A DNA stretch of 64,000 nucleotides from Motacilla alba alba (taxonomy: Eukaryota > Chordata > Aves > Passeriformes > Motacillidae), in NCBI RefSeq assembly GCF_015832195.1, contig NW_024037374.1, forward strand, positions 2,914,001 through 2,978,000. The letters are read 5' to 3'. Below are positions 1 through 64,000 of this stretch, piece after piece. The position numbers were made by a program, and so were the translations under genes. Below the pieces are notes generated by a model. It was not told where the DNA came from. It was given only the letters and a program-made list of their open reading frames with translations, and did not search any database. Within the stretch, counting starts at the first letter, position 1. Every line of letters starts with the position of its first letter.

Positions 1-75
1 TTGGTTCCACGAGGCCCCACAGTGTCACAATGGCCCCTTGGTTTCATGAGGCCCTGAAGTGTCACGTTGGTCTCC
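1..75 (+). repeat. Block B minisatellite, edge copy
   Basis: One to two units of the 38-40 bp repeat (GGTTCCA, GAGGCCC, GTGTCACAATGG) run off the left edge of the window. The stretch from here to about 240 shows no gene or repeat that I recognise. Confidence 0.75.
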
Positions 76-239
76 ACAGAAAGGAAACTTCAGAGCCCCC
101 ATGTTCCCCTGTCTGTGACATCCCAGTGATGACAGCCCCAGCATTCCCTCCCCGAAGATGCTCCAAGGGAAGCGTCCAGAGCGACATCCAGTCAATGGAT
201 TTGATCTGCCACTGACCACTGATGAACTGCAGTCACCAG

Positions 240-640
240 GGGCCCAGATCAGACATACCTGCCTGTCCTGGCAGGTTTGTCTGGGAGCAACCCTTGGATA
301 TTTGAAATTTTGAATGTTGAATCCCAATTTCAGCCCTTTTTTTCCTGGAGGAGGAGGCCAGTTCTTTTCCATAGGAAGGAAAACACAGAGCCCCTGTCTT
401 TGGAAGGCAGGTTAGAGCCACCCTTCAGGAAAGAGGCCAAGGCCAGCCAGACCTGTCAGTAATGGCAGCTTTTCATCTAGTTTCGTCCACTTCTGGCCAT
501 GGAGTCCTAATTTTGGCCATGGATGCTTGGATGATAAGGACAATTCTTTTCCATTTGAAGCAAAGCCCAGAGCCCCAGTGTTTCAGGGGTACATGAGAAG
601 AGACCCTAAACATGCCAAGGGCAGTTGAACCAGTCACACC
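240..640 (+). repeat. Block A degenerate tandem repeat
   Basis: At least two degenerate units of roughly 130-190 bp. Each carries GCCAGCCAGACCTGTC, then TGTCTGGGAGCAA, CCTTGGATAT, GGAATCCCAATTT, and ends in GACAGTTCTTTTCCATAGGAAGG with AGAGCCCC. The same unit recurs at 3945-4330, 11690-12240, 25550-26150, 35175-35800 and 36075-36945, each time directly next to a block B array. Open frames through it are repeat frames, not genes. Confidence 0.8.
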
Positions 641-662
641 AAACCAACCAGACCTGTTCCCT

Positions 663-1850
663 AGTTTCCATGGGGCCCTGCAGTGTCACAATGATGATGT
701 CACATTGTATCCTTGGTTCCACAAGGCCCAGTTGTGTCGCACTTGACCCTTGTTTCCATGGGGCCCCATAGTGTCACAATGGTCCCTTGCTTCCATGAGG
801 CCTTGCAGGGTCACAGGGGTCTTCTTGGTACCACAATGTCATGATGGTCCCTTGGTTCCATGGGGACTCACAATGTCAGAAAAGTCTCCTTGGTTCCATG
901 AGGCCCTGCAGAGCCCCTTGATTCAATGAGGCCTCAAAGTGTAAAAATGGCCTCCAGGATCCCATGAGACCCCGCCGTGTCACAATGAACCTTTGGTTCC
1001 ATGATGCCCCAGAGTGTCACAATGGTATCCTTGGCTCCGTTGGACCCTTCATCCTACAGAGTCCCACAATGTTCTCTGTAGTCCCCGTGATTCCACGAGG
1101 CCCTGCCATGCTATAATGGCCCCTTGGTTCCAGTGGTTCCCAAAGTGTCAGAACAGTCTCCATTGTTCCATGAGGCTCCTCAAAGTCATTGTGGTGCCCT
1201 TCGTTCCACGGGCCCCACAGTGGAACAACGGACTCTTGGTTCCATGCGGTTCCTCAGTCACAATGGTCTCCTTGGATCCGCAGTGTCACAGTGGCCCCTT
1301 GGCTCCATGTGGCCACGCAGTGTCACAATGGCTCATGGTTCCATTGAGGCCCCACAGTTTAACAATGGACCCTTGGTTCCACCAGGCCTTGCTGTGTCAC
1401 AATGGACCCTTGGTTCCATGAGCTTTCCCACTGCCAACAGCAGTCTCCTTGGCTCTGCAGTGTCACCATGGTCCCTTTGTCCCATGAAGTTCTGTGGTAG
1501 AACATGGTCACCGTGGTTCCATGAGGTTCTGCAGTGTCACAATTGACCCATGGTTCCACGAGTCCTTGCTGTGTCAGAATGGTCACCAAGAGGTTTCTCA
1601 GTGTCACAATGGTCTCCTTGGATCTGCAGTGTCACCGTGGACCATTGGTTCAATGTGGCCCCAATGTGCCAAAATGGATTTTGGTTCCATGGGGTTCTGC
1701 AGAGTCACAATGTTTAAATTGGAGCACCTTCTCAGACTGGCCATGCCGGCAAGGCCACAGACCAATTTACCTTTTGTTCCAATTTAACTTTGTTCCATGA
1801 GTTTTCACAGTGTCACAGTTGACTCCTTAGATCTTTGAGGCCCTGCCATC
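663..1850 (+). repeat. Block B 38-40 bp minisatellite array
   Basis: About 30 degenerate units in one direction, each reading roughly CTTGGTTCCATGAGGCCC then GCAGTGTCACAATGGT. Short insertions and deletions shift the register, so the many open frames of 60-150 codons here are incidental. It directly follows block A, as at other loci in the window. Confidence 0.9.
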
Positions 1851-2165
1851 ACCAAATCTCCAAAATATCGGAACAGGACTCCTTAACACTAATTTGCTCT
1901 TTAAGACAGTATCATTTATTCAGGCCTGAGGTCCAGTGAGGGATAACTCCTAACCTTCTGTGGACATGTAATTCTACCAGTGTGTTGCTTATATACAGTC
2001 ACTAAATGTGTATTACCACTTACCCGTTACCATAAAACTGACCCCAAGTTCCCAGATTCAGTCCTTCCTTTTTCCGTCACTGCATTCCTGAGCTAGGTGT
2101 CTTCTTGTGGTCTTCCAACCATCCTCGCTGGGAAAGCAGGCCCTGCATGCCTTGTTCTTGTGCTA
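1850..2165 (-). mobile_element. LTR promoter/polyadenylation region (ERV, boundaries uncertain)
   Basis: Read on the - strand, a TATA-type box (GTATATAAGC, about 1986-1996) is followed about 70 bp later by AATAAA (complement of TTTATT at 1914-1919) and a T/G-rich stretch. This spacing is that of the U3-R part of a retroviral LTR. I could not define TG/CA ends or a target-site duplication, so the limits are approximate. Confidence 0.55.
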
Positions 2166-2209
2166 GAAGTTCACAGGCACGGTAAAAATTGAATTAACCC
2201 TTTTGGTAC

Positions 2210-2850
2210 CAAGGCCAAGGCTTTGTGTGGGCAGGCAGAGGCAGGCAGGAGGCAGAGCTGTCAGCAAAGGAAGGGGCCAGCCAGGTGGGGCAGCCGGGGC
2301 ATGACGACAGCCTGCAGGGACAGAGGCGCAGGGCAGGGACACTGTAGCACAGCCTGGGCTGCACAGGGCACAGGGATGGGCAGCAGCTGCAAGGCCCTGA
2401 CAGAGCCAACAGGGGCAGCACTTGGGCCATGGCTGCTGGCCCTGGGCCTGAGGCCACGAGGGGACAAGTGACCCTTGCAGGCCTGGGGCCTCATTGCCTC
2501 CTTGTCCCTGCTCAGCAGCCTGGCAGGGACCGCCCCATGCTCCTGCCCTTGGCATTGCACATCCCCACATGCCAGTGCCCATCCCGGGAAGAGCCCTGAG
2601 CAAGGAGGGAGGGACAGGATCTGCCTTGCCGGGGGCTGGGGCTCAGGCCTTGGCCCTTTGCATTCCTGAAACACATCCAGCTTTGCTCAGCACCAAGGAC
2701 ACCTTTCCCTTGCTTGTCCCCAGCTGTCATCACTGCCTCCAGTGTTCTGCTCTGGCTGGAACCTGGGGACACTTTCTCAGTTGTGTCCCTGACAGGGATC
2801 TCTTCAAAGTGCAAGAAACTTCAGTGTTTCAATGTAACTGAGTTCTTGAG
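2210..2850. repeat. Duplicated GC-rich segment (inverted copy near 15.5-15.8 kb)
   Basis: The stretches at 2215-2300 and 2640-2810 match, in inverted orientation, 15660-15770 and 15540-15640. They are also related to the OR-flank sequences near 32.7 and 49.9 kb (GACACTTTCTCAGTTGTGTCCC). No coding signal is convincing: the open frames on both strands are GC-driven and share no motif. Confidence 0.6.
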
Positions 2851-2854
2851 GGTT

Positions 2855-3125
2855 TTGTGACATCACTGAGGGGATTGTGACATCACCAGGTAGCTGTGTA
2901 ACATCATAGAGCAGGCTCTGACATCACAGGGTGACTTTGTGACATCACAGTTTTCTGTGATATCACAACACTGCTGTATGACATCACAGGGTGAAATAAT
3001 ATAGTTAGCTCTGTGACATCACAATGGCTGTGTGACATCACAGGGGTAGTGTGTCATGACAGAGAAGGCTGTGTGACATCCAAGGGTCTGTGTGACATCA
3101 CAGAGTCTGTGTGAGGTCACTGGGG
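2855..3125 (-). repeat. TGTGACATCACA short-period minisatellite
   Basis: About 14 copies of a 15-22 bp unit with core TGTGACATCACA separated by variable pyrimidine/purine spacers. The core is nearly self-complementary (TGATGTCA/TGACATCA), resembling the CRE/ATF consensus with an altered centre. Related arrays lie at 10090-10612, 14437-15165 and 62110-62300. The 100 bp that follow (3125-3240) carry a companion segment also found beside two of those arrays. Confidence 0.85.
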
Positions 3126-3239
3126 AGATCACTCCACCCCGGCCCCCCCTCACAGTTTACCCCAGAGGAGTCCAACACTGCTCCTGCACTGTGGTGTCCC
3201 CTGTTCCCCTGGGTCCTCTTGCCGGTGTCGCAATGATCG

Positions 3240-3945
3240 CTACATTGCATGGAATGTAGGGATCATTTTAACTCTGTGAGGCCCCATGGAACCAAGGGTC
3301 CATTGTCACCCTGCGGAGCCTCAGGGAATCGTGGAGACCATTGTGACACTTTGGGGTCTCATGGAGCCAAGGGGCCATTGGGACACTGTAGGGCACCATT
3401 GAACCAAGGAGACCATTGTGACACTGAGGGGACTCATGGGATCATGGAGACAGACCATTGTGGTGCTATGAGGGCCCATGGAATAGGCAAAGCATTGTGA
3501 CACTATGAGGCCCCATGGAACCCGTGAGACCATTGTGACCCTGGGGGTCCCCACAGAACCAAGAGGACCATTGTGATACTCTGGGGCCTGGTGAAACCAA
3601 GAGGCCTTTGTGACACTGCAGGGCTGCATGGAACCAAAACTCCAGGGTGACACAGAGGGGCCTCCTGTCATCAATGGTCCATTGTGACACTGTGGAGCCA
3701 AAGGAGACCATTGTGACACTGCAAACCCCAGGGTCCAAAGGTCCATTGTGACACTGTGGGCCTCATGGAACAGAGAAGTCATGTGTCAATGTGGGGCCTG
3801 GGGAACCACAGAGACCATTGTGACACTGCAAGGCCTCATGGAATCTTTGGGACTATTGTGACACTGCTGGACCCCATGGAATCAAGGCATCATTATGACA
3901 CTGCAGGGCCCCATAAAACCAAGGGAACATGGAACTGCTCTGGCT
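3240..3945 (-). repeat. Block B minisatellite array (reverse orientation)
   Basis: Roughly 18 units reading CCATTGTGACACTG then GGGGCCTCATGGAACCAAGG, the complement of the array at 663-1850. It passes directly into block A at about 3945, the same neighbour relation in mirror image. Confidence 0.9.
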
Positions 3946-4330
3946 TGGCATCCCAGGGGCCACCTGACTGGTCCAGCTGACCTTGGCATGTTGAGGGTCT
4001 CTTCTGGTAATGAAACAATGGAGCTCCGTGCTTTCCTTCCTATGGGAAAGATCTGTCCTGCTTCTCCATGCGCCCATGGTCAGAATTGGGATTTCACCTC
4101 CAAAATTCTATATGCAAAGACTGCTCCCAGACATAATCTGCATTACTGATAAGTCTGACTGGCCTTGGCCTAATGAGGCTCTCACCTGCCTTCTAAACAC
4201 AGGGAAGGCTCTGTGCTTTTCTTCCTATGGAAAAGAACTGTCCTTCTTGGCCAGGCACCCATGGCCAAATCGGGATTTCACCTCCAACATTGCCTACAGT
4301 GAGATACTGGAGGAGATTGTTGGCTCAAAA
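3945..4330 (-). repeat. Block A degenerate repeat (reverse orientation)
   Basis: Two to three units carrying TTCCTATGGGAAAGA, ATTTCACCTCCAA and AAGACTGCTCCCAGAC, the complement of the block A motifs. The segment ends at GGAGGAGATTG, after which a shared non-tandem segment begins. Confidence 0.8.
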
Positions 4331-4837
4331 CATTTTGTGTGTGGGGGAGGAAGGGGCAGGTCCAGCCTTGCCCTGCCCTGCAAGCCCAGCACTGCCCTGC
4401 CCTCAAAGCCCAATCCCCCCAGAGCCTCTATCCCAGCCCAGCAGTGGCTGCCAGGCCCTGGCACAGCACAGGCAATGCTCCACAGCCACCTCTGCAGCCC
4501 CCAGCCCAGCTCCTGAGGGACCAAATGAGCCCAAGGCCCACCTGGGGGAAGGGCCCAGGAAGACCAAGGAGTATTGAAGGCTGAGCACAAGGCAAGCACA
4601 CATCTTGACCCTACCTCCTCTTGGAATTTCCATCTGAACACTGCTGGAATCCAGGAGTTGGTAGCTGTGTGTGTGCTTCTCTGTATCTTTTTAGTCTTTC
4701 TCTCTTTCTGTGTCTTCTTCTTCTGTTTCTGTGCTCCTGTAAATTTTGATTATCATTAAATTGAACAGGCTTAGAGCTTTTGAAGTTGAATGGGCCAAGT
4801 CAATGCTTTGAGAAGGTTTTTTTGTTGATTGAATGTC
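4330..4837 (+). repeat. Shared LTR-like downstream segment of the A/B composite
   Basis: This segment recurs at 26150-26650 (+) and 9362-9670 (-), in each case next to block A or an LTR insertion. It contains CACACATCTTGACCC, TGCTGGAATCCAGGAG and a pyrimidine-rich run (CTTTCTCTCTTTCTGTGTC). A more divergent relative at 37690-38015 ends in CCAAAGTTCCTTGATTGTC, like the tail of an LTR. I read it as the R/U5-like end of a composite element whose 5' part holds blocks A and B; this is inference. Confidence 0.55.
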
Positions 4838-5883
4838 TGTCGTAGTTTGACATGTGAAGGAATTTTAAAAAGTAATACAAAACTTGTTGTGTAACTGACA
4901 ATCTGTTAAACCACTAAGATGCTGAACACGCCTCTGTGAAACACAGATGTTAAAGATGAAAAACCCAGGAACCTCCTCTTTCTTCTCCAGTCAACAAAAA
5001 AGTAGCAGGCCCCGGCCGCCATCTCAACCAAACCAAACCAAACCAAACCAAACCAAACCAAACCAAACCAAACCAAACCAAACCAAGCAACCCTGCTGTG
5101 GGCTGAGCTCCTTCCCCCCTCCCCAGGCTGCCCCCTCCTATTGGCCCCATTCTAACCAAACCAAACCCCAACAACTACCGAACAGGAAAACAAAAGAGGC
5201 TACAAAACCCAAACCAGAACAAAGCTAGCCACAGCTATTCAAATCTTACCATCAATGCCCCTCCCTCCAACACAACTCAAACCAAAAACCCCTACAACCT
5301 ACAACCCACCAAAAATAACCCTACAACTAAAATTAAACACAAAAAACCCCAAAACCAAACAGAAAACCAATCCTAACACGGCCCAACCACAACTTCCAGG
5401 ACAACTTACTGGCTGGTCAAGTGTTAACCCTTTCAATACTTTAATCCTCCCTCAATTAAAGAAAAACAAAATACAAGCATATAAAAAACAGCGTAAAACC
5501 ATCAAAGGTCATGAAGAAGAAATTTAATCCCCAAAAAAAAAGAAAAAGTTACCTTATTTTTAAAACTAAAATTCTCTTGTAAACTCTAAAGAAAAAAGTT
5601 TTTTCATTATAACACATAAAACTATAAAATATTAAAAATATTCAAAATAATAACTAGCTAGAAGTTTCAGATTTTGTTTCTTTACATTGTTTGTAAAAAA
5701 AAAGTTGTAAAGAAAAAATAAGTGTTTTAAAGAGTTCATTTTAATACTTACTACCTTTTTTCTTTTTATTACTTTTAATAAAATTTTCTTTATACCCTTT
5801 TAAAATGTTAAGCCTGCTTTACCTTTGTTGTAATCCTATCTCACAAGAAAATAAATATTTAAATAATTAACCAACAAGAAAAC
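4838..5883 (+). mobile_element. Long LTR-like repeat, copy 1, with AAACC pentamer run
   Basis: It begins TGTCGTAGTTTGACATG and ends near AAAACC. Its 5' 150 bp (CTGACAATCTGTTAAACC, GTGAAACACAGATGTTAAAG) and its A/T-rich 3' half are shared with copies at 7887-9361 (-), 22727-24750 (+) and 33680-35160 (-). A run of the pentamer AAACC occupies 5028-5085. The middle is GC-rich or AAACC-rich and differs between copies. No coding capacity is seen. I regard it as a solo long LTR of a passerine ERV family, without claiming a family name. Confidence 0.65.
5028..5085 (+). repeat. (AAACC)n simple repeat
   Basis: Eleven or so uninterrupted AAACC pentamers inside the LTR-like repeat. A shorter GGTTT version sits at the matching place in the inverted copy (9066-9175). 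Confidence 0.95.
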
Positions 5884-5884
5884 C

Positions 5885-6548
5885 TGTCGGGTCTCACCCC
5901 TGGATTGGGGTGACCCCAAAAGATGGAAAAGTCTCTCCTCCAACCCATGTCTTCAAAGAAAGTCTCAGTAGTCCTCTGTTGTCCGGTCTCAAGATAGTTT
6001 ATTGTAGGTTATCTAAAGATTTTTTTCCTGAACTGCTGTGGCCCGTTCAGCAGGTCAGACAAAGGCACACTGCCCTCCCAGGGGGCTGGTGCCATCTTTT
6101 ATATCATAAATTACGTACTACATGTTTATACTTTTTCCCCAGTGCCTACTATCTATATTGAATGGTGACTTTCTACTCTAGACCAATCTGTGAGTGCCAA
6201 CATCACCAAAGACATGGAGGCTAGGAAGGAGAAAGAAGGAGGACAGGGCACACCCAAAGCCCTCCACCTTAGAACCCCCGACCCCCATGTACAAAACTTG
6301 GACCCCTGCCTTCAAGGCTTAAAACCCCCTTGTACAGCACCCAAAAATGCTTCCTTTCACTTTGTGACTATTTCTACTACAATATCTAAACTTTCGTGAC
6401 TTCTTGTTCTTCCTGCAAAGTTGGGAAATGGTTCCATGGGTCAGATTCAAAGCCACGGGGGTTTCTAGCTGCATGCCAGGGTCTCAGATACTTCTGACCT
6501 GAGTCTGGAACATCCAAGTATGTCTGAGGGACATTCTGGGTTCCAACA
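5885..6548 (-). mobile_element. Solo ERV LTR
   Basis: On the - strand it starts TGTTGGAACCC (from 6548) and ends GAGACCCGACA (at 5885), giving TGT...ACA termini and a length of 664 bp. A TATA box (GATATAAAAG, near 6098) lies about 100 bp upstream of a polyadenylation signal (ACAATAAACT, near 6000), the normal U3-R-U5 order. It abuts the end of the preceding LTR-like repeat with no spacer. I see no target-site duplication and no internal sequence, so it is a solo LTR. Confidence 0.8.
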
Positions 6549-6609
6549 ATCGTTATCTAAAACTTCCTGTACGGAAATTCCTTGGGGGATGTGGGACACG
6601 TCCCATGCT

Positions 6610-7010
6610 GCTGGGACATCCCAGAGAGCTGAGGGAAGAGCTGTGATGGCGATTAAACTGTTCCAATGTTCAACTTGTGCTTGTTAGCAAGAAACCTTTC
6701 TGTGCCTCTGAGTGTCACCAGTCCCTGAGCCCAAAGGACACAAACCTGATGAGCTGTGGCTCCCACTGCAGGGGCACTTGGACCTTGGCTCTGCACAGGA
6801 GAGCTCTTCATCCACTTTCTCTCTTTTCCTCCCTCTGGGCATGGAGGGAGCCCTGACTTCCGCCTGTGACTCGTGTGTGCAAAGAGCAAATCTGGGCAGA
6901 ACCGGGGCAGGGAGGGTTTGGGGGGAGGCTTTGGGATGTGTGCAGGGCACAAAAGGTGTTTTCCATTGCTCTGAGACTGTCTGCTGTGGAAAGGGGATTT
7001 AATATGCAGC
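6610..7010 (+). repeat. Low-copy repeat shared with 63.0-63.3 kb
   Basis: TTTCTGTGCCTCTGAGT, CACAAACCTGATGAGCTG and CCCACTGCAG followed by GCACTTGGACCT occur in the same order and orientation at 63130-63240. The open frame at 6653-7066 on the opposite strand has no recognisable domain, and I do not call it a gene. The rest, to about 7380, shows nothing recognisable. Confidence 0.5.
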
Positions 7011-7389
7011 AGAGGAATGACTTTTGCAGGTGCAGCCTGAGCTGGAGGGAGCTCAGATTTGCACAAGGCTGCTCTGAGTGCCAGGCCTTGGATGGGGGAA
7101 ATGGTGGGGTGAGAGTAGGGACAGAGTCTGATGGATTGTCAGCCATGAAGGGTCTTGATTTTCATATCTATTCAAACTGCATGAGGAGGTACTTGGATTC
7201 AGTGTCAATTGGAGATTGCACATATCAATTTAGTAACAGGAAAAAAAACCTAAACAGGACATAAAGAAATCATTTCTCACTGTCTTTTTAAGTAGAATAT
7301 ATTCAGCTTGAAGACACTGATGGAATCTGTCTAATTAACCACAAAAGATTCGAAAACCTAAATCAAATTATTCCCAGAGGCTTGGCTTG

Positions 7390-7740
7390 TGAAGGTGTTC
7401 TGAATGTTAATGAGCCCTGGGACACTGAATTCCTGCACTGAAGAGCTGCAGGCTGAACAAGCCTCTGCAGCAGTACAATTCAGCAGCAGCCTCCAGGTTG
7501 CTGAGGATGTCAGCAGCCCCCACTGAGGCCATCCTTGGCCAGAGCCCGTGGGGGAATGGGCAGACAAGGAGAGCGTCCCTGGGGCTGGGCCAGCACAACT
7601 CAGAGGCACCAGCGGCTCCAGCTGGGAAATGGAGTGTGGAATGGGGCTGGGAGAGCCCTGCCTGGGCTGTGCCAAGCAGGACACACAAGCCCTGACCCCC
7701 ATCCCCCAAACAATTCTCTCAATGAGACATTGAAAAGGAA
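7390..7740 (+). repeat. Duplicated segment (inverted copy at 26780-27030)
   Basis: About 250 bp (GCTGAGGATGTCAGCAG to CCCCATCCCCCAAACA) match 26780-27030 in reverse complement with few differences. The piece from 7740 to 7886 (CTCAGGAGCTGAAAA, CCTTTACTGGGAA) matches the tail of the shared segment at 26650-26770. The three frames open across it are shadows of the same repeat. Confidence 0.7.
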
Positions 7741-7886
7741 TTACAATTGTTTGTGTTTTCTGGGTTGGACTCCCTGGAGAAATACCAACAAGAGATTCTC
7801 AGGAGCTGAAAACAACCAAACAGCCTTTACTGGGAATTTTAGAAAATCAGAGAACCTTTGGCAAAAGCTTTTTTTATGTCATTGTA

Positions 7887-9361
7887 GTGGTTTTGGTTTG
7901 TTAATTTAGGATTTTTCTAATTTTGCAGTTTCTAATTCATGTACTGATGAGTGTGGTGGGTTTTAGTGTGGGTAATATTTCTGTATTTATTATGTTGTGA
8001 GATAGGATTAGGAGAAAGGTAAGGTAAGCCTAATATTTTAGAAGGGTATAAAGAATTTTTTTAAAATGTAATAGAAGAAAAAAGATAGTAAGAATTAAAA
8101 TAAACTCTTCAGAACACTTTTTTTTCTTTACATTTTTTTTACTGTCAATGTAAATAAGCTAAACCAAAAATTTCTAGTTAGTTTACTATTTCTAGAATAG
8201 TCTTTTTAGCTTGCATAGGGAGAGAAGATTTTCTTGTTAGGGTTATGGAGATTTTTTACAAGAGGAAAAATACTTTTTGTGGTTCTTACTTTTGTTATGG
8301 ATAAAACTTGTCTGGGGAACTTTGTTATTGTGAAGTTGTTTTTTATTGCTACAAGCTTTTTTTTAGCTTGTTGATGGGCCATGTCTACTTATGGGGTATT
8401 GTTTCAAAGATGAGTTCTTTGATGGTAAAAGTTTTTATTATTTCCTTTAAAATTTATTTTTATCTCTGGGGAGAGAGATCTTCTCTTGGGGATACTAGAT
8501 TACTTTTTTTTCCTGTTTAAAATTTTCATGAAATTACAGGTTTTTTTACATATTTTATTTTATTATGGAGGGATTTTTTAATGTAATTTGAATATTTTAA
8601 TGTTTTTATAGTTTTATGTGTTATAATGAAAAAGAATTTTTTCTTTAAAATTTATAGCAATATTTTAGTTTTAAGAGTAAGGTATTTTTTTTTTAAATTT
8701 GGATTTAATTTCTTCTTTACTGACTTTGAAGGTTCTATTTTTTTTTTTTACCATGCTTGTATTTAGTTGTTTTTTTACTCGAAGGAGGACTGAAGTATTG
8801 CAAGGGTTAACACCTGACCCGCCAGTAACTTGTGGTGGAAGTTGTGGTTGGGTTGTGTTAGGATTGGTTTTATGTTGGTTTTTGGGTTTTTTGAGATTAA
8901 TTTCAGTTGTAGGGTTATTTTGTATGGGTTGTAGGTTGTAGGGGTCTTTGGTTTTAGTTGTGTTGGTGGGAGGGGACTTGATGGTAAGATTTGAATAGCT
9001 GTGGCTAGCTTTGTTCTGGTTGGGGTTTTGTAGCCTCTCTTGTTTTCCTGGTTGGTAGTTGTTGGGGTTTGGTTTGGTTTGAATGGGGCTGATGGGAGGG
9101 GGGCAGCCTGGGCAGGGGGGAAGGGGCTTGGCCCACAGCAGGGTTGCTTGGTTTGGTTTGGTTTGGTTGAGATGGGGGCTGGGGCCAGGGCCAGCAATTT
9201 CTTTGTTGACTAAAGAAGAAAGAGGAGGTTCCTGGGTTTTTTTGTCTTTAACATCTGTGTTTCACAGAGGCGTGTTCAGCATCTTAGTGGTTTAGCAGAT
9301 TGTCAGTTACACAAAAAGTTTTGAATTACTTTTTTAATTCTTCTCATGTCAAACTATGACA
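7887..9361 (-). mobile_element. Long LTR-like repeat, copy 2
   Basis: Reverse-oriented relative of the repeat at 4838-5883. On the - strand it starts TGTCATAGTTTGACATG at 9361 and ends near CCAAAACCA at 7887. It sits inside the shared segment that appears uninterrupted at 26630-26660, so the insertion is visible against an empty paralogous site. The sequence AATG is found on both sides, a possible short target-site duplication. The A/T-rich half holds no gene. Confidence 0.65.
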
Positions 9362-9670
9362 GACACATTCAATCAACAAAAAATATTTCTCAAGCATTGA
9401 CTTGACCCATTCAACTTCACAAACTCCAAGCCTGTCCAAATTAATGTTAATCAAAATTTGCAGGAGCTCAAAACAGAAGAAGAAGACACAGAAAGAGAGA
9501 AAGACAAAAAAGATACAGAGAAGCACACACACAGCTGCCAACTCCTGGATTCCAGCAGTGTTCAGATAGAAATTCCAAGAGGAGGTAGGGTCAAGATGTG
9601 TGCTTGCCTCGTGGTCAGCCTTCAATCCCCCTTGGTCTTCCTGGGTCCTTCCCCCATGTGTGACTTTGGG
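9362..9670 (-). repeat. Shared LTR-like segment (inverted copy of 4580-4837)
   Basis: Complement of the pyrimidine-rich segment described at 4330-4837, carrying the same TGTCTTCTTCTTCTG run and CCAGCAGTGTTCAG. It flanks the LTR-like repeat exactly as in copy 1. Confidence 0.75.
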
Positions 9671-10085
9671 TCATGACCCAAGCGCCAGCCCCTTATTATC
9701 TAAAAACTCTCAAACCTTTCTGTCTGTAGACTACCCTCAGGCAACTCCACGCAGCCTTCTGACTCCTTCTCTCTTCCTTCCGTGGCACCAGCTAACTCTT
9801 TCCTGTCCCTTGCACAACCACACGAGCCTGTCTCTCCCTCACACGACATCTCCCCTTTGCTGCCCCTCACACAACTGCTCAGCTCTTTTTCCCCACAGCA
9901 CAGCCTGCAGACTGCAGTTGATTCTCGGCCAGCTAACCCGCTCCTTTATAAACCCGCTCTTTATAAAACACATCCTATTAAGGGCAAGGCTTTTCCCACT
10001 CTTTGGAATTAGTCCAGCTGCAATTTATCAGGAGCAAGATAGCCTTCAGCACTATCTCTGTTCTCTTGACAATCTGTCCTCCCAC
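9670..10085 (+). promoter_or_regulatory. LTR-like promoter with two TATA boxes
   Basis: Two TATA-type boxes lie in tandem (CTTTATAAACC near 9948 and CTTTATAAAAC near 9958), preceded by a pyrimidine-rich, CA-rich stretch. About 50 bp downstream is GCTGCAATTTATCAGGAGC, which resembles avian ERV leader sequence. The whole looks like a U3-R fragment of an LTR. No coding region follows: the array at 10090 starts at once. Confidence 0.4.
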
Positions 10086-10089
10086 ACTC

Positions 10090-10612
10090 TGTGATGTCAC
10101 AGGCAGCTCTGTGATGTCACAACCCACTCTGTCATGTCTCAGCCTTCTCTGTGACATCACACAGCTTCTCTGTGATGGCACAGAGCCCTTATCTACGATG
10201 CCAGAGTCTTCTCTGTGGCCTCACAGCCTGTTCTGTGATGTCACACAGCCACCCTGGGATGTCACAGCCCACTTGGTGACATCACAACCTGTTCTATGAT
10301 GTCACACAACCAGCCAATGAATGTCACAGCCTGCCCTGTGATGTCACATCCTGATGTCAAAACTCACTTAGCATGTCAAACAGCACCTCGGTGGGCTCAC
10401 TGAACCACCCTGCAATGTCACAACATCTTCCGTGATGTAACACAGCCACCCTGTAATGTCACAGTACACTCTGTGACCTCACAGCTTGCTCTGTGATGTC
10501 ATGTTGCCACTCTGTGATGTCACAGCCTGCTCTGTGATGTCACGTAGTAACCCAGCGATGTCATAGCCTACTGTATGGTGTCACAACCTGGTCTGTGATG
10601 TCACACAAGCAC
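10090..10612 (+). repeat. TGTGATGTCACA short-period minisatellite
   Basis: About 25 units of roughly 20 bp, CTCTGTGATGTCACAGCC with drift (GTGACATCAC, GTGACCTCAC). Same family as 2855-3125 but in the opposite orientation. It ends directly against a CR1 fragment. Confidence 0.9.
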
Positions 10613-10613
10613 A

Positions 10614-10821
10614 GAATCACAGAATCACAAGGCTGGAAGAGATTGTTAAGATCATCAAGTCCAACACATGCCCTAACACCATCTCAACTAGACCACGGCA
10701 CTCAGTACTATATCCAGGCTTTTTGTAAACACATCCAGGAATGGTGACTCCCCCACCTCCCAGGGCAGACAATTCCAGTACTTTATCACTTTTCCAGTAA
10801 AAGCTTTTCCTAATATCTAAT
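10614..10821 (-). mobile_element. CR1 LINE 3' fragment
   Basis: It begins with the direct repeat CAGAATCACAGAATCACAAGG, the complement of the CR1 3' end. It continues with the conserved 3'-end motif (GATCATCAAGTCCAAC) and CR1 3' UTR sequence (CTTCCTAATATCTAA type). It is 5' truncated by the LTR that starts at 10822. Confidence 0.85.
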
Positions 10822-11596
10822 TGTGATAAATAGGTGTGATTCGTGCTGACAAAATTGAAACAGTAATCAATATCGAGACAGTAATTATTATTTGGCAATA
10901 ACAAAATGGTTAAAAAGGGAAATGCCAGGAAGAAGGGAGGGGAGGGGTCCACTCCCCCCCTTTCTCCTGCAGATGTTCAGGACAGGAAGGAGTAAGAGAT
11001 AACTATTACTAAATTTATCTGAAAGAGAGGGAAAACTTGGGTGGAAATCAGGAACATGTTAATTGTATGAGATTTATTGCTTTAATGTTAGAACATGGCA
11101 TTGGCTCATATAATGTTAGTTTTGGCTCATACGATACCAGCTTGGTGCGCATGTGTAATCCAAAGGGGAAATAAAGCACACCTGAGGAAGAGGAGAAGCC
11201 TTCCTCAGACGACCCCCAAAGAGTGCTGCGACCACCTAAAAGGGATGGTGGCACATGCGTGATGAAGATGATGATGAGGTTGGAAATACGAATGTGACAA
11301 ATCGAAAATGGGAGGAGATGGTGATGGCACACAGCATAAAAAGGGGAATTGTAACTTGATGACCTTGTATGTGAGGTGGCAGGGGTCCCAAAGCCCTCGC
11401 ACTCCGTATCCCACAGTAATTTTCTTACTTATGAATTATTATCAGAACCAGATTATTCCTCATTTTAACCAAATTATATTGTCAATATTTTGAGTGTATT
11501 CAATTTTATATATCCTAAACTACTTCATTAAAATTGCAGCTACTTTTAATTCTGTTTGGTTTTTATTTGTGATTGGATAATTGGGCAAACATAACA
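10822..11596. mobile_element. Solo LTR-like element, 775 bp
   Basis: It starts TGTGATAAATAGG and ends GGGCAAACATAACA, so its termini are TGT...ACA. It interrupts the CR1 fragment immediately to its left. AT-rich with a TATA-like motif (GCATAAAAAGG near 11333) and GGAAATAAAGC near 11170. The order of the two signals does not decide the orientation, so strand is left open. No target-site duplication is visible. Confidence 0.65.
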
Positions 11597-11689
11597 CTGG
11601 GGCTTCCAGGGCAGGGCAAGGGTGGACCTGCCCCTTCCTCCCTCACACATGAAATGTTTTGAGCCAACAATCTCCTCCAGTCTCTCACA

Positions 11690-12240
11690 ATGGGCAGTGT
11701 TGGAGGTGGAACCCCAATTGTGGCCATGGGCACCTGGCTGAGAAGGACAGTTCTTTTCCATAGGAAGGAAAGCACGGAGCCCCAGTGTTTGGAAGGCAGG
11801 TGAGAGCCTCACTAGGCCAAGGCCAGCCAGACTTGTCAGCAATGGCAGATTTTGTCTGGGAGCAGTCTTTGGATTTAGGGAATTTTGGAGGTGGAATCCC
11901 AATCTCACCCATGGGTGCCTGGAGAAGCAGGACTGTTCTTTCCCATAGGAAGGAAAGCACAGAGCCTTCCCCAATGTTTTGGGGACTGATGGGAAATGAC
12001 CCTTGTGAAACCACTGCCAGCCAGACTTGCCTCGCACCATTCCTATGGGAACAATCCCTGGATATAAGGAAATTTTGAGGTGAAATCCCAATTCTGACCA
12101 TGGGTGCTTGGAGGAGAAGGACAGTTCTTTTCCATAGCAAGGAAAGCATGGAGCCTGTTTTTCAGTAGCAGATAATAGACCCTCAACATGCCAAGGTCAG
12201 CTGGACCAGTCAGGCTTTCCAGGGGAGGCCAAACCAGCCA
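11690..12240 (+). repeat. Block A degenerate tandem repeat
   Basis: Three units, each ending in GACAGTTCTTTTCCATAGGAAGG or the variant CTGTTCTTTCCCATAGG, with GGAGCAGTCTTTGGAT and GAGGTGGAATCCCAAT. The 90 bp before it (11600-11690) is the complement of the segment near 4290-4380. Open frames on the - strand (for example 11546-12091) are repeat frames. Confidence 0.85.
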
Positions 12241-12990
12241 GACCTGTTCTGTGTGCCCTTGGTTTTATGGGGCCCTGAAGTGTCACAATGGTGCCTTGAT
12301 TAGAAGAAGACTTGCAGTGTCACTATGGACCCTTGGTTCAATGGGGTCCCACAATGTCACAGTGGCCTCCAGGTTTCATAAGGCCCCGCAGTGTCACAAT
12401 GGTCCCAGTGAATCCCATGGGGCCTTGAAGTATCACAATGGTCTCCTTTGGATCCCTGGTGTCACAATGGACCCCTGATGACACGCGGCCCTGCAATGTC
12501 ACAATGGACCTTTGGTTCCATGCAGCCCTTCAGTGTCACAAGGTCTTCTTGGTTTCACCAGGCCCCACAGTATCACAATGGTCCTCTTGGTTCTGTGGGG
12601 ACCCCCAGGGTCACAATGGTTTCACTGGTTCCATGAGGCCTCACAGTGTCCCAGTGCTTTGCTTATTCCATGGGGCCCCACAGTGTCCCAATGGTCTCCT
12701 GGGTTCCATGAGGATGTGAAGTGTCCTAATGGTCTTTCCATGGTTCCATGAGGCCTTGCAATGTCACAATGGACTTTTGGCTCCATGGAGTCTCACAGTG
12801 TCACAATGGCCGCGTCATCCCATGACACCCCAAAGTGTCATAATGGTCCCTGTGGTTCCATGAGGCCTTGCAATGTCACAGTGCTCTCCATGATTCCATG
12901 AGGCCCCACAGTGTCACAGTGGTCCCTTGGTCTCACAGGGCCCCACAGTGTCACAATGCTCCCTTGGTTCCATGGGCCCTGTGCTGCTGC
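12240..12990 (+). repeat. Block B minisatellite array
   Basis: Roughly 19 units of 38-40 bp. GTCACAATGG starts near 12497, 12572 and 12612, illustrating the period. It directly follows block A. Confidence 0.9.
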
Positions 12991-13620
12991 ATTCCCCCCT
13001 GCCCTTCTCAGGCCGCCTGCCAGCTGAGAAATGCTCCTTGGGCCTCGGCCTTGGCCAGCAGCCCCTGGGCTCAGCTCCTCTGCAGCTCATCACAAACACT
13101 GGCTGCCCCAGGCCCTGCTGCTGCCCAAGGAGCTCCTGCTTTCTGTAGGAGCAGCCCTGGGAACTGCTTTGTTCCCTCAGTGCCACAACATCCCTGTTCT
13201 CACACTGCCAAAGAAAGCTGTTGATGCCGAGTGCGGCCAGGATGAACCATTGCTGGGACTGAAGCCCCTCTCTTGGGGCCCTACAAACAGCGCTCCAAAA
13301 GGAGCCCCTTGGAGCTCTCCTGGGCCAGCGACTTCCTCGGAGTGGGGCCTCTCCCAGCCGGGAACTCTCCCGTTTGCTGCACTCGGGGATCCCTGAACAG
13401 CGACAGAGCCTGGGCCGATCCCCCCACTCCTCCAGGCTCAACCCTTCACCTGCTGGGGAGATGCCAAAGCATCCACAGGGAGCATTTCCTGCCCTCAGGG
13501 GAATTTCTCACAGGTGCCTTGCACTGACTCTTGGTGTCTGTGTGCATACCGGAGTGCCTGTGCTGGGGAAATGGGGCAGAAATGCTGCTCTCTGAGGGGC
13601 TTGAGTGCCTTGGATAGCTG
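12990..13620. other. GC-rich single-copy segment, function unknown
   Basis: No tandem structure and no second copy in the window. Overlapping frames up to 175 codons are open on both strands (for example 12914-13441 on - and 13031-13396 on +), but none has a recognisable domain and they contradict each other, so I call no gene. It could be a piece of an exon-bearing gene or an unrecognised repeat. Confidence 0.3.
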
Positions 13621-13639
13621 AGTCAGTCAGGCCTGTAGG

Positions 13640-13890
13640 TAAGGTTAAATCACAAGGTCTAAGCTAAGTTCAATGTTGTTAAGAGTTGTTCTTTTCATAA
13701 GTTCTTATGTATAATATAAGTCATAAGCTAAGTTAAATAATGTTAAGTGTCATTCCTCCTTTAAATCGCTAAGTCATAGGTTATAAGTTAGGTTAAATAC
13801 TGTTAAGTGCTGTTCTTTTGCTATATTGTAAAGTTTAAGTATCAGTCATGGTTAAGATATAAGTTAAGTCCTGTTAAGTTTGACCTCTGC
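13640..13890 (+). repeat. Degenerate AT-rich tandem repeat, about 55-60 bp unit
   Basis: Three to four units carrying AAGTCATAAGCTAAGTTAAAT, ATGTTAAGTG and TTCTTTT, recurring near 13655, 13720 and 13770 with strong drift. It is bounded by a GC-rich segment on the left. 13890-14040 shows a short CA run (near 13943) and nothing else. Confidence 0.6.
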
Positions 13891-14159
13891 TAAGCTTTTA
13901 GACCATATTCCTTTTATCCTTGCCCTCACTTTCCTTGTGTCACACACACACAGGGTGACAGTTCTAGGTTCATTTCTGGTTTGATTGCCTGGATTTGGTT
14001 TGGTTTTGTTGTTGCTTTGTTTCCTTGCTGTGCCTGAAGTGTCCAGTCAGGAGCAGAGTGACTCTTGCCAAGGATTTTTGTGGTGCTGTTGCCTAATAAT
14101 TAATCTGTTTTTTGCTGATCCCTTGCCAAGGATTTTTTCAGCGCTCTCAAGCCCTGGTT

Positions 14160-14436
14160 TGTAACAGGGTGAAGGAGCCCTGGCCCAGGCTCTGACCCTG
14201 GGGCACACAGGGACACTGCTGGGGGGTCCCTGTCCCCCTGTCCCACCCCTACGGCCCCAGCCCCCCATCCCCGTGTCAGGCTCTGGGGTGGATCTCGTGG
14301 AACATCCTCTCGGGGAGGCTGCGGCATCGGGGGCGGGGGGACCCGGGGGGACAGGGGACCCCGCTGTGCATGAGCAGTGTTGGACTGCTCTGGGGGGAAC
14401 TGTGAGGGGGGGGCTGGACAGAGTGACCTCCCCAGT
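14160..14436 (-). repeat. Companion segment of the TGATGTCA arrays
   Basis: Contains GTGTCAGGCTCTGG, GGAACATCCTCTC and GAGCAGTGTTGGACT. The same series occurs in reverse complement at 62330-62470, and part of it at 3130-3200, each time beside a TGATGTCA array. The array and this segment therefore appear to belong to one larger dispersed element. Confidence 0.6.
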
Positions 14437-15165
14437 GACCTCACACAGCCACTGTGATGTCATAGAGCATTCTGTGATGTCACACTGCCTAATCAGTCAC
14501 GTCACGGCCTAATCTGTGACGTCACATAATAATCTCTGTGATGTCACACAGCCCCCTATGATGTCACAGAGCCTCCCTGTGATGTCTGTGTGATGTCCCT
14601 GTGATGTCATACAGCTGCTCTGTGATGTCACAGAAGACTCGTGATGTCACAAAGTCACACTGTGATGTCACAGACTGTTCTGTGATGTCACAGCCTGCTC
14701 TATGATGTTACACAGCCACCCAGTGATGTCACAACCCATTCACTGATGTCACAGCCTATTCACTGATGTCACAGAGCCACTCTCTATGATGGCAGGATCT
14801 GCTCTATGGCCTCACACCCTACTCTATGATGTCACAGACATCTCTGTGATGTCACAACCCCCCCAGTGATTTCACAAAACCCTCTCTGTGATGTCATACT
14901 GTCACTCTCTAATGTCACAGCACATACTTTGACCTCACATCCTGCTCTATTATGTCACACAGTCATGCCATGATGTCACAGCCTGCTCTGTGATGTCACA
15001 CTGTCCCCTCTGTGATGCTGTAGCTGCTCAGTGATCTCAAAAAAACAACTCTGTGATGTCATAGCCCAATCTGTGACCTCACACAGCCCACTCTGGGCTG
15101 TCACACAGCCCTGTGCTGACATCACAGCTGCTCTGTGCCTCTATGACACAGCCACAGAGGCGCTG
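14437..15165 (+). repeat. TGTGATGTCACA short-period minisatellite
   Basis: The longest array of this type, about 35 units of 18-22 bp with core CTGTGATGTCACA. Units drift at its right end (GTGACCTCACACAGCC, CTGCTGTGACACAGCC). Confidence 0.9.
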
Positions 15166-15169
15166 CTGT

Positions 15170-16080
15170 GACACAGCCCCCTCAGGGACATGCCACAGCC
15201 CCTGCCAGTGCTGAGCCCCTGTGAGCTCTGTCTGTGCCTTGCTCGTGTCCCTGAGCTGCCCTGGCAGTGCCCCAGCCCTGCTGGGCTGTGCACAGGAGCT
15301 GCCCCTGGGCAGAGCTGTCTCTCTGCAGCGCTGCCCTTGCCAGGAGCTGCCTCTGGGCCAGGAGCCCGGCCCAGCTCAGCAGCACAGACACAGCACAAGG
15401 ACTTTAATGACCCTCTGGGGCTTTGGTGCTCTTTGCATCAAATTCAGTCCCTCAGAAAGACCTCAAAAAACTTCTCAAAAGTCAAAAATATATTGAAACA
15501 CAGAAGTTTCTCATACATTAAATATATCCTTCTGAAGGACAGGACTGAAAAAGTGTCCACAGGTTCCAGGCAGAGCAGAACACTGGAGGCAGTGTTGACA
15601 GGTAGGGACAAGCAAGGGAAAGGTGTCTCTGATGCTGAGCAAACATGTGCCTCTGTCCTTCAGGCTGTTGCCATCCCCCGGCTGTCCCACCTGGCTGGCC
15701 CCTTCCTTTGCTGACAGCTCTGTGTCTTGCTGCCTCTGCCTGCCCACACAAAGCCTTGGGCTGCTCCAGGCTCCTTCTGGGGCACATGCTGCACCACAGC
15801 CCTGCCCTTGTAGGGAAATTCCTTTCTCCTGGTGTCCTCTCTGGGCCTCCCCAGCTGCCCTTGGTGCCATTGTTCCCTTCTCATGCTTATATCCTCTAGG
15901 AAGAAATGCTCCAGCCTCTCTGAAACCACCCTTCAGTCCCTGCCAGGCTACTCCTGTTCTGTCCTCAGTCTCCACACCACTGAGCCCAGAGCCCTCAGCC
16001 TCTACCTGCTGCTCATGGGATGAGGCCTCCAAACCCCACACTGGGAGATTTTTGGTTCCTTTCCAAGATCTGTGAAAATG
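15170..16080. repeat. Segment related to the OR-unit flanks
   Basis: 15190-15420 (GTGCCCCAGCCCTGCTGG, CAGCTCAGCAGCACAGAC, GCACAAGGACTTTAA) parallels 32395-32560 and 49620-49790 upstream of the OR genes. 15540-15790 is an inverted relative of 2215-2810. No OR coding sequence is present, so this is an isolated flank copy. Open frames in it are not supported by any motif. Confidence 0.6.
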
Positions 16081-16379
16081 GGAAAATTGTGGTCAGAGTT
16101 ATTTTTTCCTAAATATTGCAGTGACAGAACAAGGGTCAGTATGTTTAAAATGAATGAGGGTAGATTTACATTTGTTGGAAGGAGGAAACATTTTACAAGT
16201 ATGAGAGTGGCACAGAACTAATGCAGCTTCTGCTGGGTTTCGGGGTGTCCCAGCGGGCTGCAATGAATCCGGATAGCCCAGCCCTGCTCGTCACGGCTTG
16301 TCTGAGTTCCTAGGCAGGTCTCAGCCACAGGCTGCCTTAGCAAGGTTCAGTGAAATCATCTCTTCAGTGATTACCAGCT

Positions 16380-16668
16380 TATTGTGTGATTTCAGCCCTT
16401 AGCTTGCTAGGTGCCGCAGGCAGGCAGACACAGGGAGAGAGAGGAGAAGCGCCGTGTGAGGTTCTGCAGGAAAGTCTTTATTAGGATCTTCTACGAAGGT
16501 TCTCAGGGACAGCTCTTCTAACAAGCTGGGCAAAAGTAGCCCTTTATATAGGTTACAGGGGTTCTAGAAATTGTCCAATAGTAAGGGTCAAAGGAAAGTG
16601 ACCTATAGTCTTACAGAGAGATAAGCAAGGGTCCGAAGGCAGAAGAGAGCGGCTTCTAAGGTCCAGTC
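16380..16668 (-). mobile_element. ERV LTR promoter and polyadenylation region
   Basis: On the - strand a TATA box (CTATATAAAGG, 16543-16553) is followed 60 bp later by AATAAA (complement of 16477-16482) within CCTAATAAAGAC. An ATTGG/CCAAT-type motif lies upstream near 16575. The U3-R-U5 order is clear, but the exact ends are not. It sits directly downstream of the zinc-finger pseudogene on the same strand. 16080-16380 shows nothing recognisable. Confidence 0.65.
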
Positions 16669-16898
16669 ATCATGACTCGGCATTTCCTATCTTGGGCTGC
16701 TGAACGCCAGGGAGCCCTTGCAGGCCCTGGGCCTGCTACACAGGAGGACGTGGAGACCACCAGCCAGGTGTCTTCCCAACAAAGAGCACGGGGAATGTGG
16801 GTAATCAGGGCTCTTCCCAACGTGGGTCCTCCAATAGGGATGAAGTTGGGGCAGTGCACAAAGCTCTTCCTGCAGCTGGGGCATTTGCAGGGCTTCTC

Positions 16899-17988
16899 TT
16901 ACCGGTGCCTCCGTTGGTGTCTGATCAAAGTAGAGCTCTGGGTGAAACTCGTCCCACACTGGGGACACTCGTAGGGCCTCTCCCCAGTGTGGATGCGCCG
17001 GTGCCTGACGAGATTGAAGTTTTGCTTGAAGCCCTTCCCGCAGTCGGGGCAGCGGAAGGGCCTCTCCTCGGTGTGAATCCGCTGGTGCTGGAGGAGACTG
17101 GAGCTGGTCTGAAACCTCTTCTGACACTCGGGACACTCGTAGGGCCTCTCCCCAGTGTGGATCATTTGGTGGATGATCAGGTAGGCCCTCCGGCTGAAGC
17201 TCATCCCACATTCCCCACACTGGTATGGCTTTTCCCCAGTGTGGATCCTCTGGTGGCGGATCACATCGGAGCTGCAGCTGAAGCTCATCCCACATTCCCC
17301 ACACTCGTAGGGCCGTTCCCTGGTGTGGATCATGTGGTGGCGGATCAGGCTGGAGCTCGATCCGAAGCTCATCCCACATTCCCCACACTCATAGGGCCTC
17401 TCCCCGGTGTGGATGCGCCGGTGCCTGATGAGGTGGGAGTTGTGCTTGAAGCCCATCCTGCAGTCGGGGCAGCGGAAGGGCCTCTCCTCTGTGTGAATCC
17501 GCTGGTGCTGGAGGAGAAGGGAGCTGATACAAACCTCTTCCCACACTCAGAACCCTCGTAGGGCCTCTCCTCAGAGTGGATGCATTGGTGGATGATGAGT
17601 GCGGAGCTGCACCTGAAGCCCTTCCCACATTCCCTACACTCGTAGGGCCATGCTCCAGTGTGGATCATCTGGTGGTGGATCAGGTCAGAGCTCTGCCTGA
17701 AGCTCTTCCCACATTCCAAGCACTTGTAGGGCTTCTCCCCATTGTGAAGCTGCTCATGGACCACCAGCTGTGAGCTCTGGCTGAAGCTCTGTCCCCCTTC
17801 CTGGCACAGGGTGGGTCTTTCCTCCTCAGAGCACCCTGGGCTGGCTTTGCAGCCCCTCCTCCTGCAAGATCTCCGTGGCTTTTCTACCCCATTGGATTCC
17901 TGTGCCATGGAGTCACTCAAAACGGCCTCTTCCAGGAGGTTCTGCTGTGGGGATTTGTCCTCCCTGGTCTCCATCCTCAGCTCCTTGT
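16899..17988 (-). pseudogene. C2H2 zinc-finger protein, frameshifted
   Basis: A poly-zinc-finger exon of the type expanded in passerines: probable DNA-binding nuclear protein. ATG at 17974 opens an acidic/basic leader (about 55 residues, METRED start), a degenerate finger (residues 57-77, lacking the second Cys) and two good fingers near residues 83-105 and 111-133. The next finger has Gly in place of its first Cys (residue 141). At about 17525-17531 one base is missing relative to the sister finger unit, shifting the frame; the other frame then carries seven intact fingers with TGE(R/K)P(Y/F) linkers to a stop at 16899. A last CPSC-type half finger follows out of the reading. A splice acceptor (pyrimidine tract then CAG) ends at 17989, so an upstream exon is expected. 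Unless the single-base gap is a sequence error, the full protein cannot be made. Confidence 0.88.
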
Positions 17989-17989
17989 C

Positions 17990-18800
17990 TGGGGGAGGAA
18001 GGACAAGGAGAGGATGGGATTTGCCACTGTGCCAGAGGGAAGGGGAAGGAGATGCCCCCAGGGCATCCCCAGCAGGACGGCGCTGGCAGCAGGGTTGTCC
18101 TGCAGCCGGGGGCCATGCTGGGCTGGGAGATGGAGCAGGAGAGAGGGGGAAAGGGGCCCTGACTTCCTCCTCACCTGCCTGGGTGTCCTGGGGCAGCCTC
18201 CTCTTCCTCTTAGCCTCCTACTCTACCTGGCCTGTGTTTGGGAATGAGAAATCCTGGTTTGGGGAAAAACAAGGGATGAGCACATTGAGTCTGACGATGC
18301 CTCTGCCCAAGTCCATATCTAAAAGTCACCAGCCATTTGGGCTCCATAAAAACCTCCCAAACACCAAGATTCACCCCTGAAAATGCCTCCCAGGAGTTCT
18401 CCATCTCTGGTCTCTTCCCTTTTGGTGTTCGGGGGTTTCCCCCTGTCCCAGCTGCTGGGGGTCACACTTGTACTGGGGGTCCCCCATCTACTTGGTCCCC
18501 ACCCTCCCCAGGCTGCTGGGAGTCCCAGGAATACAAAAAGCTCCCCTTTTTCCATCTCCCCACTTAGGGATGCTGGGGGTTTTGGGGTCCTGGGGCCCCT
18601 TCTCCCCTTATTGTCTGCTTTGGGGTGCAGGGAGTTCAAGGATTCCCCCCTGCCCCTCTCCAGGCTGTTGAGGCTCCCCCCTCTCTGGGCTCCCCGCTTT
18701 GGGCTCCTGGGGGACACAGGGCTCTGCTCCTCCAGGCTGCCTCTGCCAGCAGCCGCCACCGGGACCCCTCAGTGTCCCCCCAAGGGGCATTTTCCGCTCA
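17990..18800. other. Intron-like or spacer sequence upstream of the zinc-finger exon
   Basis: Lies 5' of the zinc-finger exon. It holds no clear exon. 18400-18780 is rich in GGGGTCCC-type words and resembles the CpG-rich segment at 20.9-21.5 kb. Open frames on both strands conflict and carry no motif. Confidence 0.4.
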
Positions 18801-18811
18801 GCTTTGCGCTG

Positions 18812-20915
18812 ACATCATACTGGGATCATACTGGGATCATACTGGGATCACACTGGGGGCAGCTGGGCCCATGCTGGGGCAGACTGCAATCACACTGAGG
18901 GAGACTGGGATCACTCTGGGATCACACTGGCAGTGAGTAGGAGCCTCTGGGGGGCAATTGAGACCATGCTGGGGACAAATGGGATATAGTGGGAGCCAGT
19001 GGGATCATGCTGAGGGTGACCAGCAGCAGCTGTGAGCCACTGGGATCATGCTGGGAGCAACTGGGAGGAACTGGGAGTGACTGGGTGCATGCTGAGTGTG
19101 ATTGGAAGCAACTGGGCTTATACTGGGATGAACTGGGATCATGTTGGAGGTGACTGGGATCATACTGGGATGAACTGGGATCATGTTGGAGGTGACTGGG
19201 ATCATACTGGCACTGTGAGTGCAACTACACTGAGGCTGACTGAGAGTGCTTGTGAGCAAATGGGATCAGGCTGGAAGGAACTGGGCGTGACTGGGAATAT
19301 GCTGGGAGGAACTGGGGTACGCTGGGAGAGACTGGGAGTGACTGGAACAAAAGTGAGGGTGAAAGGGAGCAACAGGAACCATGTGGGGCACAACTGGTTC
19401 ATCCTGGCAGTGACTGGGAGCACACTGGTGTCATCTCTGGATCATACTGGGAGGGACTGGACCAATACTGGGAAGGTCTGAGAGTGACTGGGAACACAAC
19501 ATGCACATGATCCCTGTACTGGGCCTGACTGGGAGCAACTGGGAGCACGCTGGGAGCAAACGGCATCATACTGGGACTGACTGGGCTGATCTAGCGGAAG
19601 GGAACTGGGACCATACTGGGAGCGATTGGACATAACTGGGGTTATACTGGGACCATACTGGGAGCGATTGGAAGTTACTGGGATTATACTGGGACCATAC
19701 TGGGAGCGATTGGACATAACTGGGGTTATACTGGGACCATACTGGGAGCGATTGGACATAACTGGGATTATACTGGGACCATACTGGGAGTGATTGGAAG
19801 TTACTGGGATTATACTGGGACCATACTGGGAGTGCTGGCATGTGACAAGGATCATACTGGAGGTAACTGGGCTCATATTGGTGTAGAAAGGGAGCACCTG
19901 GGATCACACTCTGGGCTGCTGGGAACAACTGAGAGAAACTGGGATCATGCTGCAAGCAAGCTGGAGGAACTGGGAATGACTGGATGCATGCTGGAGGCAA
20001 CTGGGATATACTGGGTGTGACTGGGATCATACTGGGATAACAAGCACCTTACTGGAACCACTGGAAGTGTCTGGAAATGACTATGAACATGCTGAGGGCA
20101 ACTGGGATATACTGGGAGTGCCTGTCACCATACTGGGGATGACTCAGAACACACTGGGAACAATGGGAACCATGCTGAGGAGAACTGGGACCCTATGCTA
20201 GGAACTGAGGACAACTGGGAGTGACTGGAAACATGCTGGCAACAACTGGGATATACTGGGAGAGACTGGGAGTCACAGGGATCATACTGGAGGCTACTGG
20301 GGTCATGCTGGCATTGACAGGGAGCAACTGGGATCACACTGGGGATCACTGGGATCATACTGGGAGTGACTGGGATCATACTGGGATGATAGTGGGTGTC
20401 AATGGACCCTGACTGGGGATTACTGGGAACTACCAGGCCCATGCTGGGAGCTCCCTGCACACACACTGGGAGGAACTGGGAGCAACTGGGAATGACAGGA
20501 TGCATTCTGGTGACAACTGGGATGGACTGGCAGTGACTGCGATAAAACTGGGGGCAGCTGAACCACGCTGAGGTAACTGGGAGTGCCTGGCAATGACTAC
20601 GAGAATGTTCAGGGCAACTGGGATATACTGGGAGTGCCTGAGACCATGCAGGGGACTGGGACCACACTGGGAGCCACTGGGAATGTGCTGGGGGCAACTG
20701 GGACCATGCTGGGGGTAACTGGGGGCAAGTGTGAGTGACTGGGGTTCTGCTGGGAGACACTGGGATCATACTGGGATCACACTGGGAGTGACTGGGACTA
20801 TACTAGGGGCAACTGGGAGAACTAGGAACACATTGGATCAAAGTGGGAGCAACTGGGAGCATGCTTGGGCCAAACTTCATCATAATGGGGAATGACTGGG
20901 AGCACCGGGGCTCAT
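18812..20915 (+). repeat. ACTGGGA minisatellite array, 2.1 kb
   Basis: Built from 9-12 bp words ACTGGGATCAT, ACTGGGAGCA and ACTGGGAGTG in variable order, giving a mixed 20-45 bp periodicity. Long Ser/Pro/Gln/Tyr open frames on the - strand (for example 20125-20769 and 19442-19897) are products of the repeat and not genes. Confidence 0.95.
19607..19858 (+). repeat. 42-bp higher-order repeat inside the ACTGGGA array
   Basis: The word GGGACCAT starts at 19607, 19649, 19691, 19733, 19775 and 19817, an exact 42-bp step. Units alternate between a GGACATAACT and a GGAAGTTACT version in the order A, B, A, A, B. Because 42 is a multiple of three, all frames stay in phase. Confidence 0.95.
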
Positions 20916-21540
20916 GCTGGGAGCAGCCCCTGCCGGCCCCGAGCCCCTTTCCCGGCCATGCCGCCCCTCCAGCCCCAGCACCCCCCAGTGCCGGGGTGCC
21001 GGCAGTGACAGGGGTCCCCCCCTCTCGGGGTCCCCCTTTGCCTTCTGGGGCTCTCCTCTCTCCGGGCTCCCACTCAGGGAAGCCGCGGCTCTCCCGGGGC
21101 TCCCCAAAACCGGTGTCCCCCCGCCGGGGCTCTGCCGCCACTGCTGCCCCCACCGGGACCCCCCAGAAACACCTCCCGGGGACCCCCCGATGTCCCCCCG
21201 AGGGCCATCTGCGGCTCGGCTTTGGAGCCCTGCGAGCTCCAAACATCCCCCCAAAAAACCCCAACCCCAGGCACCCCCGGGATATTTGGGGCGAGCTCCC
21301 CCTCCCCGGGCACCTGCGGGATGGGGGGCGATGCTCCCGGGGTGCTGCGAGCTCAGGCAGCGCCGGAGCCGCGCGGTTCCCCGTCCTCTCCTCCTGCTGC
21401 TTCTGCTGCCGCTCCGCCTCTTCCTCCCTCCCTCCTCCTCCTCGCCCGCTGCCGGAGCCCTCGCAGCCCGCGGGAGTGGCGGGGATGGAGCCGGGACGGG
21501 TCGGAACGCAGAGAGGGCTGGGGGGATGCCAGGAGTGGGA
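20915..21540. promoter_or_regulatory. CpG-rich, GC-rich segment (CpG-island-like)
   Basis: Very GC-rich with frequent CG dinucleotides (GCCGCGGCTC, CCCGCCGGGGC, GAGCCGCGCGG, GGGACGGGTCGG), unlike the surrounding arrays, where CpG is rare. Frames of 120-290 codons are open on both strands, as expected from composition alone. It could be a promoter or first exon, but I recognise no coding domain. Confidence 0.5.
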
Positions 21541-21639
21541 GTGACTGGGCTGTGCTGCGATCATGCTGGGAGCAGCTCCTGGGTGACTGAGTTCTACTGG
21601 GATCATCCTGGGATCATCCTGGGATCGTCCTGGGAGTGA

Positions 21640-22228
21640 GCAGGAGCAGCGCGATGGCTCCAGCGCTGGGGCTGGGGGCACTCAGGGGGGAGCGGGACCC
21701 CAGGCACCGGGACCCTGAACCGCCATTGTCGGCACGGGAACCCCCCTGCTGCCCTTATCCTGTCCAGGGACCCCCTGAATCCCCCATTTCCTGACATCAG
21801 GAGCCCCTGCTCCCCTCTTCCCGGCCATCCCATGGCTCCCAGCCTCCAGACTTGCTGTGTGCCTGACCCTGGGACTCCCTTGAACGCCTTGGAGCTCCAT
21901 TCCTGCCTTTCTCAGCCCCCAGCCCCACCTTTGTGCAAAGCCAGAGACCCCCTGAACTCCCTGAACATCCCAGGTGCCCCCAGCCTGGTACCCCACCCTG
22001 GTACTCCCTTGTTGGGAAAGGCTGGACTCCCCTTTCCTGGGCTCAAGGACCCCCTGGAATTCCCTTCTACCTCTCCACATTCCTGCCCCCCCATTTCCAT
22101 GACCCTGAGACCCCCCTGCACCCCCATTCCTGAGAACTGAGACACCCTTTTACCCCTCTGTCTGGCACTGAGACCCCCCTGCACCCCCTTATCCAGCACC
22201 AACACAACCTTTTCCCATTCCCCGCCTC
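21640..22228 (+). repeat. Degenerate GC-rich repeat
   Basis: Loose units of CCTGAGACCCCCCTGCACCCCC and CCCCTGAATCCCCC type with a period of about 45-60 bp. No convincing gene: open frames exist on both strands. Confidence 0.45.
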
Positions 22229-22726
22229 TCCCAGTATTATCCCAGTAACTTCCTTTATGTGTCTTCCGTTATTCCAGTCACTCCCAGTCTCTCCCAGTAT
22301 ATCCCAGTTGCCCCCAATGTGTTTCCACTCACTCCCAGTTGCTCCCAGTAGCTTCCAGTATGATTCCAATTGCTCATAACCACTCCCAGTCACCTCCAGC
22401 ATGATTCCAGTCACTTCCTGTATATCCCAATTGCCCCAACATGGTCCCAGTTGCCCTCAGCCTGCTCCCAGTCACTTCCAGTATGATCCCAGAATGACCC
22501 CAGTCACCCTCAGTGTGGTGCCAGTTGCTCCCAGTATGATCCCATTTGTCCCCAGCATGGTCCCATCTCCTCTCAGTGTGATCCCAGTTGCCTCTAGCAC
22601 AGACCCAGTCCCTCCCAGTATGATCCTACTCTGATGCCATGATGATCCCAGTTGCTCCCAGCTTGGTCCTAGCTGCTCCCAGTTGCTCCCAGTCTGATCC
22701 CAGTTGCTCCCAGTGGCCCCTGTGTT
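22228..22726 (-). repeat. ACTGGGA minisatellite array (reverse orientation)
   Basis: Same words as at 18812-20915 but complemented (CCCAGTTGC, CCCAGTATGATC). It is interrupted at 22727 by an LTR-like repeat and resumes at about 24766. Confidence 0.93.
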
Positions 22727-24750
22727 ATGGTTTGGAATGGGAGGAAATTTTGGGAAGGTTTTTGTGTATCTGACAGTCTGTTGAACTGCTGGAAAGCTAG
22801 ACACGCTTTTGTGAAACACACATGTTAAAGATGAAAAAATTTGGAAGCTCTTTTTTCCTCTGTTGGTCGGCAGGGAGGTGGTGGGTTTCGGCTTCGGCTC
22901 TGTGTCTCGGCTGGGCTGGGCTGGGCAGTCTTGCTGCGGGCTGGGCTTCTCTTCTGTTTTCTGGGCTGCTTGCTGGCTTCTCTGTCTCTGGGCTCTGCTT
23001 TGGCCGGGCTGGGCTTCAGCAGCTGCCAGGCAGGAAGACAGGGGAGGCTGCGGAGCTTGAGCCAGAGCAGGGCTGGCTGCGGCTGTGAAGATCTTGCTGC
23101 CAGGCTGCTTCTTCTCAGCGTGGCTGAGACCTGTAGCTGTAGACCAGACTTCTGTAGCTGGTGTAGCAAACTAAAAACTAACTATAAAGCTGATCTGAAC
23201 ACAACTTAGCCACAGCTTTCTGTTGCAAGGTATTGGTGGGTTAGGTAGGCTTCAGGTGTGATGTTAACTTCTTCAGGACTTCAATCTTCTTTAGAGTGAG
23301 AGAAAAGAACAAAATGCAAGTGTATGAAAAACAACATGAAGACATTAAAGTTAATAAAGAAGAAGTCTTAGATGGGAGGGGTGAGAAGATGCTTTGTTTT
23401 TAGAGCTGAAATCTTCTTGTAAGCTATAAAGAAAATACCTTTTTCCTTGTAACACATAAAACCATAAGGAGATGAAAGTGTTCAAATTGAGATCAAGTAA
23501 AGGCTTCTATGTTAAAGTAAGCAGATGTTAAAATAGCTGTAATCCCATGAGAAGTTTGAACAGTGAAAGAGAGAAGAGTACTCTTGTGCTTCTAAAAAAA
23601 GAAGTTCTCTGTTCCCAAAGATGAAGATGATTTTAGAGATAGATAATGAGAACTTTTGCCTTTAAACGGCTCATCTTTAAAACAATACCCCATAAATCAA
23701 CCTAGCCCATTGACAAGCTGTGGAAAGGCTTGTAGAAATAAGAAAGATTTCACTACAGTAAGGTTCTTCGTGCAGCTGTTATTTGTGGTGAACTTGAGAA
23801 CCACAAGAAAACTGTTTTTTCCTCTTGTAGAAAAGCCTCCATGACTTTAACAAGAGGGACTTCTCTCCCTAAGTGAACTTAAAAAAGACTATTTTAGCGG
23901 TAGTGAACTTGATAGTAAAAGGTTTTAAAATCATAGAAAATTCGGGGAGTTAGAAAGAAAGCTAGGCTTAGTGGGCCCTGGGAAAATGTTAAAAGTAGGC
24001 TCTGAGAAATGTTAGGCCTTGTGTTTGCCAGATCATGTGAAATTGCACCTGTGTAACCAGTATATGATAAATGATATAATTGTTAGATGTGAAGATTGTT
24101 TAGTAATTAAATATAATTATTGTTTTATCGTAAGGAGAATCATGAGAAAACTATGTTAGAAGTTTGAGGGGGACCTTGAGAAGCCCATGCTTGGATGAAA
24201 TCAATGTATAGAATAGAACAATGTAAGTTTAATAATTAATATGAAAGTTATATAATGATAGAATATAAAAACATGTTCATCCCGAAGCCATGTCAGAGTC
24301 AGATTTGGGTCTGTACCCCTGACACCCAGAGCTCTTCAATAAAACCACTGGTATATAATCATTCTGTGATTGTGTTCCTGAATGCTAACAAACTGACTAG
24401 AAATCTTAAGATTAGTTCCTTTAGATTGTCAGTGAGAAAGAAAAAGGCTTGGGAAAAAGTATTCTGAAAAGTTTGTTCTGATTCTTACTACCTTTTCTTT
24501 TTTCCATTTAGTTATTTTTAATAAAATTTTTCTTTATACCCTTTTAAAGTTTTAAGCCTGCTTTACCTTTCTCCTAATCCTATCTCACAACAAAAAATAA
24601 GTGTATTAACCACTGTAGTTGTGGTTGTAATGTAACCAATGTAACCATTGTAATTGACCAACACCGAAGCCACCACATTCTTTAGTACATTAGCCAAAAA
24701 AAAAATCTCAAAATTAGAGAAATCCTAAATTAGCAATCCAAAACCCCTGC
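22727..24750 (+). mobile_element. Long LTR-like repeat, copy 3, interrupting a minisatellite
   Basis: It starts TGTTATGGTTTGG and ends near CCAAAACC, flanked on both sides by the ACTGGGA array. The 5' part (CTGACAGTCTGTTGAAC, GTGAAACACACATGTTAAAG), the region near 23400 and the 3' end (CCTAATCCTATCTCACAAC) match the other copies. CCCCTG occurs on both sides, a possible target-site duplication depending on where the 3' end is drawn. Its middle (22860-23160) is GC-rich and unlike copy 1. A second LTR is nested at 24010-24390. Confidence 0.7.
24010..24390 (+). mobile_element. Nested solo LTR, 381 bp
   Basis: Termini form a perfect 6-bp inverted pair, TGTTAG at the start and CTAACA at the end. 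A TATA box (GAATATAAAAACA, near 24262) is followed about 75 bp later by AATAAA (TTCAATAAAACC, near 24338), in the correct LTR order for + strand transcription. It lies within copy 3 of the long LTR-like repeat and so is younger than it. No target-site duplication is evident. Confidence 0.82.
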
Positions 24751-24765
24751 ATCCTAGCACAGACC

Positions 24766-25262
24766 CAGTCACTCCAAGTATGATCCCAGTATGAATCCAC
24801 TATGATCCCAGTCTTCCCCAGCATGGTCCCAGTCAATCCCAGTTGCCCCCAGTGCAGACTCTCAGTGACTCCCAGTCGCTCTCAGTGTGTTCCCAGTCAC
24901 CCCCAGTATGGTTACAGACACTCCCAGTCAATCCCAGTTAGTCCCACTGTGATCCCTGTTGCCCCAGTTCTGGCCCTGCTGGGTCCCAGGGTGCTCTGAT
25001 CCTGCTCCCACTGGTCCCAGTCCTGGGTATGATGTGTCCTGGTGTATCCCTGTGTGTCCCGGTGTCCCAGTCCATCCCAGCCTGTCCCAGTCTGTCCCGG
25101 TCCCTTCCCTTCCCTGGGAGTGACTGGGATCATACTGGTGGAAAGTGGAACCTTACTGGGCCAAGTGGATGTGACTGGGAGTGACTGTGAGTATGCTGAG
25201 GGCAACTGGGATGTACTGGGAGTGTCTGTAACCATACTGGGGTGACTGGGAACACACTGAGA
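24766..25262. repeat. ACTGGGA minisatellite with an orientation switch
   Basis: 24766-25100 reads CCCAGT-type (continuing the array broken at 22726). From about 25110 the words flip to ACTGGGAT-type and run to 25262, where block B starts. The switch happens within about 30 bp of CCTTCCCTTCCCTGGG. Confidence 0.88.
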
Positions 25263-25269
25263 GTCCCAG

Positions 25270-25545
25270 CAGGTCCAAGGACTCTGTGGTGACACTGTGG
25301 GAACCTCATGGAACCAAGGGGATCATTGTGGCACCACTGGAGCCCATGGAACCAAGGGGCCATGGTGACACAGCGGGGCTTCATGGAGCCCAGAGACCAT
25401 GATGACTCTGTGGGGCCTGATGGAACCATGGAGACCATTGTGACCCTTCAGGGCCTCGTGTCACCAAGGGGGCATTGTGACACCTCAGGGCCTCATGGGA
25501 GCAAGGGACCATTGGGACACTGTGGGGTCCCGTGGAACCTAGGGA
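25270..25545 (-). repeat. Block B minisatellite array (reverse orientation)
   Basis: About seven 38-40 bp units (CCATTGTGACACT, GGGCCTCATGGAACC). It leads straight into block A. Confidence 0.88.
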
Positions 25546-25549
25546 ACAT

Positions 25550-26150
25550 GGAACAGGTCTGGCTGGCTTGGCCTCCCAGGGGCCACCTGACAGGTCTGGC
25601 TGATCTTGGGATGTCAAGGGCTGCCTCTCATCAGCTCCTGGAGCACTGGGTCTCCGTGCTTTCCTTTCTATGGAAAAGAACTGTCCTTCTCTTCTAAGTA
25701 CCCATGGCCAGAACTGGGATTTCACCTTACAATTTCTTTATATCCAGAGGTTGTTCCCATAGGAATATTGCCAGGACAAGTCTGTCTGGCAGCAGTTTCA
25801 GGAGGGTCCGCTCTCATCTGTCCCCAAAACCCTGGGGAAGGCTCTGTGCTTTCCTTCCTATGGGAAAGAACTGTCCTGCTTCTCCAGGCACCCATGGCTG
25901 AGATTGGGCTCCCACCTCCAGAATTCCCTATATCCAAAGACTGCTCCCAGACAAAATCTGCAATTCCTGACAAGTCTGGCTGGTCTTGGCCTAGTGAGGC
26001 TCTCACCTGCCTTCCAAACACTGTGGCTCCATGCTTTCCTTCCTGTGGGAAAAAACTGTCCTTCTCCTCCAGGTGCCCATGGCCAGAATTGGCTTCCACC
26101 TCCAACACTGCCTATTGTGACACACTGGAGGAGATTGCTGGCTTGAAACA
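25550..26150 (-). repeat. Block A degenerate tandem repeat (reverse orientation)
   Basis: Three to four units (TTCCTATGGGAAAGAACTGTCC, AGACTGCTCCCAGACAA). This copy is closest to that at 3945-4330, and both pass into the same downstream segment. The frame 25606-26334 is a read-through of the repeat. Confidence 0.85.
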
Positions 26151-26770
26151 TTTTATGTGTGGGAGAGGAAGGGGCAGTTCCAGCCTTGCCCTGCCCTGGA
26201 ACCACAGCCTTGCCCTGCCCTGGAACCCCAATCCCCCCAGAGCCTCTATCCCAGCCCAGCAGTGTCTGCCAGGCCCTGGCACCGCACAGGCAATGCTCCA
26301 CAGCCACCTCTGCAGCCCCCAGCCCAGCTCCTGAGGGACCAAATGAGCCCAAGGCCCACCTGGGGGAAGGGGCCCAGGAAGACCAAGGAGAATTGAAGGC
26401 TGACCACAAGGCAAGCACACATCTTGACCCTACCTCCTCTTGGAATTTCCATCTAAACACTGCTGGACTCCAGGAGTTGGTAGCTGTGTGTGTGCCTCTC
26501 TAAATCATTCTTGTCCTTCTCTCTTTCTGTGTCTTCTCTTTCTGTCCTCTTGCAAATGTTGATTAACTTAAAATAGAACAGGCTTAGAGTTTGTGAAGTT
26601 GAACGGACCAAGTTAATGTTGTGAGAAGTGTTTTTTGTTGATCGAATATCTTATAAAACCTCTGGCCAAAGTTTCTCTGGATTTCTAAAGTTCTCAGTAA
26701 AGGCTGTTTTGTTTTTTTGAGCTCCTGAGAATCTCTCGATTGTATCACTTAAGTGCGTCCAACTCAGAGG
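26150..26770 (+). repeat. Shared LTR-like segment without the insertion
   Basis: Matches 4330-4837 through GTTGATCGAATAT, then continues without interruption into CCAAAGTTTCTCTGGATTTC and CTCAGTAAAGGCTG. At the corresponding point, copies 1 and 2 carry the long LTR-like repeat. The tail resembles 37960-38000 (CCAAAGTTCCTTGATTGTC, GCCAGTAAA). Confidence 0.7.
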
Positions 26771-26779
26771 AGACAAACA

Positions 26780-27030
26780 ATTGTTATTCCTTTTAAATGT
26801 CTCCTTGGGAGAGTTTTTTGGGGGATGGGAGTCAGGGCTTGTGTGTCCTGCTTGGCACAGCCCAGGCAGGGCTCTCCCAGCCCCATTCCACACTCCATTT
26901 CCCAGCTGGAGCCGCTGGTGCCTCTGAGTTGTGCTGGCCCAGCCCCAGGGACGCTCTCCTTGTCTGCCCATTCCCCCACGGGCTCTGGCCAGGGATGGCC
27001 TCAGTGGGGGCTGCTGACATCCTCAGCAAC
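26780..27030 (-). repeat. Duplicated segment (inverted copy of 7490-7730)
   Basis: Complement of the segment at 7490-7730, both next to the tail of the shared LTR-like segment. Confidence 0.75.
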
Positions 27031-27560
27031 TCTGGTGCCCCATGGAACCAAGGGTCCCTGGTGACCCTGCAGGATCTTGTGTCACCAGGGCTCCACTGTG
27101 ACACTGCAGCACCAAGGAATTCCTTGTGGCCCTCGGAGGCCTCATGGAGCCAAGAGGCCACTGTGACCCTGCAGGGCCTTGTGGAACCATGCAGAGCATT
27201 GTGACAGAGCAGGACCTGGTGTCACGATGGGGCCATTGTGACACTGCAGGGCCCCATGGAACCAAGGGGCCAGTGCTGCTCCTCAAGAACTCATGGAATG
27301 AAGGAAACATGTTTGACACCATGGTGGCCCTTGGGACCAAGAGGCCATTGTGACACTGTGGAACCAAGGAGAGCATTGCTGCCCTGCCAGACCTCATGGA
27401 ACCAAGGATATATTGTGACACTGCAGGGCCTAAGGATCCAAGGGACTTTGTGACACCAAGGGGTCCCCTGGAACCAAAGGGACACTCTGAAGCCTTATGG
27501 AATTATGGAGACCATTGGGACACTCTATGGCTTCATGAAACAGTGGTGACACCGAGTTCT
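27030..27560 (-). repeat. Block B minisatellite array (reverse orientation)
   Basis: About 13 units of the 38-40 bp repeat (GGAACCAAGG, CATTGTGACACTG). It ends against the CR1 fragment that opens the first olfactory-receptor unit. Confidence 0.88.
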
Positions 27561-27569
27561 CTGGGAGTG

Positions 27570-28163
27570 CTGGTCTGCTGGAGGGTAGGAAGGCTCTGAA
27601 CAGGGCCCTGGACAGGCTGGATCCAGGGAATTAAATCCAACAAGGTGAGGTTTAACAAGTCCAAGTGCCAGATCCTGCACTTTGGCCACAACAACCCCTG
27701 CAGCACCACAGGCTGGGGACAGAGTGGCTGGAGAGCAGCCAGGCAGAAAGGGAGCTGCAGGGACTGCTGGACAGCAGGCTGGACATGAGCCAGCAGTGTG
27801 CCCAGGTGGCCAAGAAGGCCAATGGCTCCTGGCCTGGATCAGGAATGGTGTGGCCAGCAGGAGCAGGGCAGTGATTCTTGCCCTGTGCTCAGCACTGGGT
27901 GGGCAGCACTTTGAATGCTGTGTCCAGTTCTGGGCCCCCAATTTAGGAAGGACATGGAGGGGCTGGAGCGTGTCCAGAGAAGGGCAACAAGGCTGGGGAG
28001 GGGTCTGGAACACAAGTCCTGTGAGGAGCGGCTGAAGGAGGTGGGGTTGTTTTGTTTATCCTGGAGAAGAGGAGGCTCAGGGAAGACAAGGCCAAGTCAG
28101 GGCACAGGTTGGACTTGATGATCTCCAAGGTCTTTTCCAACCTTGCTGATTCTGCGATTCTCT
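27570..28163 (+). mobile_element. CR1 LINE 3' fragment (OR-A unit)
   Basis: Carries typical CR1 words in order: AAGTGCCAGATCCTGCAC, CAGTTCTGGGCCCCC, CAGAGAAGGGCAACAAGG, TGGAGAAGAGGAGGCTC, GGTTGGACTTGATGATCTCC, and the 3' terminal GATTCTGCGATTCTCTG. It includes the end of ORF2 and the 3' UTR, with an internal deletion after GAGGCTCAGGG. The homologous piece in the left palindrome arm is at 44836-45410. Confidence 0.9.
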
Positions 28164-28169
28164 GAAAGC

Positions 28170-29745
28170 ACCCTTGGATCAGTTGCAGGATGAGCCCTGG
28201 GCCTCCTCTTCAGAAGCTCCAGCAGCCCAGGTGCCTCAGCTTCTCCTGCCAGCCCCAAAGCCCATCCTGTCAGTCCTGCAGAGCCTCTGCAGCTCCTCCT
28301 CACTGCCCAGAACAGGGAGCCCCACAGGCAGACACAGCAGCCCAGATGGGCCCCCCTGGCCTGGGGTGCCTCTGGCAAGGGAGCAGCACGGGGCACTGCA
28401 GGAGCCTGCAGACAATTCCTGCAGCACTTGGAGGATGATCCTGCTCCCCAAGGGCCGTTCCCATGGTGCCAAGTCAGGAACTGCAATGGGGAGTGGGGCC
28501 AGAGAGGAAAGGGCAAAGAGGGATGGGCTGTTTGCAGGGGAGGGAAGAGGGCTGGGCAAAAAAAAGAGATTTGTACAAGGGAAGAGTAAAGAAAAAAAAA
28601 GGTGAAGCCAAGGAAATGCTCAGGGCAGTTTGGGGGTGGCTGCCCGGCAGCCCTGGCTCTGAGCAACAGCGTCTGCAGTGGGACAGGAAACTCCCAGCTG
28701 ATGGCAACAAATTTTCTGGCTGACTGCAGAGGCCAGGACAAAGCTGAGTGCTTTCCCTGGTGGCCCCCAGCCCTTGCTGGCCCCAGGGGCTGATGGCATT
28801 TGTGCTCCCTCAGGTTCATGTCCCCACAGCAACAGCATGGGGGTGCTCCCGCCTGCTCTGTGCAATGCAAACAGGGGCTCCTGAGCCAGTGCTGCCGTGC
28901 CTGTGCCTGCAAGGATGAGGCACCTGTGTGAGCTGGGGGAGAGGCCAGGGCTGCAGAGGGGGGATGGTGTTGGCAGCTCCATGAGGACGCTCTGGAACGC
29001 TGCCCTGGGCTTTCCAGTGCACTGGGGATGGATCAGCCCCTGCTCTGCTGCTCCTTCCCGTGTGCCCCAGGGCCCTTGCAGAGCCCCAGCCATGCTGTTT
29101 GCCCCTAGCCTGGCCACGGCCACCCTGGGGCTGCTCACGGGGGTTTTCTGTGCTGAGCATTGGCCTGGGTGTGTTCTTGAGAGAGCCTGGGCAAGGAGCC
29201 TGCAGCCCCCAGGCCCTGGCCTGAGGCGTCAGCGCTGCCCCAGCAGTGCCCATGGCCTGTCCCTGCTGCAGCCCCGGCACTGCCACCCCCTGCACTGTGC
29301 CCGGCCCCGAGAGCACTCAGGCCCTACAGCAACACCAGGGCCACCAGGGCAGCGGGGCAGGGCCACGGCAGCAGCACTGGCAACACCAAGTGCTGCTGCT
29401 GCTGCTGGGCACAGCTGCTGGGCCAGCACTGATCTGCCCCCAGCTCTGCACACAGACATTGCTGCTGCAGCTCCAGGGAAGGCAAATAAAGGGCATCTCT
29501 GCAGAAAACTTTCCTGGGAGATCCTTTAGTTCCCTTAAAGCCACTGAGAGCGCAGCCCCTCTTTGACACAGTCTGTGGCCACAGGGAAGGTGGAGAGAAG
29601 TGAAATGAGAAATGGCACAAACAATGAAAATTGTAAGTGGATAATATGAAAAAAATAAATCAAAGTAAAAGAACCCCACAACCAAACTAACAACAAGTAT
29701 CTAAATGACTTTATTTACAAGTGATTTTAAGAAATTGGCCCGCAG
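28170..29745. other. Downstream flank of OR-A, no gene
   Basis: Collinear with 45415-46990 in the left palindrome arm. GC-rich, with several open frames of 100-270 codons on both strands, but none shows a domain, and indels between the copies shift them. CAG/CTG-rich stretches near 29390-29460 explain the Gln/Leu/Cys-rich frames. Confidence 0.6.
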
Positions 29746-29746
29746 T

Positions 29747-30679
29747 TTACTGTTTCTGAAAGCATCCAGTCATCAGTCTCCACACTGCAGCCTTGAGCTC
29801 CTGGTTCCTCAGGCTGTAGATGAGGGGGTTCAGGGCTGGAGGCACCACCGAGTACAGAACAGACAGAGCCAGATCCAGGGATGGGGAGGACATGGAGGGG
29901 GGCTTCAGGTAGGTAAACACTGCAGTGCTGATGAAGAGAGAGAGCACGGCCAGGTGAGGGAGGCAGGTGGAAAAGGCTTTGTGGCGTCCCTGCTCAGAGG
30001 GGATCCTCAGCACAGCCCTGAAGATCTGCACATAGGAGAAAACTATGAACACAAAACAGCCAAATCCTAAAAAGGCACTAATGGCAAGAAGCCCAAGTTC
30101 CCTGAGATAGGATTTGGAGCAGGAGAGCTTGAGGATCTGAGGGATTTCACAGAAGAACTGGCCCAGGGCATTGCCATGGCACAGGGGCAGGGAAAATGTA
30201 TTGGCTGTGTGCAGCAGTGAATAGAGAAAGGCACTGGCCCAGGCAGCTGCTGCCATGTGGGCACAAGCTCTGCTGCCCAGGAGGGTCCCGTAGTGCAGGG
30301 GTTTGCAGATGGACACGTAGCGGTCGTAGCACATGATGGTCAGGAGGAAATACTCTGCTGAAATGAAGAAGAGAAAGAAAAAGAGCTGAGCAGCACATCC
30401 TGTGTAGGAGATGTTCCTGGTGTCCCAGAGGGAATTGTGCATGGCTTTGGGGACAGTGGTGCAGACGGAGCCCAGGTCAGTGAGGGCCAGGTTGAGCAGG
30501 AAGAAGAACATGGGCGTGTGCAGGTGCTGGCCGCAGGCTACGGCGCTGATGATGAGGCCGTTGCCCAGGAGGGCAGCCAGGGAGATGCCCAGCAAGAGGC
30601 AGAAGTGCAGCAGCTGCAGCTGCCGCGTGTCTGCCAATGCCAGCAGCAGGAAGTGGCTGATGGAGCTGCTGTTGGACAT
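29747..30679 (-). CDS. Olfactory receptor, OR14-like (gamma-c type), copy A
   Basis: An odorant-binding seven-transmembrane G-protein-coupled receptor, presumably in the olfactory neuron membrane. Complete single coding exon of 310 residues; ORs are usually 305-320. Landmarks in order: N-glycosylation-type NSS at residues 3-5, GN of TM1, LHTPMFFFL at the start of TM2, MCYDRYVSICKPL at the end of TM3, KAFSTCLPHL before TM6, and NPLIYSLRN in TM7. I place the start at the in-frame ATG 30677-30679. The five codons upstream stay open only to a GTG, which is not a vertebrate start. An AG splice acceptor lies about 25 bp upstream, as expected for ORs with a separate 5' exon. It differs from OR-B at about 25 residues. 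No disabling change is seen. Confidence 0.95.
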   Translation of the reverse strand: MSNSSSISHFLLLALADTRQLQLLHFCLLLGISLAALLGNGLIISAVACGQHLHTPMFFFLLNLALTDLGSVCTTVPKAMHNSLWDTRNISYTGCAAQLFFFLFFISAEYFLLTIMCYDRYVSICKPLHYGTLLGSRACAHMAAAAWASAFLYSLLHTANTFSLPLCHGNALGQFFCEIPQILKLSCSKSYLRELGLLAISAFLGFGCFVFIVFSYVQIFRAVLRIPSEQGRHKAFSTCLPHLAVLSLFISTAVFTYLKPPSMSSPSLDLALSVLYSVVPPALNPLIYSLRNQELKAAVWRLMTGCFQKQ

Positions 30680-30699
30680 TTGCTGGGGCTGCACATGAA

Positions 30700-33665
30700 A
30701 ACCTGCTCATGGAGGAAAAGGACAGTGAAGAGTTAGAGGAGATACCTGTAACCAAAATCAAAGCCATTTCCCATATACCCTCCTCTGGAACACACATGGA
30801 CACACTTTCTTGTTTAAGAGTTCTGTTTGTTTGGTTGTTTTTTTTTTACTCCTATATCTCTCCTGGTATTCTTGAATATCAGAAACCCTCAGCATTCCTG
30901 CTGCCATCTGGTAGAACAGAGCAAGTTTTGTAAGGCAAAGTGATGAGTGGAGAGTGAGAGGAGATGATCTGTCATTCTGTTCTATTCAGAGTTTCTCTGG
31001 GCTTTAACATTTCTCAGGTGGAGGTTTATCACCTTCCCATGCTTCCCCTAAAATGTCACCAGGTACTGCTGAGAGCAGATGGATCCACCATAGCCCAGCT
31101 CCACATTTGTAGCCAAGCACTCACATTGCTGATTTCACCAACCCAGCAGCATTTTCAGTGCCAGAACACCTCTGCCTCTCCCCATCAATCTTATAACTCA
31201 GAGAGGCTCTAGGACAGGTTTGCATCCTGGATTGAAGCTCCCCGCTTGGACTGAAATCTCAGGGAGACTTCCAAGTGTCCTTATGATGGCACTGGATTGA
31301 GGGAGATGCAGCTCCTTCCCTGGCTGCACTGACAGCATTGCCCAGAGCTGGGCCCTGGGGACAGCGTCACCCTGAGCCAGCTGTGCCCCCTGCCAGAGCC
31401 CCCAGTGCCGGGCAGCTGCTCCCAGCCCTGTGCTCTGCAGAGGGAACTGGGCCCGGGGCTGCAGAGCTGCCCCACGGCTCTGCTGCAGCTCTGCCTGCAC
31501 AGGAGGGGCTTCACGCCTTGGAGCCCCAGCCCTGAGGGCAGAGGCTTGGCTGGGGGACAGGAGGGAGGGGGCTTGTTCAGAGGCAGGGGCTGCACTGGAG
31601 GGGATCCTGTGGACATCTCTAAACTCTCCCTGCCACAGCATTTCTGGGTTTTGTTTTCTCTCATTTCCTGATCTTCTCTCTGCTTCCTGGAGATTTTCCT
31701 CCTGCAGGTGTTTCCCTGTGCCTGATCTCTCCCTGACAGCACTCACACACCCCAAATCTCTGGGCAGTCTCCTTGGCCCTACAGAAGCCTGCCTGTGTGC
31801 AGGGCACTGTCTGGGGGCAGGTTGTGTTTGCAGCCTGGAGAAAGGACAGCTCAGAATGAGCCTGATGGGTCCAGCAAAGCTGATGCTCCTACAGTGCCTG
31901 GGCAGAGGAGGGGCTCTCTGAGACACATGAGGGATCTCCTGTGAACCTACTGATCACTAAAAGTAACAGTTCAGATGTCACAGGCACTTGTCAGAATTAA
32001 TAATTAATAAATCATAATCATCTAATATTATTTATCCCCCCTTCCTGACATTGTCTAATAGTAGAAAACTGAATACAAAGTCTTTGGAAATTTCCTCATT
32101 TTTATCAAAATCCTTGTCTTGGAAATATTCTATGACTGATCAGAAACCCCTCAGCATGTCAGGGCTTCATGAGCATTTCACCTCCCCTGCCCCAGAAATA
32201 CTCAGAGTTGTACTCACAGAGTCTTGTAGGCATTGGGATGTTCCAGCTCTAGGAGATCACTCCAGGAGCTGCAGCTGCATTGTCCTGCAGCCAGAGGTTC
32301 CTGTGCCAAGGGCTGGCAGGGATTCTGCCCCAGGCACTTCTCAGCACCTTCCCAGCCCTGACTGATTGAAGCTCTCTGTGCCTCTGGGCTGTGCCTGGGC
32401 TGGCTGCAGGCAGTGCCCCAGCCCTGCTGGCAGAAGAGCTGCTCATCAAGAGAAATGTGCTTTTCAAGCTCTTCTTGGTTACCAGCAGCTGCCTCTGTGC
32501 CAACAGCCAAGCCCAGCTCAGCAGCACAGACACAGCACAAGGACTTTAACGAGGCCCTGGGGCTTTGTGCTCAGGCCCTGAACATCAGGCCCTGAGAGGG
32601 AGTTGAAGAAACCTCTCCAGAGCTCCAAGTCAGAATCACACTCCAAAGTTTCTTGGACTTTTAATGGGTCCCACTGAGGGACACAACTGAGAAAGTGTCC
32701 CCAGGCCCCAGGCAGAGCAGAGAACTGCAGGCAGTGATGACAGGTGGGGACAAAGAGAAGCCAAGTCTTGGTGCCCTGGGGCAGCAGGCTCTGTGCCACC
32801 AAGGGCTGGCAGGAGACACCTTGTCCTGAGGCACTGGGGCCTCCTGGCACAGCCCCAGCCAGGCTGGGCACTGGCAGCCCCTTGTCCTGCCCTCAGCATC
32901 CCCCCCAGCCCACATGCCAGTGGCCTCAAGGATCTGCTGGAAGGAGTCCCTGGGGAGCCTTGCCCAGGAATGGCCCTGGGGGTTCCTTCATGCTCCCAGG
33001 GACTGCAGGTTTTTCAAAGGACTTTGGGTTTGGCTTTTGCCTTGGAGTCTCTGAGAGTTTTCTGCAATCATGGCCTCCAATGATCTGCTGTAATTAGTCC
33101 CTGGAGAGGCTTTGTCAGTAACAACACTCAGTGGGGCTCATTAATGCTTCAAGGTACTTCAGTTATTTGAAGGTACTTGGTGTTTCCTTTTTGATCCAGA
33201 CTCTGTGAGAGGTTTGTGCAATCATGGCCCCAATTATCTGCTTTAACAAGTCCCTTGAGATCTTTGTACTGTCACTCAGTGGAGTTCATTACTACTTTGA
33301 AATACTCAATGTTTTTAAGGTACTTTGGATTTTCCTTTCCACACTGAGGTTTCTGAGAGGTTTTTGTGCCATCCTGGCCTCCAATTCTCTCCTACAAGGA
33401 GTCCATGACGAGCCTGTGTTGGGGATGGACCTCAGTGGGACCCATTCATGCCTTGAGACACTTTGGGAGTTTCCTCTGACTTTGAGTCCTGGAAAAGTTT
33501 GTGCAATCTCCTCTGAGGCCCTGAGGTTCCAGGGCTCAGCTCCAAATCCTCCACAAGGCACATTAGGATCAAGCAAGTCCTGACAAACCATGGCCCTTCC
33601 TTGATTTCCCTCTTGTGCAGCTCTGGTTCTTGTGCAGCTCATCAGGAAAGTGTCTGTATTGGTTT
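30700..33665. other. Upstream flank of OR-A (duplicated with the palindrome arms)
   Basis: Collinear with 47940-51030 in the left arm, including a splice acceptor just before the OR start, the segment TTGAAGCTCCCCGCTTGG near 31230, and three diverged copies of an ATCTGC-TTTAA-GTCCCTTGAGA segment between 32930 and 33600. The 5' non-coding exon and promoter of OR-A should lie here, but I cannot point to them. Open frames such as 31198-31926 have no motif. Confidence 0.6.
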
Positions 33666-33679
33666 TGCTTTGCCAGTTG

Positions 33680-35160
33680 GAGATTTTTCGGCCAGTGCAT
33701 CAATTAGTGTGGTGGGTTCAGTGTTGGTTATTTACCAGTGCACTCACTAGAATATCCTTACTCATTTCCTGCTATGAGGTGGGATTAGGAGAAAGGCAAC
33801 TTTAAAAGGGTATAAAGAAAAATTTATTTACAGTAACTAGAAGAAAGAGTAATAAGAATCAGAACAAAACTTTCAGAACACTTGTCCTCTCCCTACAACA
33901 TTTTCTTTCTTCCTGGCAGTGCAGAGACAAAACCTAAAATTTTCAGTTTACCACTTCTAAAATAGTCTTTTTGCAGTTCACTTAGGGAAAGGAGTCTCTC
34001 TTTTATGCTATGGAGACTTTAATAAATGAAAAACAGTTGTGTTGTGTCCTTTCATTTCCAGGAATAGCAACCACCTGGAAATTTGCAATTCTGAAGTCCC
34101 TCCCATTTTTTCATAGCTTTTCCCACAGTTGTGTTTATGGGCCGTTGCATCTTAGGGGGTATTAGGGGGTATAAGAAATCATCTTCTTCTTCTCTCCATG
34201 AGAAGGGTCTCATCACTCTGCTCTCTTTCTCTGTACAAACTTTTCATGGGATCACAGCTACTTCAACATTTGCTTACTTTTCAATGTGTTATAGAGAAAA
34301 AGAGAGTCTGATGTATCAATTACATCCTTCTCCACAGCTTTACAAGAGGATTTCAGCCCCAAGATCAAGGCATCTCCTCATCCCTCCCATCTGGGACTCA
34401 ATTTCCCCTTCACTGACCTTGGTGTCTTCATGTTGCTCCTCTATGTGCCTGCACTTTGTCCTTTTCTCTCACTGAAGGGAGGATGGAAGCACTGAAAGAG
34501 TTCATATCTCACCCAGGGCCTGCAGATGGTTACGTGACCCCGGCCGGGCTCGGTACTTGCGGCCGGAGCTGTTTTACGATGGAGGTTTCTGCAGCGGCTG
34601 CGCCGGGGCTGTGTCAGGATGGGCTGTGCTGGGGGGAGGGCCAGGATCTCAGCAGCCAGGCCAGAACACAGCAGCAGCACAGCCAGGGGCTGATGGCTTC
34701 TCCTCCCCCTGCCTGGGGGTTGTGGGTGGACCTCAACAATGGCAGAATCTTGGCTGACCTAGCCTGGCTTGGCCCAGGGCTGCTCCTGGGGCCCTGCGGA
34801 TCCTGGCTCAGCCTGGACTGCCAGCTGGGCAGGGCTTGGTAGCGCCCAGATGTTCGCAAACGCAGATGCAGCCCGGCCTGGTCTTGGCCATGCAGCCTCC
34901 CGTCCCCCTGCCCAGAAGCTGATGGGGCCTTGCAGGCTCCCCGGGAAGGAGCCCGGCCCCACGGCAGGAGCCGTCCGGCCTATCCTGGCAATGATGGGGA
35001 CCAGGTCGCCCCTGTTACCTCTCTGCCAGCCAGAAGGGAAAGAGACCCTCCCAGGCTTTTTTGTCTTTAACATGTGTCTTCACAGAGGGGTGTAGAGTTT
35101 TTTTAGTGGTTTAACAGATTGTCAGTGCTCAAAGCTAATTACTGATTGATTTTCTGTCAG
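33680..35160 (-). mobile_element. Long LTR-like repeat, copy 4
   Basis: Reverse-oriented relative of 4838-5883. The - strand 3' end lies near GCAAAACCAATACAGAC (33665-33685), and the 5' part lies at 35060-35160 (GTTAAAGACAAAAAAG, CTGACAATCTGTTAAACC). Its GC-rich middle (34500-35000) is unlike the other copies and contains many CG dinucleotides. No gene is supported. Confidence 0.6.
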
Positions 35161-35174
35161 ACATGGAGAAAACT

Positions 35175-35800
35175 GCTAGCAGCTTCTCTTAATACATCGC
35201 TTCTGTGATGCAAAACCACCACAACAGCACAGAGCACAGGGCTCCTTTGTCCATATGCAGTGGTCATGTGCCCGAGGCCTCCAAACCCCTCCTTGGGAGA
35301 TCTCTGGGCCCTCTCCAAGGTGTTTCCAATTGAAAACATTCAGCTCATAGTCTAAGAAAATCACCAGAGGACAGGGCCAGCCTGACCTGTCTGTCCTGGC
35401 TACTGTTGTCTGGGAGCAATCCTTGGATAGATGGCATCTGGAAGGCCAAATGCTAATTTTGGCATTGGTCCCTCGACATGAATGCTGGTTCTTTTTCATA
35501 GGAACAAAGGAAGAGAGCCCCAGTCTTTCAGGGACAGATATGGGGTGGCCACCAGAGGCCATGGCCAGCCAGAGCTGGATGGTTTTGCTCTGAGAGATGC
35601 CCTTGCATAGAGTAAATATTTTAGGGACAGTACCAGTTTTAGCAATTGGCATCTGAAAAGAGGGACAGTTCTTTTCCATAGCAAGGAAAGCACGGAGTCC
35701 CAGTGCTCCAGGAGCTGATGAGAGACAGCCCTTGACATTCCAAGATCAGCCAGACCTCTCAAGTGGCCCCTGGGAGGCCAAGCCAGCCAGACCTGTTCCA
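35175..35800 (+). repeat. Block A degenerate tandem repeat
   Basis: Three to four diverged units (GCCAGCCTGACCTGTC, GTCTGGGAGCAATCCTTGGAT, GACAGTTCTTTTCCATAGC). It leads into block B at about 35800. Confidence 0.8.
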
Positions 35801-36075
35801 TGTTCCCTGGGTTCCATGGGGCCCCACAGTGTCCCAAGGGTCCCTTGCTTCCAGGAGGCCCTGAGGTGTCACAATGCCCCCTTGGTGACACGAGGCCCTG
35901 AAGGGTCACAATGGTCTCCATGGCTCCATCAGGCCCCACAGAGCCATAATGGTCTCTGGGCTCCATGAAGCCCCGCTGTGTCACCATGAGCCCACTTGGT
36001 TCCATGGGCTCCAGTGGTGCCACAATGATTCCCTTGGTTCCATGAGGTCCCCACAGTGTCCCAGGGATCTCCATG
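35800..36075 (+). repeat. Block B minisatellite array
   Basis: About seven 38-40 bp units between two block A arrays. Confidence 0.88.
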
Positions 36076-36945
36076 GGAAGGAAAGAACCCAGCCCCAGTG
36101 TTGCAGGGGCAGCCACCAGAGGCCAAGGCCAGCCAGACTTGATAGGACTGGCAGATTGTGCCTGGGATCAACCCTTGGATGTACAGAATTGTAGAGGTGG
36201 AATCCCAATTTCAGACAGGGCCACCCAGAGGAGAAGGACAGTTCTGTTCCATAGGAAGGAAAGCACAGAACACCGGTGTTTCAGGGGCAGATGAAAGGCG
36301 GCCATCAGAGGCCTAGGCCAGCCAGACCTCTCTGTCCTGGTAGCTTTTGTCTGAAAGCAACTCTTGGATCTAGGGAATTTGGGAGGTGGAATTCCAATTT
36401 TGGCCGCTTCTGCATAATAAGAAGGACAGTTCTTTTTCATAGAAAGGAAAGCACTGAACCTGAGTGTTTCAAAAGGCAGAAGAGGAGAGAGGTGACTCCT
36501 GGGAGGCCAATCCGGCCTGACCTGTTTGACCTGGCAGCTTTTGTCATGGAGGAATCCTTGGATATATGGAATTTGGGAGGAAGAAGCTCAGTTTTGACCA
36601 CAGACCCCTTTGAGAAGAAGGACAGTTCTTTTCCATTGGAAGGAAAGCACTGAGCCCCAGTGTTTGGAAGGCGGGTGAGAGGCAGCCCCCAGGAGGCCAA
36701 GGGCTTCAAGAGGACCCATCTGTCCTGGCAGCTTTCACTTGGGAGCAATCCTTGGATGTACAGAGTTTTGGAAGTGGAATCCCACTTTTGGCCATGGGCC
36801 CCTGGAGAAGGACAGTTCTCTCCCATTGGAAGGAAAGCCCAGAGCCCCAGTGCTTCAGGGACAGATGAGAAGCAGCCCTCGACATGCCAAGGTCAGCTGG
36901 ACCTGTCAGGTGGTCCCCAGGAGGCCCAGCCAGCCAGACCTGTTC
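36075..36945 (+). repeat. Block A degenerate tandem repeat
   Basis: The longest block A array, about six units. Each has the GGAAGGAAAG, AGAGCCCCAGTG and TTTCAGG words followed by GGAGCAATCCTTGGAT. The - strand frames across it are repeat-derived. Confidence 0.85.
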
Positions 36946-37315
36946 CATGTTCCCTTGGTTTCAGGGGGCCCCACAGTGTCCCAATGGTCTCCTCGGTTCC
37001 ATGAGGCCCTGGAGTGTCACAGTGTTCCCCTTGCTTCTGCAGTGTCACAATGCCCCCGTGCTTCCATGAGGCCTTGCAATGTCACAATGGCTTTGTGGTT
37101 CCACAAAGCCCTGATGTGTCACCATGGCCCCTGGGCTCCATGTGCCCTTGCTGTGTCACAATGGCTCCTCTGTGACACTACGGGCTGCACAAGGTCACCA
37201 TGGACCCTTGGATACATGGGACCCCTGAGTTTCACAATGGTCTCCTTGATTCCATGATGCACCACAGTGTCACAATGTCCCTTTGGTTCCATGAGGTTCC
37301 GTAGTGTCACCGTGG
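36945..37315 (+). repeat. Block B minisatellite array
   Basis: About nine 38-40 bp units. It runs directly into the presumed LTR promoter at 37320. Confidence 0.88.
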
Positions 37316-37319
37316 TCGC

Positions 37320-37511
37320 TGTCAGAGGCTGGATGAGATCGATGTCCCGAGACACCTTGGGATGCTCGGAATGCCCGTGTGGGGCCAGGGGCGGGTCAGG
37401 CCTTGGTTTGGGGTGGGACAGAGCCCCGCCCCCAGCCCTGGCCTGGCACAGCTGTCAATAACACTGCAGGGGCTGTGTAACCCAGCTCTGATTGGCTGAG
37501 CTGTCAGTCAA

Positions 37512-37571
<60 letters not shown>

Positions 37572-38015
37572 GCACGCACGCACGCACGCACGCAGCTGCT
37601 GCCTACCCTGACTCTGATTGTGCAATCACCTGGCAGTCCCACCCCAGGGGCGGGCCCATGAAGGCCCAGGGGGTTAAAAGCTGGAGCAGGAGGCCAGCCC
37701 AGGGTCTGGATCCTGCCTTCTGCTGGGGTTTCTGTGTTAGTGGTGCTAGAACCTGAGCAGTTGGTACCCATGTGTGTGTCTTTCTGTAGATCTTCTGTCT
37801 TTTTGTTGTTCTCTGTTTCTTCTCTTTCTCATCTCATTGACCTGGAACACTTTTGCGTAACTTACCGTCTTAAGAGTTAAAGGTTTTCAGGTTAAATTTG
37901 CTGAGTTAATGAAGTTAATGCTATTCTTAGAGTTTTATGTTAAAGTGTATGTTGTATTAAACCCTTTGCCAAAGTTCCTTGATTGTCTATATTTTGCCAG
38001 TAAAATTTGGTGTCA
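37320..38015 (+). promoter_or_regulatory. LTR-like promoter and R/U5-like tail of the A/B composite
   Basis: After block B come GC boxes (GGGGCGGGTC, GCCCCGCCCCC, GGGGCGGGCC), two inverted CCAAT-type motifs (CTGATTGGCTG near 37490 and CTGATTGTGCAATC near 37613) and a TATA-like GGTTAAAAGC near 37670. Then follow the GTGTGTGTCTTTCTG run and CCAAAGTTCCTTGATTGTC / GCCAGTAAAATTTGG, the tail shared with 26640-26720. The order (tandem repeats, GC/CCAAT/TATA boxes, transcribed tail) fits an LTR with tandem repeats in its U3. The element's ends are not defined. Confidence 0.5.
37513..37594 (+). repeat. (CA)n then (CGCA)n microsatellite
   Basis: About 27 CA dinucleotides (37513-37566) change abruptly to about seven CGCA tetramers. 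It lies between the two inverted CCAAT-type motifs of the presumed promoter. Confidence 0.97.
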
Positions 38016-38019
38016 TTTT

Positions 38020-38148
38020 GACCTCGTAGCCCAGTTGGTTAGAGCATGGTGCTGGTATCACTGAGGCTGTGGGTTCAATCCCTGTGTGGGCCATTCACTT
38101 AAGAGTTTGGCTTGATGATCCTTGTGGGTTTCTTCCTACCAAGAATAG
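38020..38148 (+). mobile_element. tRNA-derived SINE (TguSINE1-like)
   Basis: The 5' part resembles a tRNA-Ile: an A box (TAGCCCAGTTGG, 38027-38038), a B box (GGTTCAATCC, 38072-38081) and GTGGGCCA at the acceptor end. It continues into a CR1-type tail (TTGGCTTGATGATCCTTGTGGG). The passerine SINE TguSINE1 has this tRNA-Ile plus CR1 tail design. The stem bases are imperfect, so this is a retroposed copy and not a functional tRNA gene. Confidence 0.78.
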
Positions 38149-38324
38149 TCTTTGCATCTGGCCACGTTGAGAATATCTGGTTGGTGTTTCTCCTGTGCAC
38201 CAAACCCAAGTCAAGGAACCTTTGGTTACCCCCAGCATTTCAGTGTTCTGGGGTGCTCCAGCCCTGCAGGCTCACAATGGCTTCTTGGTTCCATGAGGAT
38301 CTGGAGTATCACACAGGTTTATGA

Positions 38325-39450
38325 CATTTGTCCTTACTGCCCCACAAACAGCCCCGAGGCACCTGTGAGGGACAGGCCCTGCTGTCCCAGGCTGGGCTCA
38401 GGGCTTGGCCTTTCTGCTTCCCCCAAGCAGCCCAGGCCTTGCTCAGCATTGCAGCTCCCTGCTCAGAGCCTTTGGCTCCCTGCAATCCTGGCCTCAAGGA
38501 TCTGCTCTCAGCAGTCCCTGGGGAGCCTTTGGCACTCCCTGCCCTCAGTGGGGCCCAGTGATGCTCCAAGGGACTTGGAGTTTTGCTTCTGACTCCTTGA
38601 GCAGCTTCTTCAGCCTTCTCTCGCTGCCTGAGGGTCCTGGACTCAGCCCCAAAACCACAGTGAGGCTCAAAAAAATACAGGAAGTCCTCCAAAGCTCCTT
38701 CTCTTTTCTCAATGGTGTTCAAGTCTCCAGGCCTTGTGCAGCTGATTGGAGTCCGTTTAGAATACCTTCAAGGGTGAAGAATTCAAAGTGCACCTCATGA
38801 ACTTTTTTCTTTAATCAAGTGAGTATTTTTTTTTTATTTTCCAGTTCAGAGAAGAGCTGAGAGAAGCATTCCTCAGGTGATCTTGATGCTGAGTGTCTCC
38901 TTAGGAGGTCTGGGCATGGAGAAGAACATGCCCCTTGAGGGCTGACCCTGTTTGGACAAGCTGCTCCTCACCCCCAGCCTCACCATGGCTGACATGGCCC
39001 AGCTGGCACTGACATCCCTGTGCCCTGCAGCAGAACCTTGTCCCCTGAGCTCTGCAGCTCCATGGCCCAGCCCATTGCACCATGTGCCACCTGCTCTCCT
39101 CAGGGCTCTGCCTGCACACAGCCCCAGGAGAAGTTTTCCTGTTGGGAAGGAAGGCATGGAAAAGCCTGGGCAGGTTTCCTGAACAACAAAGCCCACTCAG
39201 GAACCACCTGCTCAGTCCAGGCTGCCTGGAATGGTGTCACCTTTCTGCAAGGGACAGTGTGAGCAGAAATGATCTCTGGAAGCAGAATACTCTGAGTCTG
39301 CAGCTGAATTCTCTGTCCCTGTCCTTTCCCTGGATCTCTGTTGCAGATGGAAGCTGCTGGTGCCATCCTCACCTTGGACCTCTCTTTGGAATGCAAACAG
39401 ATGTTCCCAGGTCTGATAAAAAGGATTTGCTCAATGTTTCAACAAAACTT
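38325..39450. other. Decayed copy of the OR-unit upstream flank
   Basis: CCTCAAGGATCTGCT with CAGTCCCTGGGGAGCC (38490-38527) parallels 32928-32960 and 50155-50190. GTCTCCTTAGGAGGTCTGG (38896-38914) parallels the region at 51165-51182. No OR coding sequence accompanies it. Nothing recognisable lies in 38830-38870 or 39200-39450. Confidence 0.55.
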
Positions 39451-39454
39451 TTGT

Positions 39455-39880
39455 GTTCCTCATGGAACAAAGGGGCCATTTTGGCACTGAGGGGGTGACG
39501 TGGAAGCAAGGACTCAGTTGTGACCCTGGGGTCCCATGGAACCAAGGGGCCATGGTGACACAGCAGGGCCACGTGGATCCAGTGGTCCATTGTGACACTG
39601 TGGATCCAAGGAGACCATGGAGACACCCCTGGACCTCCTGGAACCAAGGAGTCCATGGTGACCCAGCGGGGCTGCATGGAGCCAATGATCCATGGGGACA
39701 CTGTCCATCCAAGGAGGCCATTGTGACACTGCGGAAGCTCATGGAGCCAGGGAGGCCCTCGTGACACTGGAGAACTTCATGGCACCAAATATCCATGGGG
39801 ACACAGCAGGGCATCATGGGAACCAAGAAACCGCTGCTGGCAGTAGGGAAACTCATGGAACCAGGGGCCCTTGTGGCACT
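39455..39880 (-). repeat. Block B minisatellite array (reverse orientation)
   Basis: About ten 38-40 bp units (GGAACCAAGG, CCATTGTGACACTG). It ends about 200 bp before the ERV-L LTR; the gap shows nothing recognisable. Confidence 0.88.
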
Positions 39881-40078
39881 GCAGAAGCAACACAGCTGCT
39901 GGACCTTGTCCCCTGGCCCTGCACAGCTCCTTGGCAGGCACGGCAGGAGCAGCACCCTGGCAGCCTCGGGAATGCCCCTCTGGGATCCATGGCACACACT
40001 CCCAGGGGCTGAAATTCCCTGTTCCCAGCCAGGAAAAGATGTTCCTGCCCTTGAAGGCAAAGCTCTTAAGAAGGAGCC

Positions 40079-40746
40079 TGTCCTAGGGTAACGTTATGAT
40101 GCTTGTATCCCCATTTGTGTGCTCTGTTTATGCTGGATATTATGTTCTGTGCTTTCAAGACTGGCTCTGAAGAGCGAATGTTTTGTTCTGGTTTTGTTAT
40201 CAGCCTGCTCCCCCACGGCTGGCGGGACACAGAGACGGGACAGTGCATAGTGCGGCTTTTGCTTTTTGCTGTGCTTTCGCTTTGCTCTTGCTCCTGCTTT
40301 GCTCCTGCTTTGCTCTTGCTTTTTGCTTTAGCTCATTAGTTAGTTTAGCTAAGCAGTCTGAATTTTTCCCTGGACTGTTTTTCCTTTCCCTTTTTTTGAA
40401 ACTACTTGAAACTGTTCCAGACTGGGACCTGGGAAACACCGAGAGTTTGCACTTTGTGGCCTGCAGCAGCCATCCCCAGCGCCAGAGGGACCGACAACAG
40501 AGCGACCACTCCCAAGAGAGACTTTCTGAATTTGTCATCCTTATCCAGAGTGGTAAAAGAGTGTTGTCATCCGGTATTGTTCATTCTGTGTGCTGGGGGG
40601 TGCTGTGCCTGTAAAATAAACAGGTTCTTTCCACTTGTCTCTGACAAATCGTTTCTGAAATAGTTGTGGGGAGGGGCCGTGTGGGTTTGCTTTCTGGAGG
40701 GGCCCCCTTTTTGTGGTTTTCTCCCAAATTTGCCTAAACCAGGACA
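40079..40746 (+). mobile_element. 5' LTR of an ERV-L provirus
   Basis: The 668-bp element has perfect 6-bp inverted ends, TGTCCT at the start and AGGACA at the end. A pyrimidine-rich run (TTTGCTCTTGCTCCTGC repeats, 40258-40330) precedes the transcribed part. AATAAA lies at 40615-40620 within TGTAAAATAAACAGG, followed by a T-rich tract. A primer-binding site follows six bases downstream. The partner 3' LTR is absent because the provirus is cut at 43979. Confidence 0.9.
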
Positions 40747-40751
40747 AAATT

Positions 40752-40769
40752 TGGTGCCCAACGTGGTGC
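40752..40769 (+). promoter_or_regulatory. Retroviral primer-binding site (tRNA-Lys-like)
   Basis: TGGTGCCCAACGTGGTGC differs at two bases from the usual Lys1,2 primer site and is correctly placed just after the LTR. The primer identity is an inference from this similarity. Confidence 0.75.
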
Positions 40770-40844
40770 ATGAGAGAGAGTGGAAAAAACCCTGTCCTAA
40801 TTGTATTTTGGTTGCCATTACTCTGTGTTGGTTTAAAGCAGTTA

Positions 40845-42840
40845 ATAGCCGTGGTTTTTGGATTCATAATGTCTCTTGGGGTGGAGGCTTGCATGCATTT
40901 CTGGTCCCTTGGGTTTTTTGAGATCTTAATATCTCTATGGACCCTGGGTTTATTTTCTCATCCAGAAATAGCTCTGGTATTGTCCCTAATACATAGTTTT
41001 TACAGCAGAGGAGCAGTGACCAGAATAGCTATCCTGCTGGGCTTGGTGGCAATGATTTGTAAGAAGTTGATAAAGGTGCTGGGGTCTGTTCCAGGGATGA
41101 ATGGTTCATGGCTATGGTTATGCACCCAGTTTGTCAGAGGAGGAGCAGGGGATGAGGCTTTTCAGCCTTTGCTTTTCTTCTTCTCCTCTGAATCTGTTAC
41201 CTCCCTGTTGGAGAATGTTCAGATTCCCCTGAATATTAAAGAGACCATCTTTCTGGTATTTATTCTGGTAAGCTTCCTCTATACAGTCTGCAGCTTCTCT
41301 AGAATGAGGGCTGAGATTTCTAGAGGGGCTGATGAGACCCCTGACCCAGGAGTAGACCCAGGCGTGGAAAATACTGAGTGGGGTGGGAAATGGGAGGATA
41401 TGGGCCAAATCCTGAAGGAATTCTCTGACCCTATGGTGTGGGACTTTCCCCATGAACAAATTCAGGACCCAGCTGAGGTGGGGAAATACCTGAAAGAGAA
41501 GTACCATGATGACACTGAGGAGAAAAAATCATTTCAGGGAGCTGGGCTCTGGCATATGCTTATCGCACACTGCTGGATACTCTAGGGCAGCAGACAGAGG
41601 CAGCGGGGCAGGGAGATAAATCAGCAGCTATCCCAGTCTCTCAGGCTGCAGCCAACACCCCAGGCTTGAAGCCAGCAGCCAAACCAGACAATAAGCCTCA
41701 ACCAATGGCTGCTGCTACTCGCACTAGAAGCGATGATGATGATGATGATGATGATGATGCAGGAGAAGTACCTTCAACACTTCCTGACATAAAATCAGGA
41801 GTCAGAGCAACAGGCACAAGATCAGAAGCCAATATTGAGTCCTTTTCCCTGAAGGACCTTTGTGGCTTAAGGAAGGATTACACCCGATGATCTGATGAAT
41901 CCATAATTAGCTGGTTAGTCCGTCTTTGGGATGCTGCAGGCGAGGCTACAATTCTGGATGGCACTGAGGCGAGGCATTTGGGATCCCTGTCACATGATCC
42001 TGTCATCAACCAAGGAATGATGAGGGGGGCTGACCCCTCATAGCCTCTGGGCACGGGTCTTGGACAGCGTCGCACAAAGGTACCTGTGTGCAGATGATCT
42101 CTATATGCAACAAACCCAGTGGAAGACCATAGAACAAGGGATCCAACGCCTGAGAGAAACGGCAGTGGCAGAGATTATCTTCTCAGATGACATAACAACT
42201 AGGAATCCAGACTTGGTACCATGCACATCTGTGATGTGGCAGAAACTTGTACAACTTGGGCCACACGAATATGCTTCTGCTTTAGCCATAATGCAGCGGG
42301 ATGACACGGGATGAGACCGTGCTTGATATGGCAAAGAAGCTGCGAGCATATGCAGGTGCTGTACATGGCCCAACACATGCCAGAATCGCAGCGGTGGAGA
42401 CACGTCTGCAGAAGTTAGAGGACAAGATAGAGGAGAATCATAAGAAGCTCAGAGAGGAGATTAAAGAAGACCTTCTCCAAATCTCAGCAGTACAGATCAG
42501 AGGCTCTGGTACCCAGCGCAGACGTTCCCCAGATAGGGAGACAAGGTACATCCCACAAGCTGAGCTGTGGTTCTTCCTGCGTGGTTCTGGAGAAAACATT
42601 GGGAGATGGGATGGAAAATCTGCTGCTGCTCTGGCCCAACAGGTTTGTGAATTGAAGGAAGACAGGGCTCAGAGAGGAAGTCCCATCAGAATTCCTTCAG
42701 CAGCTCCAGTTGCCCATAACCAAACTGCAGGTATGATGGTGATGACATGTCTGATCCCCTTGAAGGAACCTCCAAGACATATGCCCAGGGAAAGAAGGAT
42801 ATCCAGGCTTAGAGGGGCCCTGCTTCTGGCCAGGTAGAGG
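40845..42840 (+). pseudogene. ERV-L gag remnant
   Basis: Structural-protein region of the provirus. An open stretch (to 41585) has hydrophobic segments and ends in an acidic region. The next frame carries a GAT run encoding consecutive Asp (41732-41758), then the capsid-like part. A TGA at 41888 interrupts it after the LRKDYTR motif. Further frame changes occur near 42040 and 42300, after which 42301-42837 is open and includes a charged coiled-coil-like stretch (42380-42480, E/K/R/L rich). At least one stop and two frame breaks make it non-functional. No zinc knuckle is seen. Confidence 0.85.
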
Positions 42841-42854
42841 CTAGGGAAAACCGT

Positions 42855-43979
42855 GTTTTCTGCACTGTGTGGATTCGTTGGCCTGGCACATCAGAACCAG
42901 AAGAGAATAAAGCTTTGGTTGACACTGGTGCGCAGTGCACATTGATCCCATCAAGTCATGTGGGGACAGAACCTGTTTCTATTGCTGGTGTGACAGGGGG
43001 ATCACAGGATTTCACTTTGGTGGAAGCTGATGTGAGCCTGACGGGAAATGAGTGGAAGAAACACCCTATTGTGACTGGCCCAGAGGCCCCATGTATTTTG
43101 GGCATAGATTATCTCCAAAGTGGGTATTTCAAAGACCCAAAAGGACTCAAGTGGGCATTTGGGATAGCAGCTGTAGTGACAGAGGGTGTCCAGCAATTGA
43201 ACACCTTGCCTAGACTGTCTGAGAATCCATCAACAGTAGGACTTCTGAAGGGAGAAGAGCAACAGGTACCAATTGCTACTTCCACAGTGCATCGCCGACA
43301 GTATAGAACCACTGGAGATGCTGTGATTGCCATCCATAAGATGATCCGAGAGCTGGAGAGCCAAGGGGTGGTCAGCAAGACCCACTCACCCTTCAAGAGC
43401 CCCATTTGGCATGGGCATAAATCTGAAGGAGAATGGAGATTGACGGTGGACTACCGTGCACTGAATGAAGTGACTCCACCACTGAGCCCTGCTGTGCCAG
43501 ACATGTTAGAGCTCCAGTATGAGCTGGAGTCCAAGGCAGCAAAGTGGCACATGACCATCGATATTGCCAATGCATTTTTCTCCATTCCTCTGGCAGCAGA
43601 ATGCAGGCCTCAGTTTGCTTTGACATGGAGGGGAGTGCAGTACACCTGGAACTGACTGCCCCAGGGGTGGAAGCACAGCCCCACCATCTGCCACGGACTG
43701 ATCCAGAGTGCACTAGAAAAGGGTGAGGCTCCAGAACATCTAGAGGATATTGATGACATCATTGTGTGGGGGAACGCAGCCACAGAAGTGTTTGAGAAAG
43801 GAGAGGAAATCATCCAAATCCTCCTGGGAGCTGGTTTCACCATCAAAAAGAGCAAAGTAAAGGGACCTGCTCGTGGGATTCAGTTCCTAGGAGTAAAGTG
43901 GCAAGATGGACAGCGTCAGATTCCTAGAGAGGTCATCAACAAGATCACAGCAATGTCTCCACCAACCATCCACCACTGA
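42855..43979 (+). pseudogene. ERV-L protease and reverse-transcriptase remnant, truncated
   Basis: A retropepsin-like protease with the DTG active site (VDTGAQCTLIP, near 42915-42950) runs into reverse transcriptase: the WRLTVDYRALN motif (near 43435), then DIANAFFSIPL (near 43560). An in-frame TGA at 43653-43655 stands just before the LPQGW motif, and the frame resumes beyond it. The catalytic box reads DIDD where the family has Tyr-x-Asp-Asp, so the tyrosine is lost. The reading ends at the palindrome edge; the rest of RT, RNase H and integrase are missing. Together with the LTR and gag it forms the 5' 3.9 kb of one provirus. Confidence 0.9.
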
Positions 43980-43983
43980 CAGC
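43966..43983. other. 18-bp junction sequence at the left palindrome edge
   Basis: CCATCCACCACTGACAGC spans the joint between ERV-L RT and the left arm. The same 18 bases occur on the + strand at 62877-62894, outside the right arm. It shares CC with the ERV-L side and CAGC with the arm side. Confidence 0.8.
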
Positions 43984-45410
43984 CTGTCCCAGTGCGGCAA
44001 AAGATGAGACAGTGAGGAAAATGACTGTCCTGGCTGCCCATGGAGCTTTTGTGGGAACTCAGGAGAAAAAAAAGCAGCAGCAACTCAGGAAGTGTTTAAG
44101 GATGTCGTTAAGTTATGAAGGAAGAAAACTTGAGAGATGAATGTGCAATAAGAATTAACCTGGTGGCTTCTGTAGAAAAATACAAATGTTTCTGTAAAAA
44201 AAATTTATAGCAAAAGGAGGGAGAAGGAGAACCTCTACTCTTTATTGAAGGCAGCGGAGAATATGGTAACTGAAGATAAGGAAAGGGCTGAATTGCTTAA
44301 CACCTTGCCTATTTCAATTTTCAATAATAAGACAGGTTGTCCTCAGGACAAGTAATCTCCTGCGCTGGTAGATGGGCACAGAGAGCAGAACAGCCCCCTG
44401 GAATCCAGGAGGAAGCAGCTGCTGACCTGCTGAGCCACTCAGATGCTCACAGGTGTATGGGATTGGATGGGATCCATCCTGGGGGATGAGGGAGTTGGTG
44501 GATGAGCTCTCCAAGCTGCTCTCCATCATTTACAATCAGTGCTGGCTTAGTGGGAAGGTCTCAGAGGGCTGGAGATGACAGTGTGACCCCATGACCAAGA
44601 AGGGCTGGAAGAAGAATCAGGGGAACTCCAGGCCTGTCAGCCTGACCTGGGTGCCTGGCAAGGTTATGGAACAGATCACCTTGAGTGCCACCACAGGTCA
44701 CCCACAGGATGGCCAAGGGATCAGAGCCAGGCAGCGTGGATTTCAATATCTGCATTGATGGTCAGGATGAAGGGGATTGAGTCCACCAACAGCAAATTTG
44801 CAGATGACACCAAGATGTGACTGTTGATCTGCTGGAGGGTAGGAGGGCTCTGCACAGGGCCCTGGACAGGCTGGATCCAGGGACCAAATCCAACAAGGTG
44901 AGGTTTAACAAGTCCAAGTGCCAGATCCTGCACTTTGGCCACAACAACCCCTGCAGCGCCACAGGCTGGGGACAGAGTGGCTGGAGAGCAGCCAGGCAGA
45001 AAGGGAGCTGCAGGGACTGCTGGACAGCAGGCTGGACATGAGGCAGCAGTGTGCCCAGGGGGCCAAGAAGGCCAATGGCTCCTGGCCTGGATCAGGAATG
45101 GTGTGGCCAGCAGGAGCAGGGCAGTGATTCTTCCCCTGTGCTCAGCACCCATTGGGCAGGACTTCGAGTGCTGTGTCCAGTTCTGGGCCCCCACAGTTAG
45201 GAAGGACATGGAGGGGCTGGAACATGTCCAGAGAAGGGCAACAAGGATGGGGAGGGGTCCCGGATAAAAGTCCTGTGAGGAGTGGCTGAGGGAGCTGGGG
45301 TTGTTTATCCTGGAGAAGAGGAGGCTGAAAGGAAACGAGGCAGTGTCAGGGCACAGGTTGGACTTGATGATCTCCAAGGTGTTTTCCACCCTTGCTGATT
45401 CTGGGATTCT
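43981..45410 (+). mobile_element. CR1 LINE, left arm, 5' cut by the palindrome edge
   Basis: ORF2 remnants (endonuclease/RT linker, and an RT stretch resembling RPVSLT-VPGKVMEQI near 44630-44670) lead to the 3' UTR and terminal GATTCTGGGATTCTCC. Stops and frameshifts are frequent, so it is inactive. In the right arm the same CR1 continues past the arm edge to about 61625; here it is replaced by ERV-L sequence at 43980. Confidence 0.92.
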
Positions 45411-46991
45411 CCTAAACCACCCTTGGAGCAGTTGCAGGATGAGCCCTGGGCCTCCTGTTCAGATACTCCAGCAGCCCAGGTGCCTCAGCTTCTCCTGCCA
45501 GCGCCAAAGCCCATCCTGTCAGTCCTGCAGAGCCTCTGCAGCTCCTCCTCACTGCCCAGAACAGGGAGCCCCACAGGCAGACACAGCAGCCCAGATGGGC
45601 CCCCCTGGCCTGGGCTGCCTCTGGCAAGGGAGCAGCAGGAGGCACTGCAGGAGCCTGCAGACAATTGCTGCAGCACTTGTAGGATGATCCTGCTCCCCAA
45701 GGGACGTTCCCATGGTGCCAAGTCAGGAACTGCAATGGGGAGTGGGGCCAGAGAGGAAAGGGCAAACAGGGATGGGCTGTTTGCAGGGGAGGAAAAGTGC
45801 TGGGCAAGAGGAAGGAATCTGGACAAGGGAAGAGTGAAGAAAGCCAAGGTGAAGCCAAGGAAATGCTCAGGGCAGTTTGGGGGTGGCTGCCAGGCAGCCC
45901 TGGCTCTGAGCAACAGCGTCTGCAGTGGGACAGGAAACTCCCAGCTGATGGGAACAAACTTTCTGGCTGAGTGCAGAGGCCAGGACAAAGCTGAGTGCTT
46001 TCCCTGGCGTCCCCCAGCCCTTGCTGGCCCCAGGGGCTGATGGCATTTGTGCTCCCTCAGGTTCATGTCCCCACAGCAACAGCATGGGGGTGCTCCCGCC
46101 TGCTGTGTGCAATGCAAACAGGGGCTCCTGAGCCAGTGCTGCCGTGCCTGTGCCTGCAAGGATGGGGCACCTGTGTGAGCTGGGGGAGAGGCCAGGGCTG
46201 CAGAGGGGGGATGGTGTTGGCAGCTCCATGAGGACGCTCTGGAACGCTGCCCTGGGCTTTCCAGTGCACTGGGGATGGATCAGCCCCTGCTCTGCTGCTC
46301 CTTCCCGTCTCCCCAGGGCCCTTGCAGAGCCCCAGCCATGCTGTTTGCCCCCAGCCTGCCCACGGCCACCCTGGGGCTGCTCACAGGGCGTTTCTGGGCT
46401 GAGCATTGGCCTGGCCGTGTTCTTGAGAGAGCCTGGGCAAGGAGGCTGCAGCCCCCAGGCCTGGCCTGAGGCGTCAGCGCTGCCCCAGCAGTGCCCATGG
46501 CCTGTCCCTGCTGCAGCCCCGGCACTGCCACCCCCAGCACTGTGCCCGGCCCCGAGAGCACTCAGGCCCTACAGCAACACCAGGGCCACCAGGGCAGCGG
46601 GGCAGGGCCACGGCAGCAGCACTGGCAACACCAAGTGCTGCTGCTGCTGCTGGGCACAGCTGCTGGGCCAGCACTGATCTGCCCCCAGCTCTGCACACAG
46701 ACATTGGTGCTGCAGCTCCAGAGGAGGCAACCAAAGGGCATCTCTGCAGAAAACTTTGCTGGGAGATCCTTTAGTTCCTTTAAAGCCACTGAGAGCGGAG
46801 CCCCTCATTGACACAGTCTGTGGCCACAGGGAAAGTGGAGAGAAGTGAAATGAGGAATGCCACAAACAATGAAAATTGTAAGTGGATAATATGAAAAAAA
46901 TAAATCAAAGGAAAAGAACCCCACAACCAAACTAACAACAAGTATCTAAATGACTTTATTTACAAGTGATTTTAAGAAATTGGCCAGCAGT
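45411..46991. other. Downstream flank of OR-B, no gene
   Basis: Collinear with 28170-29745. The open frames are GC-driven shadows. The last 100 bp carry the OR 3' UTR; a polyadenylation signal for the OR (complement AATAAA) lies near 46946. Confidence 0.65.
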
Positions 46992-47924
46992 TTACTGTTT
47001 CTGAAAGCATCCAGTCATCAGTGTCCACACTGCAGCCTTGAGCTCCTGGTTCCTCAGGCTGTAGATGAGGGGGTTCAGGGCTGGAGGCACCACCGAGTAC
47101 AGAAGTGACAGGGCCAGATCCAGGGATGGGGAGGAGATGGAGGGGGGCTTCAGGTAGGTCAAAAATGAGGTGCTGACAAACAGTGAGACAATGGCTAGGT
47201 GAGGGAGGCAGGTGGAAAAGGCTTTGTGCTGTCCCTGCTCAGAGGGGATCCTCAGCACGGCCCTGAAGATCTGCACATAGGAGAAAACCATGAACACAAA
47301 ACAACCAAATGATAAACAGGCACTGAAAGCAATGAGCCCCAGTTCCCTGAGATAGGATTTGGAGCAGGAGAGCTTGAGGATCTGAGGGATTTCACAGAAG
47401 AACTGGCCCAGGGCATTGCCATGGCAAAGGGGCAGGGAAAAGGTATTGGCCGTGTGCAGCACAGAATAGACAAAGGCACTGGCCCAGGCAGCTGCTGCCA
47501 TGTGGGCACAAGCTCTGCTGCCCAGGAGGGTCCCGTAGTGCAGGGGTTTGCAGATGGACACGTAGCGGTCGTAGCACATGATGGTCAGGAGGCAAAGCTC
47601 TGTTGAGATGAAGAAAAGAAAGAAAAAGAGCTGTGCAGCACATCCTGCATAGGAGATGCTCCTGGTGTCCCAGAGGGAATTGTGCATGGCTTTGGGGACA
47701 GTGGTGCAGATGGAGCCCAGGTCAGTGAGGGCCAGGTTGAGCAGGAAGAAGAACATGGGCGTGTGCAGGTGCTGGCCGCAGGCTACGGCGCTGATGATGA
47801 GGCCGTTGCCCAGGAGGGCAGCCAGGGAGATGCCCAGCAAGAGGCAGAAGTGCAGCAGCTGCAGCTGCCGTGTGTCTGCCAATGGCAGCAGGAGGAAGTG
47901 GCTGATGGAGCTGCTGTTGTACAT
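46992..47924 (-). CDS. Olfactory receptor, OR14-like (gamma-c type), copy B (left arm)
   Basis: Intact 310-residue odorant receptor with the same landmarks as copy A: NSS near the N terminus, GN in TM1, LHTPMFFFL, MCYDRYVSICKPL, KAFSTCLPHL and NPLIYSLRN. The start is the ATG at 47922-47924; the frame above it opens only to a GTG. It is 308/310 identical to copy C, with Ile for Met and Leu for Val in the PPS-SSPSLDLALS-LY loop near TM7. Both of its residues there differ from copies A and C, which agree with each other. Upstream, on the same strand, lie a splice acceptor and, 3.3 kb away, an ERV LTR pointing toward it. Confidence 0.95.
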   Translation of the reverse strand: MYNSSSISHFLLLPLADTRQLQLLHFCLLLGISLAALLGNGLIISAVACGQHLHTPMFFFLLNLALTDLGSICTTVPKAMHNSLWDTRSISYAGCAAQLFFFLFFISTELCLLTIMCYDRYVSICKPLHYGTLLGSRACAHMAAAAWASAFVYSVLHTANTFSLPLCHGNALGQFFCEIPQILKLSCSKSYLRELGLIAFSACLSFGCFVFMVFSYVQIFRAVLRIPSEQGQHKAFSTCLPHLAIVSLFVSTSFLTYLKPPSISSPSLDLALSLLYSVVPPALNPLIYSLRNQELKAAVWTLMTGCFQKQ

Positions 47925-47944
47925 TTGCTCGGGCTGCACATGGC

Positions 47945-50900
47945 GACCTGTTCATGGAGAAAGGAAAGCGATGTGAAAGGGGAGATACCTGTAACCAAAA
48001 TCAAAGCCATTGCCCATATACCCTCCCAGGAACACATAGACATGGTCTTCAGTGTTTTCAACAGCTGAGGTTTTGTTTATAAGCTCGTCCATGTCTTTCC
48101 TGATATTCTTGGATATCAGAAACCCTCAGCATTTCTGCTTCCCTCAGGTAGAACTGAGTTCCCTGGGGAAAGATGATGTGTGGCGACTGGGGGGAAATGA
48201 TCTGTCACTTCATTCTGTTTGGATTTTCTCTGGGCTTTCACTTTTCTCAAATGGAGGATGTTCACACTCCCATGTTTTCCTTCAAAGATCACCAGATATT
48301 GCAGAGAGCAGATGGATATCCCACAAATTAGCTCCACATTTGTAGCCAAACGCTCTCTTTGCTCATTTCACCAACCCAGCAGCATTTTCAGTGCCAGAAC
48401 ACCTCTGCCTCTCCCCATCAATCCTATAACTCAGAGAGGCTCTAGGACAGGTTTGCATCCTGGATTGAAGCTCCCCGCTTGGACTGAAATCTCAGGGAGA
48501 CTTCCAAGTGTCCTTATGATGGCACTGGATTGAGGGAGATGCAGCTCCTTCCCTGGCTGCACTGACAGCATTGCCCAGAGCCAGGCACTGGGGACAGCGT
48601 CACCCTGAGCCAGCTGTGCCCCCTGCCAGAGCCCCCAGTGCCGGGCAGCTGCTCCCAGCCCTGTGCTCTGCAGAGGGAACTGGGCCCGGGGCTGCAGAGC
48701 TGCCCCACGGCTCTGCTGCAGCTCTGCCTGCACAGGAGGGGCTTCACGCCTTGGACCCCAGCCCTGAGGGCAGAGGCTTGGCTGGGGCACAGGAGGGAGG
48801 GGGCTTGTTCAGAGGGAGGGGCTGCACTGGAGGGGCTTCTGCCGGGATCTCTAAACTCTCCCTGCCACAGCATTTCTGGGTTTTGTTTTCTCCCATTCCC
48901 TGATATGCTCTCTGCTTCCTGGAGATTTTCCTCCTGCAGCTGTTTCCCTGTGCCTGATCTCTCCTTGCCAGCACTCACAGACCCCAAATCTCTGGGCACC
49001 CTCCTTGGCCTGACAGAAGCCTGCCTGTTTGCAGGGCACTGGCTGGGGGCAGGTTCTGTTTGCAGCTTGGAGAAAGGACAGCTCAGACTGAGCCTGATGG
49101 GTCCAGCAAAGGTGATGCTGCTGCTGTCCGTGGGCAGATAGGCTGAAAGCACATTAGGGATGTCCTGTGAACCTACTGATCACTGAAAGTAACAGTTCCA
49201 ATGGCTCAGGTACTTTTCAGAATTCATAATTATTAATTCATTATCAACCTTTCATATTTATCACCCTTCCCTGCCCTTCTCCAATAGTAGGAAACTGAAT
49301 GCAAAGTCTTTGGAAAATTCCTCATTTCTTTCAAAATCCTTGTCTGGGAAAAATTCCATGACTGATCAGAACCCCTCAGCATGTCAGAGCTTCATGAGCA
49401 TTTCACCTCCCCTGCCCAAGAAATCCTCAGAGTGGTACTCACTGAGTCTGTAGGCATTGGGATGTTCCAGCTGTAGGAGATGGCTCCAGGAGCTGCAGCT
49501 GCATTGTCCTGCAGCCAGAGGTTCCTGTGCCAAGGGCTGGCAGGGATTCTGCCCCAGGCACTTCTCAGCACCTTCCCAGCCCTGACTGATTGAAGCTCTC
49601 TGTGCCTCTGTGCTGTGCCCAGGCTGGCTGCAGGCAGTGCCCCAGCCCTGCTGGGCTGGCAGAAGAGCTGCTCAGCAAGAGAAATGTGCTTTTCAAGCTC
49701 TTCTTGGTTCCCAGGAGCTGCCTCTGTGCCAGCAGCCCAGCCCAGCTCAGCAGCACAGCCACAGCACAAGGACTTTAATGACCCTCTGGGGCTTTGTGCT
49801 CAGGCCCTGAGCATCAGTCCCTGAGAGGCAGCTGAAGAAACCTCTCCAGAACTCCAAGTCAGAATCACACTCCAAAGTTTCTTGGACTTTTAATGGGTCC
49901 CACTGAGGGACACAACTGAGAAAGTGTCCCCAGGCCCCAGGCAGAGCAGAGAACTGCAGGCAGTGATGACAGGTGGGGACAAAGAGAAGCCAAGGCTTGG
50001 TGCCCTGGGCCACAGCAGGCTCTGTGCCACCAAGGGCTGGCAGGAGACACCTTGTCCTGAGGCACTGGCCTCCTGGCACAGCCCCAGCCAGGCTGGCCAC
50101 TGGCAGCCCCTTGTCCTGCCCTCAGCATCCCCCCCTAGCCCACATGCCAGTGGCCTCAAGGATCTGCTGGAAGGAGTCCCTGGGGAGCCTTGCTCAGCAA
50201 TGGCCCTGGGGGCTCCTCAATGCTCCCAGGGACTGCAGGCTTTTCAAAGGACTTTGGCTTTTGCTTTTGCCTTGGAGTTTGTGAGAGGTTTGTGAAATCA
50301 TGGACTCCAATTCTCTGCTGTAATTAGTCCCTTGAGATTCTTTCTCAGTTACAACACTCAATGGGGCTCATTAATGCTTCAGGGTAGTTCAGTTTTTTAA
50401 GGTAGTTAGTGTTTGCCTTTTGATACAGACTCGATGAGAAAGATTGTGCAGTCACAGCCTCCACTTATCTGCTTTAATTAGTCCCTTGAGAGCCTTTATC
50501 AGTAATGACACTCAGTGGGGCTCATTATTACTTCAAGGTACTTGAGTTTTTTTAAGGTATTTGATTTTTCCTTTTTGATACGGACTCTATGAGAGGTTTG
50601 TGCAATCATGGCCCCAGTTATCTGCTTTAAGGAGTCCCTTGAGAGCTTTGTACTGGCACTCCGTCGGGCTCATTAATGCTTTGAGATACTCAAGGTTTTT
50701 AAGGTACTTTGGGTTTCCTTTCCACACCACATCTCTGAGAGGTTTTTTTTGTGCCATCCTGGCCTCCAGTTCACTTCTTCAAGGAGTCCATGAGGAGCCT
50801 GTGTTGGGGATGGACCTCAGTGGCACCCATCAATGCTTTGAGACACTTTGGGGTTTTCTTGTGAATGTGACTTGTGGCAAGGTTTGTGCAATCTCCTCTC

Positions 50901-51250
50901 AAGCCCTGAGGTTCCAGGGCTCAGCTCCAAATGCACCACAGGGCTCATTAGGATCAAGCAAGTCCTGACAAACCATGGCTCTGCCTTGATTTCCCTCTGC
51001 TCCAGTGCAGTTCATCTGGAAGGTTTTCCTTTTACAGTTATGGAGAAACATTTCAATGAGGTTCTAAGAAATATGTAATCCTATTTTAGAGCACATTTTA
51101 TCACTGTTCTCTTTTGTGAAGAGCTGATTGCAGCATTCTGTGATTGATATTGATGTGGGGCTGCTCGTAAGGAGGTCTGGACAGGTCAGAGAAGTTGTAC
51201 CTTGGAGCTGACCCGATGTAGACAGCCTTGCCTCACATTCCCCATCCTCA
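47945..51250. other. Upstream flank of OR-B
   Basis: Collinear with 30700-33665 up to about 51030. From there to the LTR it matches the decayed segment near 38850-38990 (AGGAGGTCTGG). It should contain the 5' non-coding exon and promoter of OR-B. No gene is seen in its many open frames. Confidence 0.6.
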
Positions 51251-51675
51251 TGTGAGAAAAAAATTTCACTTTCAAAAATTTAAATAGTTTCATAAGACCT
51301 TATCAAAATGCAACAGAAAAACTGAATAAAGAAAAGAACACAGTGCCAGGAGCAAAGGATTTAAGCACCATATGTTTATCTACAAAATAGATGCTCTGTC
51401 TTTTATACCTCCAGTACCTCTCAAAGTCTTTTCAATCAACTCCTTCTTCGCTGTCCAGTGGTGGAGATCACTTTCTTACAGCTTGATTGCAGGTCAGGTG
51501 CTGCCATAGTAACAAGCCCACCCTCCCAAATGCCCCAACTACTGAGGCCAGCCTGTGATAACAATGCAAGGGGGAGGGGAAAGATAACTATACATCGACA
51601 AAACTTCTCTTAACATATACTTTATATTCACCCCTTAATTGTGAGAGTCAACCATAGGATTACTCACCTATAACA
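51251..51675 (-). mobile_element. Class I ERV 3' LTR, left arm
   Basis: 425 bp, starting TGTTATAGG (from 51675) and ending TTTCTCACA (at 51251). A TATA box (GGTATAAAAG, complement near 51400-51409) is about 150 bp from the 3' end. It is preceded on the same strand by a polypurine tract and, further up, by the integrase in the spacer. It reads toward OR-B. Confidence 0.88.
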
Positions 51676-51692
51676 AACCCCCCTTTTCTTTT
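51676..51692 (-). promoter_or_regulatory. Polypurine tract of the class I ERV
   Basis: AGAAAAAGAAAAGGGGGG then TT, immediately before the LTR, the usual plus-strand priming site. The mirror copy is at 53616-53632. Confidence 0.85.
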
Positions 51693-51960
51693 TCTAGAAG
51701 TCATTTTGCTCAAACAATTAGGTCAAAGATTTTCTCTCTCTCTTGAAGGAGTCATACCAGCATCAGTTGACATGGGCAAGGACAGTGGGAACAGGAGAAA
51801 AAAAATCTCAGTTTTTCCTTAGACACACTTATTTGGAATGGACAAAAGGGCATCACAGAGGTCTGGTATGGCTTTAACCGCCATCTACCGTGCCTGTGTG
51901 GCTGCTGCCCATAGTCAGTGTAGCTTAGGGGTGAGTACAAAGGCAAACTCAGTCTAGTTG

Positions 51961-53347
51961 GCCTCTAGTCGCTGTTGAATTAAAAGACAACTGAGGAATG
52001 ATAGAGGTCTGTTCTCGCCTTTTGTCCCGACCTTACCATGCCTGAGGGACTGCTACCTGCAGCAGGGCTATGGAGTCTTCTTGGTAGCAATCAAAGGGGC
52101 CAACCTGGTCTTGCCCTCTATTCCTTTGTCTTATTTTCCTAAAGAAGCTGTGCCATTACCTTTCACAGTCCCTTGTGTACTTCCCCTCAACAGATGCTGG
52201 TAATTCTCACCCATTAAGACAGGAAGACAGTTCTCCAGCTGGTTGGTGGAAGCCTGACTCTACTTTTTGGGCATCTTGGTGTTTTTCTGGTTGTCTTTCA
52301 GTCTCTGCTTGAGAGTCAATCTCGTTTCACCCAGCCTGGATGTTATAGTCCACTCTTTGCGTTCTTCTGCTGGGCCTTTGACTCTGTTGGCTTGAGTCCA
52401 TCCCCGCTCTGCAGTTTGCATGGCTGATTCGGTGGTGAGCAGTACCTGAAAGGGATCTTCCCACTGAGGAGTTAGAGGCTGATCTCTCCATGACTTAATC
52501 ATCACCCAATCCCCAGGATTAATATTATGGATTCTGAAATCCAGGGTGGTAGTTTGAGGAATTTCCCCTTTATGCCTTAGCCCTTCTAAGGTTTGTGCTC
52601 TAGACAGAACATATTTCTTGGCATTGGCTTCCCCTTCCTCACAGGGGGCAACCTTCTGGAGTGAGGTCAGGAAGGGTAACCCAAACATCATTTCATAGGG
52701 TGAGACCCCCAGATCTGACTGGGGTTGGGTTCTAATTCCTAATAGGGCTAAAGGGAGACATTTGATCCATGACATTCGGGTTTCAATCATTAGCATAACT
52801 AGAGCTCTTTTCAGAGTTTGATTCATTCTCTCAACCTGACCAGAACTCTGTGGATGCCATGGAGTGTGTAACTCCCATTTCATTCCCAGGGGCTGAACAA
52901 CCTCCTGCAATATCTTTGATGTGAAATGAGTTCCCTGGTCTGAATCAATCCTGTTTGCCATCCCATATTGGGGAATGATTGATTCTAGAAGTGTTTTACT
53001 CACAACATTGGCATTGGCTTTCACAGTGGGTACCACCTCTATCCAATGAGTCAAGTGATCTACTACCACTAGCAAAAACTTCCACCGTTGTACCTGGGGA
53101 AGCTCAGTAAAGTCTACTTGGATGTTTTGAAAGGGCCTGAAGGCTCGTTCTCACCCTCCTCTGGGTGTTTTCCTCATGGTTTTCTTATTCACTTGTTGAC
53201 ATATCACACACCATTAATTTACTTGCTTCGCTATTCTGAAAATTCGTATGCATCCCCAGTCCTTTAGAAATTGATCACTTTGTGCTTGAGTATCCCAGTG
53301 TGTTGTTCATGTATGCCTTCCAGCATTTTCTTGGTCAGGGGTTTATT
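51961..53347. other. Palindrome spacer (loop)
   Basis: 1387 bp of unique sequence between the arms. It holds class I ERV sequence on the - strand: integrase and about 300 bp beyond it. On the left it appears to continue the provirus into the arm. On the right it stops at 53347 within the N-terminal part of integrase. Confidence 0.95.
52260..53347 (-). pseudogene. Gammaretrovirus-like integrase, 5' truncated
   Basis: Integrase catalyses insertion of viral DNA. On the - strand 53150-52260 is open. The catalytic core shows the first Asp in VDFTELP (codon 53112-53114), the second in DSDQGTHF and the Glu in SGQVERMN, so the D-D-E set is present, and a C-terminal domain with W-rich motifs follows to the stop at 52260. 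Above it a stop (53151-53153) and a frame break damage the zinc-binding N-terminal domain, of which HEQHTG and CVICQ are still visible. The rest of pol is missing at 53347. It is a different ERV class from the ERV-L at 40-44 kb. No env open frame remains between it and the LTR. Confidence 0.9.
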
Positions 53348-53632
53348 CAACTAGACTGAGTTTGCCTTTGTACTCACCCCTAAGATACACTGACTATGGG
53401 CAGCAGCCACACAGGCACGGTAGATGGCGGTTAAAGCCATACCAGACCTCTGTGATGCCCTTTTGTCCATTCCAAATAAGTGTGTCTAAGGAAAAACTGA
53501 GATTTTTTTTCTCCTGTTCCCACTGTCCTTGCCCATGTCAACTGATGCTGGTATGACTCCTTCAAGAGAGAGAGAAAATCTTTGACCTAATTGTTTGAGC
53601 AAAATGACTTCTAGAAAAAGAAAAGGGGGGTT

Positions 53633-54057
53633 TGTTATAGGTGAGTAATCCTATGGTTGACTCTCACAATTAAGGGGTGAATATAAAGTATATGTTAAGA
53701 GAAGTTTTGTCGATGTATAGTTATCTTTCCCCTCCCCCTTGCATTGTTATCACAGGCTGGCCTCAGTAGTTGGGGCATTTGGGAGGGTGGGCTTGTTACT
53801 ATGGCAGCACCTGACCTGCAATCAAGCTGTAAGAAAGTGATCTCCACCACTGGACAGCGAAGAAGGAGTTGATTGAAAAGACTTTGAGAGGTACTGGAGG
53901 TATAAAAGACAGAGCATCTATTTTGTAGATAAACATATGGTGCTTAAATCCTTTGCTCCTGGCACTGTGTTCTTTTCTTTATTCAGTTTTTCTGTTGCAT
54001 TTTGATAAGGTCTTATGAAACTATTTAAATTTTTGAAAGTGAAATTTTTTTCTCACA
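53633..54057 (+). mobile_element. Class I ERV 3' LTR, right arm
   Basis: Mirror of 51251-51675, with TGTTATAGG at the start, TATAAAAG at 53901-53908 and CTCACA at the end. A polypurine tract precedes it (53616-53632). It reads toward OR-C, whose ATG is 3.3 kb downstream. Confidence 0.88.
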
Positions 54058-57000
54058 TGAGGATGGGGAATGTGAGGCAAGGCTGTCTACATCGGGTCAG
54101 CTCCAAGGTACAACTTCTCTGACCTGTCCAGACCTCCTTACGAGCAGCCCCACATCAATATCAATCACAGAATGCTGCAATCAGCTCTTCACAAAAGAGA
54201 ACAGTGATAAAATGTGCTCTAAAATAGGATTACATATTTCTTAGAATCTCATTGAAATGTTTCTCCATAACTGTAAAAGGAAAACCTTCCAGATGAACTG
54301 CACTGGAGCAGAGGGAAATCAAGGCAGAGCCATGGTTTGTCAGGACTTGCTTGATCCTAATGAGCCCTGTGGTGCATTTGGAGCTGAGCCCTGGAACCTC
54401 AGGGCTTGAGAGGAGATTGCACAAACCTTGCCACAAGTCACATTCACAAGAAAACCCCAAAGTGTCTCAAAGCATTGATGGGTGCCACTGAGGTCCATCC
54501 CCAACACAGGCTCCTCATGGACTCCTTGAAGAAGTGAACTGGAGGCCAGGATGGCACAAAAAAAACCTCTCAGAGATGTGGTGTGGAAAGGAAACCCAAA
54601 GTACCTTAAAAACCTTGAGTATCTCAAAGCATTAATGAGCCCGACGGAGTGCCAGTACAAAGCTCTCAAGGGACTCCTTAAAGCAGATAACTGGGGCCAT
54701 GATTGCACAAACCTCTCATAGAGTCCGTATCAAAAAGGAAAAATCAAATACCTTAAAAAAACTCAAGTACCTTGAAGTAATAATGAGCCCCACTGAGTGT
54801 CATTACTGATAAAGGCTCTCAAGGGACTAATTAAAGCAGATAAGTGGAGGCTGTGACTGCACAATCTTTCTCATCGAGTCTGTATCAAAAGGCAAACACT
54901 AACTACCTTAAAAAACTGAACTACCCTGAAGCATTAATGAGCCCCATTGAGTGTTGTAACTGAGAAAGAATCTCAAGGGACTAATTACAGCAGAGAATTG
55001 GAGTCCATGATTTCACAAACCTCTCACAAACTCCAAGGCAAAAGCAAAAGCCAAAGTCCTTTGAAAAGCCTGCAGTCCCTGGGAGCATTGAGGAGCCCCC
55101 AGGGCCATTGCTGAGCAAGGCTCCCCAGGGACTCCTTCCAGCAGATCCTTGAGGCCACTGGCATGTGGGCTAGGGGGGGATGCTGAGGGCAGGACAAGGG
55201 GCTGCCAGTGGCCAGCCTGGCTGGGGCTGTGCCAGGAGGCCAGTGCCTCAGGACAAGGTGTCTCCTGCCAGCCCTTGGTGGCACAGAGCCTGCTGTGGCC
55301 CAGGGCACCAAGCCTTGGCTTCTCTTTGTCCCCACCTGTCATCACTGCCTGCAGTTCTCTGCTCTGCCTGGGGCCTGGGGACACTTTCTCAGTTGTGTCC
55401 CTCAGTGGGACCCATTAAAAGTCCAAGAAACTTTGGAGTGTGATTCTGACTTGGAGTTCTGGAGAGGTTTCTTCAGCTGCCTCTCAGGGACTGATGTTCA
55501 GGGCCTGAGCACAAAGCCCCAGAGGGTCATTAAAGTCCTTGTGCTGTGGCTGTGCTGCTGAGCTGGGCTGGGCTGCTGGCACAGAGGCAGCTCCTGGGAA
55601 CCAAGAAGAGCTTGAAAAGCACATTTCTCTTGCTGAGCAGCTCTTCTGCCAGCCCAGCAGGGCTGGGGCACTGCCTGCAGCCAGCCTGGGCACAGCACAG
55701 AGGCACAGAGAGCTTCAATCAGTCAGGGCTGGGAAGGTGCTGAGAAGTGCCTGGGGCAGAATCCCTGCCAGCCCTTGGCACAGGAACCTCTGGCTGCAGG
55801 ACAATGCAGCTGCAGCTCCTGGAGCCATCTCCTACAGCTGGAACATCCCAATGCCTACAGACTCAGTGAGTACAACTCTGAGGATTTCTTGGGCAGGGGA
55901 GGTGAAATGCTCATGAAGCTCTGACATGCTGAGGGGTTCTGATCAGTCATGGAATTTTTCCCAGACAAGGATTTTGAAAGAAATGAGGAATTTTCCAAAG
56001 ACTTTGCATTCAGTTTCCTACTATTGGAGAAGGGCAGGGAAGGGTGATAAATATGAAAGGTTGATAATGAATTAATAATTATGAATTCTGAAAAGTACCT
56101 GAGCCATTGGAACTGTTACTTTCAGTGATCAGTAGGTTCACAGGACATCCCTAATGTGCTTTCAGCCTATCTGCCCACGGACAGCAGCAGCATCACCTTT
56201 GCTGGACCCATCAGGCTCAGTCTGAGCTGTCCTTTCTCCAAGCTGCAAACAGAACCTGCCCCCAGCCAGTGCCCTGCAAACAGGCAGGCTTCTGTCAGGC
56301 CAAGGAGGGTGCCCAGAGATTTGGGGTCTGTGAGTGCTGGCAAGGAGAGATCAGGCACAGGGAAACAGCTGCAGGAGGAAAATCTCCAGGAAGCAGAGAG
56401 CATATCAGGGAATGGGAGAAAACAAAACCCAGAAATGCTGTGGCAGGGAGAGTTTAGAGATCCCGGCAGAAGCCCCTCCAGTGCAGCCCCTCCCTCTGAA
56501 CAAGCCCCCTCCCTCCTGTGCCCCAGCCAAGCCTCTGCCCTCAGGGCTGGGGTCCAAGGCGTGAAGCCCCTCCTGTGCAGGCAGAGCTGCAGCAGAGCCG
56601 TGGGGCAGCTCTGCAGCCCCGGGCCCAGTTCCCTCTGCAGAGCACAGGGCTGGGAGCAGCTGCCCGGCACTGGGGGCTCTGGCAGGGGGCACAGCTGGCT
56701 CAGGGTGACGCTGTCCCCAGTGCCTGGCTCTGGGCAATGCTGTCAGTGCAGCCAGGGAAGGAGCTGCATCTCCCTCAATCCAGTGCCATCATAAGGACAC
56801 TTGGAAGTCTCCCTGAGATTTCAGTCCAAGCGGGGAGCTTCAATCCAGGATGCAAACCTGTCCTAGAGCCTCTCTGAGTTATAGGATTGATGGGGAGAGG
56901 CAGAGGTGTTCTGGCACTGAAAATGCTGCTGGGTTGGTGAAATGAGCAAAGAGAGCGTTTGGCTACAAATGTGGAGCTAATTTGTGGGATATCCATCTGC

Positions 57001-57360
57001 TCTCTGCAATATCTGGTGATCTTTGAAGGAAAACATGGGAGTGTGAACATCCTCCATTTGAGAAAAGTGAAAGCCCAGAGAAAATCCAAACAGAATGAAG
57101 TGACAGATCATTTCCCCCCAGTCGCCACACATCATCTTTCCCCAGGGAACTCAGTTCTACCTGAGGGAAGCAGAAATGCTGAGGGTTTCTGATATCCAAG
57201 AATATCAGGAAAGACATGGACGAGCTTATAAACAAAACCTCAGCTGTTGAAAACACTGAAGACCATGTCTATGTGTTCCTGGGAGGGTATATGGGCAATG
57301 GCTTTGATTTTGGTTACAGGTATCTCCCCTTTCACATCGCTTTCCTTTCTCCATGAACAG
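54058..57360. other. Upstream flank of OR-C
   Basis: Mirror of 47948-51250. A splice acceptor (pyrimidine tract, then CATGAACAG) ends at 57360, 24 bp before the OR start. The 5' non-coding exon is not located. Open frames here mirror those of the left arm and are not genes. Confidence 0.6.
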
Positions 57361-57383
57361 GTCGCCATGTGCAGCCCGAGCAA

Positions 57384-58316
57384 ATGTACAACAGCAGCTC
57401 CATCAGCCACTTCCTCCTGCTGCCATTGGCAGACACACGGCAGCTGCAGCTGCTGCACTTCTGCCTCTTGCTGGGCATCTCCCTGGCTGCCCTCCTGGGC
57501 AACGGCCTCATCATCAGCGCCGTAGCCTGCGGCCAGCACCTGCACACGCCCATGTTCTTCTTCCTGCTCAACCTGGCCCTCACTGACCTGGGCTCCATCT
57601 GCACCACTGTCCCCAAAGCCATGCACAATTCCCTCTGGGACACCAGGAGCATCTCCTATGCAGGATGTGCTGCACAGCTCTTTTTCTTTCTTTTCTTCAT
57701 CTCAACAGAGCTTTGCCTCCTGACCATCATGTGCTACGACCGCTACGTGTCCATCTGCAAACCCCTGCACTACGGGACCCTCCTGGGCAGCAGAGCTTGT
57801 GCCCACATGGCAGCAGCTGCCTGGGCCAGTGCCTTTGTCTATTCTGTGCTGCACACGGCCAATACCTTTTCCCTGCCCCTTTGCCATGGCAATGCCCTGG
57901 GCCAGTTCTTCTGTGAAATCCCTCAGATCCTCAAGCTCTCCTGCTCCAAATCCTATCTCAGGGAACTGGGGCTCATTGCTTTCAGTGCCTGTTTATCATT
58001 TGGTTGTTTTGTGTTCATGGTTTTCTCCTATGTGCAGATCTTCAGGGCCGTGCTGAGGATCCCCTCTGAGCAGGGACAGCACAAAGCCTTTTCCACCTGC
58101 CTCCCTCACCTAGCCATTGTCTCACTGTTTGTCAGCACCTCATTTTTGACCTACCTGAAGCCCCCCTCCATGTCCTCCCCATCCCTGGATCTGGCCCTGT
58201 CAGTTCTGTACTCGGTGGTGCCTCCAGCCCTGAACCCCCTCATCTACAGCCTGAGGAACCAGGAGCTCAAGGCTGCAGTGTGGACACTGATGACTGGATG
58301 CTTTCAGAAACAGTAA
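57384..58316 (+). CDS. Olfactory receptor, OR14-like (gamma-c type), copy C (right arm)
   Basis: Intact 310-residue odorant receptor, the mirror copy of OR-B, with the same start choice (ATG 57384-57386), TM landmarks and stop at 58314-58316. It differs from OR-B by two conservative residues, at both of which it agrees with OR-A. An out-of-frame ATG stands at 57367, 17 bp before the chosen start. AATAAA for the transcript lies at about 58351. Ligand unknown. Confidence 0.95.
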   Translation: MYNSSSISHFLLLPLADTRQLQLLHFCLLLGISLAALLGNGLIISAVACGQHLHTPMFFFLLNLALTDLGSICTTVPKAMHNSLWDTRSISYAGCAAQLFFFLFFISTELCLLTIMCYDRYVSICKPLHYGTLLGSRACAHMAAAAWASAFVYSVLHTANTFSLPLCHGNALGQFFCEIPQILKLSCSKSYLRELGLIAFSACLSFGCFVFMVFSYVQIFRAVLRIPSEQGQHKAFSTCLPHLAIVSLFVSTSFLTYLKPPSMSSPSLDLALSVLYSVVPPALNPLIYSLRNQELKAAVWTLMTGCFQKQ

Positions 58317-59897
58317 ACTGCTGGCCAATTTCTTAAAATCACTTGTAAATAAAGTCATTTAGATACTTGTTGTTAGTTTGGTTGTGGGGTTCTTTTCCTT
58401 TGATTTATTTTTTTCATATTATCCACTTACAATTTTCATTGTTTGTGGCATTCCTCATTTCACTTCTCTCCACTTTCCCTGTGGCCACAGACTGTGTCAA
58501 TGAGGGGCTCCGCTCTCAGTGGCTTTAAAGGAACTAAAGGATCTCCCAGCAAAGTTTTCTGCAGAGATGCCCTTTGGTTGCCTCCTCTGGAGCTGCAGCA
58601 CCAATGTCTGTGTGCAGAGCTGGGGGCAGATCAGTGCTGGCCCAGCAGCTGTGCCCAGCAGCAGCAGCAGCACTTGGTGTTGCCAGTGCTGCTGCCGTGG
58701 CCCTGCCCCGCTGCCCTGGTGGCCCTGGTGTTGCTGTAGGGCCTGAGTGCTCTCGGGGCCGGGCACAGTGCTGGGGGTGGCAGTGCCGGGGCTGCAGCAG
58801 GGACAGGCCATGGGCACTGCTGGGGCAGCGCTGACGCCTCAGGCCAGGCCTGGGGGCTGCAGCCTCCTTGCCCAGGCTCTCTCAAGAACACGGCCAGGCC
58901 AATGCTCAGCCCAGAAACGCCCTGTGAGCAGCCCCAGGGTGGCCGTGGGCAGGCTGGGGGCAAACAGCATGGCTGGGGCTCTGCAAGGGCCCTGGGGAGA
59001 CGGGAAGGAGCAGCAGAGCAGGGGCTGATCCATCCCCAGTGCACTGGAAAGCCCAGGGCAGCGTTCCAGAGCGTCCTCATGGAGCTGCCAACACCATCCC
59101 CCCTCTGCAGCCCTGGCCTCTCCCCCAGCTCACACAGGTGCCCCATCCTTGCAGGCACAGGCACGGCAGCACTGGCTCAGGAGCCCCTGTTTGCATTGCA
59201 CACAGCAGGCGGGAGCACCCCCATGCTGTTGCTGTGGGGACATGAACCTGAGGGAGCACAAATGCCATCAGCCCCTGGGGCCAGCAAGGGCTGGGGGACG
59301 CCAGGGAAAGCACTCAGCTTTGTCCTGGCCTCTGCACTCAGCCAGAAAGTTTGTTCCCATCAGCTGGGAGTTTCCTGTCCCACTGCAGACGCTGTTGCTC
59401 AGAGCCAGGGCTGCCTGGCAGCCACCCCCAAACTGCCCTGAGCATTTCCTTGGCTTCACCTTGGCTTTCTTCACTCTTCCCTTGTCCAGATTCCTTCCTC
59501 TTGCCCAGCACTTTTCCTCCCCTGCAAACAGCCCATCCCTGTTTGCCCTTTCCTCTCTGGCCCCACTCCCCATTGCAGTTCCTGACTTGGCACCATGGGA
59601 ACGTCCCTTGGGGAGCAGGATCATCCTACAAGTGCTGCAGCAATTGTCTGCAGGCTCCTGCAGTGCCTCCTGCTGCTCCCTTGCCAGAGGCAGCCCAGGC
59701 CAGGGGGGCCCATCTGGGCTGCTGTGTCTGCCTGTGGGGCTCCCTGTTCTGGGCAGTGAGGAGGAGCTGCAGAGGCTCTGCAGGACTGACAGGATGGGCT
59801 TTGGCGCTGGCAGGAGAAGCTGAGGCACCTGGGCTGCTGGAGTATCTGAACAGGAGGCCCAGGGCTCATCCTGCAACTGCTCCAAGGGTGGTTTAGG
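58317..59897. other. Downstream flank of OR-C, no gene
   Basis: Mirror of 45411-46991; contains the OR 3' UTR and GC-rich non-coding sequence. Confidence 0.65.
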
Positions 59898-61625
59898 AGA
59901 ATCCCAGAATCAGCAAGGGTGGAAAACACCTTGGAGATCATCAAGTCCAACCTGTGCCCTGACACTGCCTCGTTTCCTTTCAGCCTCCTCTTCTCCAGGA
60001 TAAACAACCCCAGCTCCCTCAGCCACTCCTCACAGGACTTTTATCCGGGACCCCTCCCCATCCTTGTTGCCCTTCTCTGGACATGTTCCAGCCCCTCCAT
60101 GTCCTTCCTAACTGTGGGGGCCCAGAACTGGACACAGCACTCGAAGTCCTGCCCAATGGGTGCTGAGCACAGGGGAAGAATCACTGCCCTGCTCCTGCTG
60201 GCCACACCATTCCTGATCCAGGCCAGGAGCCATTGGCCTTCTTGGCCCCCTGGGCACACTGCTGCCTCATGTCCAGCCTGCTGTCCAGCAGTCCCTGCAG
60301 CTCCCTTTCTGCCTGGCTGCTCTCCAGCCACTCTGTCCCCAGCCTGTGGCGCTGCAGGGGTTGTTGTGGCCAAAGTGCAGGATCTGGCACTTGGACTTGT
60401 TAAACCTCACCTTGTTGGATTTGGTCCCTGGATCCAGCCTGTCCAGGGCCCTGTGCAGAGCCCTCCTACCCTCCAGCAGATCAACAGTCACATCTTGGTG
60501 TCATCTGCAAATTTGCTGTTGGTGGACTCAATCCCCTTCATCCTGACCATCAATGCAGATATTGAAATCCACGCTGCCTGGCTCTGATCCCTTGGCCATC
60601 CTGTGGGTGACCTGTGGTGGCACTCAAGGTGATCTGTTCCATAACCTTGCCAGGCACCCAGGTCAGGCTGACAGGCCTGGAGTTCCCCTGATTCTTCTTC
60701 CAGCCCTTCTTGGTCATGGGGTCACACTGTCATCTCCAGCCCTCTGAGACCTTCCCACTAAGCCAGCACTGATTGTAAATGATGGAGAGCAGCTTGGAGA
60801 GCTCATCCACCAACTCCCTCATCCCCCAGGATGGATCCCATCCAATCCCATACACCTGTGAGCATCTGAGTGGCTCAGCAGGTCAGCAGCTGCTTCCTCC
60901 TGGATTCCAGGGGGCTGTTCTGCTCTCTGTGCCCATCTACCAGCGCAGGAGATTACTTGTCCTGAGGACAACCTGTCTTATTATTGAAAATTGAAATAGG
61001 CAAGGTGTTAAGCAATTCAGCCCTTTCCTTATCTTCAGTTACCATATTCTCCGCTGCCTTCAATAAAGAGTAGAGGTTCTCCTTCTCCCTCCTTTTGCTA
61101 TAAATTTTTTTTACAGAAACATTTGTATTTTTCTACAGAAGCCACCAGGTTAATTCTTATTGCACATTCATCTCTCAAGTTTTCTTCCTTCATAACTTAA
61201 CGACATCCTTAAACACTTCCTGAGCTGCTGCTGCTTTTTTTTCTCCTGAGTTCCCACAAAAGCTCCATGGGCAGCCAGGACAGTCATTTTCCTCACTGTC
61301 TCATCTTTTGCCGCACTGGGACAGGCTGCTCCTTCCCCCTTAAGATTACTTTCTTGAAATGGGTCCATCCTTCCTGGACACCTCTTTTTTTATGGGCTGT
61401 TTCCCTTAACAAAATCAGTTCCAGATTCAGTACTCCCCAAATCAGCATCCTAAACAGGCCAAAGTCCGCCCTTCCTAATTCCAGTGTAGAAGTTCTGTTG
61501 CTGACCCTCCTTCTCTCACAGGACATTGAAATCTTGATGATTTCATGGTCACTGTGCCCCAGGGCAGCCTCCAACCCCCACATCTGCCACCAGCCCTTCT
61601 CTGTTTGTGAACAGCAGGAGACAGA
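59898..61625 (-). mobile_element. CR1 LINE, crossing the right palindrome edge
   Basis: On the - strand from about 61625: ORF2 endonuclease-end sequence (GGGCACAGTGACCATGAAATC, GGACTTTGGCCTGTT-like, GTCCAGGAAGGATGGAC), then across 61328 into RT remnants and the 3' end at 59898. The order is that of one CR1 copy, so the arm edge is inside it and was not a breakpoint on this side. Stops and frameshifts disable it. Confidence 0.92.
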
Positions 61626-61669
61626 GCTTTCCTTGGCAGTGGGAGTGCTACCAAAAATTCTCTAAAACA

Positions 61670-62109
61670 GAAAACTCCTCAACAGCAATGCAGCATTAAG
61701 AAGCAGCATTCTTTATTCAGCTGGATGCACAGGGGAGAGCTCCTCCCAAAGCCGTGCAGGCTGAGTACAGGAAAGTTTCTGTTTATTTTCTGCATTTTGC
61801 TCACATATTCATTGATTGTCCTGGACTAAACACACATCTGATAATCATTACCACAAAATCATTAACAGATTTCCCCTCCCCTCTACCCATGCGCTCTTCT
61901 GTCCTGGGGGTCTCTCTGGTGGTCCCTGGTGGTCGTGGACCCCAAGGTCCCAGTGGGCCTGGCTGAGCTGGCAGGACACTGAGGCTGGTGAACTTCCAGT
62001 TCCCCTTCTGACACAACGGGCATTGTGTGGTTTCCATAGGCCTGGGGTTTTGGAGAACAAGCTGCAGGTGTGAGCTCACCTGGTGGAGGCAATTGATCAT
62101 CTGGGAACA
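61670..62109 (-). mobile_element. ERV LTR
   Basis: On the - strand it starts TGTTCCCAGATGATC (from 62109). AATAAA (complement of 61712-61717) lies within CAGCTGAATAAAGAATGCTGC, a typical R-region end, followed by a T-rich U5 to about 61670. No TATA box is obvious in U3. Directly adjacent on the right is a TGACATCA array. Confidence 0.65.
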
Positions 62110-62300
62110 TGAGGTCAAAGAGTGGGCTATGACATCCCAGAGTGGGTTATGTGAGGTCATTGAGCAGCTATGATATCATAAACTGCCTCTGTGACATCAC
62201 AGAGCTGGCTGTGACAGCACAGACAAGCTGTGTGACATTAGAGAATGGGCAGTGACATCACAGAGGGGCTGTGACATCCCAGGAGGGCTGTGTCCGGTCA
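62110..62300 (-). repeat. TGTGACATCACA short-period minisatellite
   Basis: About nine drifting units (GTGACATCACAGAG, GTGACATCCCAG), fourth array of this family. Confidence 0.85.
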
Positions 62301-62540
62301 CTGTGTTGGTCACTCTGCCCCAGTTCCCCTTCACATTTTCTCCCAAGTCCAATGCTGTTCATGCCCAGCGGGGTCCCTGTCCCCCAGGATCCCCCCGGCC
62401 CTCCTGGAGCCACAGCCTCCAGCAAAGGATGTTCCACAGGATCCAGCCCAGAGCCTGACATGGGGACAAGGGGCCAGGGCTGTGTGACCAGGACATCAAG
62501 GCCGTGGATGATCCAGGTCACTGTGGCCTGGTTTGGGTTG
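62300..62540 (+). repeat. Companion segment of the TGATGTCA arrays
   Basis: Reverse complement of 14180-14436 (CCAATGCTGTTCATGC, GGATGTTCCACAGGATCCAG, CAGAGCCTGACATGGGG). Confidence 0.6.
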
Positions 62541-62574
62541 CCCAGGGCAGGAAAGATGTCAGGCAGCTGGAGCA

Positions 62575-62800
62575 GGGTTAGGGAAGGGCCTCCAAGGTGG
62601 GGCTGGAGCCCTTGGGCTGTGAGCAGAGGCTGAGGGAGCTGGGCTTGTCCAGCCCGCAGCAGGGAAGGCTGAGGGGCTCCTCATCCCAGCCTGGCAGTGC
62701 CACCAGGGAGGTGATGGAGAACACAGAGCCAGGCTCTTCACTGGGGAGCCGTGTGGGAGACAAAAGCCAATGGGTGGAAGGGGAAAGAGGGGAGATCAGC
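62575..62800 (+). mobile_element. CR1 LINE fragment
   Basis: Words typical of the CR1 ORF2/3' UTR region: GAGCAGAGGCTGAGGGAGCTGGG, GAGCCAGGCTCTTCACTGG and CAAAAGCCAATGGGTGG. No 3' terminus. It is followed by the 18-bp sequence (62877-62894) that matches the left palindrome joint. 62895-63010 shows nothing recognisable. Confidence 0.7.
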
Positions 62801-63009
62801 CAGGACAGGAGGAGATGAAATGAGTCAGGCTGGTTTCAGCAATTCCTCAACACCAAAAGCAGCCTGAGCCCCTTCTCCATCCACCACTGACAGCTTTGCA
62901 AATCAGGAATTGGTCGAGCTGTTTTGTCCCCACTCCTGGATGAGCATCCTGATACAAGAACTTAATTGTGTTTATAGCTATCATAGAACCACGTTGGTGT
63001 GAAACTAAT

Positions 63010-63292
63010 TTTATTATGGAAATCATTTTTGGATGGTGGAGTTATCAGACGCTGCTCTGTTGTTGCACATAGCTGAGGGAAGATCGCGATTGTACCTAAA
63101 TTGTGCCCTGTTTAACCATTGTCTGTTGGCCATGAAGAGAAACTTTCTGTGCCTCTGAGTCCCACCAGTTCCTGGTGCCTCGAAAGACACAAACCTGATC
63201 AGTTGTGGTTCCCACTGCAGTGGCTGCACTTGGACCTCCCTCCATAGCCAGAGCAGAGCTCACTTTTCCCAGAAAGTCTCTGGCAAAGGAGG
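63010..63292 (+). repeat. Low-copy repeat shared with 6.6-7.0 kb
   Basis: Same ordered motifs as 6610-7010 (TTTCTGTGCCTCTGAGT, ACACAAACCTGATCAG). It is cut on the right by the LTR-like sequence at about 63293. Confidence 0.5.
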
Positions 63293-63800
63293 TGTTTTGA
63301 ACATAATTGCCAAATAAATCGAACCAATAATTTGCAAGAGCCAAATTATGAAAAAATAAAATGGTAAAAAATTTATTTCGCATTCGAATGACAAAATCTA
63401 GGTCAGCCTTGAATCAATCGGACAGGGTCTTGCCCGGGACTTAGGCTCTGGGTGACACACGTACACAGCTCTGAGCCACTGTCGCGTCAGAGTGGTCGTG
63501 GCACACCATAGCCGTGTCCGAGTCCAGTTTTTATACTATTTTTCTTGCCGCAGGAGAGGATGTCCTTTGTCCTTTTCTTAATCAAGTAAGTCCCAACGCT
63601 TCTCCAGTCCCGGGATAATGCTATCCAATGGAAGATGGTCCCGCTCTCAATGTCTTGGGAATAATTCATTGGCTTCTTGTCGCCTGCTAGACAGAACCTG
63701 AGAGCCACCCCGTTTACAATACACAAAACCTGCACCAGGAAGATATGCAAGCTAAACAATCCATTACTGGTAGTCCTTTATATGTTAAGGGATTTCCCAG
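63293..63800 (-). mobile_element. ERV LTR (approximate limits)
   Basis: On the - strand a TATA box (AGTATAAAAACTGG, complement near 63518-63531) is followed 150 bp later by AATAAA (GCGAAATAAATTTT, near 63375) and an A/T-rich U5 ending near TTCAAAACA at 63293. The U3 start is not identified. From 63800 to the window end I see nothing I can name. Confidence 0.6.
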
Positions 63801-64000
63801 AGATGGACTACAGGCTTGAATGGATTACCATCAGATATGTCATCTCCCCTGGCTATCTGTAGCCAGGTGTGCCACTGATGGCTTACTCTTTACTTAGTTA
63901 AAATTTCTGAGATCCTGTGCTGCTTCCCTCTCCTTCACATGTCAATGCAGCAAGACTATGTGTGGTATGTGTATGAGGACAGGTTTCCCAACTCCTGAAA

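Follow-up and report, generated by a model that had tools for sequence, protein, structure and literature searches.

A near-perfect palindrome bearing two olfactory receptor genes in Motacilla alba alba, and its probable origin by template switching

The palindrome and its receptor genes

The window analysed here, 64,000 nucleotides of a Motacilla alba alba contig, contains two inverted arms, each with an olfactory receptor gene (Table 1). The arms are 7981 bp long, position i of one being matched by position 105308 - i of the other, and they flank a spacer of 1387 bp that is single copy within the window. The mirror match stops at 43979 outward and at 51961 inward. The arms are 99.912% identical, with 7 substitutions (at 44083, 47105, 47136, 49434, 49811, 51061 and 51923, in left-arm coordinates) and no indels; an independent alignment returned the same arms, with 7 mismatches and no gaps. 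An earlier note on this DNA had placed arms and spacer at exactly these coordinates, with which the position-by-position mirror comparison agrees, again without indel shift; it had seen all but one of the actual differences, reporting six. The assembly does contain the palindrome, and a chance origin is excluded by the length and identity of its arms.

Table 1. Features of the palindrome locus and of an older copy of the unit (positions in the window)
Feature	Position	Strand	Basis or remark
Third, older unit copy	27562..33613	+	91.4% to left arm over 27562-33462, 82% over 32933-33613
Receptor frame of third copy, intact	29747..30679	-	Pfam 7tm_4, E 6.9e-48
Left flank L, degenerate retroelement, ends abruptly at 43968	40392..43968	+	protease- and reverse-transcriptase-like frames
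Insert TCCACCACTGA, 11 bp, new left joint	43969..43979	+	in neither L nor the arm paralogues compared
Left arm A, inverted copy	43980..51960	+	mirror comparison and alignment
Left-arm olfactory receptor gene, 310 aa, uninterrupted	46992..47924	-	Pfam 7tm_4, E 5.7e-44
LTR-looking stretch, inner arm end	51250..51674	-	by eye; mirror 53634-54058 (+)
Spacer S, reversed relative to ancestral unit	51961..53347		arm to spacer continuity in 10/10 units
Integrase-like frame in spacer, 296 aa	52260..53150	-	Pfam rve, E 7.4e-15; MLVIN_C, E 7.3e-08
CAAC, 4-bp microhomology, new spacer/right-arm joint	53348..53351	+	natural continuation of S in 10/10 units and inner end of arm
Right arm A', running into R as unrearranged units do	53348..61328	-	arm-R continuity in 3/10 units
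Right-arm olfactory receptor gene, 310 aa, uninterrupted	57384..58316	+	Pfam 7tm_4, E 3.2e-44
Right flank R, next to A' in the ancestral unit	61329..62894		comparison with other units
CCATCCACCACTGACAGC, probable template of left-joint insert	62877..62894	+	18-bp exact match

Each arm holds one uninterrupted frame matching Pfam 7tm_4, which bears out the two receptor genes announced in the earlier note, and the two proteins differ at 2 of the 311 residues compared. The solved chains nearest to the left-arm receptor are olfactory receptors (best 234-261 bits), against up to 140 bits for chains of OR51/OR52, which we take to be class I receptors. Judging from an intact seven-transmembrane frame and its match to the family model, the arm genes are predicted to be vertebrate olfactory receptors of the class II type, presumably of the avian OR14-like (gamma-c) subfamily.

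The surroundings are rich in retroelement traces. Frames of L match Pfam RVT_1 in 42813-43652 and 43656-43976, with RVP slightly under the cut-off. The stretch at the inner arm end, like its mirror, is presumably a retroviral long terminal repeat. A reading frame at 61296-61661 (- strand) crosses the outer edge of the right arm into R unbroken; Pfam found no family for it, and we assume it to be a putative CR1-LINE. One broken provirus as the source of the whole palindrome was rejected, the arms holding a receptor gene.

The palindrome lies in a large array: its 5.3-Mb contig (C212) carries 107 of the 138 scored olfactory receptor matches of the genome, the strand changes between neighbouring scored matches in 66 of 106 cases, and some units are 99.26-99.81% alike. 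Among the spacer matches listed, 43 of 46 are on this contig and three on contig C2. An MHC-linked array, for which chicken chromosome 16 is the precedent described in PMC4988538, was considered and dropped; all three MHC class II beta matches are on contig C274.

Ancestral order and the two new joints

The ancestral order was read from 10 other copies of the unit in the same genome. The arm runs into the spacer in all ten; the spacer continues into a piece of about 2.98 kb, M, and from there into the left flank in five; the arm continues into the right flank in three (L009, L017 and L025), R being kept only in part in L017 and L025. The last 1 kb or so of L (42968-43968) is matched at 90-94% in five of the ten units, its leftward extent to 40392 being the limit of the stretch compared. 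Within the stretches compared, L is not visible in five units and R is not visible in seven; in these seven the arm match starts near 44805-44831, so that the outermost 0.8 kb of the arm is unshared. The region near 47950-49410 of the arm is unmatched in nine of the ten. Pieced together from the ten units, and visible whole in two (L009/L010 and L017/L018), the ancestral unit is L-M-S'-A'-R on the + strand, where S' is the spacer in its original orientation. Compared with it, the palindrome locus has M missing (it was not found anywhere in the window), the spacer reversed and the arm doubled, i.e. a copy pattern of 1-0-1-2-1.

This arrangement has two new joints, each spanned by only one of 40 scored genome matches, namely itself (there were 91 candidates for one query and 156 for the other); for the left-joint query the remaining matches end at or before 43968. 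At the left joint the 11-bp insert, together with 3 bp to its left and 4 bp to its right, forms an 18-mer that recurs exactly at 62877-62894 within R, its only other occurrence in the window. This site is found at the same position in L009, L017 and L025, which are all the units having that part of R, and is absent from the rest of the 28 loci examined. With the CAAC of the other joint, the microhomologies are of 4, 4 and 3 bp; three random joints would show microhomologies at least this long with a probability of about 3e-5. For the 18-bp match, the looser whole-window controls were not significant (240/1448 positions; 207/6572 isolated matches), but they were swamped by repeats; we relied on a control restricted to R, in which 18-mers matching R numbered 0 of 3780 in L, 0 of 9341 in arm plus spacer and 4 of 39983 in window positions 1-40000. 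The 11-bp insert by itself has a second exact occurrence at 43475, and 10 of the 3787 11-mers of L match R. A copy of 43475 would be just as exact but is without flanking microhomology, and was set aside.

Origin of the palindrome

Our preferred reading, to which we give a probability of about 0.7, is that of a young inverted duplication in a large receptor array, made by microhomology-guided template switching (fold-back/MMBIR type). The locus combines a single-copy spacer, a 4-bp inverted microhomology (CAAC), the adjacent deletion of M and a probably templated insert with microhomology, the match of the insert being significant in the R-restricted control and not in the whole-window ones. 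A break would have occurred in or near M, and copying would have jumped during repair or replication. From L (43968), 11 bases would have been copied out of R (at 62880) by way of a 3-bp microhomology, CCA; a further switch, at CAGC (4 bp), would have carried synthesis over to the other strand, at the arm's outer end (61328), and arm and spacer would have been copied backwards; the 4-bp CAAC would then have brought copying back to the arm's inner end (53348), from where it would have proceeded through A' into R. Viewed in the opposite direction, the 1387-bp spacer would be the loop of a fold-back, with CAAC pairing with GTTG at 51957-51960. Either way M would be lost, S would be inverted, and the receptor gene would be present twice, in opposite orientations. 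The ancestral order, both joints, the microhomologies and the 18-bp match are observed; that a single event made both joints, in this order of jumps, is inferred, and at assumed rates the age would be about 0.1-0.3 million years. The derived base is on the left arm for four of the seven arm differences (one weakly polarised), on the right for two and unclear for one, which speaks for this reading; transversions make up four of the seven (a chance of 0.17 if one third is expected), which we count against it. The earlier note was in part right: its suggestion of a very recent duplication is supported, since comparison with other array units locates the new joints, which show microhomology and what is probably a templated insert.

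The same layout, one inverted segment with an inverted duplication at one end and two new joints, would be produced by a staggered-break inversion as described for Drosophila (PMC7584159): of two breaks, one would leave the arm as a long single-stranded overhang, spacer and arm would invert together, fill-in would double the arm, and the insert would be end-joining filler. We hold this to be rather unlikely: the overhang would have to be 7981 nt long, or two breaks would have to fall in sister chromatids, and M would have to be lost separately. Besides, the 18-bp match, to a site lying 1.5 kb into R and flanked by microhomology at either end, fits template switching better. It is improbable, too, that the palindrome is an old one, on a sex (W) chromosome or in another amplicon, with arms kept alike by gene conversion. 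Its arms are indeed more than 99.9% alike, gene-bearing and retroelement-rich, and W palindromes are known in birds (38 in the duck, of 15.2-345.5 kb; PMC7787181). However, in the four closest other opposite-strand receptor pairs among those listed for the contig, identity over the longest stretch in common is 91.3-92.6%, much as in unpaired copies, and none of the four is a second near-perfect palindrome, alike throughout, although in one of them another 499 bp match at 97.4%. Inverted receptor neighbours on the contig would therefore not seem to be generally kept alike, and sex-chromosome conversion is not needed as an explanation; the left joint and its template site, moreover, are still identical at 18 of 18 positions.

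An artefact of assembly or library, be it a chimeric fold-back molecule or a wrong path through the repeats, has to be considered in so hard and repetitive an array, where units can be nearly identical; inverted chimeras with microhomology can form during amplification. We find it unlikely. Two nonhomologous joints would be required instead of the single joint of a fold-back read, and mis-joins in repeats are expected at homologous points and in one orientation, unlike the joints seen here. No second near-identical spacer was found among the matches listed (the next best is at 98%). The fold-back artefact envisaged in the earlier note is further weakened by the seven substitutions, spread over both arms and without indels, which do not resemble read error.

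Most work on inverted duplications concerns disease or cancer, or else sex chromosomes, on which conversion obscures how they arose. In the present case the ancestral order can be read from unrearranged sister units of this genome, and the two joints are intact at single-base resolution. The palindrome would be a naturally occurring case of fold-back/template-switch duplication that has doubled a gene, and through it one could examine whether receptor arrays in birds grow by template switching. A bolder and quite tentative idea is that the whole 5.3-Mb array grows, and scrambles the orientation of its genes, mainly by serial template switching, the palindrome being the youngest readable step and one that may still segregate.

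Comparison with known systems

A close parallel is offered by the human inverted duplications described in PMC3907307, where sequenced spacers measure 766-70,466 bp and inverted microhomology of 2-8 bp is present at 13 of 21 joints. The palindrome shares with these fold-back cases its inverted arms, a single-copy spacer of about 1.4 kb, a 4-bp inverted microhomology at the spacer/arm joint and an adjacent deletion; unlike them, it is small (8-kb arms), interstitial and part of a natural gene array, with no terminal deletion or new telomere and with its probable templated insert at the other joint. Its copy numbers (L=1, M=0, S=1, A=2, R=1) follow the deletion, copy-neutral and inverted-duplication pattern, 1-0-1-2-1, given in section 6 of PMC10766186 with a Factor 8 example, from which it differs in having both joints at microhomology and none at long repeats, and in not being a disease allele. 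As in the MMBIR templated insertions of PMC8421209, the insert is short, its template is nearby and there is microhomology on either side, but here the template would have been about 14 kb off in the ancestral unit, and the insert stands beside a 9.4-kb inverted copy. Lastly, the palindrome resembles those of bird and mammal sex chromosomes in its gene-carrying arms, more than 99.9% alike, while showing no sign of conversion and being much smaller than the duck W palindromes of 15.2-345.5 kb reported in PMC7787181.

The palindrome and its receptor array

When each base i of the window was compared with the complement of base 105308-i, the stretch 43980-51960 differed from its mirror positions at seven sites and the matching stopped at both edges. 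Independent repeat searches agreed with this base-by-base result (two arms of 7981 bp, 99.912% identity, no gaps). The palindrome described in the earlier note (43980..61328) was thus exact as to its position, the length of its arms, their lack of indel shift and its 1387-bp spacer; the near-identity of the arms also held, save that seven differences were counted instead of six (about 0.08%). The two olfactory receptor genes that it had proposed were recovered as one open frame per arm. The nearest solved chains of these receptors are olfactory receptors (234-261 bits, with OR51/OR52 types at 140 bits at most), and the two carry different residues at 2 of the 311 positions compared.

Features of the window
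Feature	Position	Strand	Remark
Left arm (A, inverted copy)	43980-51960
Spacer (S)	51961-53347
Right arm (A')	53348-61328
Olfactory-receptor open frame, left arm	46992-47924	-	Pfam 7tm_4, E 5.7e-44
Olfactory-receptor open frame, right arm	57384-58316	+	Pfam 7tm_4, E 3.2e-44
Third copy of the unit	27562-33613		receptor frame intact; 91.4% identity to the left arm along most of its length
C2H2 zinc-finger gene or pseudogene	16687-18217	-	84-bp repeats; Pfam zf-H2C2_2 and zf-C2H2 matches within 16899-17546
Dispersed degenerate repeats	241-4300, 11600-13000, 25300-27500, 35400-37300, 39500-39900	both	recurrent motifs like GTCACAATGG

The window (C212:2914001-2978000) belongs to a 5,319,226-bp contig of a 1.07-Gb genome that looks avian in its repeats and receptor type. 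Among the 138 matches to the Pfam receptor model scored genome-wide (out of 247 candidates), 107 were on C212, spanning 0.96-5.12 Mb, and 102 of these had no stop in the matched stretch. Counting scored matches only (unscored candidates are left out), 48 of the 107 are on the + strand and the strand switches between 66 of 106 neighbours, i.e. their orientation is scrambled. The spacer matches listed genome-wide numbered 46 (43 on C212 and 3 on contig C2), the best others among them being 98% alike. The three MHC class II beta matches of the genome search were all on contig C274.

Two other arrangements were seen on C212. At ~4.33 and 4.38 Mb, units in opposite orientation, with spacers ~54 kb apart, are 99.26% alike over 8.6 kb (L017 versus L025) and 98.2% over 3.6 kb (L018 versus L026), possibly a larger and slightly older inverted duplication. 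The convergent receptor pairs at 1.556 and 2.464 Mb (L029 and L030), both with a 7.0-kb spacing and 94% alike over 9.6 kb, are one inverted receptor pair, duplicated.

Ancestral order and new joints

The surroundings of ten other spacer copies were compared in twenty 10-kb stretches. In all ten units the arm inner end is directly continuous with the spacer, so that the A-S contiguity is old; the far end of the spacer leads to other sequence, never to an inverted arm. In five units the spacer is followed by a ~2.98-kb piece (M), then by the reversed sequence of the left flank (L, a degenerate retroelement ending at 43968); a sixth has M in part. The arm outer end runs on into the right flank of the window (R, from 61329) in three units (L009, L017 and L025, the last two lacking part of R), and in the remaining seven the arm match starts only near 44805-44831. 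These contiguities, with the complete order visible in two units (L009/L010 and L017/L018), indicate that the ancestral unit on the + strand of the window is L-M-S'-A'-R, S' being the spacer in its original orientation. The window reads L-A-S-A'-R; M was not found within its 64 kb, and L, M, S, A and R are present there in 1, 0, 1, 2 and 1 copies.

Two of the four palindrome edges, A|S and A'|R, are ancestral and two, S|A' and L|A, are new. At S|A', exactly CAAC is common to the sequence that naturally follows S and to the arm inner end. Among the 40 scored matches (of 91 candidates) to a 200-bp query across this joint, the sole full one was the joint itself, and the remaining 39 covered one side only; the sole full match of a 200-bp query across L|A was again itself (40 scored of 156 candidates). 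L|A carries an 11-base insert, TCCACCACTGA, found in neither parent sequence upon comparison with the other units. Counted with its neighbouring bases, CCA to the left and CAGC to the right, it forms an 18-bp exact match to R (62877-62894). These 18 bases are at the equivalent site in all three units having that part of R, and at no other site in the window or in the 28 loci examined. As a control, 18-mers matching R were 0 of 3780 in L, 0 of 9341 in the arm and spacer combined, and 4 of 39983 in window positions 1-40000; looser controls over the whole window, which is repeat-rich, were not significant (240 of 1448; 207 of 6572). The computed chance of microhomologies of at least 4, at least 4 and at least 3 bp at three random joints is ~3e-5.

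Reality and age of the duplication

The palindrome could be an assembly artefact, produced by a fold-back read or by repeat mis-assembly. However, a fold-back read yields one new joint, whereas the window has two, at nonhomologous points; mis-assembly should join like to like, which the new joints do not; and the arm differences are substitutions, spread over both arms. As judged from the sequence, a real event is therefore favoured.

Judged by the other units of the array, the left arm carries the derived base at 47105, 49434, 49811 and 51923, and the right arm at 44083 and 51061; 47136 is ambiguous (5 units each way). Polarity is weak for 49434 (a third base in 9 of 10 units) and rests on three aligned units for 44083, and the left-arm base of 49811 is also found in one other unit. 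If substitution rates between 4.6e-9 and 1.5e-9 per site and year are assumed, the seven differences would represent about 95,000-292,000 years (limits 38,000-602,000).

Conversion could also keep the arms alike. The four closest other opposite-orientation receptor pairs among the scored matches listed, 7-13 kb apart, show within-pair identities of 91.3-92.6% over their longest shared stretch (1.8-2.2 kb), with an additional 499 bp at 97.4% for L033/L034. Identities between different pairs are similar, which argues that nearness in inverted orientation alone does not keep copies alike there. Given these values, youth would account for the arm identity better than conversion, in favour of the very recent duplication envisaged in the earlier note. 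Some distant units are 99.26-99.81% alike over 5.9-10 kb, which suggests that recent duplication is common in the C212 array.

A probable route to the palindrome

The simplest account is serial template switching. In one possible order, copying would switch from L to R, where 11 bases would be copied, then to the opposite strand at 61328; it would run back through the arm and the spacer, the latter being the loop of the fold-back, and would finally switch through CAAC to 53348. An inversion by staggered breaks, a model described in PMC7584159, would give an identical layout, but it requires a 7981-nt overhang, or breaks on sister chromatids, and M would have to be lost separately.

As for template switching, MMBIR is held responsible, in PMC8421209, for short templated inserts with microhomology. 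The human inverted duplications in PMC3907307 have sequenced spacers of 766-70,466 bp, inverted microhomology of 2-8 bp at 13 of 21 sequenced joints, and inserts at five. Among the open-licence papers listed, none was seen to describe such an event in the receptor array of a bird, which is not proof of absence. The 1-0-1-2-1 copy numbers of the window match the pattern of a deletion, a copy-neutral segment and an inverted duplication described in PMC10766186.
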